Assembly (NCBI RefSeq): GCF_000213575.1
Contig: NZ_GL892005.1
Coordinates: forward strand, 405,995 to 469,994
Source of the DNA: Dysgonomonas mossii DSM 22836
Lineage (GTDB): Bacteria > Bacteroidota > Bacteroidia > Bacteroidales > Dysgonomonadaceae
Reading direction: 5' to 3'
Length of the DNA stretch: 64,000 bases
The notes under the pieces are model-generated. The model was not told the origin of the DNA, searched no databases, and was given only the letters and a program-made list of their open reading frames with translations. Both the position numbers and the translations under genes were made by a program. Positions within the stretch are counted from its first letter, which is position 1. Each line of letters begins with the position of its first letter. Below, one piece after another: positions 1 to 64,000 of this stretch.

Positions 1-1544
1 ACCCTGTATTGAGTTGCAAATTCTAGACCATAGTTTTTTATCTTTCCTGTATTTACATTCAATGGCTTGTTGTTTACCATCACGGTCTGTATGCTGTTAC
101 TGCCGTCTATATAATACAAACTCAGATCAAAATTTAATGCTCTGTTAAGTAACTTTTGGAATACTGATATTTCATAGTTCATCAACCGCTCGGCCTTTAA
201 GTCCGGATTCTGAGGAGGGAACATGTACATTTCGCGTATAGTAGGATTGCGGAAACCTTTACTCACGATTCCTTTTATTATTGTATTCTCCGTAGCTATA
301 TAACTCACTCCGGCTTGTGGAATGTATTCTGTTCCGGTAATGGCATGATGATCTACTCTTATCCCTGCATTTAGTACTACTTTAGAAGCCAGCATTTGTT
401 GGAAGTTTATATATCCTGCAACTTCATTTACGCTTTTTCTGGCTATGTCTGCATCTTCTCTATTATCGAGAAACTTGTTCCATGCATGTCCTCCGAAATG
501 CTGAAAATCGAATCCTGCGGTTGTTTGGTTTCCTTTAAAGAAGCTGTAGTTTTGGTAGAGGGTAATACCTACCATCTTATCGTTCGACCTGAATCTATAA
601 TCTTTGGCTTCTCCTGTAGGCGGATATCCGTCATTGATCTTGTGCGAGCCAAAGTTGTAATAGAATTTAAGAGCTCCTGATGTTTTCTCGTAGTTGTTTT
701 CAAGAGAGAATGATGTTACTCCACGAGTAATATCGGCATCATTATCGATGACAGGACTATTCACTGCTCCGGGGTTTGAGGCTTTGAAATTAGTCAAATC
801 AAGATCGATAAATGTTTTCCAATTAGTAGTGAAATCATAACCAACTTTTGCATATCCGCTATATTGCTCAAAATCCATGTTTTCTCGCTGTCCGTCCGAA
901 CGATTGTAGCTTAGAGATACGTAGCTGTTAAACTTACCCGAGCGAATAGCATTATTCGCCTCTGTACTAAGTGTGTTGTATGAGCCGTACATAGCTCTGA
1001 AGTTTGTCTTCACTCCATCTTGTAGTTGCTTCTTGGTAATAATGTTGATCACCCCACCCATTGCATTCGACCCGTACAAAACGGATGCCGGACCACGCAC
1101 TACTTCTACTCGTTCTGCCATTAATGACTGATACGAATCGGCTAAGGGGTGTCCCATCAACCCCATATATTGTGGGTGTCCGTCTATTAACATCAGCATC
1201 TGTGTGGTAGGGCTTCCACCTATACCACGTATTGTAATTCCTCCGGCAGATCCTGCCGCAACACCGTAACCCATAATGCTTCGTGAAGTAATAAATAAGC
1301 CGGGTACTTCTTCTGTAATGATAGGTAATAATGATTGTTCAAATCGACTTTCGATTTGCTTACTTCCCACTATGCTTACACTCATCGGGAGATTGTTAAT
1401 ATTTACAGCCGGACGAGTTCCGGTGACGATAACATCTCCTAGCTGGATAGAATCCCGTGGTATTGAAATCGGATTGTTGTCTATGGCGTAAGTAAGTTGG
1501 ACAAATAATAAAACAGAAGCAATTGTACTAATTGTTTTTTTCAT
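1..1544 (-). CDS. TonB-dependent outer-membrane receptor (3' part outside window)
   Basis: About 514 N-terminal residues are visible; the gene runs off the left edge. Translation from the ATG at 1544 gives MKKTISTIASVLLFVQLTYA, a signal peptide, followed by a region containing DVIVTGTRP and a plug domain with motifs such as GGITIRGIGG, MLMLIDG, VEVVRGPASVLYGSNAMGG and VINIITKK. The first barrel strands follow. There is no carboxypeptidase-like N-terminal domain, so it resembles BtuB-type or siderophore-type receptors rather than SusC. It would move a scarce ligand across the outer membrane using TonB energy. It starts only 6 bases after the phosphoribosyltransferase stop, so it is the last visible gene of an operon with that gene and an ECF S component. 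The substrate cannot be read from the sequence. An overlapping ATG at 1548 meets a stop after six codons and was not used. Confidence 0.93.
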   Translation of the reverse strand, partial: MKKTISTIASVLLFVQLTYAIDNNPISIPRDSIQLGDVIVTGTRPAVNINNLPMSVSIVGSKQIESRFEQSLLPIITEEVPGLFITSRSIMGYGVAAGSAGGITIRGIGGSPTTQMLMLIDGHPQYMGLMGHPLADSYQSLMAERVEVVRGPASVLYGSNAMGGVINIITKKQLQDGVKTNFRAMYGSYNTLSTEANNAIRSGKFNSYVSLSYNRSDGQRENMDFEQYSGYAKVGYDFTTNWKTFIDLDLTNFKASNPGAVNSPVIDNDADITRGVTSFSLENNYEKTSGALKFYYNFGSHKINDGYPPTGEAKDYRFRSNDKMVGITLYQNYSFFKGNQTTAGFDFQHFGGHAWNKFLDNREDADIARKSVNEVAGYINFQQMLASKVVLNAGIRVDHHAITGTEYIPQAGVSYIATENTIIKGIVSKGFRNPTIREMYMFPPQNPDLKAERLMNYEISVFQKLLNRALNFDLSLYYIDGSNSIQTVMVNNKPLNVNTGKIKNYGLEFATQYR

Positions 1545-1550
1545 TCATTT

Positions 1551-1952
1551 TTATAATAGCCACGGAAACTTGAAGCAATCTTCATCATATAGGGCATAAT
1601 CTGCTTTTCCATTTACCGCGAATGTTTTAACCAGTTTGGCACCTTCGAGCAACTTACATGCCAACGCCAGAGATGCGCCCGTCTTCACTCTGTCTTCTAC
1701 CAGCAATATAGATTTACCTTTGAAGTCGAAGTCGATGGGTGCTATCAATTGCGGACTTTCATATTTGGGCTTTTGATAAGCGTCGCGTAGGTTTATTTTT
1801 AACAGATGGATATTGACATTTAGCCTTTGATTGAGAATAGCAGCAGGTATTATCCCGCCGTTAGCTATAGCGACAATCATATCGAACTTTTCGTGAAAAG
1901 CAATGTCGCGGAAGCGTTCCAACACTTTCGCAAAAGACTTGTTGTTAGACAT
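1551..1952 (-). CDS. Type I phosphoribosyltransferase-family protein
   Basis: A 133-residue protein of the purine/pyrimidine phosphoribosyltransferase fold. The PRPP-binding loop appears as ILLVEDRVKTGASL near residues 81-94, matching the family pattern of hydrophobic residues, two acidic residues and TG. An early segment, IVAIANGGIIPAAIL, matches the conserved strand and loop before the hood. In this family a nucleobase is joined to PRPP to give a nucleotide, or the fold acts as a regulator. VEDR in place of the commoner VDDV is a mild deviation. It lies 9 bases after an ECF S component and 6 bases before a TonB receptor, so its likely substrate is what those two proteins import. The base or vitamin involved is unknown. 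It is shorter than typical xanthine or hypoxanthine enzymes (150-180 residues). Confidence 0.8.
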   Translation of the reverse strand: MSNNKSFAKVLERFRDIAFHEKFDMIVAIANGGIIPAAILNQRLNVNIHLLKINLRDAYQKPKYESPQLIAPIDFDFKGKSILLVEDRVKTGASLALACKLLEGAKLVKTFAVNGKADYALYDEDCFKFPWLL

Positions 1953-1961
1953 TTTTGTATC

Positions 1962-2471
1962 TTATATTTTAGCGATAGCTTTCAATAAAGCATACCCCCC
2001 GAATATTTGTATTAACATTCCCGGAATACCAATACGGAAATCTTGTACTGCTATAAAGAAATCTTTTACGATAGCCCATTCTATCAATGTACCTACTATC
2101 TGATACGCCAAAACAGCCGCAATTATGCCTAACAGAGAAATTTTCCCGAGTCGATGTGCTGCATAAGCTGCTGCTCCTGCTAATAAGGTAGACTTGATTA
2201 GGATGACAGGGAGTAAAGCCACAGGAGGCATTCCAAATAAAGCGCTATTAATAAGTGGAGATAGTATTGCAGTTAACAAGCCAACTCGTAGACCGTATTT
2301 GTATGCTGCTATCAGCGTGAAAAAGTATATAGGGAGCCAGGTTAAGCCTCCACCAGGTATCAAATGGCACATTTGAGGAAGTGCAATGTTTCCGACAACG
2401 AATAACAGTGCAAACAAATATGTTTTAATCTCTTTGTAAGTTAAGGAATAAAGTTTTACTGTTGTTTCCAT
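1962..2471 (-). CDS. ECF transporter S component (substrate-binding membrane subunit)
   Basis: A 169-residue hydrophobic protein with about six membrane segments, the usual size of S components of energy-coupling-factor vitamin and base transporters. Visible features are the first helix starting near residue 17 (YLFALLFVVGNIALP), a loop with HLIPGGGLTWLPIYFFTLIA, a stretch resembling the S-component turn (KYGLRVGLLTAILSPLINSALFG without a break) and a C-terminal helix ending YALLKAIAKI. S components bind the substrate and need a shared ATPase pair (EcfA) plus EcfT; none is encoded in this window. It is the first gene of a minus-strand operon followed by a phosphoribosyltransferase and a TonB-dependent receptor, which implies uptake of one compound across both membranes and then ribosylation. 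The family assignment is firm; the substrate is unknown. Confidence 0.8.
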   Translation of the reverse strand: METTVKLYSLTYKEIKTYLFALLFVVGNIALPQMCHLIPGGGLTWLPIYFFTLIAAYKYGLRVGLLTAILSPLINSALFGMPPVALLPVILIKSTLLAGAAAYAAHRLGKISLLGIIAAVLAYQIVGTLIEWAIVKDFFIAVQDFRIGIPGMLIQIFGGYALLKAIAKI

Positions 2472-2522
2472 AATTATAGCAAATTAAAGTATATGTAATT
2501 ATTTATTTTATTCGTTGTCCTT

Positions 2523-2543
2523 TTCCGGATACCTGAGCCGGAA
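2523..2543 (-). promoter_or_regulatory. Short hairpin in the leader of the ECF/receptor operon
   Basis: The 328-base gap 2472-2799 holds no gene. Its clearest structure is a perfect 6-bp inverted repeat, TTCCGG at 2523-2528 and CCGGAA at 2538-2543 with a 9-base loop, lying 52 bases upstream of the ECF S start codon. It is GC-rich inside an AT-rich gap. No U-run follows on the minus strand, so it is not a usual terminator. A protein operator or a small RNA switch element are both possible. A second AT-rich repeat (2772-2779 with 2786-2793) lies just after the pdxH stop. Confidence 0.4.
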
Positions 2544-2799
2544 TAAATATAAGTTTATGTAAAATAATGAGGAGTGTTATTTTATCTTACTGGCATTCTC
2601 TATATTGGTGTTAACGAATACAATACTAAAAATAATTATTGAAACGAACAAATATTATAATATCTTTTCACTTTTAGACATAACGATATAGTATCAGCAT
2701 AAAAATAGAAATTAATAATCAAACCTTCTATAATATCTGATAAAATATTTTTTCTTCTCGGAGCTTAATGCATAGATATTTTAGTATATCTATTTTAAC

Positions 2800-3438
2800 T
2801 TATGGCGCGAGACGCTCAACTTCCCAAGCCCCATCTTCAAGTACATATTGTATTCTGTCGTGCAGCCTGTTGCTGCGTCCTTGCCAGAATTCTATAAGAT
2901 AAGGTTTAACAATATATCCTCCCCAGTTTTGAGGGCGAACTATATTTTTGTCTTTAAATTTAGATTCATATTCTTTAATCAATCCCTCCAAGTATTTTCT
3001 GTCGGGTATCGCTCGGCTTTGGGGTGATGCCCACGCTCCCAACTTGCTCTTTGCCGGACGGACTTCGAAGTAAGAGTCTGATTCTGCATCTGAAGTTTTT
3101 TCAACAATACCTTCTATTCTTACTTGTCTTTCCAATTCATTCCAAACAAAAGTTAGAGCACAGTACTTGTTTAGTGTAATTTGATATGCTTTCTTGCTAT
3201 CATAATTAGTGAAAAAAACGAATCCTTGAGGTTTAATCTGCTTGAGTAGTATCATACGCGAAGATGGTTTTCCGTCGGGAGTAGCTGTTGCCAGATTCAT
3301 CGCATTTGGTTCAAGTGCTTTCGCTATAATAGCTTCGTTAAGCCATTGCTCGAACATATCCATTGGGTCGGATAAGACATCGCTCTCGTCTAGGGTTTTT
3401 AAAGTAAAATCTCTTCGTATATTAAATAAATCTGTCAT
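2800..3438 (-). CDS. pdxH: Pyridoxamine/pyridoxine 5'-phosphate oxidase
   Basis: A 212-residue protein, the normal length for PdxH, which uses FMN and oxygen to make pyridoxal 5'-phosphate in the cytoplasm. The N-terminus has the expected acidic segment ESDVLSDPMDMFEQWLNEA. The FMN/substrate core reads NLATATPDGKPSSRMILLKQ and FVFFTNYDSKKA, then FVWNELERQVRIEG. The C-terminal signature is present: EFWQGRSNRLHDRI, followed by the terminal ERLAP, which matches the conserved end of the family. It appears to be a single-gene unit: the ECF operon starts after a 328-base gap and a 376-base gap separates it from DUF2023. B6 salvage would be the role, since oxygen is required by the enzyme, which suggests an aerotolerant or facultative organism. 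Confidence 0.97.
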   Translation of the reverse strand: MTDLFNIRRDFTLKTLDESDVLSDPMDMFEQWLNEAIIAKALEPNAMNLATATPDGKPSSRMILLKQIKPQGFVFFTNYDSKKAYQITLNKYCALTFVWNELERQVRIEGIVEKTSDAESDSYFEVRPAKSKLGAWASPQSRAIPDRKYLEGLIKEYESKFKDKNIVRPQNWGGYIVKPYLIEFWQGRSNRLHDRIQYVLEDGAWEVERLAP

Positions 3439-3596
3439 AAATTATGGTTAAAATAGTAGTGAGCTTATTATTGTATATATAAGATAACAAAAAAGCAGTC
3501 TTTTTGTTGTTTTTTCTTTCTTTTTGGTTTTTAAAATTTTGATAGATAGTTTGTTGTGTTTTTATTTCGCTCTTTGTTTATTTTCTTTTTTTTGTT

Positions 3597-3678
3597 AAAA
3601 GGTGACAACCAACGGTCACAGGAGCGAAGCGTATGTAAAGGTGACACATTTTACGTCCTTTTATCTTGTCACTTTTCC
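3597..3678. repeat. TGTCAC-type inverted and direct repeats in a gene gap
   Basis: The gap 3439-3745 has no gene. It contains two direct copies of AAAGGTGACA (3598-3607 and 3637-3646) and an inverted near-copy TGTCACTTTT at 3667-3676. The same AAAGGTGACA/TGTCACCTTT pair recurs at 30513-30561. The function is unknown; it could be an operator or an interspersed repeat. Confidence 0.45.
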
Positions 3679-3745
3679 ACTTAAATATTCGTAAATATTA
3701 TTTGCGGAAAGCTTGTGTATAATAGATAATAGTTGTGGATAAAAA

Positions 3746-3780
3746 TGAAAAATCCTCACTGACATCACGTCTGCGAGGAT
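3746..3780 (-). terminator. Terminator of the flavodoxin/DUF2023 operon
   Basis: Read on the minus strand, a stem pairing ATCCTCGCAGAC with GTCAGTGAGGAT (11 of 12 positions including one G-U) encloses GTGAT and is followed by TTTTTC. It lies 35 bases after the DUF2023 stop. Confidence 0.7.
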
Positions 3781-3814
3781 CTAGATCAACTAAAAAAACT
3801 ATCCAATAGAAAAG

Positions 3815-4159
3815 TTATGCCAAACAAAGTGTATTAATACTTTTCTTTTGTCTCTTGCTGTATCTGTTGCATTGTTCACAGACACTATATCCTAATAATA
3901 TTCCTAATATAAAATCTTCTTCAGGCGTTAATAAGTTTAACGGCTTGTCTCCACATATTGCGTTAGCTACTAAGAGGCATTCCTCCTTGCCGAAAAAGAC
4001 ATTTATATTACCGTTTTTCAGATGGCTTATTTTGTAATTAATCGAGTTTTTCCCCAATTTCCATCTCACTTTATCTTCATATTCTCCGGGTAGTGTACAG
4101 AGTACCAAGCTGCGCACTCCTTTTTTGTATTCGTAAATCAGGTGAAAGAAAACACGCAT
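3815..4159 (-). CDS. DUF2023 family protein next to flavodoxin
   Basis: A 114-residue protein starting MRVFFHLIYEYKKGVRSL, which I recognise as the DUF2023 family, commonly coded beside flavodoxin in Bacteroidales. No enzyme function is established. The C-terminal part contains a CxxC pair (SVCEQCNRY) after FILGILLGY, so metal or redox binding is possible. The start lies 14 bases after the flavodoxin stop and the pair ends in one terminator, so they are co-transcribed. A role in electron transfer with the flavodoxin is an inference from this linkage. An N-terminally extended reading in another frame that overlaps flavodoxin was discarded. Confidence 0.8.
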   Translation of the reverse strand: MRVFFHLIYEYKKGVRSLVLCTLPGEYEDKVRWKLGKNSINYKISHLKNGNINVFFGKEECLLVANAICGDKPLNLLTPEEDFILGILLGYSVCEQCNRYSKRQKKSINTLCLA

Positions 4160-4173
4160 ATTGATCTACTTTG

Positions 4174-4674
4174 TTAAATTGCTTTTTTAAGATCTTCTGT
4201 CCAGATTGCAATGCGTTGATCTGTAAGGTTCGACTCGTTGTCGTTATCGATGAGCAAACCAAGAAATTCGCCGTCGACAACAGATTCAGAACTGTCGAAG
4301 GTATATCCCTCTGTGCTTACCTTACCGATTAGCTCGCAACCTTTACCCTTTATTACGCTGTATATTTTTGATAAAGCGTCGCCAAATGTATCGCTATATG
4401 AAGATGAATCACCACAACCAAACAGGGCTACTTTTTTACCATTCAGATCGGCAGCCTTTACTTTGTCGATATAGTATTCCCAATCGTCTTGAAGGTCACC
4501 CAATCCTAATGTTGAAGAACCGAATAATATTATGTCGTAAGCTGAAAAGTCTGTATTCGCCTTTGATACATCATGTAAGTCAGCCTTGCTTACTTCCAGT
4601 TTTTTTGCTATTTCTTCCGCTACTTCTTGTGTGTTGCCTGTTGTTGAGCCGTAGTATATTCCTATTTTTGACAT
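4174..4674 (-). CDS. fldA: Flavodoxin (long-chain)
   Basis: A 166-residue FMN-binding electron carrier of the cytoplasm. The phosphate-binding loop is GSTTGNTQEVAEEIA at about residues 9-23; the loop near residue 53 is SSTLGLGDLQDDWEYY, whose aromatic residue should stack on the flavin, and the loop near residue 85 is GCGDSSSYSDTFGDA. The roughly 20-residue insertion of long-chain flavodoxins is present (GKVSTEGYTFDSSESVVDG). It is the first gene of a two-gene operon with DUF2023. It would serve ferredoxin-like electron transfer in anaerobic metabolism, for example with pyruvate:flavodoxin oxidoreductase, although no partner enzyme is in this window. Confidence 0.97.
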   Translation of the reverse strand: MSKIGIYYGSTTGNTQEVAEEIAKKLEVSKADLHDVSKANTDFSAYDIILFGSSTLGLGDLQDDWEYYIDKVKAADLNGKKVALFGCGDSSSYSDTFGDALSKIYSVIKGKGCELIGKVSTEGYTFDSSESVVDGEFLGLLIDNDNESNLTDQRIAIWTEDLKKAI

Positions 4675-4833
4675 TCTGATGAATTTAAAATGATTAAATA
4701 TCTAATTTTCTGTTTACAAAGTAATGACAACCAATAAATGTATACAATACCAAGTAATAATGATATTTATGTCACTTTTTCATTATTTATAAGTAGGAAT
4801 TATCGGATGATGGAAGATTATCAGTTATATAAA

Positions 4834-4865
4834 CAAAAAAAGCAGCCTGATACTCAGACTGCTTT
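4834..4865 (-). terminator. Rho-independent terminator after rpmA
   Basis: On the minus strand the stem AGCAGTCTGAGTATCAGGCTGCT (one mismatch, 3-base loop) is followed by TTTTTTTG. It lies 23 bases after the L27 stop and ends the L21-L27 operon. Confidence 0.85.
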
Positions 4866-4887
4866 CTCTATGTTTTAAACTTGTTTC

Positions 4888-5151
4888 TTAAGCTTCTGCT
4901 TTAGGAAGTACAGAAACAAATGATCTGTCGTTTCTTTTTTTGCGGAAAACCACTGTACCATCTACAAGAGCAAATAGAGTATGGTCTTTACCAATACCTA
5001 CGTTTTCTCCCGGATGATGAGTTGTTCCTCTTTGACGAACTATGATGTTTCCTGCTTTTACAACTTCTCCACCAAATGCTTTAACGCCCAATCGTTTACT
5101 TTCCGATTCACGGCCGTTTTTCGAACTACCTACACCTTTCTTGTGTGCCAT
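4888..5151 (-). CDS. rpmA: 50S ribosomal protein L27
   Basis: An 87-residue protein beginning [20 protein letters not shown], the standard L27 N-terminus that reaches toward the peptidyl-transferase centre. The conserved [17 protein letters not shown] and [16 protein letters not shown] segments follow. It has no N-terminal extension of the kind removed by a protease in Firmicutes. It lies 20 bases downstream of rplU in the usual rplU-rpmA order, with a strong terminator after it. Confidence 0.99.
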
Positions 5152-5171
5152 TGTCTTCTGTTTTTAACTGA

Positions 5172-5483
5172 TTAAGCAATAATTTCTTTTACTATAACTT
5201 CTGAAAATTGTTGACGGTGACCGTTTAGTTTACGGTGTCCTTTTCTTCTTTTCTTGTGGAAAATAAGAACTTTATCACCTTTTGCTTGAGAAACAACCTC
5301 AAGAACTACTTTTGCGCCATCTACAGTCGGTGTACCTACTGTTACTGTGCCGCCGTTGTCAACTAATAATACTTTGTCGAACTCAACTGTTGAGCCATTT
5401 TCTGCATTGATTCTATGAACAAACAACTTTTGGTCTTTTTCAACTTTCATTTGTTGTCCTTGAATGTCTACAATTACGTACAT
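5172..5483 (-). CDS. rplU: 50S ribosomal protein L21
   Basis: A 103-residue 23S rRNA-binding protein starting [18 protein letters not shown]. The C-terminal signature [21 protein letters not shown] is characteristic of L21. It is the promoter-proximal gene of the L21-L27 operon, with a canonical Bacteroidetes promoter about 82 bases upstream of the start codon. Confidence 0.99.
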
Positions 5484-5565
5484 CTGTTTTGTTATTTACA
5501 GGTTATGTGCCTGAGGCGAACCGTTTTATATACAGTTTCTTGTTAGCCTATTAGCAATCGGGTGG

Positions 5566-5597
5566 CAAAGATAATCAATCGCTACTAAAAATTCAAA
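5566..5597 (-). promoter_or_regulatory. Promoter of rplU-rpmA
   Basis: On the minus strand TTTG (5597-5594), a 20-base spacer and TATCTTTG (5573-5566) give an exact match to the Bacteroidetes -33/-7 consensus. The predicted leader is about 75 bases, long enough for autoregulation. Confidence 0.75.
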
Positions 5598-5612
5598 TAT
5601 TTGTAGAAAAGA

Positions 5613-6113
5613 TTATCGTATTTCTTTGATTTTTAATTCACCTGTCAAGTCATTAGGGATTGTTGCGGGGTCTACTCCCATAATGGTAACGATGTTTCTA
5701 ATGTCTTGTGAGGTTACTTTACGATAGGTAGTGAGGGTGTTAGGCGTTATAAGGTATTTACTAGCCGCTGTGCCTCCATGCAATGAACTTTGTATAAATA
5801 TAGAGTCTCCTTTAACCTCGTATGCGTCGGTAGACTCACTGATAAGTCCGTCAGAGCCCGAAGATCCTTTTTTTCTGATCGTAGTTTTTACATTTAATTC
5901 TGTAAAAGCTCTGGTTGTTTGATTTTCTTTTAAGTCCAGACTGAAAACAGTATTTAGCATATTGTCAAAGCTGGAATCGGATGTTTTTATTGTCTGCTCG
6001 CGCATTAGCCACTCACCCTGTAAGGTTACGGCTTCCTCCTCGTTGTCTCCGCATGATGTCATCAAAGTGCAGGCGGTCAGTAAAATTGTTAAGGATAGTA
6101 TAAAATTCTTCAT
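5613..6113 (-). CDS. Small lipoprotein, lipocalin-like (unknown function)
   Basis: A 166-residue protein. The start at 6113 (MKNFILSLTILLTACTLMTSC) is preferred over a longer reading from 6149 because it places a lipoprotein signal peptide at the N-terminus; the lipobox ends at Cys21. The residues after Cys are GDNEEEA, an acidic run like Bacteroidetes surface-export signals, so it may face outward. The rest begins GEWLMREQTI and contains alternating beta-strand-like segments and KYLITPNTLTTYRK, reminiscent of lipocalin-like domains found in many Bacteroidales lipoproteins. There is no enzyme motif. It overlaps the L21 promoter region only at its 3' side and is transcribed in the same direction. 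Confidence 0.8.
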   Translation of the reverse strand: MKNFILSLTILLTACTLMTSCGDNEEEAVTLQGEWLMREQTIKTSDSSFDNMLNTVFSLDLKENQTTRAFTELNVKTTIRKKGSSGSDGLISESTDAYEVKGDSIFIQSSLHGGTAASKYLITPNTLTTYRKVTSQDIRNIVTIMGVDPATIPNDLTGELKIKEIR

Positions 6114-6326
6114 TGTAATGTGTTCGTTATGCAAATATTTGTGGTGCAAATATATACATATTTCACTTAATTATATATAGCTCACGCTTTTTATAAGATT
6201 TTAAAACCGAAATTAACAAAAGTGTTTAGTTTGTTCTGTTTTTAGCTTTTATGTCATAATGAGACGTAATCTTGTTTTATATTAACAAAAAGTCGTATTT
6301 ATTTTTTATTTACGAATAAAATGATA

Positions 6327-6334
6327 TAAATTTG
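6327..6334 (+). promoter_or_regulatory. Promoter -7 box of asnB
   Basis: TAAATTTG matches TAnnTTTG and lies 40 bases before the asnB start codon. No convincing -33 TTTG is seen. Confidence 0.55.
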
Positions 6335-6374
6335 CCAAGCTGTTCAAATTGTAAACAAAACAGGTAATAAATAT

Positions 6375-8045
6375 ATGTGTGGATTTGTAGGAGCTTTTGA
6401 TTTAATACAAGATATAAGCGTTTTGCGGGGGCAAGTTCTTCGTATGGCAAAAAAAATCCGTCACCGTGGTCCGGATTGGTCAGGGATATATTGTGGTGAG
6501 AAATCTATTCTTGCTCACGAAAGATTGTCTATTGTAGGAGTAGACTCTGGTAAACAACCTCTTTATAGTAAAGATGGCAATTTGGTCTTGGCTGTCAATG
6601 GTGAGATCTACAATCACAAAGAAATAAGAAGCCGCTATCCCGAATACGAATTTCTTACACACTCAGACTGCGAAGTAATCTTAGCTTTGTATAAAGATAA
6701 AGGGGTTGATCTCTTTGAAGATTTAAATGGCATCTTTGCTTTTGCGCTTTATGATGTTGAAAATGACATTTGTCTTATTGGGCGTGACCATATGGGTATA
6801 ATTCCTCTTTATATGGGGTATGACGATCACGGACAATTTTATGTGGCAAGCGAATTAAAGGCTTTGGAAGGTGTTTGTCCCAACGTGCAGGAGTTCCTAC
6901 CCGGTTATTATATGTGTAGTGCCGAGGGGAATGAGTTGAAGCGTTGGTATAAACGTGACTGGATGGAGTATGATAATGTGAAAGATAATAAGTCCGATGA
7001 AAATGAGTTGAGAGTAGCTTTAGAAAGTGCTGTGCATCGCCAATTGATGTCGGATGTTCCTTATGGAGTTTTGCTTTCAGGAGGATTGGATTCGTCTATA
7101 ATATCAGCTATCGCAAAACGATATGCAGCTCGCAGAATAGAGGATGATAACCAGACCGAAGCTTGGTGGCCTCAATTACATTCATTTGCTGTTGGATTGA
7201 AAGATTCTCCCGATTTAGTGGCCTCTAAAAAGGTGGCAGAATATATCGGAACAGTGCATCATGAAATAAATTTCACTGTCGAAGAGGCTCTTGACGCTCT
7301 CAGCGATGTGATTTATCATATCGAAACCTATGATGTTACTACCGTTCGTGCATCTACCCCTATGTATTTGTTGGCTCGTTTTATAAAATCGATGGGAGTG
7401 AAAATGGTGCTTTCCGGCGAAGGTGCAGATGAATTGTTTGGTGGCTACTTGTATTTTCATAAGGCTCCCGATGCAAAAGCCTTTCATGAAGAAACCGTGC
7501 GTAAGTTGGACAGATTGCATTTGTACGATTGCTTGCGTGCGAATAAGTCGTTAGCTGCATGGGGTGTAGAGGGGCGTGTGCCTTTTCTCGATAAAGAATT
7601 TATGGATGTTGCTATGCGTTTAAATCCTCAGGATAAAATGTGTGGCAATGGTAAGATAGAAAAGTATATATTAAGGAAAACATTTCAGGATTATTTGCCT
7701 GAAAGTGTTGCTTGGAGGCAAAAAGAACAATTTTCTGACGGAGTTGGCTACAATTGGATAGACTCGTTGAAGGAGATGGCTGAAAAGAAAGTCTCGGATA
7801 AGCAGATGATGCATGCTTTGGAGCGTTTTCCAATCAATCCTCCAATGTCGAAGGAAGAATATTGGTATCGTACAATGTTTGAAGAGCATTTCCCATCAGC
7901 TTCGGCTGCTCATACGGTTCCATCCGTTCCGTCAGTCGCCTGTAGTACGGCTGTGGCACTGGAGTGGGATGCGTCTTTCAAGAACAGAGTTGACCCATCA
8001 GGTAGGGCGGTGAAGGCTGTTCATGCAGAGGCATATGATAAATAG
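6375..8045 (+). CDS. asnB: Asparagine synthetase B (glutamine-hydrolysing)
   Basis: A 556-residue class II amidotransferase that makes asparagine from aspartate, ATP and glutamine. Cys2 (MCGFVGAF) is the glutaminase nucleophile, which fixes the start codon. The N-terminal domain continues with IRHRGPDWSG and LAVNGEIYNHKEIR. The synthetase domain has the PP-loop LLSGGLDSSIISAI near residues 233-246 and LSGEGADELFGGYLYF further on, then GVEGRVPFLD. Length and motifs are those of E. coli-type AsnB. It stands upstream of the lysine and nitrogen genes dapF, dapL, glnN and gltBD but is separated from them by its own terminator, so it is a separate transcription unit in a nitrogen-themed neighbourhood. 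Confidence 0.98.
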   Translation: MCGFVGAFDLIQDISVLRGQVLRMAKKIRHRGPDWSGIYCGEKSILAHERLSIVGVDSGKQPLYSKDGNLVLAVNGEIYNHKEIRSRYPEYEFLTHSDCEVILALYKDKGVDLFEDLNGIFAFALYDVENDICLIGRDHMGIIPLYMGYDDHGQFYVASELKALEGVCPNVQEFLPGYYMCSAEGNELKRWYKRDWMEYDNVKDNKSDENELRVALESAVHRQLMSDVPYGVLLSGGLDSSIISAIAKRYAARRIEDDNQTEAWWPQLHSFAVGLKDSPDLVASKKVAEYIGTVHHEINFTVEEALDALSDVIYHIETYDVTTVRASTPMYLLARFIKSMGVKMVLSGEGADELFGGYLYFHKAPDAKAFHEETVRKLDRLHLYDCLRANKSLAAWGVEGRVPFLDKEFMDVAMRLNPQDKMCGNGKIEKYILRKTFQDYLPESVAWRQKEQFSDGVGYNWIDSLKEMAEKKVSDKQMMHALERFPINPPMSKEEYWYRTMFEEHFPSASAAHTVPSVPSVACSTAVALEWDASFKNRVDPSGRAVKAVHAEAYDK

Positions 8046-8052
8046 TATACTT

Positions 8053-8078
8053 TAAGGGGGCAGTTGCCTCCTTTTTGT
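8053..8078 (+). terminator. Terminator after asnB
   Basis: AGGGGGCA pairs with TGCCTCCT across a two-base loop and is followed by TTTTG. It lies 9 bases after the asnB stop. Confidence 0.8.
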
Positions 8079-8450
8079 TTTATTCTTATCGGTAAAATAA
8101 GAGAAATGAAAAACAATTGATTATCGTGATTGTTTTTATTTAGAAATTAAGTTTTGATTCGAGCGGAATAGTGGCATATAGTTGAAAAGCGTGTTGTGTG
8201 AGAAGTATTTTGCTGCATAATTTTTGTAAAGAGCATTAAAGAGACGTGATATTAAATATAAACCTATCATTTGTAAATCAATTAAACCTTCATAATGTCT
8301 TTATGTTTTGTTTTTAAGTTGAAAATAAAACAAAAAGATTTTTTTGTTTTGTTAAAGATGAAAAAATGTTATGGATTTCTTGCAAAAACGAATAATTTGT
8401 ATGAAATTTGTCCCTTGAAAAGATAAAGTAAAAAAGACGAAATATAGAGG
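8079..8450. other. Gap without a recognisable gene
   Basis: An AT-rich 372-base stretch upstream of dapF. There is no ORF with coding character and no strong hairpin. Several TTTG words occur near 8395-8412 but none forms a good -7 box at the right spacing, so the dapF promoter is not assigned. Confidence 0.5.
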
Positions 8451-9290
8451 ATGAAGAAGTTGAAATTCACCAAAATGCACGGCGCGGGCAATGATTATAT
8501 CTACATGAACGGATTTATTCAGGAGATTGAAGATCCTTCAGCATTAGCAATCCGCCTTAGTAATCGTAATTTTGGTATTGGCTCAGATGGTTTGGTGCTT
8601 ATATTGCCATCAGAGAACTCAGATTTTAGAATGCAGATGTTCAATTCCGATGGTTCTGAAGCCGAGATGTGTGGTAATGCTTCTCGCTGCGTAGGGAAAT
8701 ATGTGTACGACAACGGATTGACAACAAAAAAAGAAATTGCGCTGGAAACAAAAGCCGGCGTTAAATATATTACTTTGCTGGAAGGAGACGAAAAAGCTCG
8801 TAAGGTGACAGTGGATATGGGTGAGCCGATCCTTGATCCTGTACAAATTCCGGTGAAGGTGGATAAAGAGCCTGTGCTTAATTTCCCGTTGGATATCGAT
8901 GGCAAAATATGGGAAATATCTTGTGTATCGATGGGGAATCCTCATGCGGTTGTTTTTACAACAGGAATAAAAGAGCTTGATTTGCCTGTAATAGGACCTA
9001 AGTTTGAAAAACATCCGATATTCCCTCGAAAAACAAATACTGAGTTCATTGAAGTCGTTGATCGCAAAACGTTGAATATGCGAGTGTGGGAACGTGGAGC
9101 AGGAGAGACTCTTGCTTGTGGTACAGGAGCCTGTGCTGCGGCTGTCGCTGCCATACTGAACGGATATTGCGACCGTAAAATAACAATTCACCTGATAGGC
9201 GGAGATCTCGAGATAGAATGGGATGAGCAAAATAATCACGTGTATATGACCGGTGAGGCTGTGACAGTTTTTGAAGGAGAGATTTTTTAA
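8451..9290 (+). CDS. dapF: Diaminopimelate epimerase
   Basis: A 279-residue enzyme that converts LL- to meso-diaminopimelate for lysine and peptidoglycan. Both catalytic cysteines are present: Cys74 in EMCGNASRC and Cys223 in ACGTGAC. The N-terminal FTKMHGAGNDY and the NTEFIEV and ERGAGETLACGTG motifs are typical. It starts a tight plus-strand series: dapL follows after 47 bases and glnN after another 33. The pairing with dapL implies the aminotransferase variant of lysine synthesis. Confidence 0.98.
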   Translation: MKKLKFTKMHGAGNDYIYMNGFIQEIEDPSALAIRLSNRNFGIGSDGLVLILPSENSDFRMQMFNSDGSEAEMCGNASRCVGKYVYDNGLTTKKEIALETKAGVKYITLLEGDEKARKVTVDMGEPILDPVQIPVKVDKEPVLNFPLDIDGKIWEISCVSMGNPHAVVFTTGIKELDLPVIGPKFEKHPIFPRKTNTEFIEVVDRKTLNMRVWERGAGETLACGTGACAAAVAAILNGYCDRKITIHLIGGDLEIEWDEQNNHVYMTGEAVTVFEGEIF

Positions 9291-9337
9291 TGCTGCGGCC
9301 ATATAACAGAAGAACCCGAAATTATTAATATATAAAA

Positions 9338-10570
9338 ATGGCATTCATAAACGAAAATTATACTAAACTACCGGGAAGTTACTTGTTCTCGGATATTGCA
9401 AAAAAAGTAAATGAATTTAAGGCCGCCCATCCTGAAGCCAATGTTATTCGTTTGGGAATCGGTGATGTTACAAAACCTCTACCTTCGGCGATAATAAACG
9501 CAATGCATGCTGCTGTAGATGAAATGGCGGATGCATCTACTTTTAGAGGATACGGACCTGAACAAGGGTACGACTTTCTAGTAAATACAATTGTAGAAAA
9601 TGATTATAAAGCACGTGGCTTGGATATTTCTGCTGACGAGATATTTGTAAGCGATGGCTCTAAAAGTGATACCGGTAATATCGGCGATATTCTTGGACTT
9701 GATAATATTGTTGCTGTTACAGATCCTGTTTATCCTGTCTACGTAGATACAAACGTAATGTCTGGCCGTGCGGGAGAATTGCAGGCGAATGGCAAATGGA
9801 ATAAGCTTGTTTATATTCCATGTACATCAGAGAATGACTTTGTTCCGTCATTGCCGACTGAGAAAGTAGACATCGTTTACTTGTGTTATCCTAACAATCC
9901 TACAGGTACTACATTGACCAAAGATCAATTGAAAGTATGGGTTGATTATGCTCTCCAAAATAAGGTGCTTATCTTATTTGATGGTGCTTACAAAGAATTT
10001 ATTACCGAAAGTGATGTTCCTCATAGTATATACGAGATAGAGGGAGCACGAGAAGTGGCTATCGAGTTTCGTAGTTTTTCCAAAACTGCCGGATTTACAG
10101 GTACTCGTTGCGCTTATACCGTTGTACCTAAAACCGTAATGGGTTATACAAAAACCGGAGAAAAGGTTTCTTATAATAAATTGTGGAACAGACGCCATAC
10201 TACTAAGTTTAACGGTGTTCCATATATTATTCAACGTGCAGCCGAGGCTTGTTTTTCTGCTGAAGGTAAAAAGCAGATAAAAGATATTATCGACTATTAT
10301 ATGAATAATGCAAAGATCATTCGTGAGGGTCTCACTTCCGAAGGATTGCAGGTATATGGTGGTGTAAACTCTCCTTATATTTGGGTAAAAACTCCAAAGG
10401 GAATGACATCGTGGGGATTCTTCGATTATCTATTGAATGATCTGCATGTTGTAGGAACTCCCGGTGTAGGTTTTGGCCCTAGTGGAGAAGGTTATTTAAG
10501 GCTGACGGCATTTGGTACTTTAGAAAATACCAAAGAGGCTGTTAGTCGATTAAAAAAGATTTCTATTTGA
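9338..10570 (+). CDS. dapL: LL-diaminopimelate aminotransferase
   Basis: A 410-residue PLP enzyme (fold type I) that converts tetrahydrodipicolinate plus glutamate directly to LL-diaminopimelate, bypassing the succinylase or acetylase steps. The N-terminus [20 protein letters not shown] is characteristic of DapL. PLP-binding features include PNNPTGT, the DGAYKEF segment and Lys249 in [14 protein letters not shown]. The glutamate donor links it to the downstream nitrogen genes. It is placed between dapF and glnN with short gaps, so co-transcription is likely. DapL is well known from Bacteroidetes. Confidence 0.97.
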
Positions 10571-10603
10571 TAAATCCTATATAAACTCAATAAAAGTAAA
10601 TTT

Positions 10604-12781
10604 ATGACAAAGTTACGTTTTAAAGCAGTAGCACTGGCCTCAGAGCGAAAGCCTCTTGAGGTAGAGAAACCTAAAAGTAAAACTTCAGAGTATTACGGGG
10701 AAAAGGTGTTCAATCGTAAAGCTATGACCAAATATCTTTCGAAAGAAACTTTTAAAGCGCTTAATGATGCAATTGAAAAAGGACAATCTGTAAATCGTAA
10801 TCTGGCAGAGCATGTTGCAGCCGGAATGCGTATGTGGGCTCTGGAAAATGGTGTAACACACTATACTCACTGGTTTCATCCGTTGACAGATGGTACTGCC
10901 GAAAAGCATGATGCTTTTGTTGAGCATGATGGTAATGGTGGACTGATTGAAGAATTTGAAGGAAAGCTTCTTGCACAGCAAGAACCTGATGCTTCAAGCT
11001 TTCCGTCAGGAGGTCTTCGTAATACATTCGAAGCACGTGGTTATTCCGCTTGGGATCCATCGTCCCCTGCATTTATTGTAGGCGAAACACTGTGTATCCC
11101 TACTATCTTTATATCGTATACAGGTGAAGCTCTTGACTATAAGACTCCTCTGTTGAAAGCTCTTGCTGCGGTAGATAAAGCTGCAACAGGTGTGGTTCAG
11201 TATTTTAATGAAGATGTAACAAAGGTAATATCTAACCTTGGATGGGAACAAGAATATTTCCTTGTTGACGAAGACTTGTTTATGGCTCGTCCTGACTTGG
11301 CTTTGACAGGAAGAACCTTGATGAGTCACGAAAGTGCAAAAAATCAGCAGTTGGAAGACCACTACTTTGGTTCAATCCCTGAACGTGTTCAACGTTTTAT
11401 GAAAGAGCTTGAGTACGAAGCATATGCTTTGGGTATTCCTGTAAAAACTCGTCACAACGAAGTAGCTCCAAATCAGTTTGAGCTAGCTCCTATATATGAG
11501 GAATGTAATCTTGCTGTAGACCACAACCTTTTGGTTATGTCTGTGATGGATAAAGTGGCTCGCAAGCACTCTTTCCGTATCTTATTCCACGAAAAACCAT
11601 TCAAAGGAATCAATGGCTCGGGTAAGCATAACAACTGGTCTCTAGCTACGAATACAGGAATCAATCTTCTTTCTCCGGGTAAGGATAAAGTAGAAAACCT
11701 TCGTTTTATCACATTTGTGGTTAATATCTTGGCTGCGGTTTATAAGAATAACGGGCTGTTGAAGGCTTCAATCTCTTCAGCTACAAATGCTCACCGTCTT
11801 GGTGCAAACGAAGCTCCTCCTGCTATCATATCGGTATTCTTGGGTACTCAGGTTAGCGATATTCTTGATAAGTTTGAGAAGAGTTCTGTAAAAGATGCTA
11901 TCGTTGTTGATAATAAGAAACAGATTAGCTTGGGTGTAGGTCAAATTCCTGAAATCCTTTTGGATAATACAGACCGTAACCGTACTTCTCCATTTGCATT
12001 TACAGGAAACCGTTTCGAGTTCCGTGCCGTAGGTTCTTCTGCTAACTGTGCTTCTGCTATGACAGCCCTAAATGCTTCTGTTGCAGAACAGCTAAGAGTG
12101 TTTAAAGACGAAGTTGACGCACTAATCAGTAAAGGCAAATCGAAAGAAGAGGCTCTTTACGAAGTATTGAAGAAGTATATCAAAGAATCTCGTTCTATCC
12201 GTTTCAATGGTAATGGATATAGCGAAGAATGGAAAGCAGAAGCTAAAAAACGCAAATTGGATTGCGAAACAAGCGTTCCTGTTATCTACGATAGCTATAC
12301 TTCAAAACAAAGCATCAAAACATTTGCCGGTATTTTATCTGAAGTAGAGCTTCATGCTCGTAACGAGGTGAAGTGGGAAATGTATACAAAGAAAATCCAG
12401 ATAGAATCGCGTGTATTAGGTGATTTGGCTTTAAATCATATCATTCCTGTAGCGATTTCATACCAATCTATATTGTTGACAAATGTTTCTAAGCTAAAAG
12501 ACATCTCTGACGACTACAAGACTCTTGGCGCAGAGCAAATCCGTTTGATAGAAAAAGTATCTACGCATGTAAATGCCGTGAACGCAAAAGTTCATGAAAT
12601 GATAGATGCTCGTAAAGCGGCTAATAACATCGAGAGCGAACGTGAGAAAGCCGTTGCTTATCATGATAATGTAGCACCATATTTGGACGAAATCCGCTAT
12701 CATATCGACAAGCTTGAATTGATTGTTGATAATGAAATGTGGCCATTGGCTAAATATAGAGAATTATTGTTTATACGATAA
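10604..12781 (+). CDS. glnN: Glutamine synthetase type III
   Basis: A 725-residue enzyme making glutamine from glutamate, ammonium and ATP. Its length (about 730 residues) and segments such as SSFPSGGLRNTFEARGY, GINGSGKHNNWSLATNTG, HRLGANEAPPAIIS and NRTSPFAFTGNRFEFRAVG identify the GSIII family, first described in Bacteroides and distinct from the roughly 470-residue GSI. The glutamate/ATP-binding residues lie in RHNEVAPNQFELAPIYEE. It follows dapL by 33 bases and is closed by a strong terminator. With gltBD immediately downstream it completes the GS-GOGAT cycle. Confidence 0.98.
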   Translation: MTKLRFKAVALASERKPLEVEKPKSKTSEYYGEKVFNRKAMTKYLSKETFKALNDAIEKGQSVNRNLAEHVAAGMRMWALENGVTHYTHWFHPLTDGTAEKHDAFVEHDGNGGLIEEFEGKLLAQQEPDASSFPSGGLRNTFEARGYSAWDPSSPAFIVGETLCIPTIFISYTGEALDYKTPLLKALAAVDKAATGVVQYFNEDVTKVISNLGWEQEYFLVDEDLFMARPDLALTGRTLMSHESAKNQQLEDHYFGSIPERVQRFMKELEYEAYALGIPVKTRHNEVAPNQFELAPIYEECNLAVDHNLLVMSVMDKVARKHSFRILFHEKPFKGINGSGKHNNWSLATNTGINLLSPGKDKVENLRFITFVVNILAAVYKNNGLLKASISSATNAHRLGANEAPPAIISVFLGTQVSDILDKFEKSSVKDAIVVDNKKQISLGVGQIPEILLDNTDRNRTSPFAFTGNRFEFRAVGSSANCASAMTALNASVAEQLRVFKDEVDALISKGKSKEEALYEVLKKYIKESRSIRFNGNGYSEEWKAEAKKRKLDCETSVPVIYDSYTSKQSIKTFAGILSEVELHARNEVKWEMYTKKIQIESRVLGDLALNHIIPVAISYQSILLTNVSKLKDISDDYKTLGAEQIRLIEKVSTHVNAVNAKVHEMIDARKAANNIESEREKAVAYHDNVAPYLDEIRYHIDKLELIVDNEMWPLAKYRELLFIR

Positions 12782-12803
12782 TTAAACATTATAAGGAAAA
12801 AGA

Positions 12804-12840
12804 AGTCCCGATCTCTAATGAGTCGGGATTTCTTTTTTTT
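12804..12840 (+). terminator. Terminator of dapF-dapL-glnN
   Basis: AAGTCCCGATCTC pairs with GAGTCGGGATTT around a TAAT loop (one mismatch), followed by eight T residues. The rest of the gap up to gltB is AT-rich and holds the gltB promoter. Confidence 0.88.
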
Positions 12841-13019
12841 ATACAGACTTTGAACTTGCGAGTATAAATATGAAATAAAACAAGCTGAATTATTTATTTC
12901 GGAGTCTTTAATTTGTTTCTTTTTATGTTCTTTTGTTAAATAAAATCGATTAAATATAGATTTTTTATTAAAAATGTGCATTTTTAAATCAAAAAGAAAA
13001 TTTATTGAAGCGAAATTCT

Positions 13020-13027
13020 TACATTTG
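13020..13027 (+). promoter_or_regulatory. Promoter -7 box of gltBD
   Basis: TACATTTG matches TAnnTTTG and lies 62 bases before the gltB ATG. The sequence upstream (12940-13015) is very AT-rich; no clear -33 element is assigned. Confidence 0.6.
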
Positions 13028-13089
13028 TCACTGTAAATAAATTAGGATAGAACCCGAAAATTCTTTCATTCACATATCAACTATTGACT

Positions 13090-16000
13090 ATGCAAGATTT
13101 AAGATCAGCAATACAGCACGGACTATATGACCCAAACTACGAGCACGATGCGTGTGGGGTAGGTATGGTGTTGCATATGAAGGGTGCAAAATCACATGCT
13201 ATCGTTGAGAATGGTCTCCGTGTATTGGAGAACATGACTCACCGTGGGGCAGAAAACGCCGATAATAAAACCGGTGATGGTGCCGGTATTATGTTACAAA
13301 TACCGCACGAGTTTATACTTCTACAGGGGATACCTGTCCCTGAGAAAGGGCACTACGGAACCGGATTGGTCTTCTTGCCGAAAGGTGAGGCTGAGATGGA
13401 ATCGTGTATGATAACACTCACGCAATATATAGATAAAGAAGGCTTGAAGCTTTTGGCTGTTCGCGATGTACCTGTCAATAGTGAAATATTGGGAGATATG
13501 GCAAAGTCGAATGAGCCTCATATAAAACAAATATTTGTACTCGGAGAAGAAGGTCTTTCTCAGGATGAATTAGAGCACAAACTCTATTTACTCCGTAAGA
13601 AAATAGAAAAAGAAATATTCAACTCTAAAATATTCTCATTAGAGACTAAGCGAGCTTTCTATATTGTAAGCTTGTCTACAAAACGCCTTATATATAAAGG
13701 TATGTTGTCGTCTGAGCAGCTTAGGCATTATTATCCCGATTTGCTGAACCCGCATCTCACAAGTGCTATTGCTTTGGTGCACTCACGTTTCAGTACCAAC
13801 ACGTTTCCTACATGGGACTTGGCGCACCCGTTCCGCATGGTCGCTCATAATGGTGAGATCAATACGATAAAGGGCAATCGCCTGTGGATGGAAGCTCGTG
13901 AGAGCATATTGAAATCAGATTTGCTAGGGAATATCAACGACTTGTGGCCAATTGTTCAGCCGTTTATGAGTGATAGTGCGTCATTCGATAATGTGTTGGA
14001 ATTCCTTGTCATGTCAGGAAAATCCTTGCCTCATGCAATGGCAATGATGGTGCCCGAATCATGGAACGATCAGAATCCGATATCTGACGACTTGAAAGCT
14101 TTCTATGAATATCATAGCTTGTTTATGGAGCCTTGGGATGGGCCGGCTACACTATTGTTCTCGGATGGACGTTATGCCGGGGGATTGTTAGACCGTAATG
14201 GCTTGCGCCCTGCCCGTTATTTGATAACACATAATGACGTTATGGTTGTTGCTTCCGAAATGGGAGTATTGCCATTCGAACCATCCGAAATAAAAGAAAA
14301 AGGTCGCCTTCGTCCCGGTAAAATACTGATGGTAGATACCGAGAAAGGAACAATACAATATGATGCAGAGCTGAAAGAAAACCTAGCAAAAGCATATCCG
14401 TATCGCGAATGGCTATCTAAGAACCGTATCTCATTAGATGATATATCTTCGGGGCGTGCACCAAAATATAGCGTGGATAACTACGATAAGCTGCTGAAAG
14501 TTTTTGGATACTACAAAGAAGATATAGAAAAGATAATGACGCCAATGGCTGTAGAAGGCAAAGAGCCTACTGCATCTATGGGAAACGATGCGCCTGTCGC
14601 TGTTTTATCAAACAAGCCACAGCGCTTATTTACATATTTCCGCCAATTATTTGCTCAGGTAACAAATCCGCCGATCGACCCTATTCGTGAAGAACTGGTG
14701 ATGTCTCTTGCCGGATATATCGGTTCGCTTCATAAAAATATACTCGAACCAATGCCGGAACACACCAAAATGGTTGGGCTATCGAATCCTTTCTTATCAA
14801 ACAGAGAGCTAGATTTGTTAGTGCATCTTGGATATAAAGGCTTTAAGGCGGAAATCATTCCGATGCTATTCGACCCTAAACAAGGTGGAGCCGGACTGGA
14901 AAAAGCGATAGAGCAAATGTGTCGCAATGCAGAAAAGGCCGTAGATAGCGGTAGTAACTATATTGTACTTAGCGATAGAGGGGTAAATCCGGATAATGCC
15001 GCCATTCCTTCATTATTGGCTGTTTCGGCAGTTCATCATTATCTGATAGAACGCCGCAAACGCATGCAGATAGATATAGTGGTAGAATCGGCAGAACCAC
15101 GTGAGGTGATGCATTTTGCTTTATTATTTGGTTATGGAGCTAATGCCGTGAATCCATATTTGGCTTTAGCTGTGATAGAAGATCTTGTTAAAAAAGGAGA
15201 TATTCACTTAGATTTTCATACAGCGATGAAGAACTATGTGAAGTCTATAAATAAAGGCTTGTTGAAAACCATGTCCAAGATGGGTATCTCTACACTGAAA
15301 AGCTATATTGGTGCTCAGATTTTCGAGGCTGTGGGAATCAGTACAGGGGTTATAGATAAATACTTTAAAGGGACTACATCTAAGATCGAGGGTATTGATA
15401 TCAATGATATAGCAAGCGATACAATCGAAGCTTTTTATGAAGCCTTTGAGAGTGACTTTATCGACCCGTCATTAGTAAGTCAGGGTATATACGCATGGCG
15501 CCGCAATGGTGAATATCACGCATGGAATCCTGAAACGATCATGAATCTTCAGATGGCTACACGTTTGGGTAGTTATAAGAAATTTAAAGAATATACCGAC
15601 TCTATTGATAAAAAACCGGAGAAGATATTTTTACGTGATTTCTTAGATTTTGATCCTTCTAAGAAACCGATTGATATTTCGGAAGTAGAACCAGTGTCAG
15701 CTATTACAAAACGCTTTGTGACAGGGGCTATGTCTTTTGGCTCTATCAGTCGTGAAGCGCATGAGGCAATGGCTGTAGCGATGAATGCTATCGGCGGTAA
15801 AAGCAATACCGGAGAAGGTGGTGAGTTGCCTGAACGTTTTGCAACCAATGCCCGTTCTTCTATCAAGCAAGTTGCTTCCGGTCGCTTTGGTGTTACAACA
15901 GAGTATTTGGTTAATGCAGATGAATTACAAATAAAAATAGCTCAGGGAGCAAAACCCGGAGAAGGAGGACAGTTACCGGGCTTTAAGGTAGATAAAATTA

Positions 16001-17607
16001 TCGCTAAGACTCGTCACTCAATCCCCGGAATCTCTCTGATTTCGCCTCCTCCTCATCATGATATATATTCAATCGAGGATTTGGCTCAATTGATATTTGA
16101 TCTTAAAAATGTAAATCCTGCTGCTCAGATTAGTGTGAAATTAGTCTCAGAGAGTGGTGTGGGTACAATTGCTGCGGGTGTTGCCAAAGCTAAAGCGGAT
16201 CGCATCGTTATCAGTGGATGTGAAGGTGGTACAGGAGCAAGTCCTGCCAGCTCTATCAAGCATGCGGGTCTTCCTTTGGAAATTGGTTTAGCAGAGGTTC
16301 AACAAACGTTAGTATTGAATGGGCTTCGTGGTCAGATATATTTACAAACTGACGGTCAGCTAAAAACCGGACATGATATCATTGTTGCGGCAATGCTTGG
16401 AGCTGAAGAGTTTGGGTTTGCAACAAGTGCCTTGATTGTATTGGGGTGTATAATGATGCGTAAGTGTCACTTAAATACTTGTCCTGTAGGTGTTGCTACA
16501 CAAAACGAAGAATTGAGGAAGAAGTTTATGGGGCGTAGCGAGTATCTTATCAATTATTTCAATTTCTTAGCAGAAGAAGTACGTGAACACTTGGCTGCTT
16601 TGGGAGTGAAATCGCTTGATGAGGTGGTAGGGCGTGCCGATTTGTTGAAATATATGAAGAGTGATGCAAATAAGAAAGTTGAAAAACTAGACTTGTCTCG
16701 TCTGATGTATTTTCCTGTAGAAGCAAAAGAAAATGCTATTCATCATATAAAAAATCAGGAACATAAGTTGGATGATGCGCTCGATATTTCATTGATCACT
16801 ACCTCTCGTATGGCTATCGATAAAGCTATGCCAACGGTAATGACCAAGACAATAAAGAATACGAACCGTACTGTGGGAGCGATGCTTTCGGGTGAGATTG
16901 CAAAGAAATATGGCAATGCAGGTCTTCCTGAAGATACTATTCAGTTTACATTCACAGGTTCGGCCGGACAAAGTTTTGGTGCATTCCTTGCGCATGGTGT
17001 GACCTTCAAGTTGGAAGGTGATGCAAATGACTATGTGGGTAAGGGTTTGTCGGGTGGTAAGATTATCATTGTGCCGCCAACAACATCCACATTTAAGCCA
17101 GAAGAAAATATTATTGCAGGTAATACATTGCTATATGGTGCTACATCGGGTGAAATATACATCAACGGACGAGTAGGGGAACGCTTCTGCGTGCGTAATA
17201 GTGGAGCTGTCGCCGTTGTTGAGGGTGCAGGAGACCACTGTTGTGAATATATGACAGGAGGCCGTACTGTGGTGCTCGGCAAGACAGGACGCAACTTTGC
17301 TGCCGGTATGAGTGGCGGTGTGGCTTATGTATATAATATAGATGAAGATTTTGATTACTATTGCAATATGCAAATGGTAGAGTTGACACTGATAGAAGAT
17401 ACTTACGATAGCCGTGAACTTCGTCAGTTGATAACCAATCATTATAACTATACAAATAGTCCTCTGGCTAAATATATTCTTGATAACTGGAATACCGAAG
17501 TGGAGAAATTTATGAAAGTGACTCCTATCGAGTATAAGAAAGTGTTACAAGATGAAAAATTAGAAGCTATTAAGAAAAAAATAGCACAAGTAGAATTTGA
17601 TTATTAA
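13090..17607 (+). CDS. gltB: Glutamate synthase, large subunit
   Basis: About 1505 residues, converting glutamine and 2-oxoglutarate to two glutamates with electrons from GltD. The ATG at 13090 is chosen over the in-frame TTG at 13084. A short propeptide precedes Cys22 (HDACGVGMV), the amidotransferase nucleophile, in an N-terminal class II glutaminase domain of about 400 residues. The FMN-binding synthase domain carries KSNTGEGGELPERF and AKPGEGGQLPGFKV, and the 3Fe-4S cysteines lie in CIMMRKCHLNTCPVG. The C-terminal GXGXG beta-helix is visible as repeats such as GKGLSGGKIII. It is complete and forms an operon with gltD 17 bases downstream. Confidence 0.98.
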   Translation: MQDLRSAIQHGLYDPNYEHDACGVGMVLHMKGAKSHAIVENGLRVLENMTHRGAENADNKTGDGAGIMLQIPHEFILLQGIPVPEKGHYGTGLVFLPKGEAEMESCMITLTQYIDKEGLKLLAVRDVPVNSEILGDMAKSNEPHIKQIFVLGEEGLSQDELEHKLYLLRKKIEKEIFNSKIFSLETKRAFYIVSLSTKRLIYKGMLSSEQLRHYYPDLLNPHLTSAIALVHSRFSTNTFPTWDLAHPFRMVAHNGEINTIKGNRLWMEARESILKSDLLGNINDLWPIVQPFMSDSASFDNVLEFLVMSGKSLPHAMAMMVPESWNDQNPISDDLKAFYEYHSLFMEPWDGPATLLFSDGRYAGGLLDRNGLRPARYLITHNDVMVVASEMGVLPFEPSEIKEKGRLRPGKILMVDTEKGTIQYDAELKENLAKAYPYREWLSKNRISLDDISSGRAPKYSVDNYDKLLKVFGYYKEDIEKIMTPMAVEGKEPTASMGNDAPVAVLSNKPQRLFTYFRQLFAQVTNPPIDPIREELVMSLAGYIGSLHKNILEPMPEHTKMVGLSNPFLSNRELDLLVHLGYKGFKAEIIPMLFDPKQGGAGLEKAIEQMCRNAEKAVDSGSNYIVLSDRGVNPDNAAIPSLLAVSAVHHYLIERRKRMQIDIVVESAEPREVMHFALLFGYGANAVNPYLALAVIEDLVKKGDIHLDFHTAMKNYVKSINKGLLKTMSKMGISTLKSYIGAQIFEAVGISTGVIDKYFKGTTSKIEGIDINDIASDTIEAFYEAFESDFIDPSLVSQGIYAWRRNGEYHAWNPETIMNLQMATRLGSYKKFKEYTDSIDKKPEKIFLRDFLDFDPSKKPIDISEVEPVSAITKRFVTGAMSFGSISREAHEAMAVAMNAIGGKSNTGEGGELPERFATNARSSIKQVASGRFGVTTEYLVNADELQIKIAQGAKPGEGGQLPGFKVDKIIAKTRHSIPGISLISPPPHHDIYSIEDLAQLIFDLKNVNPAAQISVKLVSESGVGTIAAGVAKAKADRIVISGCEGGTGASPASSIKHAGLPLEIGLAEVQQTLVLNGLRGQIYLQTDGQLKTGHDIIVAAMLGAEEFGFATSALIVLGCIMMRKCHLNTCPVGVATQNEELRKKFMGRSEYLINYFNFLAEEVREHLAALGVKSLDEVVGRADLLKYMKSDANKKVEKLDLSRLMYFPVEAKENAIHHIKNQEHKLDDALDISLITTSRMAIDKAMPTVMTKTIKNTNRTVGAMLSGEIAKKYGNAGLPEDTIQFTFTGSAGQSFGAFLAHGVTFKLEGDANDYVGKGLSGGKIIIVPPTTSTFKPEENIIAGNTLLYGATSGEIYINGRVGERFCVRNSGAVAVVEGAGDHCCEYMTGGRTVVLGKTGRNFAAGMSGGVAYVYNIDEDFDYYCNMQMVELTLIEDTYDSRELRQLITNHYNYTNSPLAKYILDNWNTEVEKFMKVTPIEYKKVLQDEKLEAIKKKIAQVEFDY

Positions 17608-17624
17608 AAGGAGGAGTACGAATC

Positions 17625-19052
17625 ATGGGAAATCCAAAAGCATTTTTGACAGTAAAAAGAAAAGACGCAGGGTATCGTCCTGCTCAGGAACGTATCCTCG
17701 ACTTTGGTGAAGTAGAACAAACACTAAATAGCGAAGATAGGCGTGAACAAGCGTCACGTTGTATGGACTGTGGCATACCTTTTTGCCACTGGGGATGTCC
17801 GTTAGGAAATAAAATGCCCGAATGGCAAGAATATATATATAAGGGAAACTGGAAGCTGGCAGCAGAAGTGTTGATGCAGACAAACGACTTTCCGGAGTTT
17901 ACAGGACGTATTTGTCCCGCACCATGTGAAAAATCGTGTGTGCTTTCTATACACCGTGCCCCTGTAACTATCCGCGAAAACGAAGCGTCGGCTCTCGAGC
18001 ATGCTTTCGGAGAAGGATTTATACAGCCTAAAGTTCCGGCTCATCGTTCGGGTAAAAAAGTTGCGGTGATTGGTTCTGGTCCATCCGGCCTTGCTGTTGC
18101 TAATCAGCTAAATCAGAAAGGACATGAAGTAACAGTGTATGAGAAGAGCTCTCATATCGGAGGTTTGCTTCGTTTTGGTATTCCTGATTTTAAGCTGAAT
18201 AAAAATATTATAGATCGCCGATTGAAGCTAATGGAGGCTGAGGGTGTGAAGTTTGTAGTAAATACAGAGATCGGAAAAGATGTGAAAGGAAAAGATATCT
18301 TGAAAGATTATGATGCTGTATGTGTGGCTATAGGCTCGCAAGTGCCTCGTAATCTTCCTGTCGAAGGGCGTGAGCTGAAAGGTGTTTACTATGCAATGGA
18401 GTACCTTACAGCGCAGAATAAGCTGATCGCAAAAGAATCTGTTCCAGCCGATCAGGTGATTGATACCAAAGGTAAGAATGTACTTGTTATTGGTGGTGGT
18501 GATACGGGTTCGGATTGTATCGGTACAGCGAATCGTCAGGGCGCAGCGAATATACTGCAAATAGAAATATTGCCTAAACCGGCAAAGCTGGAAGAAATAG
18601 AAAATCCTTGGCCTAATCCATTCCCGGTAGTGCTGAAAACTTCTTCGTCTCATTTGGAAGGTTGTGAGCGTCGCTGGGCGTTAAATACAAAACGTTTTAT
18701 TGGAGAGGATGGTAAACTGACAGCCGTGGAACTTGTAGAAGTGGCTTGGGAGAAAGACGAAAATGGTCGCCATGTTATGAAAGAAGTTGGACCGTCTGAG
18801 ATTCATAAAGTAGATCTTGTGTTTCTTGCCCTTGGCTTTGTTCATCCTATACAAGAAGGCTTACTGCAAGAGTTGGATATAAAAACCGATGATGTTCGCC
18901 GTAATGTAATGACCGATAAGAATCGGGCTACAAATATATCAAAGGTTTTTGGTGCAGGAGATTGTGTAAGCGGTCAATCCTTAGTGGTAACAAGCATCGC
19001 ATCGGGACGCAAGACAGCTCAGCATATTGATGAGTTCTTGAGTTCAAAATAG
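17625..19052 (+). CDS. gltD: Glutamate synthase, small subunit
   Basis: A 475-residue NAD(P)H-dependent flavoprotein that passes electrons to GltB. The N-terminal 4Fe-4S-binding region shows CMDCGIPFCHWGCPLGN and then RICPAPCEKSCVL. The FAD-binding Rossmann motif is VIGSGPSGLAVANQLNQKG near residue 148 and the NAD(P)H-binding motif is VIGGGDTGSDCIGTANRQG near residue 289. The C-terminal GAGDCVSGQSLVVTSIASGR completes the FAD site. A strong ribosome-binding site (AAGGAGGAG) lies in the 17-base gap after gltB, so both subunits are translated from one mRNA. Confidence 0.98.
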   Translation: MGNPKAFLTVKRKDAGYRPAQERILDFGEVEQTLNSEDRREQASRCMDCGIPFCHWGCPLGNKMPEWQEYIYKGNWKLAAEVLMQTNDFPEFTGRICPAPCEKSCVLSIHRAPVTIRENEASALEHAFGEGFIQPKVPAHRSGKKVAVIGSGPSGLAVANQLNQKGHEVTVYEKSSHIGGLLRFGIPDFKLNKNIIDRRLKLMEAEGVKFVVNTEIGKDVKGKDILKDYDAVCVAIGSQVPRNLPVEGRELKGVYYAMEYLTAQNKLIAKESVPADQVIDTKGKNVLVIGGGDTGSDCIGTANRQGAANILQIEILPKPAKLEEIENPWPNPFPVVLKTSSSHLEGCERRWALNTKRFIGEDGKLTAVELVEVAWEKDENGRHVMKEVGPSEIHKVDLVFLALGFVHPIQEGLLQELDIKTDDVRRNVMTDKNRATNISKVFGAGDCVSGQSLVVTSIASGRKTAQHIDEFLSSK

Positions 19053-19199
19053 GCATTGTTAATAATCGTTTAAAATTAGGAATGTGTATCTTTTTTTGTT
19101 AAAAATGAGGGTGGGACTCTATAAGTAATCTTACCTTTATATCAGCAAAATTATAGACATGACACAAATTAACTCTTTTATTAATTAAAATTCCTAATT

Positions 19200-19670
19200 A
19201 TGAACAAAAAATTTATTTGCTTATTGATGTTTGTTTTTTCATTAAGTCTTGCTTTTACAGCTTGTAGTGATGATGACGATAATGACAAAGTAGATTATGC
19301 TAAGGAAGTAGCTGCAACGTATAATGGTACTCTGACTATAGATCTTCCCGAAATACCGTCTGTAACTCAAGATGTGAAGCTGGAAAGAACTGCCGAAAAT
19401 AAGGTGAAAATGGTATTGGAGAATTTTTCCTTTGCAGGGCTAGATTTAGGAACTATATCAGTGGCGAATGTTCCGACTTCTAAAAGTGGTACATCTATAA
19501 AATTAGAAGAAACTACAAATGAAGTAAAACTTTCTATAGGAGGTCAGGAAGTAAAAGCTGATGTTAAGGTTTCGGGGACAGTAGTAGATAAAAAACTCGA
19601 TTTATCGATAAGTGTAACAAAAGCACTTCCTACAGCAATACCTGTAACTTTCTCTGGTACTAAAAAATAG
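19200..19670 (+). CDS. Calycin-like domain lipoprotein
   Basis: A 156-residue lipoprotein. The signal peptide MNKKFICLLMFVFSLSLAFT ends at Cys22 in TACSDDDDNDK; the acidic run right after Cys is the type of surface-export signal described for Bacteroidetes lipoproteins. The remainder starts YNGTLTIDLPEIPSVTQDV and ends VTFSGTKK, a beta-rich pattern that I recognise as the calycin-like domain common in Bacteroidales. The function is unknown; ligand binding is possible from the fold class. It follows gltD by 147 bases and precedes two NlpC/P60 genes, with no obvious functional link. Confidence 0.78.
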   Translation: MNKKFICLLMFVFSLSLAFTACSDDDDNDKVDYAKEVAATYNGTLTIDLPEIPSVTQDVKLERTAENKVKMVLENFSFAGLDLGTISVANVPTSKSGTSIKLEETTNEVKLSIGGQEVKADVKVSGTVVDKKLDLSISVTKALPTAIPVTFSGTKK

Positions 19671-19779
19671 AATCTTGTTAATTAATCTTTTTATTATATT
19701 TAGAAGGCGGTTTCTGGAGACAGAAATCGCTTTTATTTTTAATAATTTTCTATCTTTATGTCAAGAACTTATTAATGTT

Positions 19780-20325
19780 ATGTTTAGAGTAGTTGGCAGA
19801 TGTGTTTCTGTTTTTATATTACTGGTTGTCTTATTGTCTTCCTGTGGTACACAAAAACCACAAGGCAAACTTTTATACGATCCTCGTGAGGTGGCAGAGC
19901 TTTCCTCTAAACTGGGTATTGGATTAAGTAATATTGATAAAGATGATGATCGTAATATGCCTCTCTATGCCGAAGTTTCGCAATGGTTGGGCGTTCCTTA
20001 TCGTTATGCCGGGTTATCGAGAAGAGGATTAGACTGTTCCGGTTTTGCTTATCTTATTTATCAGAAAGTATATCGGAAATCAATACCTCGTTCTACGACA
20101 GATCAGTCGAAAATGAAAATGCATAATGTATCTAAACGAGGGTTAGAGGCCGGAGACTTTGTTTTCTTTGCCACCTCGGGTAGAAATAAAATAAGCCACG
20201 TCGGTATTTATTTAAAAGATGGACGCTTTATCCATGCCTCTACTTCTAATGGTGTCATAGTAAGTCATCTGGATGAGGATTATTATAAACGTACATGGAA
20301 GAAAGGCGGTAGATTAAAAAAATAG
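19780..20325 (+). CDS. NlpC/P60 cell-wall hydrolase, lipoprotein
   Basis: A 181-residue protein. The ATG at 19780 is chosen because it gives a lipoprotein signal peptide, MFRVVGRCVSVFILLVVLLS followed by SCGTQ; an upstream TTG reading adds a non-signal extension. The NlpC/P60 domain has the catalytic Cys86 in LDCSGFAYLIY, His in KISHVGIYL and a second polar position near GRFIHASTSNG. Such enzymes cleave gamma-D-glutamyl-meso-DAP or related peptide bonds in peptidoglycan. No acidic run follows the lipobox Cys, so a periplasm-facing location is expected. It is a close paralogue of the next gene, sharing ELSSKLGI, WLG, DCSGF and HVGIY. Confidence 0.93.
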   Translation: MFRVVGRCVSVFILLVVLLSSCGTQKPQGKLLYDPREVAELSSKLGIGLSNIDKDDDRNMPLYAEVSQWLGVPYRYAGLSRRGLDCSGFAYLIYQKVYRKSIPRSTTDQSKMKMHNVSKRGLEAGDFVFFATSGRNKISHVGIYLKDGRFIHASTSNGVIVSHLDEDYYKRTWKKGGRLKK

Positions 20326-20419
20326 CTCACCAGAACTTAAAATTCTATAAAACTTTTGCTAAGTTCCTGTTTCTTTAGACTGAATTTCCTATTTTTATTC
20401 GGCTAAAAAATAAAACAGC

Positions 20420-21181
20420 ATGTCAATTTCGAAACGTATACTAGGAATATCAACATTTTTGTTAATGTGCTCCATGGCTTTTACGCCGGTTTCTGCTGTT
20501 ACACCAAAGAAATCAAAAGCAGGGAAAAAGAAATCAAAAACGAGTGTATCTCATACTCCCAAATCGGTGAAAGTGGTACAGTCTTCACAAAATATGTCTG
20601 TAACAACAAATACAGGGGATAAAGTTTCCTTACCTGTGTTTGATAAAATATTTGAGAATTCTAAATATAATGTGCCAAGTTCAGATGCCTTGTTAGCGGA
20701 TGCAGGTGCTAGCGCTGCAGTGTCTATGGAAGTGATGAGGCGCAGAATGATAGAACAAAAAGAAATGCAAGAGCTTTCTTCTCAATTAGGAATATCGATT
20801 AAAAATCCAGACAACTTAGATTTATATCGTGAGGTAGCCGATTGGCTGGGGACACGTTATCGTAGAGGTGGAATGAGCCGCAAAGCTGTTGACTGTTCCG
20901 GTTTTACGAATATTATATATAAAACTGTATTTGGTCAGCAACTTGATAGAGTTAGTACAACAATAGCAAAGAATGTAAAAGAAACAATCACCAATAAAGA
21001 GGATTTAGAACCGGGCGACATGGTGTTTTTCTCTACCTTCAGAAAGAAATACATTAATCACGTTGGTATATATATCGGAGACGGTAAATTTATACATGCC
21101 TCGATAAAAAAAGGAGTGATTGTAAGCTCTTTGCTCGAAGGTTATTATAGTACTGCATGGCGTAAGGGAGGAAGAAACTAA
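20420..21181 (+). CDS. NlpC/P60 cell-wall hydrolase, exported
   Basis: A 253-residue protein with a cleavable signal peptide (MSISKRILGISTFLLMCSMA then FTPVSA). A lysine-rich segment, KKSKAGKKKSKTS, follows and could bind the anionic cell wall or nucleic acid. The C-terminal NlpC/P60 domain has Cys159 in VDCSGFTNIIY, a histidine in NHVGIYIGDG and KFIHAS. It is likely a murein endopeptidase of the periplasm. It is the second member of a tandem pair made by duplication; the upstream copy is a lipoprotein and lacks the long basic linker. The gap to the first copy is 94 bases. Confidence 0.93.
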   Translation: MSISKRILGISTFLLMCSMAFTPVSAVTPKKSKAGKKKSKTSVSHTPKSVKVVQSSQNMSVTTNTGDKVSLPVFDKIFENSKYNVPSSDALLADAGASAAVSMEVMRRRMIEQKEMQELSSQLGISIKNPDNLDLYREVADWLGTRYRRGGMSRKAVDCSGFTNIIYKTVFGQQLDRVSTTIAKNVKETITNKEDLEPGDMVFFSTFRKKYINHVGIYIGDGKFIHASIKKGVIVSSLLEGYYSTAWRKGGRN

Positions 21182-21284
21182 ACGGATAATAATAGATAAT
21201 AATATAGAAGGGGGTGCATAAGTGTCCTCTTTGTTGTTTTTATAAGTTTAATTGCATCGTTATAGAAAAGCAACATAAATATTG

Positions 21285-21292
21285 TATCTTTG
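21285..21292 (+). promoter_or_regulatory. Promoter -7 box of mgsA
   Basis: TATCTTTG matches the TAnnTTTG consensus exactly, 31 bases before the mgsA start codon. The -33 element is not clear. Confidence 0.6.
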
Positions 21293-21323
21293 AAATAATG
21301 ATTACATATAACTATCGACAAAT

Positions 21324-21803
21324 ATGAGAAAAAGACTAACAATAGCCCTGGTGGCACATGATCACCGCAAAGCGGATATGGTAGAATGGTGTTATTATAA
21401 TTCAGACTTCTTGTCAAAACACCAATTGGTTTGTACCGGAACAACAGGAACTCTTATTAAAGAAGCCTTTGAAGAAAAAGGAATAAAAGCAGATATTACC
21501 CGTATGAACTCGGGTCCATTGGGTGGTGATGCTGAGATTGCTGCAATGGTAGTGCGTCATGAGGTGGACTTGGCTATTTTCTTGATAGATGATTTAAATC
21601 CTCAACCCCATGAAGCCGATATAATGATGTTGTTGCGCCAATGCCGTGTGCACAACGTGCCAATTGCTTGTAATCGCTATAGCGCGGATCTTATGATCAC
21701 AAGTACATTGTGGGATGATGATGATTATACGCCTACTTTGCCTCGATATGAAATTTTTGATCGAAGTAAATTTGATGCAAGTTTCAGAAGGAAAAAAGAC
21801 TAA
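21324..21803 (+). CDS. mgsA: Methylglyoxal synthase
   Basis: A 159-residue enzyme converting dihydroxyacetone phosphate to methylglyoxal and phosphate, a bypass of lower glycolysis when sugar phosphates build up. The N-terminal IALVAHDHRKADMVEW and the phosphate-binding CTGTTGTLI are present. The catalytic aspartate is Asp69 in NSGPLGGDAEIAAM. IFLIDDLNPQPHEADIMMLLR and NVPIACNRYSADLMI complete the fold. It is a single gene sharing a bidirectional terminator with the convergent IMPACT-family gene. In an organism that degrades much sugar polymer it may act as an overflow valve (inference). Confidence 0.97.
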   Translation: MRKRLTIALVAHDHRKADMVEWCYYNSDFLSKHQLVCTGTTGTLIKEAFEEKGIKADITRMNSGPLGGDAEIAAMVVRHEVDLAIFLIDDLNPQPHEADIMMLLRQCRVHNVPIACNRYSADLMITSTLWDDDDYTPTLPRYEIFDRSKFDASFRRKKD

Positions 21804-21812
21804 AAATAGAAA

Positions 21813-21845
21813 AAGGTAAGCTCATAAAAGCTTACCTTATTTTTT
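21813..21845. terminator. Bidirectional terminator between mgsA and the IMPACT-family gene
   Basis: AAGGTAAGCT and AGCTTACCTT form a perfect 10-bp stem. T-rich tracts flank both sides, and the stem overlaps the last bases of the convergent minus-strand gene. Confidence 0.85.
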
Positions 21846-22439
21846 ATCTGCGAATTGGAGACTTTCTACTTTTTCTAACCTGCTTACCAATTCGTCGTAT
21901 TGAGCTTTTCTAATTTCTAGTGTCATACTACAGTTCATATCGAAATCTTGAAGCAATATTTTCGGTTCCATCTCTTTTATCAGTCGCATCACATCATTCA
22001 TATATGGATACTCGAAAGTGAACGATACTTGTAAGTCTACAGTTTTATCAATAATCTCTGCCGCTGCAATAGCTTCCGCTGCAGCTTCCCTGTAGGCCAC
22101 TATGAGCCCGCTAGTACCTAGTTTTATTCCGCCAAAGTAACGGACTACAGCAATTAAGATATTTGTAAGATCATTCGAGTTTATCTGTCCTAGTATTGGT
22201 TTTCCTGCTGTTCCGGATGGTTCTCCGTCGTCGTTTGATCTGAATTCCTTGCGGTCGGCTCCTAGCATATATGCCCAGCAAACATGTCGAGCGTCATAAT
22301 ATTCTTTGCGAAGCTTATCTATTTCATTCTTGGCTTCTTCTGTAGATTGCACAGGAATGGCGTAAGCAATAAATTTACTCCTTTTGTCAGTGTATATTGC
22401 TTTAGATAATTCCGTTATTGTTCTGAAAGTATCTTCCAT
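21837..22439 (-). CDS. yigZ: IMPACT/YigZ family protein
   Basis: A 200-residue protein of the conserved YigZ/IMPACT family. The N-terminal domain carries the signature KRSKFIAYA, DARHVCWAYML, DDGEPSGTAGKPIL and VVRYFGGIKLGTSGLIVAYR. The C-terminal domain is the ferredoxin-like DUF1949-type module. In eukaryotes the relative IMPACT modulates translation control; in bacteria ribosome or nucleic-acid binding has been proposed but the role is not settled. The -7 box TATCTTTG ends only 6 bases before the ATG, so the message may be leaderless or nearly so. Confidence 0.93.
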   Translation of the reverse strand: MEDTFRTITELSKAIYTDKRSKFIAYAIPVQSTEEAKNEIDKLRKEYYDARHVCWAYMLGADRKEFRSNDDGEPSGTAGKPILGQINSNDLTNILIAVVRYFGGIKLGTSGLIVAYREAAAEAIAAAEIIDKTVDLQVSFTFEYPYMNDVMRLIKEMEPKILLQDFDMNCSMTLEIRKAQYDELVSRLEKVESLQFADKK

Positions 22440-22445
22440 AGACTA

Positions 22446-22453
22446 CAAAGATA
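22446..22453 (-). promoter_or_regulatory. Promoter -7 box directly before yigZ
   Basis: TATCTTTG on the minus strand, six bases from the start codon. Transcription would begin at or next to the ATG. Confidence 0.6.
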
Positions 22454-22494
22454 CAAATTATGGAGTAAAGCATTCTTTAGAAAAAGTAGTAGAT

Positions 22495-22535
22495 ATAAAA
22501 AAATAGAGGCTTTCTAAATTTTGAAAGCCTCTATT
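22495..22535 (-). terminator. Terminator of the DUF3829-like gene
   Basis: On the minus strand AATAGAGGCTTTC pairs perfectly with GAAAGCCTCTATT over an 8-base loop, followed by TTTTTTT. It lies 18 bases after the stop. Confidence 0.88.
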
Positions 22536-22552
22536 TGTAAATATTGATAAAT

Positions 22553-23488
22553 TTATTGGTTTATAAATTTATTATATTCTTCTATCGCTTTGCTATAATC
22601 GGAACCTGCAGTTCTAAACCAACTGTTTAAAACTTCAGGGTCTTTTTCATTATCCAGTCTGTTGGCAAGGCTTTTTAAGGTGTTTGCGGATGATGCACAG
22701 TTTCTATAAAAAGTTTGAAAAACTTCTTTATAATATATATCTGACAGCTTTGAGAAATCTTTGTTTTGTGGATTTTCATTACTACTTATCGATTCCTCCA
22801 AAGTTGTGATTGCTGCTTTTATGGCATCTGGAGTCATTGTAGGATTGCTAAACATTTTGAAGATACTTTCCAATGAATATAGATCCTTCTTCATAGAAAT
22901 AACAAAAGAGGCTAACGGACTTTTTTCTAATAAAAGTAACTCTGCTCTGTTTCCCGCATCGGACGCTAATTGTGAGGCATTGCTCCATGATTTGGACGCT
23001 TTGTCGATATAGTAGTTAAAACTATCGCGCATAATGACATATTTCTCAAAATCACTATCTTTCTCGTATTCTTTACCGGAGAAATATTGTTTCATTTGCT
23101 CGCACCATCTAGTTAATTCTTCAATGTCTTTTTTTCCTTCATTCACAGACTCTATAATACTCTCCTTTTCAGGAAAGGTTAGTCCCGGTTTAAGAGCCTT
23201 TGAATAGGTGGCTAACTGATCTTGTTGAACTGTATTAACAGCACAATTAACGGCATATAACATCCTGTTAGGATTTTTTGAATAAATATCGATATTACCA
23301 TCTGTAGTGTTAAGAAGAGAACGAAAGTTTCCAATGGTTTGGGAATAGGAATTTCCTAAATTAATGACAGAATTTCCGAACGAAATAATATTTGAAGCTT
23401 CAAGCTCTGTTTTGGTTGCTTTTTTTTGAGCTGATAAACTAATTGCTATTATTCCGCAAAGGAAGAATGTTAAAACTCTAAAATTCAT
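22553..23488 (-). CDS. Exported helical protein, DUF3829-like
   Basis: A 311-residue protein with a signal peptide (MNFRVLTFFLCGIIAISLSA, then QKKATKTE). The mature part is mostly predicted helix: long stretches such as NEGKKDIEELTRWCEQMKQ and EKYVIMRDSFNYYIDKASKS with few aromatic or glycine motifs. The pattern, with an early NxxN region and a C-terminal WFRTAGSDYSKAIEEYNKF, recalls the DUF3829 group to which E. coli YiiG belongs, but I cannot confirm that. No lipobox and no catalytic motif is seen. The gene is monocistronic, with its own promoter and terminator. A periplasmic location is expected. Confidence 0.65.
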   Translation of the reverse strand: MNFRVLTFFLCGIIAISLSAQKKATKTELEASNIISFGNSVINLGNSYSQTIGNFRSLLNTTDGNIDIYSKNPNRMLYAVNCAVNTVQQDQLATYSKALKPGLTFPEKESIIESVNEGKKDIEELTRWCEQMKQYFSGKEYEKDSDFEKYVIMRDSFNYYIDKASKSWSNASQLASDAGNRAELLLLEKSPLASFVISMKKDLYSLESIFKMFSNPTMTPDAIKAAITTLEESISSNENPQNKDFSKLSDIYYKEVFQTFYRNCASSANTLKSLANRLDNEKDPEVLNSWFRTAGSDYSKAIEEYNKFINQ

Positions 23489-23545
23489 AAACTGTAGTTT
23501 TTAGTTGTAATTAAAGATATTAGACGCTTGGTCTATATTGGGCTG

Positions 23546-23553
23546 CAAAGATA
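23546..23553 (-). promoter_or_regulatory. Promoter -7 box of the DUF3829-like gene
   Basis: TATCTTTG on the minus strand, 57 bases before the start codon. Confidence 0.55.
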
Positions 23554-23630
23554 TATAAAACTTTTAGAGAAGCTAATTCTGATTGAGTGTTATGCATTCA
23601 AATGTGTATAGATTGCTATAAAATAGGAAT

Positions 23631-23709
23631 GGTTGTCTCACGACAACCAATCTTCACTCCTAACCATAAATCTAATACCATGAAAAATACTTTACAAAAG
23701 TATGTATAA
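23631..23709 (+). other. Hairpin plus nine-codon ORF in a long gene gap
   Basis: GGTTGTC and GACAACC (23631-23648) form a perfect 7-bp stem with a TCAC loop. Thirty-one bases later an ATG at 23680 opens the ORF MKNTLQKYV, which stops at 23709. No downstream gene begins within 500 bases. The composition differs from the AT-rich surroundings: the stretch from the hairpin to the ATG is richer in C. It could be a transcription leader or leader-peptide relic, the edge of a decayed mobile element, or part of a small RNA. Confidence 0.4.
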
Positions 23710-24210
23710 TTTTTTATAAAACAAACTTAATGATATAAAAAATATAATTTTAACATTAATATAATTTTATTGTTTCGTTTTTAGAATCAAAATGTAATAT
23801 ATTTGTTTTCGTAAATAGTTCATCAAAATTATAACTATCTGATTTTTTTGAGTTAAAGAATAGCATAAGAGATATTAACTATTTATATGGAATTTAAACA
23901 CGGGGTTTTTATGAGTAAGACCTTACAAATATTTATATTTGTTATTAGTATGCTTGATTTATAAATAGATCTTATTATTCATTAAAACTCAATTAGCTCT
24001 CTAATTCTATAGCATAAATTTAGATCGTAATTGTTACAAAGCTGACACAGAGAGGTTAAGTTGTTATTAAAAGATTATCTGCTTGAAGAACTTTTTATCA
24101 TTTAAAGAATAAATTTAGCAAGTATCTAAAAAACATTATGGCATAGTTTTTGTTTCAATATTATAAATAGATATTTTATTTTAATCTAAAAGGCTATTAG
24201 AAATAAAGCC
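23710..24210. other. Long AT-rich gap upstream of clpC
   Basis: A 500-base stretch with no ORF of coding character and no strong hairpin. Together with 23489-23709 it forms a gap of about 760 bases, the longest in the window. Confidence 0.5.
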
Positions 24211-24218
24211 TATATTTG
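24211..24218 (+). promoter_or_regulatory. Promoter -7 box of clpC
   Basis: TATATTTG matches TAnnTTTG. It overlaps the first codons of the longest possible clpC reading, which supports the internal ATG at 24252 as the true start. Confidence 0.6.
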
Positions 24219-24251
24219 CAACATATGCAAAGAACATCAAATAAGACGGTT

Positions 24252-26768
24252 ATGGAAAATAATTTTTCACAAAGAGTTCGTAAAATCATGGGGTATAGCC
24301 GTGAGGAGGCCGGACGTCTTCAAACCAATTATCTGGCACCCGAACATTTGATGCTTGGTATACTTCGTAATGCAGAAGGATTGGCCATACAGGCATTAAA
24401 GGATTTTGGAATAGATTTGGTTGAATTAAAAGATAGTATTGATAATAATATATTAAAGCAGCAGGAAGATGCATATCCAAACAGTGAAGTCGTATTAAGT
24501 AAAAGTACAGAAAAGATTTTAAAGATGAGTATACTTGAAGCCAGGCTTACAAAAAGTCAGGAAACTGACTCCGAGCACTTACTTCTTGCCATTCTTAAAG
24601 ATCATGACAATATAGCGGCGATGCTGTTGGAAGAATATCATATGGATTATAACGGAGCTTTCACTTATATAAAAAGTATGGGTGATATAATGCATGAAAA
24701 TAAAAAGCAGTCGCCTCGTATGGGGGCCGACTTTACGGATGATGACGATGAGGATGATGAACCAATAAGCAGTGGAAACTCGAACGTTGGTACACAACAG
24801 CCTCGTCAGGCTACAGATACGCCTGTACTCGATAATTTCGGTATAGACATGACGAAGTCGGCTTTGGAAAATAAGCTAGACCCAATTGTCGGTCGTGAAA
24901 AAGAAATTGAACGTTTAGCTCAGATTCTCAGCCGTCGTAAGAAAAACAATCCTATATTAATAGGAGAACCGGGGGTTGGTAAGTCTGCTATCGTTGAAGG
25001 TTTGGCATTACGAATCGTACAGAAAAAAGTATCTCGGGTATTGTTCGATAAGCGTGTTATTGCCCTTGATATGGCTTCGGTTGTAGCCGGAACCAAATAT
25101 CGTGGACAATTTGAAGAACGAATAAAGGCTATTTTGAACGAGTTGTCAAAGAATCCTAATATTATATTGTTTATTGACGAGATACATACGATAGTAGGAG
25201 CGGGGGGAGCTACAGGCTCACTGGATGCTGCAAATATGTTGAAACCGGCTTTGGCCAGAGGCGAAATACAATGTATTGGTGCAACTACCCTCGATGAATA
25301 TCGTAAAAATATAGAAAAAGACGGAGCTTTAGAACGTCGTTTCCAAAAGGTGATGGTAGACCCTACCACAGCAGAAGAAACACTCCAGATATTGCATAAT
25401 ATCAAAGAACGTTACGAAGAGCATCACAATGTGAAATATACTGAAGGCGCACTCGAGGCTTGTGTAAAACTCACAGATAGATATATTACAGATCGTAATT
25501 TCCCCGATAAAGCGATCGATGCTTTGGATGAAGCAGGTTCACGTATGCATATTGCAAATATACAGGTGCCTGTAGAAATTGAAGAAATCGAGAGTGAACT
25601 CAAAAATGTGATAGAGCAAAAAGGGGAAGCTGTAAAAGCACAGAAATATGAATTGGCAGCGAGTTTTCGAGATACACAACGTCAATTGATGGCTAAGCTT
25701 GACAAGGCTGAAGTAGACTGGAAAGCATCGTTGAAAGAAAAACCGGAAACAGTAGACGCCGAAATGGTGGCTGAAGTGGTTTCTATGATGTCCGGCGTGC
25801 CGGTACAACGTATCGGTGAGTCGGAAGGTTTGAAGCTTGTAGGTATGAAAGATAGCCTGAAAGCTGCTGTAATTGGGCAAGATGAGGCTGTAAGTAAAAT
25901 CGTAAAAGCTATTCAGCGTAACCGTATAGGTCTTAAAGACCCTAACCGTCCGATTGGTTCATTTATGTTCCTTGGGCCTACAGGTGTAGGTAAGACTCAC
26001 TTAGCTAAGAAGATTGCAGAACAATTGTTTGACTCTGTCGATGCCCTTATCCGTATAGACATGAGTGAATACATGGAGAAATTCAATGTATCACGTTTGG
26101 TCGGAGCACCTCCGGGATATGTGGGATACGAAGAAGGCGGATTGTTGAGCGAGAAAGTACGTCGCAAACCTTATTCGGTGGTATTGCTCGATGAGATAGA
26201 AAAGGCGCATCCCGATGTGTATAATATCTTGTTGCAGGTGATGGACGAAGGTCACTTGACTGATAGCATGGGACGTAAGATAGACTTTAAGAATACGATA
26301 TTGATTATGACTTCCAATGTAGGTACACGTCAGTTGAAAGATTTTGGAGGAGGTATCGGTTTCAATAAGCAATCTGCTGCTAACAAAGAATTCTCGAGAG
26401 GAGTACTTCAAAAGGCATTGAATAAGTCTTTCTCGCCCGAGTTTCTGAATCGTGTAGATGACATAATAACATTCGATCAGTTAGACAAATCTTCTATCGA
26501 GAAGATCATCGATATAGAACTGAAAGGCTTCTATAAACGTATGTCGGAGCTAGGATATACTATTGAGCTAAGTCAGGAAGCGAAGGATTTCCTTACAGAT
26601 AAAGGTTATGATGTACAATTTGGTGCTCGTCCGTTGAAACGTGCTATTCAGAACTACGTGGAAGATGAGATTGCCGAGTTGATCCTTTCAGGTGGAGTCG
26701 CTGAAAATGGGACTATAGCTTTTGAAGTGGATAAAGAAAAAGAAAAATTGAAAGCAATAGCAAAATAA
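24252..26768 (+). CDS. clpC: ATP-dependent Clp protease ATP-binding subunit ClpC
   Basis: About 838 residues from the ATG at 24252; a longer in-frame reading from 24216 was rejected because it starts inside the promoter. Domains in order: Clp N domain ([30 protein letters not shown]), an acidic linker ([12 protein letters not shown]), AAA1 with Walker A GEPGVGKS at 238-245 and Walker [10 protein letters not shown], a UVR-type coiled segment in the middle domain ([14 protein letters not shown]), AAA2 with GPTGVGKT at 575-582, and the C-terminal D2-small domain. The tripeptide before the second ATPase loop and [11 protein letters not shown] are typical of Hsp100. It unfolds substrates for ClpP in protein quality control. 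It is monocistronic, ended by a strong terminator. Confidence 0.97.
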
Positions 26769-26788
26769 ATTCTCTTAAATATTTTTTG

Positions 26789-26820
26789 AAAGAGGAGTGG
26801 ACGTATTCACTCCTCTTTTG
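26789..26820 (+). terminator. Terminator of clpC
   Basis: AAAGAGGAGTG pairs with CACTCCTCTTT around GACGTATT and is followed by TTTTG; it lies 20 bases after the stop. Confidence 0.87.
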
Positions 26821-26868
26821 TTATACAATATATAATCTTATATTTGGGGATATTAAAGAATTACTATA

Positions 26869-27303
26869 ATGAATCGGATAAATATTATTACACTGGGAGT
26901 AAAAGATGTAAAGGCTTCTTGTGCGTTTTATAAGAAGCTTGGTTTTTCAACTCCCAATACAGAGGACAATCCTGCAATTGTCTTTTTTAATAACGGCGGG
27001 ACAAAATTAGCTCTTTACCCCCTGAAAATGTTAGCGGAGGATATCGACAGTTCAGCTACACCTGAGCTAAAAACAGGGTTCTCGGGATTTACATTGGCAT
27101 ACAATGCAAAATCGAAGGATGAAGTAGATGCTATATTCGCCAATGTGGAGAGCTTTGGAGGTAAGGTAATAAAAAATCCCCAAGGTGTTTTTTGGGGAGG
27201 TTATAGCGGATACTTCCAAGACTTAGATGGATATTATTGGGAGGTTGCTTATGCTGATTCTTGGCAGTTCGATGAAAATGATATGCTTCTTATAACAGAG
27301 TAA
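26869..27303 (+). CDS. VOC (glyoxalase/bleomycin-resistance) superfamily protein
   Basis: A 144-residue protein with two beta-alpha-beta-beta-beta modules. It begins MNRINIITLGVKDVKASCAFYKK, the usual first module, and has GYFQDLDGYYWEVAYAD in the second, where the glutamate of YWEV is a likely metal ligand. The class includes glyoxalases, dioxygenases and drug-binding proteins; the substrate is not predictable. The N-terminal position that is His in glyoxalase I is Thr/Leu here, so ordinary glyoxalase activity is doubtful. The stop lies 4 bases from the stop of the convergent next gene. Confidence 0.9.
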   Translation: MNRINIITLGVKDVKASCAFYKKLGFSTPNTEDNPAIVFFNNGGTKLALYPLKMLAEDIDSSATPELKTGFSGFTLAYNAKSKDEVDAIFANVESFGGKVIKNPQGVFWGGYSGYFQDLDGYYWEVAYADSWQFDENDMLLITE

Positions 27304-27307
27304 CCTG

Positions 27308-27907
27308 TTATAAGTTTCGTGCATGTCGCATCAACTCTTCTCTTATAATGGTGAGTTTTAAGCTTACTATACGGTCTGCTTTTTGAAACTCCTCGTTGTC
27401 ATCAAGCTTTTTGTAGCGGCGAACAAACTCGTCCAGACTGTCGGTGTCTGAATATCCTTCAAAAATGATATCCTTAGCATCTTTTGCCTTTAGGATTGCT
27501 TCTGCTGTCTCTTTCAATGGAGGGATCAACAGCAATGTATCCAATACGGCATTGAGGTATGAGAAGTCTAATGACAGCCCGAAGTCTTTATCTTCGATCA
27601 GTCTTAGCCATTGGTATATCAAACTGATGTTCTCTTTAGTTACTCCCTCTATATGTATATAGTTCTTGTCGAAAAGATCTTCCCTTATAGCCGATACCGT
27701 CCTGTTGAAATCGTACTTCTCTGCTTCATAATACTTATTAGCCGTTTCTTCGTCACAGCCGGTAAGGGATTGTATTTCCTTTATCGATTTAGCTTTGAAT
27801 AGGTGGACGCATTTTTCTACATCATTATCATTCTCTTTCAATATTTGCATGGCTTCTCCCATTGGTATGGGGAGTATTTTTCTGAGCTCTATGATCTTTT
27901 CTTTCAT
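27308..27907 (-). CDS. Uncharacterised protein with two UBA/EF-Ts-N-like helical repeats
   Basis: A 199-residue cytoplasmic protein that I do not recognise as a named family. Residues 1-40 (IIELRKILPIPMGEAMQILK then ENDNDVEKC) follow the pattern of the EF-Ts N-terminal UBA-like fold: LR, then a hydrophobic A-L pair, then N-D-x-E. Residues 45-80 (EIQSLTGCDEETANKYYEAE then KYDFNRTVSAI) repeat the pattern. The rest is helical, with ETAEAILKAKDAKDII and RRYKKLDDNEEFQKADRIV. UBA-like folds bind proteins, so an adaptor or translation-linked role is possible but unproven. It is divergent from the creatininase-family gene, with which it shares a 69-base promoter gap. Confidence 0.7.
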   Translation of the reverse strand: MKEKIIELRKILPIPMGEAMQILKENDNDVEKCVHLFKAKSIKEIQSLTGCDEETANKYYEAEKYDFNRTVSAIREDLFDKNYIHIEGVTKENISLIYQWLRLIEDKDFGLSLDFSYLNAVLDTLLLIPPLKETAEAILKAKDAKDIIFEGYSDTDSLDEFVRRYKKLDDNEEFQKADRIVSLKLTIIREELMRHARNL

Positions 27908-27926
27908 CTGTTTGTTTTTTACCCAA

Positions 27927-27934
27927 CAAAGATA
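27927..27934 (-). promoter_or_regulatory. Promoter -7 box of the UBA-like gene
   Basis: TATCTTTG on the minus strand, 19 bases before the start codon, inside the 69-base divergent gap. Confidence 0.55.
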
Positions 27935-27946
27935 AAAAGCTATTGT

Positions 27947-27954
27947 TATCTTTA
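27947..27954 (+). promoter_or_regulatory. Possible promoter -7 box of the creatininase-family gene
   Basis: TATCTTTA, one mismatch from TAnnTTTG, 22 bases before the start codon. It sits 12 bases from the opposing box, so the two promoters must overlap. Confidence 0.4.
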
Positions 27955-27976
27955 CAAATAATAAAAAAGCAAGGAT

Positions 27977-28732
27977 ATGAACTCACGATTTGATATGTTG
28001 TCAGCGATATACAACGACACGAAGAATGAAAAGTATGATTATGCAGTGCAACCATGGGGTGCTACCGAGCCTCATAATTATCATTTGCCTTATATGACAG
28101 ATTGCTATCTGGCTCACGATTTGTCAGTAGATGCCGTCATTAAGGCATACGAAAAACAGAAAGTGAAAGGAATGGTATTGCCTGTAATACATCTTGGATC
28201 GCAGAATCCGGGGCAAAGAGAATTACCTTTTTGTTTGCATGCCGGTTATGAGACGCAAAAAGCTATACTATCGGATATCGTCTCTTCGCTGAACTATCAA
28301 GGGGTGCATAAACTTGTTATTGTAAACGGACATGGTGGGAATAGCTTTAAGAATATGATACGTGATCTGGCTGTTCAATATCCTGATTTTTTGATTGTGA
28401 TAAGTAATCTGTTCGCCATTGTTCCTCAGACCGGATATTTTGAAGAAAAAGACGACCATGCCGGCGAAATGGAAACCTCAATGATGATGCATTATCATCC
28501 CGAGTTGGTGAACCTATCTGTTGCCGGAGACGGAGCGTCTAAACCCTTTAGTGCTGAATCTCTCCGGGAAGGTATTGGCTGGACACCAAGAAATTGGGCG
28601 AAGGTCTCTCATGATACAGGGATTGGTAATCCTAGAAAATCAACAGCAGAGAAAGGTAGAAAATACGCTGATGCTGTGAGCCGGAAACTTTCTGAACTGT
28701 TTATAGATGTAGCGAAAGGGAATATCTATTGA
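27977..28732 (+). CDS. Creatininase-family amidohydrolase
   Basis: A 251-residue protein of the creatinine amidohydrolase family, which opens cyclic amides using two metal ions. Likely metal ligands are the Glu and His in WGATEPHNYHLPYMTD (family form: GSTEQHGPHLP), the Asp of that segment, and the Glu in DDHAGEMETSMM. The motif VNGHGGNSF is well conserved. Family members act in creatinine, riboflavin/F420 (FAPy deformylase) or mycofactocin pathways; none of these is coded nearby, so the substrate is open. It is convergent with the GH43 gene across a hairpin-forming repeat. Confidence 0.92.
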   Translation: MNSRFDMLSAIYNDTKNEKYDYAVQPWGATEPHNYHLPYMTDCYLAHDLSVDAVIKAYEKQKVKGMVLPVIHLGSQNPGQRELPFCLHAGYETQKAILSDIVSSLNYQGVHKLVIVNGHGGNSFKNMIRDLAVQYPDFLIVISNLFAIVPQTGYFEEKDDHAGEMETSMMMHYHPELVNLSVAGDGASKPFSAESLREGIGWTPRNWAKVSHDTGIGNPRKSTAEKGRKYADAVSRKLSELFIDVAKGNIY

Positions 28733-28741
28733 TACAGTAAA

Positions 28742-28869
28742 AAGGTGAAATAATCGTTGTTGCTCTCTTTTTGTCATTTTGAGTGTAACGAAGAATCTCG
28801 ACTTTGAATACACGAGATGTTTCACTTCGTTCAACATGAAAAAGAAAACAATAGCAATTATTCCACCTT
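28742..28869. repeat. Hairpin-forming interspersed repeat, copy 1
   Basis: A 128-base imperfect palindrome. The ends pair (AAGGTGAAATAAT with ATTATTCCACCTT) and the cores pair (GAGTGTAACGAAGAATCTC with GAGATGTTTCACTTCGTTC). The core recurs at 62091-62264. It fills the whole gap between the stops of two convergent genes, so it could act as a two-way terminator. Confidence 0.7.
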
Positions 28870-28878
28870 CATCTTATA

Positions 28879-30471
28879 TTATCTTTTTACATCGTAATCG
28901 AACCAATCAAAATAAGCTTTAGCCTTACTTGGTTTCCCATTCGAAGAGGTGTAGAGCCCTATCATCACTCCTGTAAATCCACCTGCAACCTCAGTACTCA
29001 GGTATCGGGTGTCTAGCCTTCCCAATTCGTTGAAGTTATCGCTATCGGCTTCTGCGCAATAAAAAGCGTATTGCGAAGGTGTGCCTTCAATTTTTAATTT
29101 CAGCTTATTACTTTTAACCTGTTTTTCTCCGGCAATGTAAGACAGAGATCCTACTTTTACACGTAATTGTACTATATACTGACTGCCCGACTTTTTCAAT
29201 AACAAGTCGTAATGATGCGTATTATTTTGTATCAATGTCATTCCCGCTTCTTCGTTATTAGCAGATGAATTGAACTCTAATAGAGTTTCAGCCCTGAAAT
29301 CATGCTCTGTTTGTCGGCGGCAGATCATTGATATTGCCTCAGTTTCGTTCAATGTATATGGAGAAGTGCTAATTCTTATCCACCCTTTCTTTTCTGTCAA
29401 CGAATAGTTTTCTCTGATAGGATTACGTAGATATTGCCACTCGAAACCCAGTTTATCAGCATCAAAGTTTGTACGTATAGCTGCTTTTTCTACAGGATAA
29501 ATTGGGAGGGTAGGAACGTCCATGTTTAGTGAAACAGTTCCGTTTCCGTTCACTTGTGGCCAGCCGCCTTTAGGCCAGTCTACAGGAGCTAAGAATGTTT
29601 CACGTCCCAGCACATGATAATATGCCCATTGATGAGTTACTCTGAATCCTAGGAATACCATCCACCAAGAGCCGTCTTTTGCCTGTACAAGATCTGCATG
29701 TCCGACACCCTGTATGGTATTGCCTTGCCCTCTTCGGTTGGCATGAGTCAGTATCGGATTTAATGGACACGATTCGTAAGGGCCGAATATATTCTTGCTG
29801 CGTCCTATTGTAGCGCTGTGCATATATTCTGTTCCTCCTTCACCGAGCAAAAGATAATAGAAACCATCTTTTTTGTAGATATGTGGAGCTTCGGGGAAAC
29901 GACCTCCTATGCCGCCCCAAACAAGGCGTTCGGGAGATAATACCTTACCTGTTTTGATATCGATCTCGGTAACTCGGATACCCTCGTCACCTTGAGTTAC
30001 AAAATATGTTTTACCATCTTCATCCCAGAAAATGTCAGGATCTATGCTTTTTATATCTACCCAGATAGGGTCGCTCCAAGGTCCGGCCGGATCGGTAGCG
30101 GTACAGTAAAAATTACCTTTGTCCGATACGTTTGTACAAATGACATAAAATAGTCCGTCGTGGTAACGTATGGACGGAGCATATAGTCCTCCCGATGCTG
30201 AAACCTTGTGTAATGACAACTGCGAATCTCTCGTTAGGCAGTGTCCTATCTGTTTCCAGTTTATCAAATCCTTGCTATGATAGATAGGTAGCCCCGGAAA
30301 ATATTCGAATGACGAAGTTACAAGATAAAAATCGTCTCCTACTCTGCAAACACTGGGATCGGGATTAAAGCCCGGGATTATAGGATTTTTATATCCTGTT
30401 TGCGAAAAAGCCTGACTGATCAACAAAGTAGTGAGGCAAAAGAGAAAGAATGTTCTAAAAACGCTTTTCAT
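28879..30471 (-). CDS. GH43 beta-xylosidase / alpha-L-arabinofuranosidase
   Basis: A 530-residue glycosidase with signal peptide (MKSVFRTFFLFCLTTLLISQ then AFSQ). The five-bladed propeller domain shows the three GH43 acidic residues: Asp38 in GFNPDPSV (base), an aspartate in SIDPDIF near residue 146 (pKa modulator) and Glu194 in RFPEAPHIY (acid). The C-terminal 200 residues, after about residue 325, match the GH43 beta-sandwich domain (TEHDFRAETLLEF, AGMTLIQNN). Next to xyloglucan enzymes it most likely trims arabinofuranosyl or xylosyl side chains in the periplasm. It lies 123 bases after the GH3 gene of the same strand, and a weak -7-like box (TATCTTTA, 30591-30584) may give it separate expression. 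Confidence 0.95.
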   Translation of the reverse strand: MKSVFRTFFLFCLTTLLISQAFSQTGYKNPIIPGFNPDPSVCRVGDDFYLVTSSFEYFPGLPIYHSKDLINWKQIGHCLTRDSQLSLHKVSASGGLYAPSIRYHDGLFYVICTNVSDKGNFYCTATDPAGPWSDPIWVDIKSIDPDIFWDEDGKTYFVTQGDEGIRVTEIDIKTGKVLSPERLVWGGIGGRFPEAPHIYKKDGFYYLLLGEGGTEYMHSATIGRSKNIFGPYESCPLNPILTHANRRGQGNTIQGVGHADLVQAKDGSWWMVFLGFRVTHQWAYYHVLGRETFLAPVDWPKGGWPQVNGNGTVSLNMDVPTLPIYPVEKAAIRTNFDADKLGFEWQYLRNPIRENYSLTEKKGWIRISTSPYTLNETEAISMICRRQTEHDFRAETLLEFNSSANNEEAGMTLIQNNTHHYDLLLKKSGSQYIVQLRVKVGSLSYIAGEKQVKSNKLKLKIEGTPSQYAFYCAEADSDNFNELGRLDTRYLSTEVAGGFTGVMIGLYTSSNGKPSKAKAYFDWFDYDVKR

Positions 30472-30512
30472 GGTATTCTGTTATGTGGTTGTTTTTCAAT
30501 TTAATATAATGA

Positions 30513-30561
30513 AAAGGTGACAAAAGTGACACTTTTTTTAAAGATTCTGTTTGTCACCTTT
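30513..30561. repeat. Nested TGTCAC palindrome between GH3 and GH43
   Basis: AAAGGTGACA (30513-30522) and TGTCACCTTT (30552-30561) are perfect inverted copies. The interior contains AAAGTGACACTTT, itself palindromic. Similar words occur at 3597-3678. It may end or attenuate the GH3 transcript, or bind a regulator. Confidence 0.5.
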
Positions 30562-30594
30562 CCATTTCTGTCAGATTCCTATGTAAAGATAATT

Positions 30595-32796
30595 TTACTT
30601 CACATTTATTGTTACAGAGCTTTTTACATCGGCAGATGATGCAGCACAATGCAATGTGAACTTATCCGATTCTACTACCCATTCGTGTGCTTTGTCATTG
30701 AAGAAAGCAAGGTCTTTGACTGGTATTGACAATTCTACATTTTTAGTCTCTCCGGCTTTTAAGAAAACCTTTTTGAAAGCTTTCAATTCTTTAGCAGGGC
30801 GTTCCATCGAAGGTTTTTGCTGTGATGCATATATCTGTACCGATTCTGCACCGTCAACGTTTCCTTTGTTAGTAAGAGTTAGGCTTATTTTAATTTCGTC
30901 ATTTTTACTGTATTCTTTCTTATCTGTAGAAGCTTTACCATACTCGAATGTGGTATAAGACAATCCATAGCCGAAAGGAAATAAAGCCGGAATTTTCTTT
31001 GTATCGTGCCAACGATAACCAACCAAGATATCTTCTTTGTATATCTGTTTGATGCTATCTCCCGGATAGGAAATTGTACCGAAAGATATAGCACCGTTAT
31101 CTTCTAGCTTCTTCGGAATACTGAATGGTAACTTTCCGGAAGGATTGATGTCACCTGCAATTACATTCGCTGTAGCATTTCCTGCTTCCGAACCAAGATA
31201 CCATGATTGCATCAAGGCAGGTACTTTATCCAGCCACGGCATAGCCACGGCATTTCCACTGACGATAACGATTCCCATGTTTTTATTTACCTTCAACAAG
31301 TCTTCGATCAGTTCGTTCTGACCAAATGGCAGGTCGTAAGAAGTACGGTCTCCGCCTTCGCAGTCTTGTTGATAGTTTTTGTTTAACCCTCCGAAGAATA
31401 AAACAACGTCTGCATCTTTAATCAAAGCCAAAGCTTCTCGCTTCAATGAATCTGCATTGTACGGAGATGGAATGAAATGATCGTATACGCTAGGTCCTGA
31501 ACCGTACCCCATTGTGTAGAATACCTTATCAGCACCATATTTTATTTTCAATCCTTCGAGAGGAGAAACTTCTTTCTTTACTTTCAGTTCAGACGATCCT
31601 CCGCCTACTGTTAGTGAGCGGGTTGCATTTTCGCCGATTACAACAATTTTTTTGTAACGGTCTTTAGCTATCGGGAAAAAGTTATTTGTATTTTTCATCA
31701 ATACAATACCTTGTTCTGCCACTTCACGGCTTACAGCTGCATGTTCGGGTGTAGTAAAACTACCGTATGGACGGTTTCTGTCCATATTGGTTCTCAAATT
31801 TAGACGTAATACTCTACGAACTTTATCATCGAGGGTAGACATCGGTAATTCGCCCTTTTCCAACATCTTCAGATATGGTTTTGCCAGATAGTAATTGTCG
31901 TAAGCAAAACTTTGACCCCATGTGAGCCCGTTAGTCCAAGTTCCCATTTCTATATCAAGACCGTACAATGCTGCTTCACGTGTGTCGTGAGCACTTCCCC
32001 AGTCTGTAACTACCACACCGTCATATTTCCATTCTCCTTTTAGTATCTGATTGATAAGTCTTTCGTGATGGCTGCAATATTGACCTCTGTATTTGTTATA
32101 AGAACCCATTATTGCCCATACCTTACCTTCTTCTACTCCTGCTTTGAATGCAGGTAGGTATATTTCATACAACGCTCTGTCGCTCACTTCCACGTCGATA
32201 TGCCCGCGCCATAGTTCTTGGTTATTTAGGGCAAAGTGTTTCATAGTGGCAGCCACTCCGTTTTGTTGTACTCCTTTGACAAAAGGAACGACCATCTTTG
32301 AAGCTAGGTAAGGATCTTCTCCCATATATTCAAAGTTACGACCATTCATTGGCGTGCGATAAATATTTACACCCGGTCCAAGAATCATTTCTTTTTTTCT
32401 GAAACGAGCTTCTTCTCCCAATGCATTTCCGTATTTCAGAGAAAGCTCGGGGTTGAATGTCGCAGCCAAACATGTTAATGCAGGGAAAGCTGTACATGAG
32501 TCGTTTGTCCATCCTGCATGGTTCCATGTGTCCCAGTCTATTTCCATACGCACTCCATGAGGGCCGTCGCTCATCCATATTTCAGGAATACCAAGACGAG
32601 GAACTCCGGGTGTACTAAATTTAGATTGAGCATGTATCATCGCAATCTTTTCTTCTAGAGTCATTCTTGATAGAGCATCTTCTATTCTGAGCTCCATAGG
32701 TTTACTATCGTCAAGGTAGACCGGAATCTGTTTTGTTTGTCCGTTGGCTTGCAATAAGAGTAAGCTGAATAATACATAAAAAAATAATTTCTTCAT
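30595..32796 (-). CDS. GH3 beta-glucosidase / beta-xylosidase
   Basis: A 733-residue exported GH3 enzyme (signal MKKLFFYVLFSLLLLQANGQ). The N-terminal barrel has the nucleophile Asp265 in GVVVTDWGSAHDT. The second alpha/beta domain begins near residue 390 (GIVLMKNTNNFFPI) and contains KIVVIGENA and the acid/base loop region with GGDRTSYDLPFGQNEL. A fibronectin-III-like domain closes the protein (VSLTLTNKG-type strands and ERPAKELKAFKKVFLKAGET). It would remove non-reducing glucose or xylose from oligosaccharides in the periplasm. It lies 22 bases after the GH95 gene and belongs to the same operon. Confidence 0.96.
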   Translation of the reverse strand: MKKLFFYVLFSLLLLQANGQTKQIPVYLDDSKPMELRIEDALSRMTLEEKIAMIHAQSKFSTPGVPRLGIPEIWMSDGPHGVRMEIDWDTWNHAGWTNDSCTAFPALTCLAATFNPELSLKYGNALGEEARFRKKEMILGPGVNIYRTPMNGRNFEYMGEDPYLASKMVVPFVKGVQQNGVAATMKHFALNNQELWRGHIDVEVSDRALYEIYLPAFKAGVEEGKVWAIMGSYNKYRGQYCSHHERLINQILKGEWKYDGVVVTDWGSAHDTREAALYGLDIEMGTWTNGLTWGQSFAYDNYYLAKPYLKMLEKGELPMSTLDDKVRRVLRLNLRTNMDRNRPYGSFTTPEHAAVSREVAEQGIVLMKNTNNFFPIAKDRYKKIVVIGENATRSLTVGGGSSELKVKKEVSPLEGLKIKYGADKVFYTMGYGSGPSVYDHFIPSPYNADSLKREALALIKDADVVLFFGGLNKNYQQDCEGGDRTSYDLPFGQNELIEDLLKVNKNMGIVIVSGNAVAMPWLDKVPALMQSWYLGSEAGNATANVIAGDINPSGKLPFSIPKKLEDNGAISFGTISYPGDSIKQIYKEDILVGYRWHDTKKIPALFPFGYGLSYTTFEYGKASTDKKEYSKNDEIKISLTLTNKGNVDGAESVQIYASQQKPSMERPAKELKAFKKVFLKAGETKNVELSIPVKDLAFFNDKAHEWVVESDKFTLHCAASSADVKSSVTINVK

Positions 32797-32818
32797 GTTT
32801 TCTGTAATTGTTTAATAT

Positions 32819-35185
32819 TTATTTGTTTAACGTAATTTCAATTTTATTTCCCTTATTCAAGGTCAGATATAATTTATCACCTTCTACTTTGTATTTGCTT
32901 GTTCCCGCTATCAAAGGCTTTCCGCTAGGTAGTTTTATTACAAACTGATTGTTTGTAGTTGCCGTGATATGTATATTTTGGATCTTGTTATCTTTCCATT
33001 TAAAGGAGATTTCTGCACCCCCTCTTACTTTCATGCCTCTTACTTCTCCGTCTTTCCACCCGTCGGGTATAGCCGGCAGTAGTTCTATAAAACCTTCGTG
33101 GCTTTGTAGAAGCATTTCCCCTATTCCGGCTGATCCGCCAAAGTTGCCATCTATTTGCATCGGAGGGTGTGCACTGAACAGATTTGGATACGTACCCCAG
33201 TTATTTTCAGCGGGTTTCAACAGGTCGCCAATCAGTTTGTAAGCTTTATTTCCGTCTTTGAGCCGTGCCCAGAAATTAATTTTCCATGCCATAGACCATC
33301 CTGTAGACTGATCACCTCGTCTTGTCAAGGTGACTTTAGCAGCTTCCATCAGTTCGGGAGTCTTTTCATACGTAAGCTCATTTCCCGGATGAAGTCCATA
33401 CAGTTGCGATACATGGCGATGGTGGATTTCACTCTCTTCATAATCTTCGAGCCATTCCATTACCTGTCCGTATTTCCCGATTGAAGTAGGTGCTAGTCGT
33501 TCTTTCTTCGCTGAAATATCTTTGATCCATTCATTATCTACTTCTAATATTTTTGCGGCATTCTCCACGTTTGTAAATAATTCGCGAATAATCTGATTGT
33601 CCATCGCTGAGCCCGCACAGATACTTACCACGTCTCCCGATGGTGTTATGTAAGCGTTCTCAGGAGAAGTAGTCGGGGCAGTAACCAAATAGCCGTTGTT
33701 AGGGTCTTCGATCAGCATATCTTCAAAGAATAAAGCAGCACTTTTCATTGTAGGATATACCGATTTTAGATATTCTTTGTCCTGAGTATAAAGGTAGTGT
33801 TCCCAGAGATGCTGGCACATCCATGCGCCGGCCGTGTTGGTTGCTCCCCATGAAGGATGTTCTCCGGGAGACGTGAAGCCCCATACATTACTCAAAATAT
33901 GAACTACCCATCCACGGCTGTTATAATATATTTTTGCTGTTTTTTCTCCCGGCTCTACCAGTGATTTCACAAACTCGATAGTCGGTTTGTGGAGCTCAGA
34001 AAGATTAAACATTTCAGCTCCCCAAAGATTCATCTGTAGATTGATATTCAAATGATAATCAGCATTCCAAGGAGTGTTTATTTGTGGAGCCCACAACCCT
34101 TGCAGGTTAGGAGGGAGGCCTCCCTCTCGGGTAGACGATATCAATAGATAACGACCATACTGCATATATAAGGCAGCCAGATTATAATCCGTTTTGTCTG
34201 TTGCAAATGCTTCCAGTCGCTTATCTATTGCTAGTGAGGAATTCTTATTTTTTTCTAAAGTCAGGTCTACACGATTAAATAGAGCCTGATATTTTGCAAT
34301 ATGTTTCTTTTTTAGTTTCTCATAATTTACTCCGGCATTGTTCAATAGGTCAGAAGCTACTTTTTCATGATTCGTACCGTTGTAGTTGGTCGCTAATGAA
34401 ACATATAGGGTGACTTCATTTGCATTCTTTATGTCAATTACTTTGTCTGTCGCAGATAATTTCCCTCCTTTGTTTATCACCTTCACCATTCCCAAATATT
34501 TCATTCCCGAATGGTTTTCTCCTGCTTCCAATTGTCCGAAGATATAAAGTGTATTGCCGCTGGCATAAGTTTTAAAATTCTCATCACGTTGCAATGATAT
34601 TTTTAGGCTTAATGCTTCCGACTTACTTGCCGTATATTTTACCAATCCGATGTCGTTCGAGAAAGACGTAAAGTATTCTCGTTTGTATTCTACATCATTT
34701 TTTGAGAAAGAAACAGTAGATAGTGCATTATTCATGTCCAGCACTCTTTTATACTGTGTCGCTTCAGATTTGTCAGGGTATAGAAAGTCTACATACAGAT
34801 TCGCAAAAATCTGAAATTTACCGTATTCCAAACCTGCACTTCCTTTGCCTTTGCAGGTGAAAGTTTTGTACATTAACTCCTGAGCCTCTTTATTCTTTTT
34901 CTCAAACAGAAGTCTTCTTATTTCACCCAGATATTTATAAGCTTCCGGATTATCAGCATCCTGTTTGTTGCCCGACCATAGAGAAATTTCATTTAGTACG
35001 ACTCGTTCCCTTTCTACTCCACCCCAAGGCATCATCCCTATTCTGCCATTTCCCAGTGGGATCGATTCTTCCCAAATAGATGACGGCTTATCGAAATAGT
35101 ATTGCCATTCGTTCTGTTTATCTTGAGCAGAAAGTTCACTCCATGAAAAAATAAATAATAATAAAAATAGTTTGTAGAACTTCAT
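32819..35185 (-). CDS. GH95 alpha-L-fucosidase / alpha-L-galactosidase
   Basis: A 788-residue enzyme with signal peptide (MKFYKLFLLLFIFSWSELSA). The N-terminal beta domain opens with the GH95 hallmark WEESIPLGNGRIGMMPWGGV and LNEISLWSG. The helical (alpha/alpha)6 barrel contains NADYHLNINLQMNLWGAE around residues 372-389, holding asparagines that position the catalytic water in the family, and SPGEHPSWGATNTAGAWMCQ. The family cleaves terminal alpha-1,2-L-fucose or L-galactose. In a xyloglucan locus the substrate would be the fucosylated (or L-galactosylated) galactose of side chain F. It starts 3 bases after the GH31 stop, so translation is likely coupled. Confidence 0.93.
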   Translation of the reverse strand: MKFYKLFLLLFIFSWSELSAQDKQNEWQYYFDKPSSIWEESIPLGNGRIGMMPWGGVERERVVLNEISLWSGNKQDADNPEAYKYLGEIRRLLFEKKNKEAQELMYKTFTCKGKGSAGLEYGKFQIFANLYVDFLYPDKSEATQYKRVLDMNNALSTVSFSKNDVEYKREYFTSFSNDIGLVKYTASKSEALSLKISLQRDENFKTYASGNTLYIFGQLEAGENHSGMKYLGMVKVINKGGKLSATDKVIDIKNANEVTLYVSLATNYNGTNHEKVASDLLNNAGVNYEKLKKKHIAKYQALFNRVDLTLEKNKNSSLAIDKRLEAFATDKTDYNLAALYMQYGRYLLISSTREGGLPPNLQGLWAPQINTPWNADYHLNINLQMNLWGAEMFNLSELHKPTIEFVKSLVEPGEKTAKIYYNSRGWVVHILSNVWGFTSPGEHPSWGATNTAGAWMCQHLWEHYLYTQDKEYLKSVYPTMKSAALFFEDMLIEDPNNGYLVTAPTTSPENAYITPSGDVVSICAGSAMDNQIIRELFTNVENAAKILEVDNEWIKDISAKKERLAPTSIGKYGQVMEWLEDYEESEIHHRHVSQLYGLHPGNELTYEKTPELMEAAKVTLTRRGDQSTGWSMAWKINFWARLKDGNKAYKLIGDLLKPAENNWGTYPNLFSAHPPMQIDGNFGGSAGIGEMLLQSHEGFIELLPAIPDGWKDGEVRGMKVRGGAEISFKWKDNKIQNIHITATTNNQFVIKLPSGKPLIAGTSKYKVEGDKLYLTLNKGNKIEITLNK

Positions 35186-35188
35186 TTT

Positions 35189-37543
35189 TTACTTGTTTAT
35201 CCTATAATGTACACCTTGTATTTGTCCTTTTTCCAACTGATAATTATTACCCGATTTTGTAAGAATAATATCTGTTAGTTTATTGTCTGACGGAAGACAA
35301 ACGAATCCTGTCGCTTTTTCTTTTTCTCCATAAACTTTGAGTTCTATATCAGACCAATTGATTTTATCTGTAGATTGAGCAAGTTGGGCGTGCGGGATAA
35401 CAGCACCCTCGCGCACCAGAATGATAGCAGGGATTTTGCCGGCTTCTATCACATTCCATCCTTGTTGATATGTTTTTCCACTTTGATAATCGATCCAGTT
35501 GCCTTTGGGTAGATATACATTTCGCTCCGTTCCGGCTTCCATCATCGGAGCTACTAATATGTCAGCCCCGAAGAGATACTCATCTTCTACAAACCATGCT
35601 CCGGCATCGTCAGGATATTCCACAAACAAAGCCCGAACCATAGGCAACCCTTTTTCGGTACATAATTTAGCCTGTGCATAAATATACGGCATTAATTTGT
35701 ATTTCATTTCGGCTGATTCACGAAAAGCTTTTACAAAGTTATCGTTATATAGCCACGGCTCTTTTGGTGGTGCTCCATGTGCACGACTATGCGATGTCAA
35801 AAATCCGAAAGGTAACCAACGGCGGTACAGATTTTCGGGAGCAGCAACCACAAATCCTCCTATGTCGTGACTCCAGAAAGAGAAGCCGCTTAGCCCGAAT
35901 GAGAGGCCTCCACGTAATGTGGCATCCATACCGATGTCTGTATTGGCAGCATCGCCACCCCAATGGAGAGGATAGCGTTGGCTTCCTGCCCAAGCACTGC
36001 GGGCCCATATAATATTTTCATTGTTGACTTCTTTGGTGATGTCCGCAACAGCTTTGTTGTAACGCAGCGGATACAGATTGTGCTCGTACCATCCACCATG
36101 CCCTGACGCATAAAACCCTTCCATTGGTGCGGCTTCTCCGAAGTCTACTTTTATTGCACCAACTCCCATTTTTAGTAACCCTGCAAGTTTGTCCTGATAC
36201 CATTTTACAGTCTCAAGGTTGGAAAAGTCTAAAACTGCATCTTCATAAGGCATTTCTCCTTTTGAGTTTTTTACATGCAGGTTTTTCTCTATTATTTCAT
36301 TGAAAAATTTATTTTTAGGTGTAAAATAAGTCAGCTGCCACAGCGAGATGTGGAATCCATCTTTCTTCAGATCATCAATCATTTTCTGAGGATTGGAAAA
36401 TCTCGATGGTGCAAATTTATAGTCGCATTGCCAGTCTGTTTCGAACCATCCTGTATCGAAATGAATAACATCTGACGGTATCTTGTAAGAACGTAGCTTG
36501 GCTGCTACATCATAACCCTCGCTTTGCTCAAAGTAAGTGATGCGGCTCATCCATGTGCCAAACGACCAAAGTGGAGGCATAGATGGCTTCCCTACTATTT
36601 CGGTATATTCATTCAGTATGTCTTTGGGTTCGCCGATAAATATGAATAGGTCGAGTGCTTCGTCTCCCATGAACAGCTTGTTTGCACCTACATAGGTATT
36701 TCCAAAATCGCAAGTGATAGGGGCTGATGTGTGCATGAACATCCCGTAGCCACGATTACTCATAAAGAAAGGAACAGGCTTGTACATCTGATCTGTTTCG
36801 GGGCCTTGCGGGTCGGTAACAAATAGATTCACTTTTTGTCCTCTTTTGTCTAATTTGGTTACAGATTCGCCACAACCAAATATTTTTTCACCCGGAGATA
36901 ATGAAAATACTGGGTTTACTGCCCGGCTATTATCCACTCCCCGTTTGATGAAGTTGAAAGGGATAACCTTTACTTGCGAAGAATCATTGTCGCACCAACG
37001 CCATGTATCGGTCAAACGTTTTCCTTTTTCGTCTCTCAATGTGATACGGAATGGATTTTCTTCAATTTCTATACTTCCGTAATTGCTTTTATAGGTATGG
37101 GTATTTCCTGTTTTAGAATATTTCCATGAACTGTCTTTCCCCGGTTCTTTGACTAACATAGGAGAGTCGAAGGGTTTAGGCTGAACGGGTGTTGTCAACA
37201 TTCTTATTCGCAAAGTGCGTGGTGTAACAAAATCTACCGAGAAGTCTAATTCAGGGTTTTGTTCATAGGCTTCACCCGGAAAATCTAACATCTTTAAATC
37301 TTGTGGCAAGATTGTATTAACATTAAAAGCCTGACGAGTGTACAATGATGTGCGTTTCCACGAGATTTTCCCTTTGCCGTCTGCTCCGTTAAATGAAGCC
37401 ACCTTGTCGGCAAAGAAAAAGGTATTGTGAAAATCTTTAAAGTCGACACTCATGTCAATTGGTTCGCCTAATATGCGTTTTTGTTGAGCCGCAAGCTGCG
37501 TGCTGAGGCAAATGCTGAGGCAAAGAATAATTCGTATTTTCAT
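35189..37543 (-). CDS. GH31 alpha-xylosidase (no PA14)
   Basis: A 784-residue GH31 enzyme with signal peptide (MKIRIILCLSICLSTQLAAQ). The nucleophile is Asp467 in GVGAIKVDFGEAAPMEGFY, and the KVDFGE form is typical of alpha-xylosidases such as YicI. Other features are DVIHFDTGWFETDW in the active-site strand and YPLHWGGDAANT with the acid/base Asp. There is no PA14 insert, unlike the GH31 at 44158. It would remove terminal xylose from the non-reducing end of xyloglucan oligosaccharides. It follows the first GH3 by 14 bases and precedes GH95 by 3. Confidence 0.95.
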   Translation of the reverse strand: MKIRIILCLSICLSTQLAAQQKRILGEPIDMSVDFKDFHNTFFFADKVASFNGADGKGKISWKRTSLYTRQAFNVNTILPQDLKMLDFPGEAYEQNPELDFSVDFVTPRTLRIRMLTTPVQPKPFDSPMLVKEPGKDSSWKYSKTGNTHTYKSNYGSIEIEENPFRITLRDEKGKRLTDTWRWCDNDSSQVKVIPFNFIKRGVDNSRAVNPVFSLSPGEKIFGCGESVTKLDKRGQKVNLFVTDPQGPETDQMYKPVPFFMSNRGYGMFMHTSAPITCDFGNTYVGANKLFMGDEALDLFIFIGEPKDILNEYTEIVGKPSMPPLWSFGTWMSRITYFEQSEGYDVAAKLRSYKIPSDVIHFDTGWFETDWQCDYKFAPSRFSNPQKMIDDLKKDGFHISLWQLTYFTPKNKFFNEIIEKNLHVKNSKGEMPYEDAVLDFSNLETVKWYQDKLAGLLKMGVGAIKVDFGEAAPMEGFYASGHGGWYEHNLYPLRYNKAVADITKEVNNENIIWARSAWAGSQRYPLHWGGDAANTDIGMDATLRGGLSFGLSGFSFWSHDIGGFVVAAPENLYRRWLPFGFLTSHSRAHGAPPKEPWLYNDNFVKAFRESAEMKYKLMPYIYAQAKLCTEKGLPMVRALFVEYPDDAGAWFVEDEYLFGADILVAPMMEAGTERNVYLPKGNWIDYQSGKTYQQGWNVIEAGKIPAIILVREGAVIPHAQLAQSTDKINWSDIELKVYGEKEKATGFVCLPSDNKLTDIILTKSGNNYQLEKGQIQGVHYRINK

Positions 37544-37557
37544 AGGTCTTAGATTGG

Positions 37558-39741
37558 TTATTTTAGTTGTATTTCTTTTGTCAGCCTGATATCTTCCGAA
37601 GATGATCCTATCAAGATATTCACTGTTTCGGGTTCTATTACAAACGAGTCTTTATCGTTGTCCCAATAAGCAAGATCATCGGCACTTAAGGTGAATTCAA
37701 AAGTCTTACTTTCTCCTTTTTTGATACTAATACGATCGAAGCCTTTTAGTTGCTTGATTGGTCGTACTACTTTTGACTGAGGAAACGATACATATAGCTG
37801 AGCTACTTCTTCTCCATCCATATCTCCTGTGTTTTTTACATTAACAGATACTTTCAGATTTTTTCCTTTAGAAAGAGCAGAAGAAGATAAGGCCATATCG
37901 GAATAGGTGAAATTTGTGTAGCTAAGACCATATCCGAAAGGGTATAGCGGCTTTTCTTTTGCATACATGTATGTGCGACCATTTCGTATATCATAATCCA
38001 TCATCGGAGGCAGGTCGGCAATGGATTTTACCCAAGTCTGATTTGTTCTGCCTGCCGGATTATAGTTACCGAAGATTACGTCAGCCAGACCATTTCCGAG
38101 CTCTTGACTGTTGTTTGTAATATGTAGTATTGCCGGTATATTCTCTTGCGACCAGTTTATAGCAAAAGGGAAACTGCTGACCAGTACCATTACGGTATTA
38201 GGATTTGCTTTGTGTACAATCTTTACTAAGTCTTCTTGTTCGAGAGATAAAGCTTTGCGATCTACAGCCTCACGTCCGTCGCTCGGTACGGGTGAGTATT
38301 TCCATTTAGGGTCGGTGCCATATACATGATTTCCGACGCATACAATAGCTATATCTGCTTTCTGTGCGGCAAGATAGGCTTTGTCGATTTCATTCGAAGA
38401 CTCGTATATAACTTCTACATTGTTACCGACTGCATTTTTTATACCTTGTAGTATGGAAACTGTATAAGGCGGAGTACCGCTATACCAGTCGAGTAATACT
38501 TCGTTGGCTCGTGGTCCAATAACTGCAATCCTCTTGATGTTTCCCTTATTTAAAGGTAATAGTTTTTTCTCATTTTTTAGTAGCACAACAGATTTTGCAG
38601 TAACCAGACGTACAAAATCTTGTATCTCTTTATTTCTCCATACCGAAACTGTATCGGTAACTCCTATATGAGCATAAGGTAGTTTTGTCTGATCTCCATC
38701 TAGTAGGCCTAGCTTTAATGCGATATAGAAATTTCCCCGTATGGCTTTGTCTATCTCTGCTTCTGTCAGCATCCCTTTCTCTAAAGCTTGGTATATATAT
38801 GGGCGAAAATTATCGAGGAATTGTCCTACACCGGCTTTTACGATGGCAGCACTACCTTCTGTGTGGGTTGGGAATGTCTTATGTGCTTTTATCAACAGAT
38901 CGAGAGCTCCTCCATCGGTACAGATTATTCCTTTAAAGTTCCAGTCTTTACGGATCTTTTTCAAAATAGGATGGATTGTCATCGGTATTTCATTCCAGCT
39001 ATTGTAAGCTGCCATGAAGGCTTGAGAGCCACCTTTTTCTATACCCTTGCGAAAGGGGTATGAGTAATACTCGTGAAACAGTCGATTGTCAAAATTAGAG
39101 GATGTAGAATCTCTCCCGTCTTCATTACTGTTGGCTAGGAAATGTTTCATTAAGGATGCCGATTTCCAGTATCGGGGATTTTCTCCTTGTAGTCCTTTTA
39201 TAAAGGCTACGGCCATCTCCGATACTAGAAAAGGGTCTTCTCCAAAACTCTCCTCGGTGCGTCCCCAACGTGGGTCCCGGGCTAAGTCAGCATTGGGGGC
39301 ACGCATTACCAAACCTCCTTTTGTATATCTTTCGTTTTGTGTGTAATATCTTATTTCTGTGGCTTCTATGTCAGCTACTTTTTTTATCAGTTCTGTATCC
39401 CATGTCTCACCTAGCCCGTAGGCCTGAGGGAACGTAGTTGTAGGATATACATCGGGTACGCGCTGATAATTTACCATTTTGAAACCGCCCCAGTTACCCG
39501 GGCCTCCCAGAGCCATCCCGTGCAATCCTTCAGAATGTCCTGTGTTTCGAATTCCTAAGCGAGGAACGCCTAAGTTTGTGGATAGTGCATTTATTTTCTC
39601 GTCAATTGTCATTATAGACAGTAGATTGTCGAGGCGTTTTTCGTCGCTTAAACTTGTGTTTTGGAACGGATAGACATATTGTGCAAATACCCCGGTATTC
39701 GCAAACAAAATAGATAGCAGAATAAATAATAATTTTTTCAT
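37558..39741 (-). CDS. GH3 beta-glucosidase / beta-xylosidase, first gene of operon
   Basis: About 727 residues from the ATG at 39741 (MKKLLFILLSILFANTGVFA, a signal peptide); a 9-codon longer reading starts inside the leader. The nucleophile is Asp276 in FKGIICTDGGALDLL. The early segments NTGHSEGLHGMALG and FPQAYGLGETWD and the RAPNADLARDPRWGR motif place it in the GH3 group of xylosidase-like enzymes, and YPFGYGLSYTNF leads into the fibronectin-like C-terminal domain. It is the first gene behind the HTCS-type promoter at 39766 and so likely the most strongly read gene of the GH3-GH31-GH95-GH3 operon. Confidence 0.95.
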   Translation of the reverse strand: MKKLLFILLSILFANTGVFAQYVYPFQNTSLSDEKRLDNLLSIMTIDEKINALSTNLGVPRLGIRNTGHSEGLHGMALGGPGNWGGFKMVNYQRVPDVYPTTTFPQAYGLGETWDTELIKKVADIEATEIRYYTQNERYTKGGLVMRAPNADLARDPRWGRTEESFGEDPFLVSEMAVAFIKGLQGENPRYWKSASLMKHFLANSNEDGRDSTSSNFDNRLFHEYYSYPFRKGIEKGGSQAFMAAYNSWNEIPMTIHPILKKIRKDWNFKGIICTDGGALDLLIKAHKTFPTHTEGSAAIVKAGVGQFLDNFRPYIYQALEKGMLTEAEIDKAIRGNFYIALKLGLLDGDQTKLPYAHIGVTDTVSVWRNKEIQDFVRLVTAKSVVLLKNEKKLLPLNKGNIKRIAVIGPRANEVLLDWYSGTPPYTVSILQGIKNAVGNNVEVIYESSNEIDKAYLAAQKADIAIVCVGNHVYGTDPKWKYSPVPSDGREAVDRKALSLEQEDLVKIVHKANPNTVMVLVSSFPFAINWSQENIPAILHITNNSQELGNGLADVIFGNYNPAGRTNQTWVKSIADLPPMMDYDIRNGRTYMYAKEKPLYPFGYGLSYTNFTYSDMALSSSALSKGKNLKVSVNVKNTGDMDGEEVAQLYVSFPQSKVVRPIKQLKGFDRISIKKGESKTFEFTLSADDLAYWDNDKDSFVIEPETVNILIGSSSEDIRLTKEIQLK

Positions 39742-39765
39742 GGAATAGATTTTAACCGTGCAATA

Positions 39766-39830
39766 CAAAAATATTACATCTTTAGCTTTTAATCTATTCT
39801 GTATGTTTCATAAAGGGGGGTAATATGTTT
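39766..39830 (-). promoter_or_regulatory. PUL promoter and likely HTCS operator, minus operon
   Basis: On the minus strand: AAACAT at 39830-39825, AAACAT again at 39808-39803 (22 bases apart), then 29 bases, then the -7 box TATTTTTG at 39773-39766. The first gene starts 24 bases after the box. The AAACAT-29-TATTTTTG arrangement is identical in the divergent promoter at 44087-44129. Confidence 0.65.
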
Positions 39831-39836
39831 ACTAGA

Positions 39837-42800
39837 TCATTTCGATACGTTTTTTTTATACTCATTGGGGGTTACACCGAATTCCTCTTTAAAATACTTG
39901 CGGAAATATTTGGGGTCATTAAATCCTACCTGAAAGGCGATTTCATTGACAAACATCTGGCTTTTTTCCAATAAATCAGCTGCTCGTTTCAAACGAATAA
40001 AGCGGATAAACTCAGAAGGGGTCTTGTCTGTCAGGGCCAATATTTTTTTGTAAAAATAGACTCGACTCATGCCCATCTCTTTGCAAAGGTCTTCTACAAG
40101 AAATTCAGGATTTCCAATATTTTCTTCCACAATAGAGATTGTTTTTTGCACAAACTTTTCGTCCATAGATGTTATCTCTATTTCACTCAGGGAGATATCT
40201 ATTTTCTTCTTGAAGTTGCTATGTACCTTTTTCTGCCTCTCGATGATCTTCGCTATTTTTAGTTTCAGCATGTCAATGTTGAAAGGCTTGGAGATATAAT
40301 CGTCTGCTCCTGCCTCAATACCCGAATATTTGCTCTCTTCCGACGATTTGGCCGTAAGTAATATGATCGGAATATGCGAAGTCCGTATATCTCCTTTTAC
40401 ATGCCTGCAAAACTCATATCCATCCATCTTTGGCATCATAACATCGCATAGTATAATATCCGGTAGTTGATCGAGCACAATGCTGTATCCTTCTTCTCCA
40501 TCGTTTGCTATGACAGTGCGATAATCGTCTATAAACAAGCTGGTGATAAATTCACAAAAGTCTTCATTGTCGTCCACTATTAGTAGAAGCGGAAGATGTG
40601 CGCGTTGTGCCGACTTTAAATCGAGCTCGGCTCCCTCTTTTATTTCGCTAATAGAAATATCTCCCGAATGTATAATGTCTTGGTTGCTTAGTTCCTTATA
40701 TGTCGAATTTTGTATAGGTAGTAATATTGTAAAGGTAGAACCCTTTCCTTCTGTACTTTCTACTTGTATTTCGCCTCCATGTAATTTTACATATTCACTG
40801 GCCAGATGGAGTCCTACTCCGGTTCCAGATTGATTGTTTTTTTCTACTTTTTCTATTCTGAAGAAGCGTTCAAATATTTTCTCGAGATATTCTTTCTCTA
40901 TGCCAACGCCTGTATCAGAAACTTTCAGGCATAACTGTTTGGTTGGTGTATCTGTTTGCAGCAGTTCGGAAATGCCAATGCTGACATCTATCTGCCCGTC
41001 TTCTGTATATTTGAATGCATTGGAAATGAGATTGGATATGATTTTATGCATCTTTTCTTTATCAAACTCCATTTGCAGTTCTTGCAGATATGTTGTGAAT
41101 GTGAGTTTTATTGATTTTTCTCCTGCCAATGCCGAGAATGACTGACAGATTTCTTTTGTAAACTCTATAATATTCCCTCGTGAAATGTTCAGAGTCATCT
41201 TATTTTGGTCAAACTTCCTGAAATCAAGTATTTCGTTCACCATGTTCAACAAGTTTTTTGCATTCTTGTGCATGATGCTCATCGTAGCTTTTTGCTCTTC
41301 CGATACAGATGATTTCATAAGTTTCTCCAGCGGTGTAAGAATAAGCGTGAGCGGAGTCTTGAATTCATGGCTTATATTGGTAAAGAACTTGAATTTCAAT
41401 TCGTCTACTTCATGTATTTTCTGAGCTTCCAGTATTTTTTGAGCCTGTTCGTATTCTTCTTTTTGTTTATTCAACTTATATTTTATGAAAAACCTTAAAA
41501 CCGTGATGATGATGAGTATGTATATAATAGTTGCCCACCATGATAGCCAAAATGGTGGTTTTACTACGATTGTCAAAACAATAGGTTCACTGCTCCATAC
41601 ATTATCGTCATTGCTGGCATAGACAATAAGTTTGTATGTGCCGGCATTAAGGTTGGAGTATGATGCCGAGCCGATTCCGGTGCTTGTTTCAGTCCATTTG
41701 TTATCGAGCCCTTCCAACATGTATTTATACCGATTCTTCTCGGAATGGATGTAATTTAGGGATGAAAATTGTATTGTAAAATTAGTTTCGCCGTAATGTA
41801 AAATAATCTCATCAAGGTCTGTTATTGATTTTTCGAGAATAACACGTCCATTGTATTTTGTATTCGGTTTAATCACCTGATTGGTAATCAGAAGATCAGT
41901 GAAATGCGGTTTAGGTACATTTTTATTAAATACTATTTTTCTTGGATCGAAAGATGTGTATCCTTTAGTACTGCCTATGTAAATAATTCCGTCTTTATCT
42001 TTAAATATAGCATTCGTATTAAATACCGAACCCGGCAGTCCGTCGTTAACATCGAATGATGCGATTGTATACGTCAGTTGCTGATTGTCATACTTACAGT
42101 AAAAGCATACCAATCCGTTTCGGGTTCCTGCCCATATATTACCATCATTATCTTCTATAAGCGATACAACTTCATCACTCGGAAGTCCTTCAGTATTTGT
42201 TATATATTCAAATCGTTGTTTCGCAGGATAATATACATTGATACCTTTGTCTGTAGCAATCCATAAAAGACCTCTTGAATCTACAATCTGATTGTTTATA
42301 ACAATGCTGGTGAGGGAATCGAGGAATGTATTGTTGGGGAAATATCTTCTTACCTCTTTTTTACTTTCGTCTAATACGCATATTCCTCTGTCGGTACTTA
42401 GAAATATATTATTTTGAGTATCTACAAACATAGATACAATATAATTGGATAGAAGATCTTTACTGTTGCTCATATTGTGATGAGTAAAGGTATCCCTTGC
42501 AGAATTTAACTGATCTATACCTCCCCCAAGAGTTGCGATCCATAGATTCTGGTCGTTGTCTTCGGTAAGACTATATACACTTTTACTCGAAAGAGAGTTT
42601 GAGTTTGTCTCATTCAATTGAAATTTCTTGAAACTTTTACCATCAAAGGCGTTCAGCCCTCCCATGAAAGTTCCAATCCAAAGTGTTTGTCTGTGATCTT
42701 CGTATATTGATGTGATAATATCAGACGAGATACTTCCCGCATCGTTAGGATTGTTTCTAAAACGTTCTACTTTCTCCGTGCTTTGATGGTATTTGATAAG

Positions 42801-43958
42801 GCCGGTTCCATTTGTCCCTATCCACAGATTATCGCTCTTGTCTTTGTATAAACTATTGCAGTCGAATATCTCTGCATTTTTGTTAAACATATAAAAGAGG
42901 GGTGATTTCCTGAATTTGAAAAGGTTTGGATGATAATAAGATACACCACTTTTGTATGTGCCTACCCATACTGTTCCGTTTGGCTCACCATAGAAACTGA
43001 TAATAGAATTCTGACTGATAGAGTTGTGATTGTATATATCATTTTTAAGAACCGTTATCTTTTGATTTTTTTTATCCAGAATACTTATACCACCATGATC
43101 TGTTCCTATCCATATCAGGCCGTTAATATCCTGTCCTACACATCTGACAAAGCTACTCGATAATGCAACCTTACTGTTGGTGTCCAGTAAAGTCCATTGT
43201 CCTTTTTTTGTATTTAGATATACCACGCCTTTATCCGCTATACTCGGATAAACCCAAATATCGTTATCAGAATCTATAAATAAGGATTTCTGTATTGTAG
43301 AATTCTGGTTGTTGTCTTTAAAGAACGTATTTCGCATATCCACTTTGTTTGTCTGCATGTTTACACGTTCCAAAAGTCCGTCGTTGTGAAGAACCCAAAT
43401 GTAGTTATCCTTTATTTTTATATCGGAGATATCAGACAGAGCCAGATCATTTGTATTCTTCGATTGCTTGTAGATTGTTATTTTGTTACTAGTTGCATCG
43501 TATTTGTGAATACCCTTTCCCGGATATGAAATGTATAAATCTTTCTTCTTGTCTATTTCTATAATAGCTGGTGCGGGTGGTAACCCTATATCGCTTAGCA
43601 GTGAATCTATATTGTTTATAAAAGATTCCGATTTCCAGTCATATAGCATATAAATACCTGCACTCGACTGCAACCATAGGTTACCGTTTATATCTTCTTG
43701 TATTCCTGTAAAACGATCGTAAGATGGACTTTTGCTGTCATTCTTTATGTTCTTGTATGTTTTAAAGTTTATCCCGTCGTACCTGTTGAGCCCCATATTT
43801 GTTCCAAACCACATAAAACCACGGCTGTCTTTTAAGATTGCTTCCACCTGATTGTTTGATAAGCCGTTTGTATTATTCAAATGAGAGAATTCAAATTGCT
43901 GGGCTTTTATGATAAAAGATAATAAGAGGAATAGAAGGGTGTATAATGGCTTTTTCAT
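39837..43958 (-). CDS. Hybrid two-component system sensor-regulator of the PUL
   Basis: About 1373 residues from the ATG at 43958, chosen because it opens a signal peptide (MKKPLYTLLFLLLSFIIKAQ). Domains: a periplasmic double propeller of repeated GLLWIATDKG-type motifs (about 25-700), a Y_Y_Y domain (about 715-790), one membrane helix (PFWLSWWATIIYILIIITVL, about 800-825), histidine kinase with His in FFTNISHEFKTPL near 861, ATPase motifs NLISNAFKY, DTGVGIEKEY and GTGVGLHLA, a receiver with VDDNED and phospho-acceptor Asp in ILCDVMMPKMDG near 1170, and a C-terminal AraC-type helix-turn-helix. HTCS proteins sense oligosaccharides in the periplasm and activate the neighbouring PUL. It probably senses xyloglucan oligosaccharides and acts on the promoters at 39766 and 44044. 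Confidence 0.96.
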   Translation of the reverse strand: MKKPLYTLLFLLLSFIIKAQQFEFSHLNNTNGLSNNQVEAILKDSRGFMWFGTNMGLNRYDGINFKTYKNIKNDSKSPSYDRFTGIQEDINGNLWLQSSAGIYMLYDWKSESFINNIDSLLSDIGLPPAPAIIEIDKKKDLYISYPGKGIHKYDATSNKITIYKQSKNTNDLALSDISDIKIKDNYIWVLHNDGLLERVNMQTNKVDMRNTFFKDNNQNSTIQKSLFIDSDNDIWVYPSIADKGVVYLNTKKGQWTLLDTNSKVALSSSFVRCVGQDINGLIWIGTDHGGISILDKKNQKITVLKNDIYNHNSISQNSIISFYGEPNGTVWVGTYKSGVSYYHPNLFKFRKSPLFYMFNKNAEIFDCNSLYKDKSDNLWIGTNGTGLIKYHQSTEKVERFRNNPNDAGSISSDIITSIYEDHRQTLWIGTFMGGLNAFDGKSFKKFQLNETNSNSLSSKSVYSLTEDNDQNLWIATLGGGIDQLNSARDTFTHHNMSNSKDLLSNYIVSMFVDTQNNIFLSTDRGICVLDESKKEVRRYFPNNTFLDSLTSIVINNQIVDSRGLLWIATDKGINVYYPAKQRFEYITNTEGLPSDEVVSLIEDNDGNIWAGTRNGLVCFYCKYDNQQLTYTIASFDVNDGLPGSVFNTNAIFKDKDGIIYIGSTKGYTSFDPRKIVFNKNVPKPHFTDLLITNQVIKPNTKYNGRVILEKSITDLDEIILHYGETNFTIQFSSLNYIHSEKNRYKYMLEGLDNKWTETSTGIGSASYSNLNAGTYKLIVYASNDDNVWSSEPIVLTIVVKPPFWLSWWATIIYILIIITVLRFFIKYKLNKQKEEYEQAQKILEAQKIHEVDELKFKFFTNISHEFKTPLTLILTPLEKLMKSSVSEEQKATMSIMHKNAKNLLNMVNEILDFRKFDQNKMTLNISRGNIIEFTKEICQSFSALAGEKSIKLTFTTYLQELQMEFDKEKMHKIISNLISNAFKYTEDGQIDVSIGISELLQTDTPTKQLCLKVSDTGVGIEKEYLEKIFERFFRIEKVEKNNQSGTGVGLHLASEYVKLHGGEIQVESTEGKGSTFTILLPIQNSTYKELSNQDIIHSGDISISEIKEGAELDLKSAQRAHLPLLLIVDDNEDFCEFITSLFIDDYRTVIANDGEEGYSIVLDQLPDIILCDVMMPKMDGYEFCRHVKGDIRTSHIPIILLTAKSSEESKYSGIEAGADDYISKPFNIDMLKLKIAKIIERQKKVHSNFKKKIDISLSEIEITSMDEKFVQKTISIVEENIGNPEFLVEDLCKEMGMSRVYFYKKILALTDKTPSEFIRFIRLKRAADLLEKSQMFVNEIAFQVGFNDPKYFRKYFKEEFGVTPNEYKKNVSK

Positions 43959-44043
43959 TGCTAGGTATTCAGGTTCGATGGATACAAATTTATATAAATA
44001 AAGCGATTTCTGATGTTTTGTTAGCATTTTAATCCCTAAATGG

Positions 44044-44129
44044 AAACATTTAAACCCCTGCAGAGAATCTTTAACGGTTGCATTAAAAACATTTAAGAAT
44101 GCCTCTCTGCATATTCAGGGATATTTTTG
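44044..44129 (+). promoter_or_regulatory. PUL promoter and likely HTCS operator, plus operon
   Basis: AAACATTTAA occurs twice as a direct repeat (starting 44044 and 44087, 43 bases apart, close to four helical turns). The second copy is followed after 29 bases by the -7 box TATTTTTG (44122-44129), and the GH31 start codon is 28 bases further on. The layout matches the minus-strand promoter. Confidence 0.65.
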
Positions 44130-44157
44130 TATCAATGAAACTTAAACCATAATAACC

Positions 44158-46992
44158 ATGAAAAAAAATCAACTGCTTTTGGTCAGTTTGTTGTCGATGG
44201 CTCTATTCATCGGCTGTAAAAGCGGACCATATCAGAGAACGAGTGACGGAATAATTGTAAACCTGAAAACGGATAATGCTTTAGCTACAAAAAACATCAG
44301 ATTGCAAGTTGTCAATGATGATGTAATCCATGTTTCGGCTACTCCCGGCTATAAGTTTTCTGACAAAAAAAGTCTTATCACCATATATGATAAAACACAA
44401 ACAACAGGATGGGATGCTAAAGAGGAAAACGGAAATGTTGTTCTCAAAACAGCTTCTACCATTGCTACAGTATCTCTGACTACAGGAGAGGTTACCTTCT
44501 CGGATATAAATGGTAATGTACTTCTCGCTGAGAATAAAGGAGGAGGTAAATCGTTTTCTGATATCGAAGTTGAAGGGACAAAAGCATATACTATGCAGCA
44601 AGTGTTCGAATCTCCGGCCGATGAGGCTTTCTATGGACTTGGACAACATCAGGCTGATGAGTTTAACTACAAGGGAAAGAATGAGGTTCTTTTCCAATAT
44701 AATACAAAAGTGTCTGTTCCGTTTGTTTTATCCAGCAAAAACTATGGAATACTTTGGGATAACTACTCACTGACTAAGTTCGGTGATTCTCGCGATTATC
44801 TCGACTTAGATCAATTTAAGCTATATGACAAAACAGGAAAAGAAGGCGGGCTGACCGCTACTTATATGGTAAATGCCGATCCAAATAAAGTTTTTGTAGA
44901 AAGAGCAGAATCACAGATTGATTACGAAAACCTGGAAACAGTAAAAAAGTTTCCTCAAGACTTTCCGTTCTTTAATTCTCGCATCACATGGGAAGGAGAT
45001 ATAGAAGCAAAGGAAACAGGCAAATATCATTTTATACTTTATTATGCAGGTTATACAACCATATCATTGGATAATGAGGTAATAGTGCCTGAAAGATGGC
45101 GTACAGCATGGAATCCGAATAGCTATAAGTTCACGGTGGATATGAAAGCCGGAGAAAAACGTAAAATCAAACTCGATTGGAAACCTGATGGTGGTATTTC
45201 ATATATAGGACTTAAAGCTTTGAGCCCGAAATCTCAGGAAGAACAAAATAAGTTGGCTCTTTGGTCAGAGATGGGCGACCAGATCGACTATTATTTTATT
45301 CGTGGAAACAATGCAGATGATGTAATTAAAGGGTATAGGGCTGTTACAGGAAAGTCGCAAATTATGCCTAAATGGGCAATGGGATTCTGGCAAAGCCGTG
45401 AAAGATATAAAACTCAGGAAGAGTTGCTTGGCGTTGTAGATGAATATCGCAAGAGAAATATACCATTAGATAACATCATATTAGATTGGTCGTATTGGCC
45501 GAAGGATGCATGGGGAAGCCATGATTTTGATACCGAGCGTTTCCCTGATGCAAAAGGGATGATGGATAGCGTACATGCAAAAGATGCGCATATTATGATT
45601 TCTGTATGGCCTAAGTTTTATTATACAACAGATAATTACAAGGCTTTTGACGAAAAAGGATGGATGTTTAACCGTGCTGTGAAAGATAGTATCCGCGATT
45701 GGATCAGCCCGGGTTATATTGGAGGATTTTATGATGCTTACAGCGAAGGTGCTCGCAAACTATTTTGGGATCAGTTGAACGAAAAGCTATATTCTAAAGG
45801 TATTGATGCTTGGTGGATGGATGCTTCCGAGCCGGATATTTTGTCAAATGCAAGTATGCAGTACCGTAAAGAGCTAATGACTCCTACAGCTCTAGGCCCA
45901 TCAGTTGAGTACTTTAACGCTTACGCCCTTGTTAATGCACAGGGTATTTATGAAGGTCAGCGTTCTACTAACCCTAACAACCGTGTCTTTTTGCTTACCC
46001 GTTCTGGTTTTGCCGGATTGCAACGTTATTCTACAGCTACATGGAGTGGCGATATCGGTACTCGTTGGGAAGATATGAAAGCTCAGATTTCAGCCGGACT
46101 TAATTTTGCTATGTCGGGTATTCCTTATTGGACAATGGATATCGGTGGTTTCTGTGTCGAAAAACGTTATGAAAATGCGAAAGAAGGTTCAGAAGATATG
46201 AAAGAATGGAGAGAGCTCAATGCTCGTTGGTTCCAGTTTGGTGCATTCTGTCCGCTATTCCGTAGTCATGGACAATATCCTTATCGTGAGATCTACAATA
46301 TTGCTCCTGAAGGTCATCCTGCATATAATAGCATGGTTCATTATACCAAGCTTCGTTACCAGATGATGCCATACATCTATTCATTGGCGGGAATGACATA
46401 TTTCAATGATTATACTATTATGCGTGCTTTGGTAATGGATTTCGGAAAAGATGCTGCTACCCATAATATAAGCGATCAATATATGTTTGGACCGAACCTG
46501 ATGGTTTGTCCGGTATACCAATACAAAGCAACATCCCGTGATGTATATTTCCCTGCCGGTACAAATTGGTACAACTATGATACAGGAGAATATGTTACCG
46601 GAGGAAAAAGCATAAAAGTATCTGCACCCTACGAACGTATGCCTCTCTTTGTACAAGAAGGTTCTATTTTGCCTATGGGAAATGATATTCAGACTACCAA
46701 AGAAGCTCAAACAGATCTCACCATAAAAGTATATACAGGTAAAAACGGAGAGTTTACTTTATACGAAGACGAAGGGGTAAACTACAACTATGAAAATGGG
46801 GCATATTCGACTATTAAGTTTAGTTATGATGAAGCCTCTCTGCAGCTTACTGTCGACGATGTTAAAGGTGAATATACAGGTATGGCTAAAGATAGAATAT
46901 TTAAAGTAGAATGGATTACCAAAGGAAAGAAAAACACAATATCTGAAGTAAAATACTCAGGAAAGAAGCTCTCTGTAAAAAGGGCAGAATAA
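44158..46992 (+). CDS. GH31 alpha-xylosidase with PA14 insert (lipoprotein)
   Basis: A 944-residue lipoprotein: the signal peptide MKKNQLLLVSLLSMALFIGC ends at Cys20, followed by KSGPYQR, which lacks an acidic export run, so a periplasm-facing anchor is expected. The N-terminal galactose-mutarotase-like domain is interrupted by a PA14 module at about 270-355 (RITWEGDIEAKETGKYHFIL, DNEVIVPERWR). The catalytic barrel has the nucleophile Asp555 in DAWWMDASEPD. This layout matches xyloglucan-specific alpha-xylosidases such as those of Cellvibrio and Bacteroides ovatus, where PA14 helps bind long oligosaccharides. It opens the plus operon ahead of susC. Confidence 0.95.
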   Translation: MKKNQLLLVSLLSMALFIGCKSGPYQRTSDGIIVNLKTDNALATKNIRLQVVNDDVIHVSATPGYKFSDKKSLITIYDKTQTTGWDAKEENGNVVLKTASTIATVSLTTGEVTFSDINGNVLLAENKGGGKSFSDIEVEGTKAYTMQQVFESPADEAFYGLGQHQADEFNYKGKNEVLFQYNTKVSVPFVLSSKNYGILWDNYSLTKFGDSRDYLDLDQFKLYDKTGKEGGLTATYMVNADPNKVFVERAESQIDYENLETVKKFPQDFPFFNSRITWEGDIEAKETGKYHFILYYAGYTTISLDNEVIVPERWRTAWNPNSYKFTVDMKAGEKRKIKLDWKPDGGISYIGLKALSPKSQEEQNKLALWSEMGDQIDYYFIRGNNADDVIKGYRAVTGKSQIMPKWAMGFWQSRERYKTQEELLGVVDEYRKRNIPLDNIILDWSYWPKDAWGSHDFDTERFPDAKGMMDSVHAKDAHIMISVWPKFYYTTDNYKAFDEKGWMFNRAVKDSIRDWISPGYIGGFYDAYSEGARKLFWDQLNEKLYSKGIDAWWMDASEPDILSNASMQYRKELMTPTALGPSVEYFNAYALVNAQGIYEGQRSTNPNNRVFLLTRSGFAGLQRYSTATWSGDIGTRWEDMKAQISAGLNFAMSGIPYWTMDIGGFCVEKRYENAKEGSEDMKEWRELNARWFQFGAFCPLFRSHGQYPYREIYNIAPEGHPAYNSMVHYTKLRYQMMPYIYSLAGMTYFNDYTIMRALVMDFGKDAATHNISDQYMFGPNLMVCPVYQYKATSRDVYFPAGTNWYNYDTGEYVTGGKSIKVSAPYERMPLFVQEGSILPMGNDIQTTKEAQTDLTIKVYTGKNGEFTLYEDEGVNYNYENGAYSTIKFSYDEASLQLTVDDVKGEYTGMAKDRIFKVEWITKGKKNTISEVKYSGKKLSVKRAE

Positions 46993-47056
46993 AGCAGAAT
47001 TATTGTTATTACATAAATCACTTTTAGTTCAGATTCACTAATACTATTAAAAAACC

Positions 47057-50000
47057 ATGAATGAGAAAATGACTAGATTTTTTCGGCAAACAAGTTGCAT
47101 TTGTTTGCGGAGGGTATATCTGATGCTTATTATCAGCTTACTCTCAGTTGCTGGGCTTTATGCACAGTCAGTACGTGGAATATCGGGAACCGTAACCTCA
47201 GAAGGTGAACCTCTTATTGGAGCCTCTGTTGTAGAAAAAGGTACAACAAATGGTACCTTGACTGATGTTGACGGAAAGTTTACCTTAAGTGTGAAAGAAA
47301 ATGCAACGATCGAAGTATCCTATATTGGATTCACTTCTAAAACGTTTGCAGTTGGGCAACAAACAGTATTCAACGTAGAGTTGAAAGAAGAAGCCAATGT
47401 GTTGAATGAAGTTGTAGCCATAGGTTATGGTGTTCAGAAGAAAAAACTGAATACAGGCGCTACGTTGCAAGTAAAAGGCGATGAGGTAGCTAAATTAAAC
47501 ACTACCAATCCTCTTCAGGCTCTTCAGGGGCAAGCTCCGGGAGTACAGATTTCTTCTACGTCCGGACAACCGGGTGCAGATATGAAAGTTACTATACGTG
47601 GACTTGGTACAGTAGGAAATTCAGGGCCGCTTTATATTATCGATGGAATTGAAGGAGATATCAGTGTGTTGAATGCCGCAGATATTCAATCTATCGATGT
47701 TTTGAAAGATGCTGCATCTGCTGCCATATATGGTGCTCAGGCTGCAAATGGTGTTATTTTAGTAACTACAAAACAAGGATCGAAAGGAAAAGGACAAGTA
47801 TCTTTTGATGCATATTATGGGGTGCAGAATGTTGCACGTAAAGCCAAAATGCTCAACGCAAATGAGTATATGGCAATAATGAATGAGCAAGCATTAAATT
47901 CGGGATCGGCTTTATTTGACTTTGATTCGATGGGTACTCTTGCCAATACAAACTGGATTAACCAAATGTTTAAAGATGATGCTAAAACTGAAAACTATTC
48001 GTTGAATGTGAATGGTGGTTCAGAGGCTTCTGTTTATGCACTCTCATTGAACTATACATCTCAGGAAGGTATCGTTGGAGGTAAGGATGTCTCTAATTAT
48101 GAGCGTTATGGTTTCCGTATCAATACAGAGCACAAGTTGTATAAGGAGGTGTTGAAGGTAGGACAACATTTAAACTTTAACTATATCAAGAATAGAGGTA
48201 TAAGTGTTGGAAACCAATATAATAATACTTTACGTGGAGCATTTACTACATCTCCTTTGTCGCCTGTATATAGCGATAATAATATCTATGACAGTCCGTA
48301 TAATGATACGAGCAACTCGCCATGGTATAATGGTGATGGTAATCCATACGGTTTAATGATGACTAACTCCAACAATAAGAATGATTCTCAAAGATTGATG
48401 GCTGATATATATGCAGAATTAGAGCCAATAAAAAACCTTAAGCTAAAATCAGTATTCGGTATTAATTATTATGCATCCGAATATCGTAGCTTCGAGCCAT
48501 TCTATCAGTTTTCTGTATATACTTATAATAAAAATAATACAACTACATTACAGAATATGAGTAAAGGTCATACCCTGACTTGGACTAATACCGCAGGTTA
48601 TGATTTTACTTTGGCCGATGATCATGCCATCAATGCTTTAGTCGGTATGGAGGCAACACGTTATCAGGGAACATTCCTTTCCGGATCTAACTGGAATCTA
48701 TTATCTCAGTTCAATGATTTCTCACATGCATACTTAGATAATACAACAGGACAGGCCCATTTGGATAGTGATGGCAATATTGTAGAAACAAGAAGTGTAG
48801 GTGGTAGACCTGAACACGATTATCGTCGAGTGTCTTATTTTGGACGTGTTGGCTACAACTATAAAGAGAAGTACATGTTCAATGCAACTTTGCGAGCTGA
48901 TGGTTCATCCAAGTTTGCAAAAGGTAACAGATGGGGATACTTCCCTTCGTTCTCTGCGGGATGGGTGATTACAAATGAAGACTTTATGCAAAGTATTGTA
49001 GAGAGCAGAACTCTCGATTTTCTGAAACTTCGTTTAAGTTGGGGACAAGTTGGTAACCAAAATATAGATGATGATCAATATCTTGCACCAATAAATACTT
49101 CCACTGGTTATACAAGTAGCGATCCCGCTGCATATTATAACTTCGGAACAAACAAAACAAACACTGCGGGAGCTTATCCAAGCCGTTTGTCTAACGAAAG
49201 TGTTAAGTGGGAGACTTCAGAACAGCTCAATATTGGGTTTGATGCCTATATGCTAAGAAATAGATTAGGAATCAATGTTGATTTTTACACAAAGAAAACA
49301 AAAGATTGGCTGGTTGTAGCTCCTATATTAGCTACTGCGGGAGCCGGAGCTCCATATATAAATGGTGGTGATGTGAAAAATACAGGTATTGAACTAGGTT
49401 TAACATGGAGAGACAATATTGGCCAAGTAAACTATAATATAGGCGTAAACGGATCTTACAACAAGAATAAAGTGGGTAATATCCCAACAGATGATGGTAT
49501 AATTCATGGTCTGACAGGAATGCTTTATGATAACTCAGAGGAGTTTTACAGAGCTCAAAATGGTTATGCAATTGGTTATTTTTGGGGTTATAAAACTGCC
49601 GGGTTATTCCAAAGTGAGGAAGATATCGAGGCTTGGAAAGCTGCAGGTAATGGTATTCTACAGGCTGACGTAAAACCGGGAGATGTTAAGTACGTTGATC
49701 TCGATAAAAATGGAAAAATAGACGCTACAGACAAAACCGATCTAGGAAATGGTATGCCTGATTTCTCTTTTGGATTTAATATCGGTTTCGAATATAAAGG
49801 ATTTGATTTTAACCTGAATGCAAATGGTGTAATGGGCAATAAGATTGTTCAATCGTACCGTAATCATACCAATAAACAGGCCAACTATACAACTGCAATC
49901 CTTAATCGTTGGACAGGTGAAGGCACATCAAACAAAATACCCCGTGTAACAGAGACAAATATAAACTGGCAATTCTCTGATTTATATCTGCAAGATGGTG

Positions 50001-50236
50001 ATTTCTTACGTATAAGCAATATAAGTATTGGTTATGATTTTGCGAAACTAATCAACCTGAAATGTATCAGCCAGTGTCGTCTGTATGCATCAGTGCAAAA
50101 TGCATTCACATTTACTAAATATGATGGAATGGATCCGGAGATCGGTTATGGTACATCAGGCTGGGTGTCAGGAATAGACTTAGGTTATTATCCTCGCCCG
50201 AGGACTTATTTATTCGGTGTGAACCTTAAATTTTAA
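47057..50236 (+). CDS. SusC-type TonB-dependent oligosaccharide transporter
   Basis: A 1059-residue outer-membrane protein. The signal segment (RVYLMLIISLLSVAGLYAQ) is followed by a carboxypeptidase-regulatory-like domain (ISGTVTSEGEPLIGASVVEK to about residue 110), the plug with NPLQALQGQAPGVQISS, DMKVTIRGLGTVGNSGPLYI and LKDAASAAIYGAQAANGVI, and a 22-stranded barrel ending in FGVNLKF. SusC proteins import oligosaccharides through a lid formed by SusD. It lies 65 bases after the GH31 gene with no promoter box between them, and 21 bases before susD. The likely cargo is xyloglucan oligosaccharide. Confidence 0.97.
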   Translation: MNEKMTRFFRQTSCICLRRVYLMLIISLLSVAGLYAQSVRGISGTVTSEGEPLIGASVVEKGTTNGTLTDVDGKFTLSVKENATIEVSYIGFTSKTFAVGQQTVFNVELKEEANVLNEVVAIGYGVQKKKLNTGATLQVKGDEVAKLNTTNPLQALQGQAPGVQISSTSGQPGADMKVTIRGLGTVGNSGPLYIIDGIEGDISVLNAADIQSIDVLKDAASAAIYGAQAANGVILVTTKQGSKGKGQVSFDAYYGVQNVARKAKMLNANEYMAIMNEQALNSGSALFDFDSMGTLANTNWINQMFKDDAKTENYSLNVNGGSEASVYALSLNYTSQEGIVGGKDVSNYERYGFRINTEHKLYKEVLKVGQHLNFNYIKNRGISVGNQYNNTLRGAFTTSPLSPVYSDNNIYDSPYNDTSNSPWYNGDGNPYGLMMTNSNNKNDSQRLMADIYAELEPIKNLKLKSVFGINYYASEYRSFEPFYQFSVYTYNKNNTTTLQNMSKGHTLTWTNTAGYDFTLADDHAINALVGMEATRYQGTFLSGSNWNLLSQFNDFSHAYLDNTTGQAHLDSDGNIVETRSVGGRPEHDYRRVSYFGRVGYNYKEKYMFNATLRADGSSKFAKGNRWGYFPSFSAGWVITNEDFMQSIVESRTLDFLKLRLSWGQVGNQNIDDDQYLAPINTSTGYTSSDPAAYYNFGTNKTNTAGAYPSRLSNESVKWETSEQLNIGFDAYMLRNRLGINVDFYTKKTKDWLVVAPILATAGAGAPYINGGDVKNTGIELGLTWRDNIGQVNYNIGVNGSYNKNKVGNIPTDDGIIHGLTGMLYDNSEEFYRAQNGYAIGYFWGYKTAGLFQSEEDIEAWKAAGNGILQADVKPGDVKYVDLDKNGKIDATDKTDLGNGMPDFSFGFNIGFEYKGFDFNLNANGVMGNKIVQSYRNHTNKQANYTTAILNRWTGEGTSNKIPRVTETNINWQFSDLYLQDGDFLRISNISIGYDFAKLINLKCISQCRLYASVQNAFTFTKYDGMDPEIGYGTSGWVSGIDLGYYPRPRTYLFGVNLKF

Positions 50237-50257
50237 CCATTAAACGAGATATAAACT

Positions 50258-51874
50258 ATGAATAAGTTTAAACATATATTAGTAGCAGTAGCTGTAAGTA
50301 TGGGACTATTCTCCTGTTCTGATAGTTATCTTGATACAGAATCTAAAACAAATCTGACCGATGGTAGTTTTTATAAGACTGTCGCAGATATGGAAATGGC
50401 CTTGATCGGTTGCTATGACGGATACCAGCGTACTACTTCTGATGGAGGGGTTGCGCATTATGTCACCTCAGAACTTCTATCTGATAATTGTTTTGGCGGA
50501 ACCGGTAATACTGACGGACGTGGTTATCAGGCTTTAGACCGCTTCGATATTACACAATCGCCTTCTGATAATAATATATTTAACCAGACTTGGATAAGTT
50601 ATTACGCAGGCATCTTTCGTTGCAATACGTTATTGACTAAGATGGAGGCCTCAGACTGGAGCGATCAGGCTGCAACCGTAAACCGTATAGCAGGCGAAGC
50701 TCGCTTTATTAGAGCCCTTTTGTATTTCGATCTTGTTCGTTTGTTTGAGCGTGTTCCTCTTCTGACTGCACCAACAACCGATAATGTACCTCAGGCTGAT
50801 CCTACCGATACATACAAGCTGATCGTTGAGGATTTGAAATTTGCTGCAGCTAATATTCCTGCTGATGCTTATCCTAAAGCTAAAGCTAGTGAGAATGATG
50901 GTCGTGTAACCTGTTTTGCTGCAAAAGCTTTATTGGCTCGTGTATATTTATTTTATACAGGTTATTATGCTAAAGATGATTTGGGGGTAACCAAGGCTGA
51001 GGTATTAGCCGGGTTAGAAGATATCGTGGATAGTGGTGAGTTTGATCTATTGCCTACATATAAAGAAATGTGGCCTGCAGCAAGTTATATACCGAATGCA
51101 GACGATAATAAATTAGATAAGTCGGGGTATGCAGGAGCAGGAAATGTAGAGGTGATTTTTGCGGAAAAATTCAATAATACATCCGACTATAACGGAATGG
51201 TAGATGGAAACCGTTGGTTGGTTATGTTGGGAATGCGTAATACAAACTGGTCGCCTTATGGTAAAGGCTGGGGAGCGTGTACTGTAAATCCTAAATTAGT
51301 GAATGCTTTTGCTGCTAACGACCAAAGAAAGACAGCATCAATAATTGACATAGCTAAAGAAGGAATTGAAGCTAAGTATGATAAGAAAGACCAACGCGAG
51401 TATACCGGATATTCAAATAAGAAATATACACCAACAGCTTTGCCTGATGGTACTTCTGATACCGGAGGTGACAATGACTTTCAGATTTCTCAAGATCAGG
51501 ATTATATTATTATACGCTATGCGGATGTACTGTTAATGGCTGCCGAATTGGGATCAAACAATGCACAGAATTATTATGATCAAGTGCGTAAGCGTGCAGG
51601 ACTTGCAACTAAGACAGTCTCTCAAGCTAATATTATGGAAGAGCGTCGTTTCGAATTTGCATTCGAAGGTCTTCGCTATTGGGACTTACTTCGTCAGGGG
51701 CTTGATGTTGCTGCTTCTACTATTGCTCAGTCACAAAAAGTATTGAGTGGCAATGCAGAAGATGAAGTTGTAATCACTGCTGAGAATATTAAGAAAACAA
51801 GAGGTTTCATGCAGATACCGAATACTCAGATTACATTATCTAAAAATGTTCTTACTCAAAATGCAGGTTGGTAA
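50258..51874 (+). CDS. SusD-type glycan-binding lipoprotein
   Basis: A 538-residue RagB/SusD-family lipoprotein. The signal peptide MNKFKHILVAVAVSMGLFSC ends at Cys20, followed by SDSYLDTES. The TPR-rich core has FYKTVADMEMALIGCYDGY, AGEARFIRALLYFDLVRLFE and CFAAKALLARVYLFYTGYY; later IIRYADVLLMAAE and EERRFEFAFEGLRYWDLLRQ are diagnostic. It ends with LTQNAGW. It caps the SusC barrel on the cell surface and binds the imported glycan. It is placed directly after susC as in every Sus-like system. Confidence 0.97.
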   Translation: MNKFKHILVAVAVSMGLFSCSDSYLDTESKTNLTDGSFYKTVADMEMALIGCYDGYQRTTSDGGVAHYVTSELLSDNCFGGTGNTDGRGYQALDRFDITQSPSDNNIFNQTWISYYAGIFRCNTLLTKMEASDWSDQAATVNRIAGEARFIRALLYFDLVRLFERVPLLTAPTTDNVPQADPTDTYKLIVEDLKFAAANIPADAYPKAKASENDGRVTCFAAKALLARVYLFYTGYYAKDDLGVTKAEVLAGLEDIVDSGEFDLLPTYKEMWPAASYIPNADDNKLDKSGYAGAGNVEVIFAEKFNNTSDYNGMVDGNRWLVMLGMRNTNWSPYGKGWGACTVNPKLVNAFAANDQRKTASIIDIAKEGIEAKYDKKDQREYTGYSNKKYTPTALPDGTSDTGGDNDFQISQDQDYIIIRYADVLLMAAELGSNNAQNYYDQVRKRAGLATKTVSQANIMEERRFEFAFEGLRYWDLLRQGLDVAASTIAQSQKVLSGNAEDEVVITAENIKKTRGFMQIPNTQITLSKNVLTQNAGW

Positions 51875-51893
51875 CAAACAAAAACTAATAATT

Positions 51894-53810
51894 ATGAAGA
51901 AACTGATTAATATATTTACATTATTCGCTCTTTTTGCGATGATGTTTGTTTCTTGCTCTCCTGATGATTATAGTTTAGGAAGTAAGAATGTAAAAGCAGA
52001 AGATTTGGTTGAAGGTATAGCCTTCAAGATTGAACACGATGCTTCAAACCCCAATATTATTTATCTGACAAGTTTGATGGGAAATGGTTATACTCCACTA
52101 TGGAATCATCCTCAGGGACGTAGCCAGAAACAAAAAGTGACGTTGAAAATGCCTTTTCCAGGTACTTACAATGTAACATTCGGGGTAGAAACACCCGGAG
52201 GAATTGTATATGGAGAACCTGTTACTTTTACGGTTGATGATTTTTATGCAGACTTTGTAAATGACGATGTGTGGACTATGATCTCGGGAGGGGTAGGTAA
52301 ATCCAAAACATGGTACCTTGATCTTGATGCCGAAGGTGTTAGTCGTCATTTCTTAGCTCCAATGTATTTTTTCACAGGTACATATAACTGGGATGCCCTT
52401 CACACAGCTTCAGGAGATAATTATCTTGATGCAGATGCATGGGATTGGAAAAAAGCTATCACACCTCTTGCCGGAGACGATGGTAATGCTTTATGGTATT
52501 GGCTTGCAGACTGGCCGGGTAATAAATGGATGTGTGATGCTGCTGACTTTGGAACAATGACATTCGACCTGATTGGCGGTGCAAATATCAAGGTAGATCA
52601 ACAGGCTTATGGCTTAGGATCTTACAATGGTTCGTATATGGTTAATGTAGATGAACATACTATTGCCTTTACCGATGCTTATCCTGTAAATGTAACAAGC
52701 AGAAATGGAGAAGTATTGGCAGCTACCGAATTCAGGATATTATATTTGTCGGAAGACTTTATGCAGATCATGCTTGTTCCGTCGGGTACATGTTTCAACT
52801 ATATTTCTCAGGAATATAAAGATAATTGGGTCGCAGGAGATCCGGAACCTCCATACAACGGAAATGCAAATGATGATTTAACATCAACATTTACAAAAAA
52901 ATGGAAGCTCTCGGTCAATACACCATATAATTGGACTGGTCTGGATGGGACTTTCTTGAACAATTGGAGTTCGCCGGCTGACTATTCTGTTGCAGGTTAT
53001 CCATACAATAAGAGTATGATTGATAATATTTCTTTGTCGATGACAAAAACAGGAGAGAAAACCGGAAGCTATATACTTACGGATGGTGCTGCTAAAGAAC
53101 AGAAAGGTACATATAAGACTGATGCTAACAATAATATCATCTTCGATAAGGACATTAGCTTTGCTATATCGGGTTCACAGATGTTATCTACAACAGGGGA
53201 TAAAGCTTTAAGAATTATCAGAACAGAAATCAATACATTTGGAGATTTGTCTGGTATATGGTTGGGTAAACGCGATGCTTCCAAGAGTGAATATATGGTT
53301 TATCATTTTGAGCTGTCTGCGTCAGGTGACGATGAAAGTGTAGCTGTTAAGAAAATGCTTTGTGCACATACATGGAAAATAGATGTGAAAGGTACTAAAT
53401 TTGGAGGTCCTCTCACATATGCCGACCCAATTACATTTCCTGCATTGACAGGGGCATGGACACCAGGTCTTTCAGATAATTCATGGGTAATGATAGATGG
53501 CGATCATGGTTCTATGAAGTTTAATATGGATGGTACAGTGAATATCATACAGAAAACAGTTAAAGATGGTGCTTTTGATCAGACAAATAATCTTTCGGGA
53601 ACCTGGGTCTATAATCATGATAATTATAGTCTGAAATTGAATATCCCAATGTTGCATGCAGATAATTTTACATTTGCTGTTGCTGATTGGAGTGATAGTC
53701 GTATTCAGTCTGTTGGGGCAGATTACTTACGTTTAAGTGTGATAAGAGATCCCGCTTTATCAGGCGAGAGTCGATGGCTATTTGTGTATAATTATATACC
53801 AGCTGATTAA
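51894..53810 (+). CDS. Surface glycan-binding lipoprotein (SusE/F position)
   Basis: About 638 residues from the ATG at 51894; a longer reading that overlaps susD was rejected because the lipoprotein signal begins here (MKKLINIFTLFALFAMMFVS, Cys21). CSPDDYS has acidic residues soon after Cys, fitting surface export. A PKD-like domain with TYNVTFGVETPGG comes first. It is followed by repeated modules with a shared strand pattern: TWYLDLDAEG with GTMTFDLIGGANIKVD, then WKLSVNTPYNW, then TWKIDVKG with GSMKFNMDGTVNI. Trp and Tyr are frequent, as in sugar-binding faces. I do not recognise an enzyme domain. It occupies the place of xyloglucan-binding SGBP-B in B. ovatus, though similarity in sequence is not shown. 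Confidence 0.85.
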   Translation: MKKLINIFTLFALFAMMFVSCSPDDYSLGSKNVKAEDLVEGIAFKIEHDASNPNIIYLTSLMGNGYTPLWNHPQGRSQKQKVTLKMPFPGTYNVTFGVETPGGIVYGEPVTFTVDDFYADFVNDDVWTMISGGVGKSKTWYLDLDAEGVSRHFLAPMYFFTGTYNWDALHTASGDNYLDADAWDWKKAITPLAGDDGNALWYWLADWPGNKWMCDAADFGTMTFDLIGGANIKVDQQAYGLGSYNGSYMVNVDEHTIAFTDAYPVNVTSRNGEVLAATEFRILYLSEDFMQIMLVPSGTCFNYISQEYKDNWVAGDPEPPYNGNANDDLTSTFTKKWKLSVNTPYNWTGLDGTFLNNWSSPADYSVAGYPYNKSMIDNISLSMTKTGEKTGSYILTDGAAKEQKGTYKTDANNNIIFDKDISFAISGSQMLSTTGDKALRIIRTEINTFGDLSGIWLGKRDASKSEYMVYHFELSASGDDESVAVKKMLCAHTWKIDVKGTKFGGPLTYADPITFPALTGAWTPGLSDNSWVMIDGDHGSMKFNMDGTVNIIQKTVKDGAFDQTNNLSGTWVYNHDNYSLKLNIPMLHADNFTFAVADWSDSRIQSVGADYLRLSVIRDPALSGESRWLFVYNYIPAD

Positions 53811-53840
53811 CTAGTCTCTTTTGTTTAAGGATAGTAACCA

Positions 53841-53870
53841 ATGAAAGGGTTTTATTAAAAACCCTTTCAT
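53841..53870 (+). terminator. Strong hairpin between binding protein and GH5
   Basis: ATGAAAGGGTTTT and AAAACCCTTTCAT pair almost completely over a short loop. No T-run follows (ATTATATCAA), so partial termination or 3'-end protection is as likely as full termination. Confidence 0.6.
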
Positions 53871-53886
53871 ATTATATCAACATAGA

Positions 53887-55593
53887 ATGAAAAAATATAA
53901 GTTTTTGCTTTATACACTTATCTGCGTTTGCTTGACCTTTTTCTCCATTTCTTGTTCCGGCGACGAAGATAAAAACGATCCGGAGTTAATTGTTTCAACA
54001 GATAATCTGACTTTCACAAAAGATGGAGGAGATAATACCATACATATAAAGACAAACCAAAGATGGACTGTAGCTAGTTCTGAGTCTTGGTGTACTGTTT
54101 CGCCTGCATCCGGAGAAGAAATAGGGACCATAAAACTCATAGTATCAGCTCAGGCTAATACCACAACAGATATTCGTAATGCGACCTTGACAATAACTGC
54201 CGGGAATATAAAAAAGGAAGTAGCCGTTACACAGGCTCTGACAAATCTACTTGTTGTAAAGAAGAATATATACGATGTAAAATCAGAAGGAGAAAATATA
54301 ACTGTCGAATTACAAACATCAGGCTCTCACGAAATAGTAATAAATGGAGATTGGATTACGAAATCCTCAACGAAATCCGTTTCGGATGTTTCCGAAGTTT
54401 TTGTTATTGCTCCTAACAAGAATATTTTTGAAAGAGAAGGTACTATTGTATTTAAAGTAGGTAATTTGTCAGAAACAGTTACAATTGTTCAAGCAGCGAC
54501 AAGTCTGAATATTGCGGCCGATAAGACAGGTATGAATAACGACGCTCCGGCTCTTGCTGCAAAAATGGGACTTGGGTGGAATTTAGGCAATACGCTCGAA
54601 GCTACAGATGGAACAACTGCCGGAGAAACAACATGGGGCAACCCAAAGGCGTCTAAAGCTTTGATAGATGGAGTAAAAGCAGCCGGATTTAATACCGTGC
54701 GTATACCATGCGCATGGAATGCATATATCGAGGATCAGACTACATATAAAATATCGGATGCAAGACTTGCCCGTGTGAAAGAAGTTGTTGACTATTGTAT
54801 TGATAACAATATGTATGCAATAATTAATATCCATTGGGATGGAGGCTGGCTTGAAGAAAATCCAACCTACGATAAACAGGTCGAAGTAAATAAAAAACAA
54901 AAAGCATTGTGGGAACAAATTGCCGTATATTTCCGTGACTATGACGAACACCTCCTTTTTGCAGGAACAAACGAAGTTCATGCCAACTATAATACCCCAT
55001 CGGCAGAAAATATAGAAGTACAGCAGTCATACAACCAGACATTTATTAATGCAGTGCGTTCTACCGGAGGAAAAAATACTTGGCGTAACCTTATCGTTCA
55101 GTCATACAATACGAATATAGACTATGCCGTAAATTATATGAAAATGCCTACAGATCCTACAGCCAATCGTATCATGGCGGAAGTTCATTACTACGACCCT
55201 TATGATTTTACACTAGCTGAAGAAAATACAATTTTCCTTTGGGGTAAAGATTTTTCAGGAGCCGGAGTTTCCACATGGGGGCAAGAAGATTGGGCTGATA
55301 CACAATTTGGAAAAATTAAAACAAATTTTGTAGATATGGGGATTCCTGTAATCCTAGGTGAATATGCTGCAACATTGAGGGCATCGTTGAGTACTGCCGA
55401 TTATGCAAATCATGTAAAGGCTCGTAATTATTATCTGAATTATATAACTAAAGTGGCAGTTCAGGATGGACTGATTCCTGTTTATTGGGATAATGGCCCT
55501 ACGGGTGATAAAGCTTCAGGTCTGTTCAATAGAACTACCGGAGAGCAAGTACATACAGATGCTATTAATGCTATTATTAGCGCAGGGAAATAA
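53887..55593 (+). CDS. BACON-BACON-GH5 endo-xyloglucanase / endo-glucanase
   Basis: A 568-residue lipoprotein; the signal peptide ends at Cys23 (FFSISCSGDEDKNDPE), and the SGDED run is a strong surface-export signal. Two BACON domains follow (about 32-118 with NQRWTVASSESWCTVSPASG, and 119-205 with GDWITKSSTKSV). The GH5 barrel starts near 215 (MGLGWNLGNTLEA). The acid/base is Glu363 in GTNEVHANY and the nucleophile Glu492 in VILGEYAA; NIHWDGGWLEENP is typical of subfamily GH5_4. B. ovatus BoGH5A has the same arrangement with a single BACON. It should make the first backbone cuts at the cell surface. Confidence 0.94.
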   Translation: MKKYKFLLYTLICVCLTFFSISCSGDEDKNDPELIVSTDNLTFTKDGGDNTIHIKTNQRWTVASSESWCTVSPASGEEIGTIKLIVSAQANTTTDIRNATLTITAGNIKKEVAVTQALTNLLVVKKNIYDVKSEGENITVELQTSGSHEIVINGDWITKSSTKSVSDVSEVFVIAPNKNIFEREGTIVFKVGNLSETVTIVQAATSLNIAADKTGMNNDAPALAAKMGLGWNLGNTLEATDGTTAGETTWGNPKASKALIDGVKAAGFNTVRIPCAWNAYIEDQTTYKISDARLARVKEVVDYCIDNNMYAIINIHWDGGWLEENPTYDKQVEVNKKQKALWEQIAVYFRDYDEHLLFAGTNEVHANYNTPSAENIEVQQSYNQTFINAVRSTGGKNTWRNLIVQSYNTNIDYAVNYMKMPTDPTANRIMAEVHYYDPYDFTLAEENTIFLWGKDFSGAGVSTWGQEDWADTQFGKIKTNFVDMGIPVILGEYAATLRASLSTADYANHVKARNYYLNYITKVAVQDGLIPVYWDNGPTGDKASGLFNRTTGEQVHTDAINAIISAGK

Positions 55594-55658
55594 AGTGTAG
55601 AAAAAGATTGTGAAATCTTTATTGGTTTTTATGGGTTTTTTAAGGTTGAAATTGATAG

Positions 55659-55690
55659 AGGTCGGAAGATACATATCCGACCTTTATTTC
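55659..55690 (+). terminator. Terminator-like hairpin between GH5 and GH2
   Basis: AGGTCGGA and TCCGACCT form a perfect 8-bp stem with a 9-base loop, followed by TTATTTC. A separate promoter for GH2 was not found, so partial read-through is assumed. Confidence 0.65.
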
Positions 55691-55716
55691 TAAATTTAAG
55701 GATTATAATATCAGAC

Positions 55717-58215
55717 ATGAAAAAACATTATCTATTTCTTTTTATTTGTACGGTTCTCTTTTCGTGTTCTTCGTCAAAGAAAGTAAGAGAGAATGTAGAC
55801 TTTACCGAAGGTTGGAAATTCTATCTGGGCGATGATTCTATAGCATATAATGCTCAATATGACGATGCAAAGTGGAGGATTCTTGATCTTCCTCACGACT
55901 GGAGTATAGAAGCAGATTTCTCGCTCAAGAATCCGGCTACTCCCGGAGGTGGAGCATTACCGGGTGGTATAGGTTGGTATCGCAAAGACTTTATAGTAGA
56001 TAAATCCGATGAGGGAAAGAATGTGTATATCGATTTTGATGGTATATACTGGAATAGTAAAGTATGGATAAACGGACATCTCTTAGGCGAGCGTCCCAAT
56101 GGATATATTTCGTTTCGTTACGATCTAACCCCATATATTAAAGTCGGAGAAAAGAATGTTATTGCCGTTCGTGTAGACAACTCGAAGCAACCCAATTCTC
56201 GGTGGTATTCAGGGTCGGGTATTTATCGCAATGTATGGCTGGTAACTACAAATGCTTTACATGTTGATCATTGGGGTACTTATGTAACTACACCTACAGT
56301 AACAAGAGACAATGCCGAGATTAAGATAGAAACGAATATAAAAAATTCATCAGACCTTAGTCAAACATTTGAACTATATTCTATCCTGATAGATAAAGAT
56401 GGTAAAGAGATTGCTAGAATAAATAATTCAGAAAGTGTTGGTGCTGGAGAGAATGTCTCTATGGGGCAAAGTTTGAAAGTCTCAAATCCAATCTTATGGT
56501 CGATAGACAATCCATATCTCTATAAAATAGTAACTCGTATAGAGCAAAATGGGAAAGTTGTAGATGAATATGAAACTCCGTTAGGTATTCGCTACTTTTC
56601 TTTCGATCCGAATAAAGGATTCTTTCTGAATGGCGAATCTATAAAGATAAAAGGAGTCTGTAATCATCACGATTTAGGATTCTTAGGAGCAGCCGTTAAT
56701 ACAAGGGCTCTTGAACGTCAGCTCGAAATTCTGAAAGAGATGGGATGCAATGGCATTCGTACCTCTCATAATCCACCTGCACCCGAATTACTCGATTTGT
56801 GCGACAAAATGGGGTTCATCGTTATGGATGAGGCTTTCGATATGTGGCGAAAGAAGAAATCACCGTACGATTATTCCCAATATTTCCCTGAATGGCACGA
56901 ACGGGATTTGACCGATCTTATCCTTCGTGATCGCAACCATCCGTCTATCTTCATGTGGAGTATCGGAAATGAAATTCTTGAACAATGGTCAGATATAAAT
57001 GCCGATACATTAGATTTGCAACAGGCTAATATGGTCTTAAATTTTGCCAATACATTAAACAAAAAAGATATTGACGCAAAGGAGCTTCACGTAAATTCTC
57101 TTTTGACTATAAAGCTGGCTGATATTGCCAAAAAGCTTGATCCTACACGACCGATTACAACAGGAAATAATGAAACAGAGCCATCCAATCATATCTTCCG
57201 ATCGGGTGCGATGGATATTATCGGTTTCAATTATCATGGAAATAATTGGGTGAATTTTCATGAGAAATTTCCGAATCAAAAGCTGATTATTACAGAGTCT
57301 ACATCAGGTCTAATGTCTCGAGGATATTACGAAATGCCTTCCGATAGTATGAACATTTGGCCCGAGAGATGGGACAAGCCTTTCGATCGTCCTGTGCATC
57401 ATTGTTCATCATACGATAATTGTCATGTACCGTGGGGAAGTACTCACGAAGATACATGGAGACTCGTGAAAAACTATGATCATATTTCGGGTGTCTATCT
57501 GTGGACAGGTTTCGACTATTTGGGAGAGCCTACTCCATTCTGGTGGCCGTCTCGCAGTTCCTATTTCGGAGTAATTGACCTTGCTGGATTTCCTAAAGAT
57601 GTATATTATATGTATCAGAGTGAATGGACAAATAAAGATGTTCTTCACATCTTTCCGCATTGGAATTGGAAAGAGGGTCAGACTGTGGATATATGGGCAT
57701 ATTTCAATAATGCTGACGAGGTAGAATTGTTCTTGAACGGCTTATCTCTGGGAAAGAAGGCCAAAGAAAAAGATGTATATCATGTGTTTTGGCGTGTTCC
57801 TTTCCACAAAGGTACTCTGAAAGCTGTTTCTTATAAAGATGGAAAAGAGGTGCTGACAAGGGAAGTTAAAACAACAGGTGATCCTATTTCCATAAGGCTT
57901 ACAGCAGATAGGCAGACAATCAAAGCCGATGGGAAAGATTTGTCATTTATTACGGTTGAGGCTTTGGATGCAGAGGGCAATCCTGTTCCTGTAGCTGATA
58001 ATCTTATAAACTTTACGATAGAAGGAGATGGTTTTATAGCCGGAACTGATAATGGAGATCCTACTGATCCGAATTCTTTGAAAAAGCCTTCAAGAAAACT
58101 GTTTAGTGGAAAAGCTTTGGTTGTTGTACAGTCTCATAAAAAGGCAGGGAAGATAATATTAAAAGCAATTTCTCCTAATTTGAAGGGAGATTCTATAGAG
58201 ATAGATAGCAAATAA
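55717..58215 (+). CDS. GH2 beta-galactosidase (lipoprotein)
   Basis: An 832-residue lipoprotein (MKKHYLFLFICTVLFSC, then SSSKKVRE, without acidic export run, so likely facing the periplasm). Domains: jelly-roll N-terminal (DLPHDWSIEADF, GGIGWYRKDF), immunoglobulin-like, then the barrel with GVCNHHDLGFLGAAV, RTSHNPPAPELLDLCD, the acid/base Glu419 in WSIGNEILEQW and nucleophile Glu527 in LIITESTSG. C-terminal beta-sandwich domains follow (WAYFNNADEVELFLNG, LTADRQTIKADGKDLSFITV). In this locus it should remove beta-1,2-galactose from xyloglucan side chains after GH95 has removed any fucose. Beta-glucuronidase is the main alternative within GH2. Confidence 0.93.
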   Translation: MKKHYLFLFICTVLFSCSSSKKVRENVDFTEGWKFYLGDDSIAYNAQYDDAKWRILDLPHDWSIEADFSLKNPATPGGGALPGGIGWYRKDFIVDKSDEGKNVYIDFDGIYWNSKVWINGHLLGERPNGYISFRYDLTPYIKVGEKNVIAVRVDNSKQPNSRWYSGSGIYRNVWLVTTNALHVDHWGTYVTTPTVTRDNAEIKIETNIKNSSDLSQTFELYSILIDKDGKEIARINNSESVGAGENVSMGQSLKVSNPILWSIDNPYLYKIVTRIEQNGKVVDEYETPLGIRYFSFDPNKGFFLNGESIKIKGVCNHHDLGFLGAAVNTRALERQLEILKEMGCNGIRTSHNPPAPELLDLCDKMGFIVMDEAFDMWRKKKSPYDYSQYFPEWHERDLTDLILRDRNHPSIFMWSIGNEILEQWSDINADTLDLQQANMVLNFANTLNKKDIDAKELHVNSLLTIKLADIAKKLDPTRPITTGNNETEPSNHIFRSGAMDIIGFNYHGNNWVNFHEKFPNQKLIITESTSGLMSRGYYEMPSDSMNIWPERWDKPFDRPVHHCSSYDNCHVPWGSTHEDTWRLVKNYDHISGVYLWTGFDYLGEPTPFWWPSRSSYFGVIDLAGFPKDVYYMYQSEWTNKDVLHIFPHWNWKEGQTVDIWAYFNNADEVELFLNGLSLGKKAKEKDVYHVFWRVPFHKGTLKAVSYKDGKEVLTREVKTTGDPISIRLTADRQTIKADGKDLSFITVEALDAEGNPVPVADNLINFTIEGDGFIAGTDNGDPTDPNSLKKPSRKLFSGKALVVVQSHKKAGKIILKAISPNLKGDSIEIDSK

Positions 58216-58249
58216 TATACTTTTTTATTTAAACATCTTATTGTGATAA

Positions 58250-58291
58250 TTAACATATAGGCTTTCGGGCTTATATGTTAATTTATTTTTG
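58250..58291 (+). terminator. Terminator at the end of the PUL operon
   Basis: TTAACATATAGGC pairs with GCTTATATGTTAA (13 positions with one G-U) around TTTCGG, followed by TTTATTTTTGG. It separates the PUL from the xylose operon. Confidence 0.87.
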
Positions 58292-58417
58292 GCTAATGCC
58301 TTTATTAGTAGTTCTTTATTAATGTACGAACTACAATATCTTGTTTGTTCTTATTGTATTGTGTATGATATGTAATTAGTTGTAATACAAATATTTAACT
58401 AAAAATAGGTATGAGTG

Positions 58418-58463
58418 TTTGATGGTGTTTTAAAAGGAAGTTATATATTTGTACTTAGTACAA
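58418..58463 (+). promoter_or_regulatory. Promoter and palindromic operator of the xylose operon
   Basis: TTTG at 58418-58421 and the -7 box TATATTTG at 58444-58451 form a Bacteroidetes promoter. A perfect 15-bp palindrome, TTGTACT-T-AGTACAA (58449-58463), overlaps the -7 box and the start site. A shorter related palindrome TTGTAATACAA lies at 58380-58390. The position fits repression by the adjacent Nudix regulator. Confidence 0.7.
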
Positions 58464-58485
58464 TAAGTTTTATAGCCGGATTACC

Positions 58486-59202
58486 ATGAAAATAAACTTC
58501 ATTCATACTTATGTCTCTGTCGATTGCGTTGTGTTCGGATTCGAGAACGACAAGTTGAATATACTATTGGTGCAGCGTAATACCGATAAAAAAAGCAAAA
58601 AAGATCTCAAACTTCCCGGAAGCCTTATATATGATCAAGAAGATGTGGATGATGCTGCAAATCGTGTTTTATTTGAGCTTACAGGGATCAAGAGGATGTC
58701 GTTGAAGCAATTTCGTTGTTTTGCCTCACCGGGTAGATCCAATAACCCGGATGATAGAAAATGGCTCGATACAGCTTATCAACCAAATATTAATCGCCTG
58801 ATTACTGTTGCGTATTTGTCTCTTTGTAAGGTAGACAGAAAATTAAACAATGTTTCTAAATATAAGCAAACAGAATGGTGTCCGATTGATAAAATACCAC
58901 AAATGCCATTTGACCATAATCAGATCGTAAAAGAATCGCTGGTGGAAATCTGTCGATGGATAGAATACAATCCTGTTATAGTTTTCGAGCTCTTACCTCA
59001 GAAGTTTACGATAAGTCAGTTGCATAAACTGTATGAAGCAATATATAATAAGAAAATTGATATACGCAATTTCCATAAGAAGGTAGCAGCGATGAGTTAT
59101 GTTATTCCTTTGGAGGAGAAACAAAAAGATGTATCTCATCGTGCAGCCCGTTATTATAAATTTGACAAAAAGGCTTATAATAAGTTGAAAACAAGTATAT
59201 AA
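58486..59202 (+). CDS. xylR: NrtR-like Nudix transcription regulator of xylose use
   Basis: A 238-residue protein with an N-terminal Nudix fold (FIHTYVSVDCVVFGFENDKL, ILLVQRNTD) and a C-terminal winged helix (FTISQLHKLYEAIYNKKIDI, RNFHKKVAAMSYV). The Nudix box is degenerate: where active hydrolases have REUxEE it reads NRVLFELTG, so sugar sensing rather than hydrolysis is expected. Regulators of this class control arabinose (AraR) and xylose (XylR) genes in Bacteroides. It is the first gene of the operon with xylB and xylA, 33 bases before xylB, and a palindrome overlaps its promoter, which suggests autorepression relieved by xylose or a derivative. Confidence 0.88.
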   Translation: MKINFIHTYVSVDCVVFGFENDKLNILLVQRNTDKKSKKDLKLPGSLIYDQEDVDDAANRVLFELTGIKRMSLKQFRCFASPGRSNNPDDRKWLDTAYQPNINRLITVAYLSLCKVDRKLNNVSKYKQTEWCPIDKIPQMPFDHNQIVKESLVEICRWIEYNPVIVFELLPQKFTISQLHKLYEAIYNKKIDIRNFHKKVAAMSYVIPLEEKQKDVSHRAARYYKFDKKAYNKLKTSI

Positions 59203-59235
59203 TCGATTTAAAAAACATAAAAACACACATCTATC

Positions 59236-60717
59236 ATGTATTTATTAGGATATGATATTGGTAGCTCTTCGGTAAAAGCTTGTCTGGTAAATGCCAGCAC
59301 AGGAAAAATTGTTGCTTCAGACTTTTTTCCGAAAGAGGAAATGAAAATTACAGCTGTAAAATCAGGATGGGCAGAACAAGAACCTGCCGACTGGTGGGCA
59401 AACCTCAAACTTGCACATCAATCTGTGATGCAAAAGTCGGGAGCAAAAGGTGATGATATACAAGCTATTGGTATTACCTGGCAAATGCATGGGTTGGTGC
59501 TCGTAGATAAAGATAAAAATGTACTTCGACCCTCTATAATATGGTGCGACAGCCGTGCTGTACCTTATGGCGAAAAGGCATTTAAAACTATTGGTGAGGA
59601 AAAATGTTTGAGTCATTTGCTTAACTCTCCAGGTAATTTTACAGCATCTAAACTCGCATGGGTAAAGGAGAATGAACCTCATATCTATGAAAAAATAGAT
59701 AAACTGATGCTGCCCGGTGATTATATCGGGATGAAATTAACAAATGATATCGTTGTTACTATCGAGGGAATGTCAGAAGGTATCTTCTGGGATTTTAAGA
59801 CAAATACATTATCCGAAGATGTACTGAATCACTATGGAATACCGAAGAGTTTTTTCCCAGAGGTAAAACCTATTTTTGGTATACAAGGCTATGTTTCATC
59901 TTCGGCAGCCAAAGAACTTGGATTAAAAGAAGGTATCCCTGTTTCTTATCGGGCAGGCGATCAGCCTAACAATGCTCTTTCTCTCAACGTGTTCGAGCCG
60001 GGCGAAATAGCTTCTACTGCCGGAACATCGGGTGTTGTATATGGAGTCTTGGATCAGCTGAACTATGATAAACTATCGCGTGTAAATACTTTTGCGCATG
60101 TTAATTATACGCCGGAACAAATCAGACTTGGTGTACTGCTTTGTATCAACGGAACAGGTATTCTTAACTCATGGATGAAACGAAACTTAGCTCTTGAAGG
60201 CTTATCGTATAGCGATATGAACGCTTTGGCTGCTCAATCACCTATTGGAGCGAAGGGTATTAGTATTATTCCTTTTGGTAATGGAGCCGAGCGCGTATTG
60301 GAAAATAAAGATGTTAATTGCTCGATACATGGAATCAATTTTAATATTCATGATAAGAAAGACATTCTTCGTGCTGCACAGGAAGGCATTGTTTTCTCTT
60401 ACGAATATGGTATGGAAATTATGCGCGAGATGGGTATGAATATCTCTACAGTGAAAGCCGGATATGCGAATATGTTCCTAAGTCCTATTTTCTCACAAAC
60501 GCTAGCCAGTGTAAGTGATGTGACTATAGAATTATATAATACAGATGGTGCTGCCGGAGCTGCTAAAGGAGCCGGGATTGGTATAGGGCTTTATGCCACA
60601 CCTCAGGAAGCTTTTGCTTCTCTCGAAAAATTAGCAGTCATAGAACCTGAGAAAGATAAGAGAGATCAATATAGAGAGGCATATCAACAATGGAGAAATC
60701 TGGTAACTAAAAAATAA
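59236..60717 (+). CDS. xylB: Xylulokinase
   Basis: A 493-residue FGGY-family sugar kinase that phosphorylates D-xylulose to xylulose 5-phosphate for the pentose phosphate pathway. The N-terminal ATPase fold starts MYLLGYDIGSSSVKACLVN; GITWQMHGLVLVD and WCDSRAVPYGEKAF form the substrate site; YRAGDQPNNALSLNVFEPGE and ASTAGTSGVVYG contain the catalytic Asp region and phosphate loop. The C-terminal AAGAAKGAGIGIGLY is the FGGY-type adenosine site. It lies between the Nudix regulator and xylA (33-base gaps on both sides), which makes D-xylulose the likely substrate. Confidence 0.96.
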   Translation: MYLLGYDIGSSSVKACLVNASTGKIVASDFFPKEEMKITAVKSGWAEQEPADWWANLKLAHQSVMQKSGAKGDDIQAIGITWQMHGLVLVDKDKNVLRPSIIWCDSRAVPYGEKAFKTIGEEKCLSHLLNSPGNFTASKLAWVKENEPHIYEKIDKLMLPGDYIGMKLTNDIVVTIEGMSEGIFWDFKTNTLSEDVLNHYGIPKSFFPEVKPIFGIQGYVSSSAAKELGLKEGIPVSYRAGDQPNNALSLNVFEPGEIASTAGTSGVVYGVLDQLNYDKLSRVNTFAHVNYTPEQIRLGVLLCINGTGILNSWMKRNLALEGLSYSDMNALAAQSPIGAKGISIIPFGNGAERVLENKDVNCSIHGINFNIHDKKDILRAAQEGIVFSYEYGMEIMREMGMNISTVKAGYANMFLSPIFSQTLASVSDVTIELYNTDGAAGAAKGAGIGIGLYATPQEAFASLEKLAVIEPEKDKRDQYREAYQQWRNLVTKK

Positions 60718-60750
60718 GATTATTAATCATTTAAAATAAAAACTATAATC

Positions 60751-62079
60751 ATGGAAATTTTAAAAGGAACAAAAGAATTTTTTCCGGGTATTGGAAAAAT
60801 CAAATTTGAAGGAAAAGAAAGCAAAAATCCATTAGCATTCCGTTTTTATGACGAAAACAAAGTGGTAATGGGTAAAACAATGAAAGATTGGACTCGTTTT
60901 GCAATGGCATATTGGCATACACTATGTGCTAACGGTGGTGATCCATTTGGAGGAGCAACTATTCATCACCCATGGAATATAGGAGACGATGCTATCAGCC
61001 GTGCAAAATATAAAATGGATGCGGCTTTCGAATTCATGACTAAGATGGGAATCAATTATTATTGCTTCCACGATGTAGATTTGGTAGATGCTGGTAACTC
61101 TTGGACTGAATATGAAAAGAATTTGCACACAATCGTAGACTATGCAAAAGAAAAACAAGCAGCTTCGGGAGTAAAACTTCTTTGGGGTACAGCTAATGTT
61201 TTCAGCCACGAACGTTATATGAATGGTGCTGCAACAAACCCTGATTTTAATGTAGTTGCAAGTGCGGGAACTCAAATAAAGAATGCTATTGATGCTACTA
61301 TCGCTCTTGGCGGATCTAACTACGTGTTCTGGGGAGGTCGTGAAGGTTATATGAGCTTGTTGAATACCGACATGAAGCGTGAAAAAGATCACTTGGCTCA
61401 AATGTTGACAATGGCTCGTGACTATGCTCGCAAACAAGGATTCAAAGGTACATTCCTTATCGAACCTAAACCAATGGAACCTACTAAACATCAATATGAT
61501 TTTGATACAGAAACTGTTATAGGCTTCCTTCGTCACTATGGTTTAGACAAAGATTTCAAAGTGAACATTGAGGTTAACCACGCTACTCTTGCTGGTCACA
61601 CATTCGAACACGAATTGCAGGCTGCTGCTGATGCGGGTCTATTAGGTAGTATCGATGCTAACCGCGGAGATAATCAGAATGGTTGGGATACAGACCAGTT
61701 CCCTCTCGATATCTATGATTTTGCTCATGCATGGTTGGTATTGTTGCCTTATGGCGGATTAGGAAATGGTGGTGTAAACTTCGATGCTAAGATACGTCGT
61801 AACTCTACAGATATGGATGATTTGTTTATTGCTCATATCTCGGGTATGGATGTATTTGCACGTGGCTTGTTAGTTGCTGCTGATATTCTTCAAAGCTCAG
61901 ATTACAACAAATTACGTAAAGAGCGTTATGCTTCATTCGATGGTGGAGAAGGTAAAGCTTTTGAAGATGGCAAGTTAACTCTTGAAGATTTACGCACAAT
62001 TGCACATAAAGTAGGCGAACCTAAGCAAATAAGCGGTAAGCAAGAGCTTTATGAGGCTATTGTAAATATGTATATCTAA
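60751..62079 (+). CDS. xylA: Xylose isomerase (Bacteroidetes type)
   Basis: A 442-residue class II xylose isomerase converting D-xylose to D-xylulose. Catalytic and metal residues are visible: His107 and Asp110 in [11 protein letters not shown], Glu in [15 protein letters not shown], and the metal loop in [19 protein letters not shown] and [19 protein letters not shown]. The lysine-rich start and [17 protein letters not shown] are typical of Bacteroides enzymes, the group related to the Piromyces isomerase used in yeast. The next gene, the transporter, follows after 211 bases because a repeat element occupies the gap. Confidence 0.98.
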
Positions 62080-62090
62080 ACATATAACTA

Positions 62091-62264
62091 GGGATTGTTT
62101 TTAAAAGTAATAACATTCTTATCAAAAGTTCCTCGCTATTGTCATCCTGAGTGTTACGAAGAGTCTCTAAATTATCCGAAAAGAGATATTTGGTTCTGCC
62201 GATTTTTGATTCACTTCGTTCGATATGACAACTAGAAAATATAAATTACTTTTAAAACAATCCC
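62091..62264. repeat. Hairpin-forming interspersed repeat, copy 2
   Basis: A 174-base element with near-perfect 20-base terminal inverted repeats (GGGATTGTTTTTAAAAGTAA at 62091-62110; TTACTTTTAAAACAATCCC at 62246-62264; one base of length difference). The inner cores TTGTCATCCTGAGTGTTACG and TTCACTTCGTTCGATATGAC match copy 1 at 28742-28869. It is placed inside the xylose operon, between xylA and the symporter gene. Confidence 0.75.
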
Positions 62265-62290
62265 TTTGTTCCTTAAATAATTATTGACCA

Positions 62291-63847
62291 ATGAAAAATG
62301 AAGCGAGTAAATCATATACGCTAAAACTGACACTGATTGCCACACTGGGTGGATTGCTGTTCGGTTACGACACGGCAGTTATCTCAGGTACGGTAGAATC
62401 GCTTCGGCACTTTTTTATAGAGCCGATGGGATTATCCTTGAACGAGGCCAATGCAATGGAGGGCTTCGTGATAAGTAGCGCTCTGATTGGCTGTATCTTT
62501 GGTGCGGCTATGGCAGGCTGGGTAAGTCAGACTTTTGGACGTAAAAAAGCATTGTTTGCTGCGGCTATTTTATTCCTATTAGCAGCAATAGGGTCTGCAT
62601 GGCCCGAAATAGGTTTCCAGATGCCTAGTGCAGGAGATCACTCTTTTGTATATCATTTTGTTTTTTATCGTATAATAGGCGGTGTAGGAGTTGGTATAGC
62701 TTCGATGGTCTCTCCTATGTACATCGCAGAAATAGCACCTCCCAGCAAGAGAGGTAGCCTTGTAGGACTCAATCAGTTTGCCATTATATTTGGTATGCTG
62801 GTAGTATATTTTGTAAATTATTTTATAGCAAAACAAGGAGACACAGAGTGGCTCCATACAACAGGATGGAGATGGATGTTTGCTTCGTTAGCTATTCCAT
62901 CAGTCATATTCTTCCTATTATTGTTTATTGCACCCGAAACACCAAGATGGCTTGTGATGAAAGGCCACACCGTAAAAGCAGAAGGTATTCTTACCAAGCT
63001 TGTAGGTAACACAATGGCTAAGCAGGAAATGGTAGAAATAAGACAAAGTTTTGATAATGAAGAAACAGCATCATTAAAACCATATTATCGTTTTATGATG
63101 ACATGGCTTATCTTATTTGTTGTGGGTCTTATTTCGCTATCGTTAGTCGGAGTTTCAAGTGCATTGGAAATCTCTATGATAGCCAGCTTTGTAATAGCAT
63201 TGTATGTTCCTGTTAAATCTTACGGATTCCTGATTATAATGACAGGCGTATTGTTATCTGCATTTCAGCAATTTGTGGGTATTAACGTTGTGTTATACTA
63301 TGCTCCCGAAATATTTAAGAGTATGGGATCGGGTACAGATTCGGCACTGTTGCAAACTATCATTGTAGGTATTATCAATCTGTCGTTTACAGTATTGGCT
63401 ATTATGACTGTTGATAAATTCGGGCGTAAGCCGCTGTTGATTACAGGAGCTTTAGTGATGGCAGTATCTATGCTTGGCTTGGGAACATCTTTTTCTCAAG
63501 GACTACCCGGTACATTGAAACTTGTATTTATGCTTACATATACAGCCGGTTTCGCTATGTCATGGGGCCCTGTTTGTTGGGTTATGCTTGCAGAGATATT
63601 CCCTAACTCGGTACGTTCGAGTGTGATGTCTATTGCTGTAGCTGCACAATGGGTATCGAATTTCTTAATCTCTTGGACATTCCCTATCATGGACAAGAAC
63701 GAGACATTAGTAAGTATGTTCAATCACGGATTTGCATACTGGGTATATGGCTCACTTGCAGTTATTGCTGCATTATTTGTATGGAAACGTTTACCTGAAA
63801 CAAAAGGTAAGACGTTAGAAGATATGGAAAATTTATGGAAAAAATAG
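62291..63847 (+). CDS. xylE: Sugar porter, D-xylose:H+ symporter (MFS)
   Basis: A 518-residue major-facilitator sugar porter. Signatures: TLGGLLFGYDTAVISG in helix 1, GRKKALFAAA after helix 2, RIIGGVGVGIASMVSPMYIA and EIAPPSKRGSLVGLNQF, APETPRWLVMKG, LLSAFQQFVGINVVLYYAPE in helix 7, and the terminal FVWKRLPETKGKTLEDME. Position after xylA indicates xylose. It is about 25-40 residues longer than E. coli XylE because a hydrophobic insertion (about residues 269-313, WLILFVVGLISLSLVG and ISMIASFVIALYVPV) precedes helix 7 and may add two membrane helices. It imports free xylose released by the PUL. Confidence 0.92.
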   Translation: MKNEASKSYTLKLTLIATLGGLLFGYDTAVISGTVESLRHFFIEPMGLSLNEANAMEGFVISSALIGCIFGAAMAGWVSQTFGRKKALFAAAILFLLAAIGSAWPEIGFQMPSAGDHSFVYHFVFYRIIGGVGVGIASMVSPMYIAEIAPPSKRGSLVGLNQFAIIFGMLVVYFVNYFIAKQGDTEWLHTTGWRWMFASLAIPSVIFFLLLFIAPETPRWLVMKGHTVKAEGILTKLVGNTMAKQEMVEIRQSFDNEETASLKPYYRFMMTWLILFVVGLISLSLVGVSSALEISMIASFVIALYVPVKSYGFLIIMTGVLLSAFQQFVGINVVLYYAPEIFKSMGSGTDSALLQTIIVGIINLSFTVLAIMTVDKFGRKPLLITGALVMAVSMLGLGTSFSQGLPGTLKLVFMLTYTAGFAMSWGPVCWVMLAEIFPNSVRSSVMSIAVAAQWVSNFLISWTFPIMDKNETLVSMFNHGFAYWVYGSLAVIAALFVWKRLPETKGKTLEDMENLWKK

Positions 63848-63882
63848 AATAACATTTTGAATGTTAAAATAGGTTGATAAAG

Positions 63883-63920
63883 TAGGAGGTTTGTTGTGAT
63901 AATAAGCCTCCTATTACTTT
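63883..63920. terminator. Bidirectional terminator after the xylose operon
   Basis: TAGGAGGTTT pairs with AAGCCTCCTA (one G-U) around an 11-base loop, followed by TTACTTTTT. It also serves the convergent gene at the right edge. Confidence 0.82.
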
Positions 63921-64000
63921 TTAGTTCGTCTTTTTATAACTAATGATAGCCCAAGTATTGAAAAACACCACAAAGCCCAGTAAAGCAAACATCTGTGTGG
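63921..64000 (-). CDS. C-terminal end of a membrane protein (partial)
   Basis: Only the last 25 complete codons are visible, reading MFALLGFVVFFNTWAIISYK and ending KTN at the stop 63923-63921. It looks like a final membrane helix with a short positively charged tail, as in transporters. The family cannot be determined. Confidence 0.6.
   Translation of the reverse strand, partial: TQMFALLGFVVFFNTWAIISYKKTN

Follow-up and report, generated by a model that had tools for sequence, protein, structure and literature searches.

The window analysed here, a stretch of 64,000 nucleotides from Dysgonomonas mossii DSM 22836, contains a PUL that spans positions 28879-58215 by Pfam annotation. Between its two arms lies an HTCS gene (39837..43958, minus strand) whose product carries a sensor propeller, Y_Y_Y, HisKA, HATPase and receiver domains and an AraC-type HTH. 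A downstream promoter on the minus strand is followed by genes for GH3, GH31, GH95, GH3 and GH43 proteins (28879..39741), and a divergent promoter on the plus strand is followed by genes for a GH31 protein, a TonB-dependent receptor (SusC-like), SusD, a 654-aa protein, a GH5+BACON protein and a GH2 protein (44158..58215); both sets were assigned with Pfam, and we infer that each is a single transcript. The enzyme set resembles that of the xyloglucan utilisation locus of B. ovatus (GH5, GH31, GH3, GH95, GH43 and GH2 together with SusCD and an HTCS), all of whose components are present here as Pfam families, and from this gene content the substrate of the PUL would be of the xyloglucan type. The 654-aa protein (51846-53810, plus strand) had zero Pfam hits, and its position in the PUL is the usual place of a surface glycan-binding protein gene. 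Beyond the PUL, at 58486-63847 on the plus strand, Pfam identifies a NUDIX/NrtR-type winged-helix regulator, an FGGY kinase, a xylose-isomerase-like TIM barrel protein and a sugar transporter, genes that probably serve xylose catabolism and adjoin a PUL that would release xylose.

Each of the two outward promoters flanking the HTCS gene has AAACAT exactly 29 bases before the same -7 box, as the original prediction had stated. The pattern AAACAT-N29-TATTTTTG matches twice in the window, at 39808..39766 (minus strand) and 44087..44129 (plus strand), and none of 100 dinucleotide shuffles reaches two matches (mean 0.00, largest 0). Through this composite match the -7 box TATTTTTG was placed at 39766..39773 (minus strand) for the downstream, GH3-GH31-GH95-GH3-GH43 promoter and at 44122..44129 (plus strand) for the divergent, GH31-SusC-SusD promoter, the latter also by its conservation in orthologs. 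TAnnTTTG is the Bacteroides -7 consensus. A scan for sigma-70-type promoters returned 17 promoter-like sites against 20.4 in shuffles. The second AAACAT predicted in the same orientation is likewise present, 22 bp upstream of the proximal copy in the downstream promoter (39830..39825) and 43 bp upstream of it in the divergent promoter (44044..44049). Taken singly the two words occur in the window at chance level, AAACAT 69 times against 71 expected and TATTTTTG 11 times against 7.8 expected. The composite pattern has four matches in the whole 3.95-Mb genome, and inspection by eye showed no PUL gene beside the other two (L001 and L004), which points to some background for the bare pattern. A genome search with it was therefore rejected as an operator finder, two of its four matches not being PUL-like by eye. 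Looser ACAT patterns gave further stray matches, one (L115) and two (L118, L119), and a loose two-site pattern matched the genome four times in a backwards control versus three times forwards, from which it follows that loose patterns alone prove nothing.

The spacing in the original prediction holds, but the unit proposed there has to be enlarged, because AAACAT forms just one part of a half-site of ~16 bp, AAACATTTAACCCCCT, that ends in CCCC, and the 22- and 43-bp spacings belong to one grid. Four head-to-tail half-sites occupy slots named by how far ACAT lies upstream of the TA of the -7 box (~98, 76, 55 and 33 bp), with a slot spacing of 22/21/22 bp across 17 orthologs; the 43-bp spacing corresponds to slots -76/-33 and the 22-bp spacing to slots -55/-33. 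A PWM of box 2, built from 17 non-window orthologs with the scored sequence left out each time, peaks at -22, at +43 and more weakly at +21, apart from shoulders of 1-2 bp, which leads to the four head-to-tail ~16-bp half-sites. In the window's divergent promoter (plus strand), half-site 1 (slot -98, TAGCATTTTAATCCCT, 44022..44037) is fair, with 7.3 bits the second best PWM match in the scored stretch, and lies at the -22 peak of the leave-one-out profile. Half-site 2 (slot -76, AAACATTTAAACCCCT, 44044..44059), which contains the upstream AAACAT, is strong, being the best match at 22.6 bits, and is conserved in the ortholog alignment A1 described below. The degenerate half-site 3 (slot -55, GAATCTTTAACGGTTG, 44065..44080) is poor: it corresponds to the +21 peak in A1, the weakest of the three, and in the window itself it falls outside the six best PWM matches and is hardly recognisable. 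The same slot is well formed in Paludibacter-type loci and in one further locus, L169. The proximal half-site 4 (slot -33, AAACATTTAAGAATGC, 44087..44102) has AAACAT without the CCCC part, and its ACAT stands at the same place in 17 of 21 orthologous loci. The downstream promoter (minus strand) has a strong half-site in slot -55 (AAACATATTACCCCCC, 39815..39830), which scores 17.6 and 16.5 bits under two settings, and a proximal one in slot -33 (AAACATACAGAATAGA, 39793..39808), again AAACAT without the CCCC part, whose own PWM score is low (-7.8). The distance of 33 bp from ACAT to the -7 box is thus common to the two promoters of the window.

Orthologs of the HTCS were drawn from 80 HTCS-related loci and from loci of 61 genomes at a cut-off of at least 52% identity. 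Duplicate removal left 24 loci including the window's own copy, and the 21 test loci are these minus the window copy, the 98%-identical L086 and L025, which has no upstream sequence and is probably the other end of one gene that L095 carries on a second contig. The pattern ACAT-43-ACAT-33-TAnnTTTG, on the strand of the divergent gene, occurs in 17 of the 21 loci versus 0.0 expected from shuffles. A GH31 gene adjoins the HTCS in 18 of the 21, so the pattern is found in 17 of 18 such loci, and the eighteenth (L095) has ACAA in the proximal site and spacings of 44/33. The available sequence of the other three misses (L008, L009 and L014) has no GH31 hit next to the HTCS; for L008 it extends only 1 kb upstream. 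The geometry has therefore been retained in the orthologous loci that the original prediction had named as the place to look for its failure. Two of the misses are MAG loci, L008 labelled Tannerella sp. and L009 labelled Candidatus Azobacteroides sp., whose HTCS is 66% identical and nearly full length; their 5.5 and 16 kb of sequence hold neither a GH31/GH3 hit beside the HTCS nor the operator, and this HTCS is perhaps an orphaned sensor.

The 17 fitting loci align without gaps over 120 columns (alignment A1). Since these loci are those that fit the pattern, it follows from their selection that ACAT and TAnnTTTG do not vary within A1, and the conservation test consists of the 17/21 count only. 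Unlike this invariance, the contrast between boxes and spacers in the two clades of the alignment is not by selection. A comparison of the nine Dysgonomonas-family loci with the eight Paludibacter-type loci gives 57, 74, 33 and 56% identity for boxes 1-4 and 78% for the -7 box, against 24% for the spacer of 21 bp that leads up to the -7 box and 26% for the stretch after it; two of the gaps between boxes have 28 and 17% and the third, just before box 4, has 47%. Box 2 lies at distances of 83 to 149 from the HTCS start in the different orthologs.

A sequence-only model (R1) was built from the divergent promoters of the 17 orthologs, with the window and L086 left out. It scored 150 of 3873 first-look candidates in the window's own genome, 59 candidates per genome in the set of 61 genomes and 12 per genome in a set of 295 genomes of the order, and because only part of the candidates was scored, further sites can be missed. 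Among the 150 of 3873 candidates in the window's genome, the divergent site was returned at E 2.2e-19 and the next match at 0.087, and the two-slot downstream promoter went unreported even at E<=10. In the 61 genomes R1 picked up this PUL's downstream promoter too, in three relatives at E 1.9e-9, 4.6e-8 and 6.0e-8 and, weakly, in a fourth at 9.6e-4. It also found a second PUL in two genomes: in G017 the matches precede GH3 (5.0e-7, Pfam), GH2-like (8.1e-7, by eye) and, weakly, GH5-like genes (0.011, by eye), and in G018 they precede GH3 (3.6e-6, Pfam) and GH2-like genes (1.1e-4, by eye). Five matches at E 5e-4 to 6e-3 (L172-L176) were discarded; their neighbouring genes look unrelated by eye, and for this reason our counts use only E<=1e-4.

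At that threshold, and with 12 candidates per genome scored, the 295 genomes contain 11 places in nine genomes, all 11 of which precede carbohydrate-enzyme-like genes. Two of the 11 are the window itself and G029, a training sequence. The gene behind the site encodes a GH31 protein in these two and in L217, L219, L220 and L222, a GH3 protein in L221 (Pfam), a GH2 protein in L223 (Pfam), and a propeller protein, GH74-like by eye, in L218 (no Pfam hit at the threshold used) and L170 (Sortilin-Vps10); in L169 a GH31-like start was seen by eye at the contig end. Eight of the 11 gene calls were made by profile or alignment and three by eye. An HTCS adjoins the site in L217, L218, L222 and L170 and in a weaker match, L171 (by eye). 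Seven promoters of other PULs were scored for slots. A pair near -98/-76 is present in L164, L165, L169 and L170, with all four slots in L169; L166 has only -77; L167 (G018:C175:35278-35380, the GH3 promoter of the second PUL, 5200-5400) has -88/-66 and -33, its distal pair lying about one turn closer, a shift that suggests tolerance of a full turn; and in L171 two boxes stand 22 bp apart with no -7 box following them. A profile over 25 promoters is descriptive only, as the model supplied 13 of them and the other 12 were chosen for having an anchored site.

Behind the HTCS, an anchored proximal site lies within 400 bp in 13 of the 23 loci with downstream sequence, the window and L086 included, and is absent from that interval in the other ten (L008, L009, L011, L012, L014, L015, L016, L018, L019 and L028). 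Among 15 downstream promoters scored, the two-slot design of the window (L085) recurs in L086, L005, L010 and L007. A pair near -98/-76 combined with a proximal ACA(T/C) at -33 or -34 is found in L006, L090, L013, L093, L042, L017 and L025, slots -56/-34 in L020, and boxes at -77 and -55 without a proximal box in L028; in L012 two boxes lie 22 bp apart and TAnnTTTG is missing. In two of the ten loci the GH3 gene starts further from the HTCS, and the site precedes GH3 there: at 0.8 kb in L015, with slots -55/-33, and at 2.7 kb in L011, with slots -97/-75/-33. The available sequence of L008, L009, L016, L018 and L019 has neither a GH3 nor a GH95 hit behind the HTCS, and L014, in which GH3 directly follows the HTCS yet no operator was found, is a true miss. 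The downstream operator is retained where GH95 replaces GH3 behind the HTCS (L006, L007, L090 and L093).

We consider it very probable that the two promoters flanking the HTCS gene are operator-promoters of that HTCS, acting through a four-slot dimer mechanism and a phospho-switch. AraC-type domains have two helix-turn-helices that read two successive major grooves, a mode of reading that fits a half-site in which AAACAT and CCCC are about one turn apart, and one AraC-type domain would hold each ~16-bp half-site (AAACATwTAACCCCC) with both of its helix-turn-helices. The co-oriented half-sites would lie on one face of the DNA, since 21-22 bp amounts to two turns and would place the monomers on the same side. 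An activator in the proximal slots -55/-33 would lie right next to RNA polymerase, since the -33 slot overlaps the place that a -33 element would take, and this position suggests direct help to polymerase. The distal pair -98/-76 would be an auxiliary, stronger dimer site that aids the filling of weak proximal slots; the pairing into -98/-76 and -55/-33 is proposed because those pairs occur as units. The divergent promoter would use -98, -76 and -33 together with the degenerate -55, and the downstream promoter only -55 and -33. On binding of an oligosaccharide by the sensor, which by gene content would be xyloglucan-derived, the HTCS would autophosphorylate and its receiver would free the DNA-binding domain, so that both operons would switch on. 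The araI1-araI2 site of E. coli araBAD consists of two direct 17-bp half-sites 21 bp apart, the inner of which abuts polymerase; it shares with the present operator the paired direct half-sites ~21 bp apart, and the proximal half-site here would likewise lie near polymerase. AraC differs in being a cytoplasmic sugar-binding protein rather than a membrane histidine-kinase hybrid, in looping to a distant site and in having no four-slot array.

Three features that mark an HTCS operator come together at this locus: an adjoining HTCS with sensor, kinase, receiver and AraC-type HTH (Pfam), a direct repeat ~21 bp apart (22 bp in the downstream promoter and 22/21/22 bp in the grid), and conservation before the same genes in related genomes (17/21). 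For the HTCSs of B. thetaiotaomicron, the main-text passages of Ravcheev et al. 2013 (PMC3878776) describe direct repeats whose sites average 21 bp apart, one example being a pair of 16-bp sites separated by a 5-bp spacer. Comparative genomics yielded these motifs for genes in the same locus as the HTCS, and none was predictable for 20 of 36 HTCSs. Because direct repeats of ~21 bp before genes of AraC-type HTCSs are the published motif, the operator kind is already known. What differs is that those passages describe two conserved sites and state no distance to a -7 box, whereas here there are four slots at a fixed distance and two subset designs, in another genus and in a PUL type that the paper does not name ('xyloglucan' occurs 0 times in its main text). 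The site alignments of that study sit in its supplement; in main-text passages from it and from other open-licence PMC papers, neither promoters with three or more HTCS sites nor a constant distance to the -7 box came up. SusR-like regulators share direct repeats before PUL genes, proposed to lie on one DNA face, but the same passages (PMC3878776) give 67 or 77 bp between their sites and a different DNA-binding domain. In the parts of two other papers that bear on binding, regulatory domains of HTCSs bind PUL promoter DNA in gel shifts and an interdomain contact restrains the HTCS DNA-binding domain (PMC11253607), and ChIP-seq places BT1754 and a BT1754/BT0366 chimera on regions at the associated PULs (PMC3404733). 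The proposal in the original prediction of a direct-repeat operator read by the AraC-type domain of the HTCS thus gains support from ortholog conservation, from a model built without the window, from sites before PUL enzyme genes in further families of the order and from the published rule. We regard the feature, judged by sequence comparison, as a good operator prediction of a known kind, to which the four-slot grid and its constancy would be the addition.

An alternative is that only the classical two-site HTCS operator is real, the outer slots being either relics or sites for the divergent promoter of the HTCS gene itself. The two slots of the window's downstream promoter fit this, as do the position of slot 1 toward the HTCS start and the description of just two sites in the main-text passages of Ravcheev et al. 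(PMC3878776). Evidence on the same side comes from 37 other HTCS groups, for which a protein filter kept 71 of 76 loci: direct repeats at lag 21 occur in 26 of 73 flanks versus 9.2 +- 2.6 in shuffles, and lag-21 16-mers in 11 of 70 trimmed flanks versus 1.3 +- 1.1, and lags 42-44 stay at the null level. A general occurrence of arrays beyond two sites among HTCSs is therefore not supported. These flanks also contain more repeats at lags 18 and 24 than shuffles do, perhaps from coding remnants or from HTCS groups with another pitch, and for that reason the lag-21 excess is used only to support the published rule. Against the two-site alternative, slots near -98/-76 occur in the seven downstream promoters named above, which are not divergent from the HTCS, distal slots also precede GH3 in L011 and are present in L164, L165, L169 and L170, and box 1 is better conserved than box 3 (57 versus 33%). 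We consider this alternative improbable, though not negligible.

It is also conceivable that the operator is conserved for another regulator, either a global Crp-like factor or a separate repressor, and not for the adjoining HTCS. The pairing of operator and protein is proposed by comparing sequences, and TTATCA in slots 1 and 3 of the Paludibacter-type loci differs from AAACAT. Unlike the sites of a global regulator, however, the operator has one strong occurrence in the genome (150 of 3873 candidates scored), and at E<=1e-4 it recurs only before PUL-type enzyme genes. It adjoins an HTCS in L217, L218, L222, L170 and the weaker L171 (by eye), is missing upstream of the HTCS in all three loci without a GH31 neighbour, and has a pitch that agrees with the published HTCS rule, so that we find another regulator distinctly unlikely. 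That AT-rich intergenic DNA yields such words by chance and that descent keeps them in relatives might be argued from the chance-level counts of each word, the two further composite matches in the genome, the four backwards versus three forwards matches of the loose pattern and the uninformative, 98%-identical L086 locus, but this reading is already contradicted by 17/21 observed versus 0 expected, by a spacer before the -7 box that keeps its length without similarity (24%) and by a distance from HTCS start to box 2 that varies from 83 to 149, and we give it practically no credence.

If both promoters are indeed operator-promoters of the HTCS between them, the grid would have uses beyond this PUL. 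HTCSs are a major regulator class of Bacteroides glycan loci, yet base-level definition is available for few of their DNA sites; a grid fixed relative to the -7 box would allow operators and start sites to be read from sequence alone, and it ties this HTCS clade to its putative regulon in different families of the order. The compact inducible pair of a two-slot and a four-slot promoter would lend itself to dissecting how a membrane-tethered activator reaches DNA. A universal -7 box distance for all HTCSs was rejected, the distance being 7 to 81 in other groups and 38 in the L201 family. In this second HTCS family, ATGnnAC-type boxes are 20-21 bp apart. L201 and L202, which are 95% identical to each other, have boxes at 75, 96, 116 and 137 and TAnnTTTG at 175; L204 has boxes at 76, 117 and 138 and TAnnTTTG at 176, with three of the four places filled; and L205 has boxes at 77, 98 and 118 and TAnnTTTG at 177, with TGTGATAC at the fourth place by eye. 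The last box lies 38 bp before TAnnTTTG in L201, L202 and L204. We tentatively suggest, as a possibility somewhat short of even, that HTCS promoters beyond this HTCS follow a positional code, with an obligatory proximal dimer at -55/-33, an optional distal one at -98/-76, all on one face, and a slot strength that tunes each PUL promoter.

Two minor features of the window were also seen. A -7-like box, TAAATTTG, precedes the HTCS gene itself at 43985-43992 (minus strand, by eye), and 23617-23690 (minus strand) is an Rfam match to the Bacteroidetes sRNA family FopS (RF04319, 60.9 bits, gathering 56).
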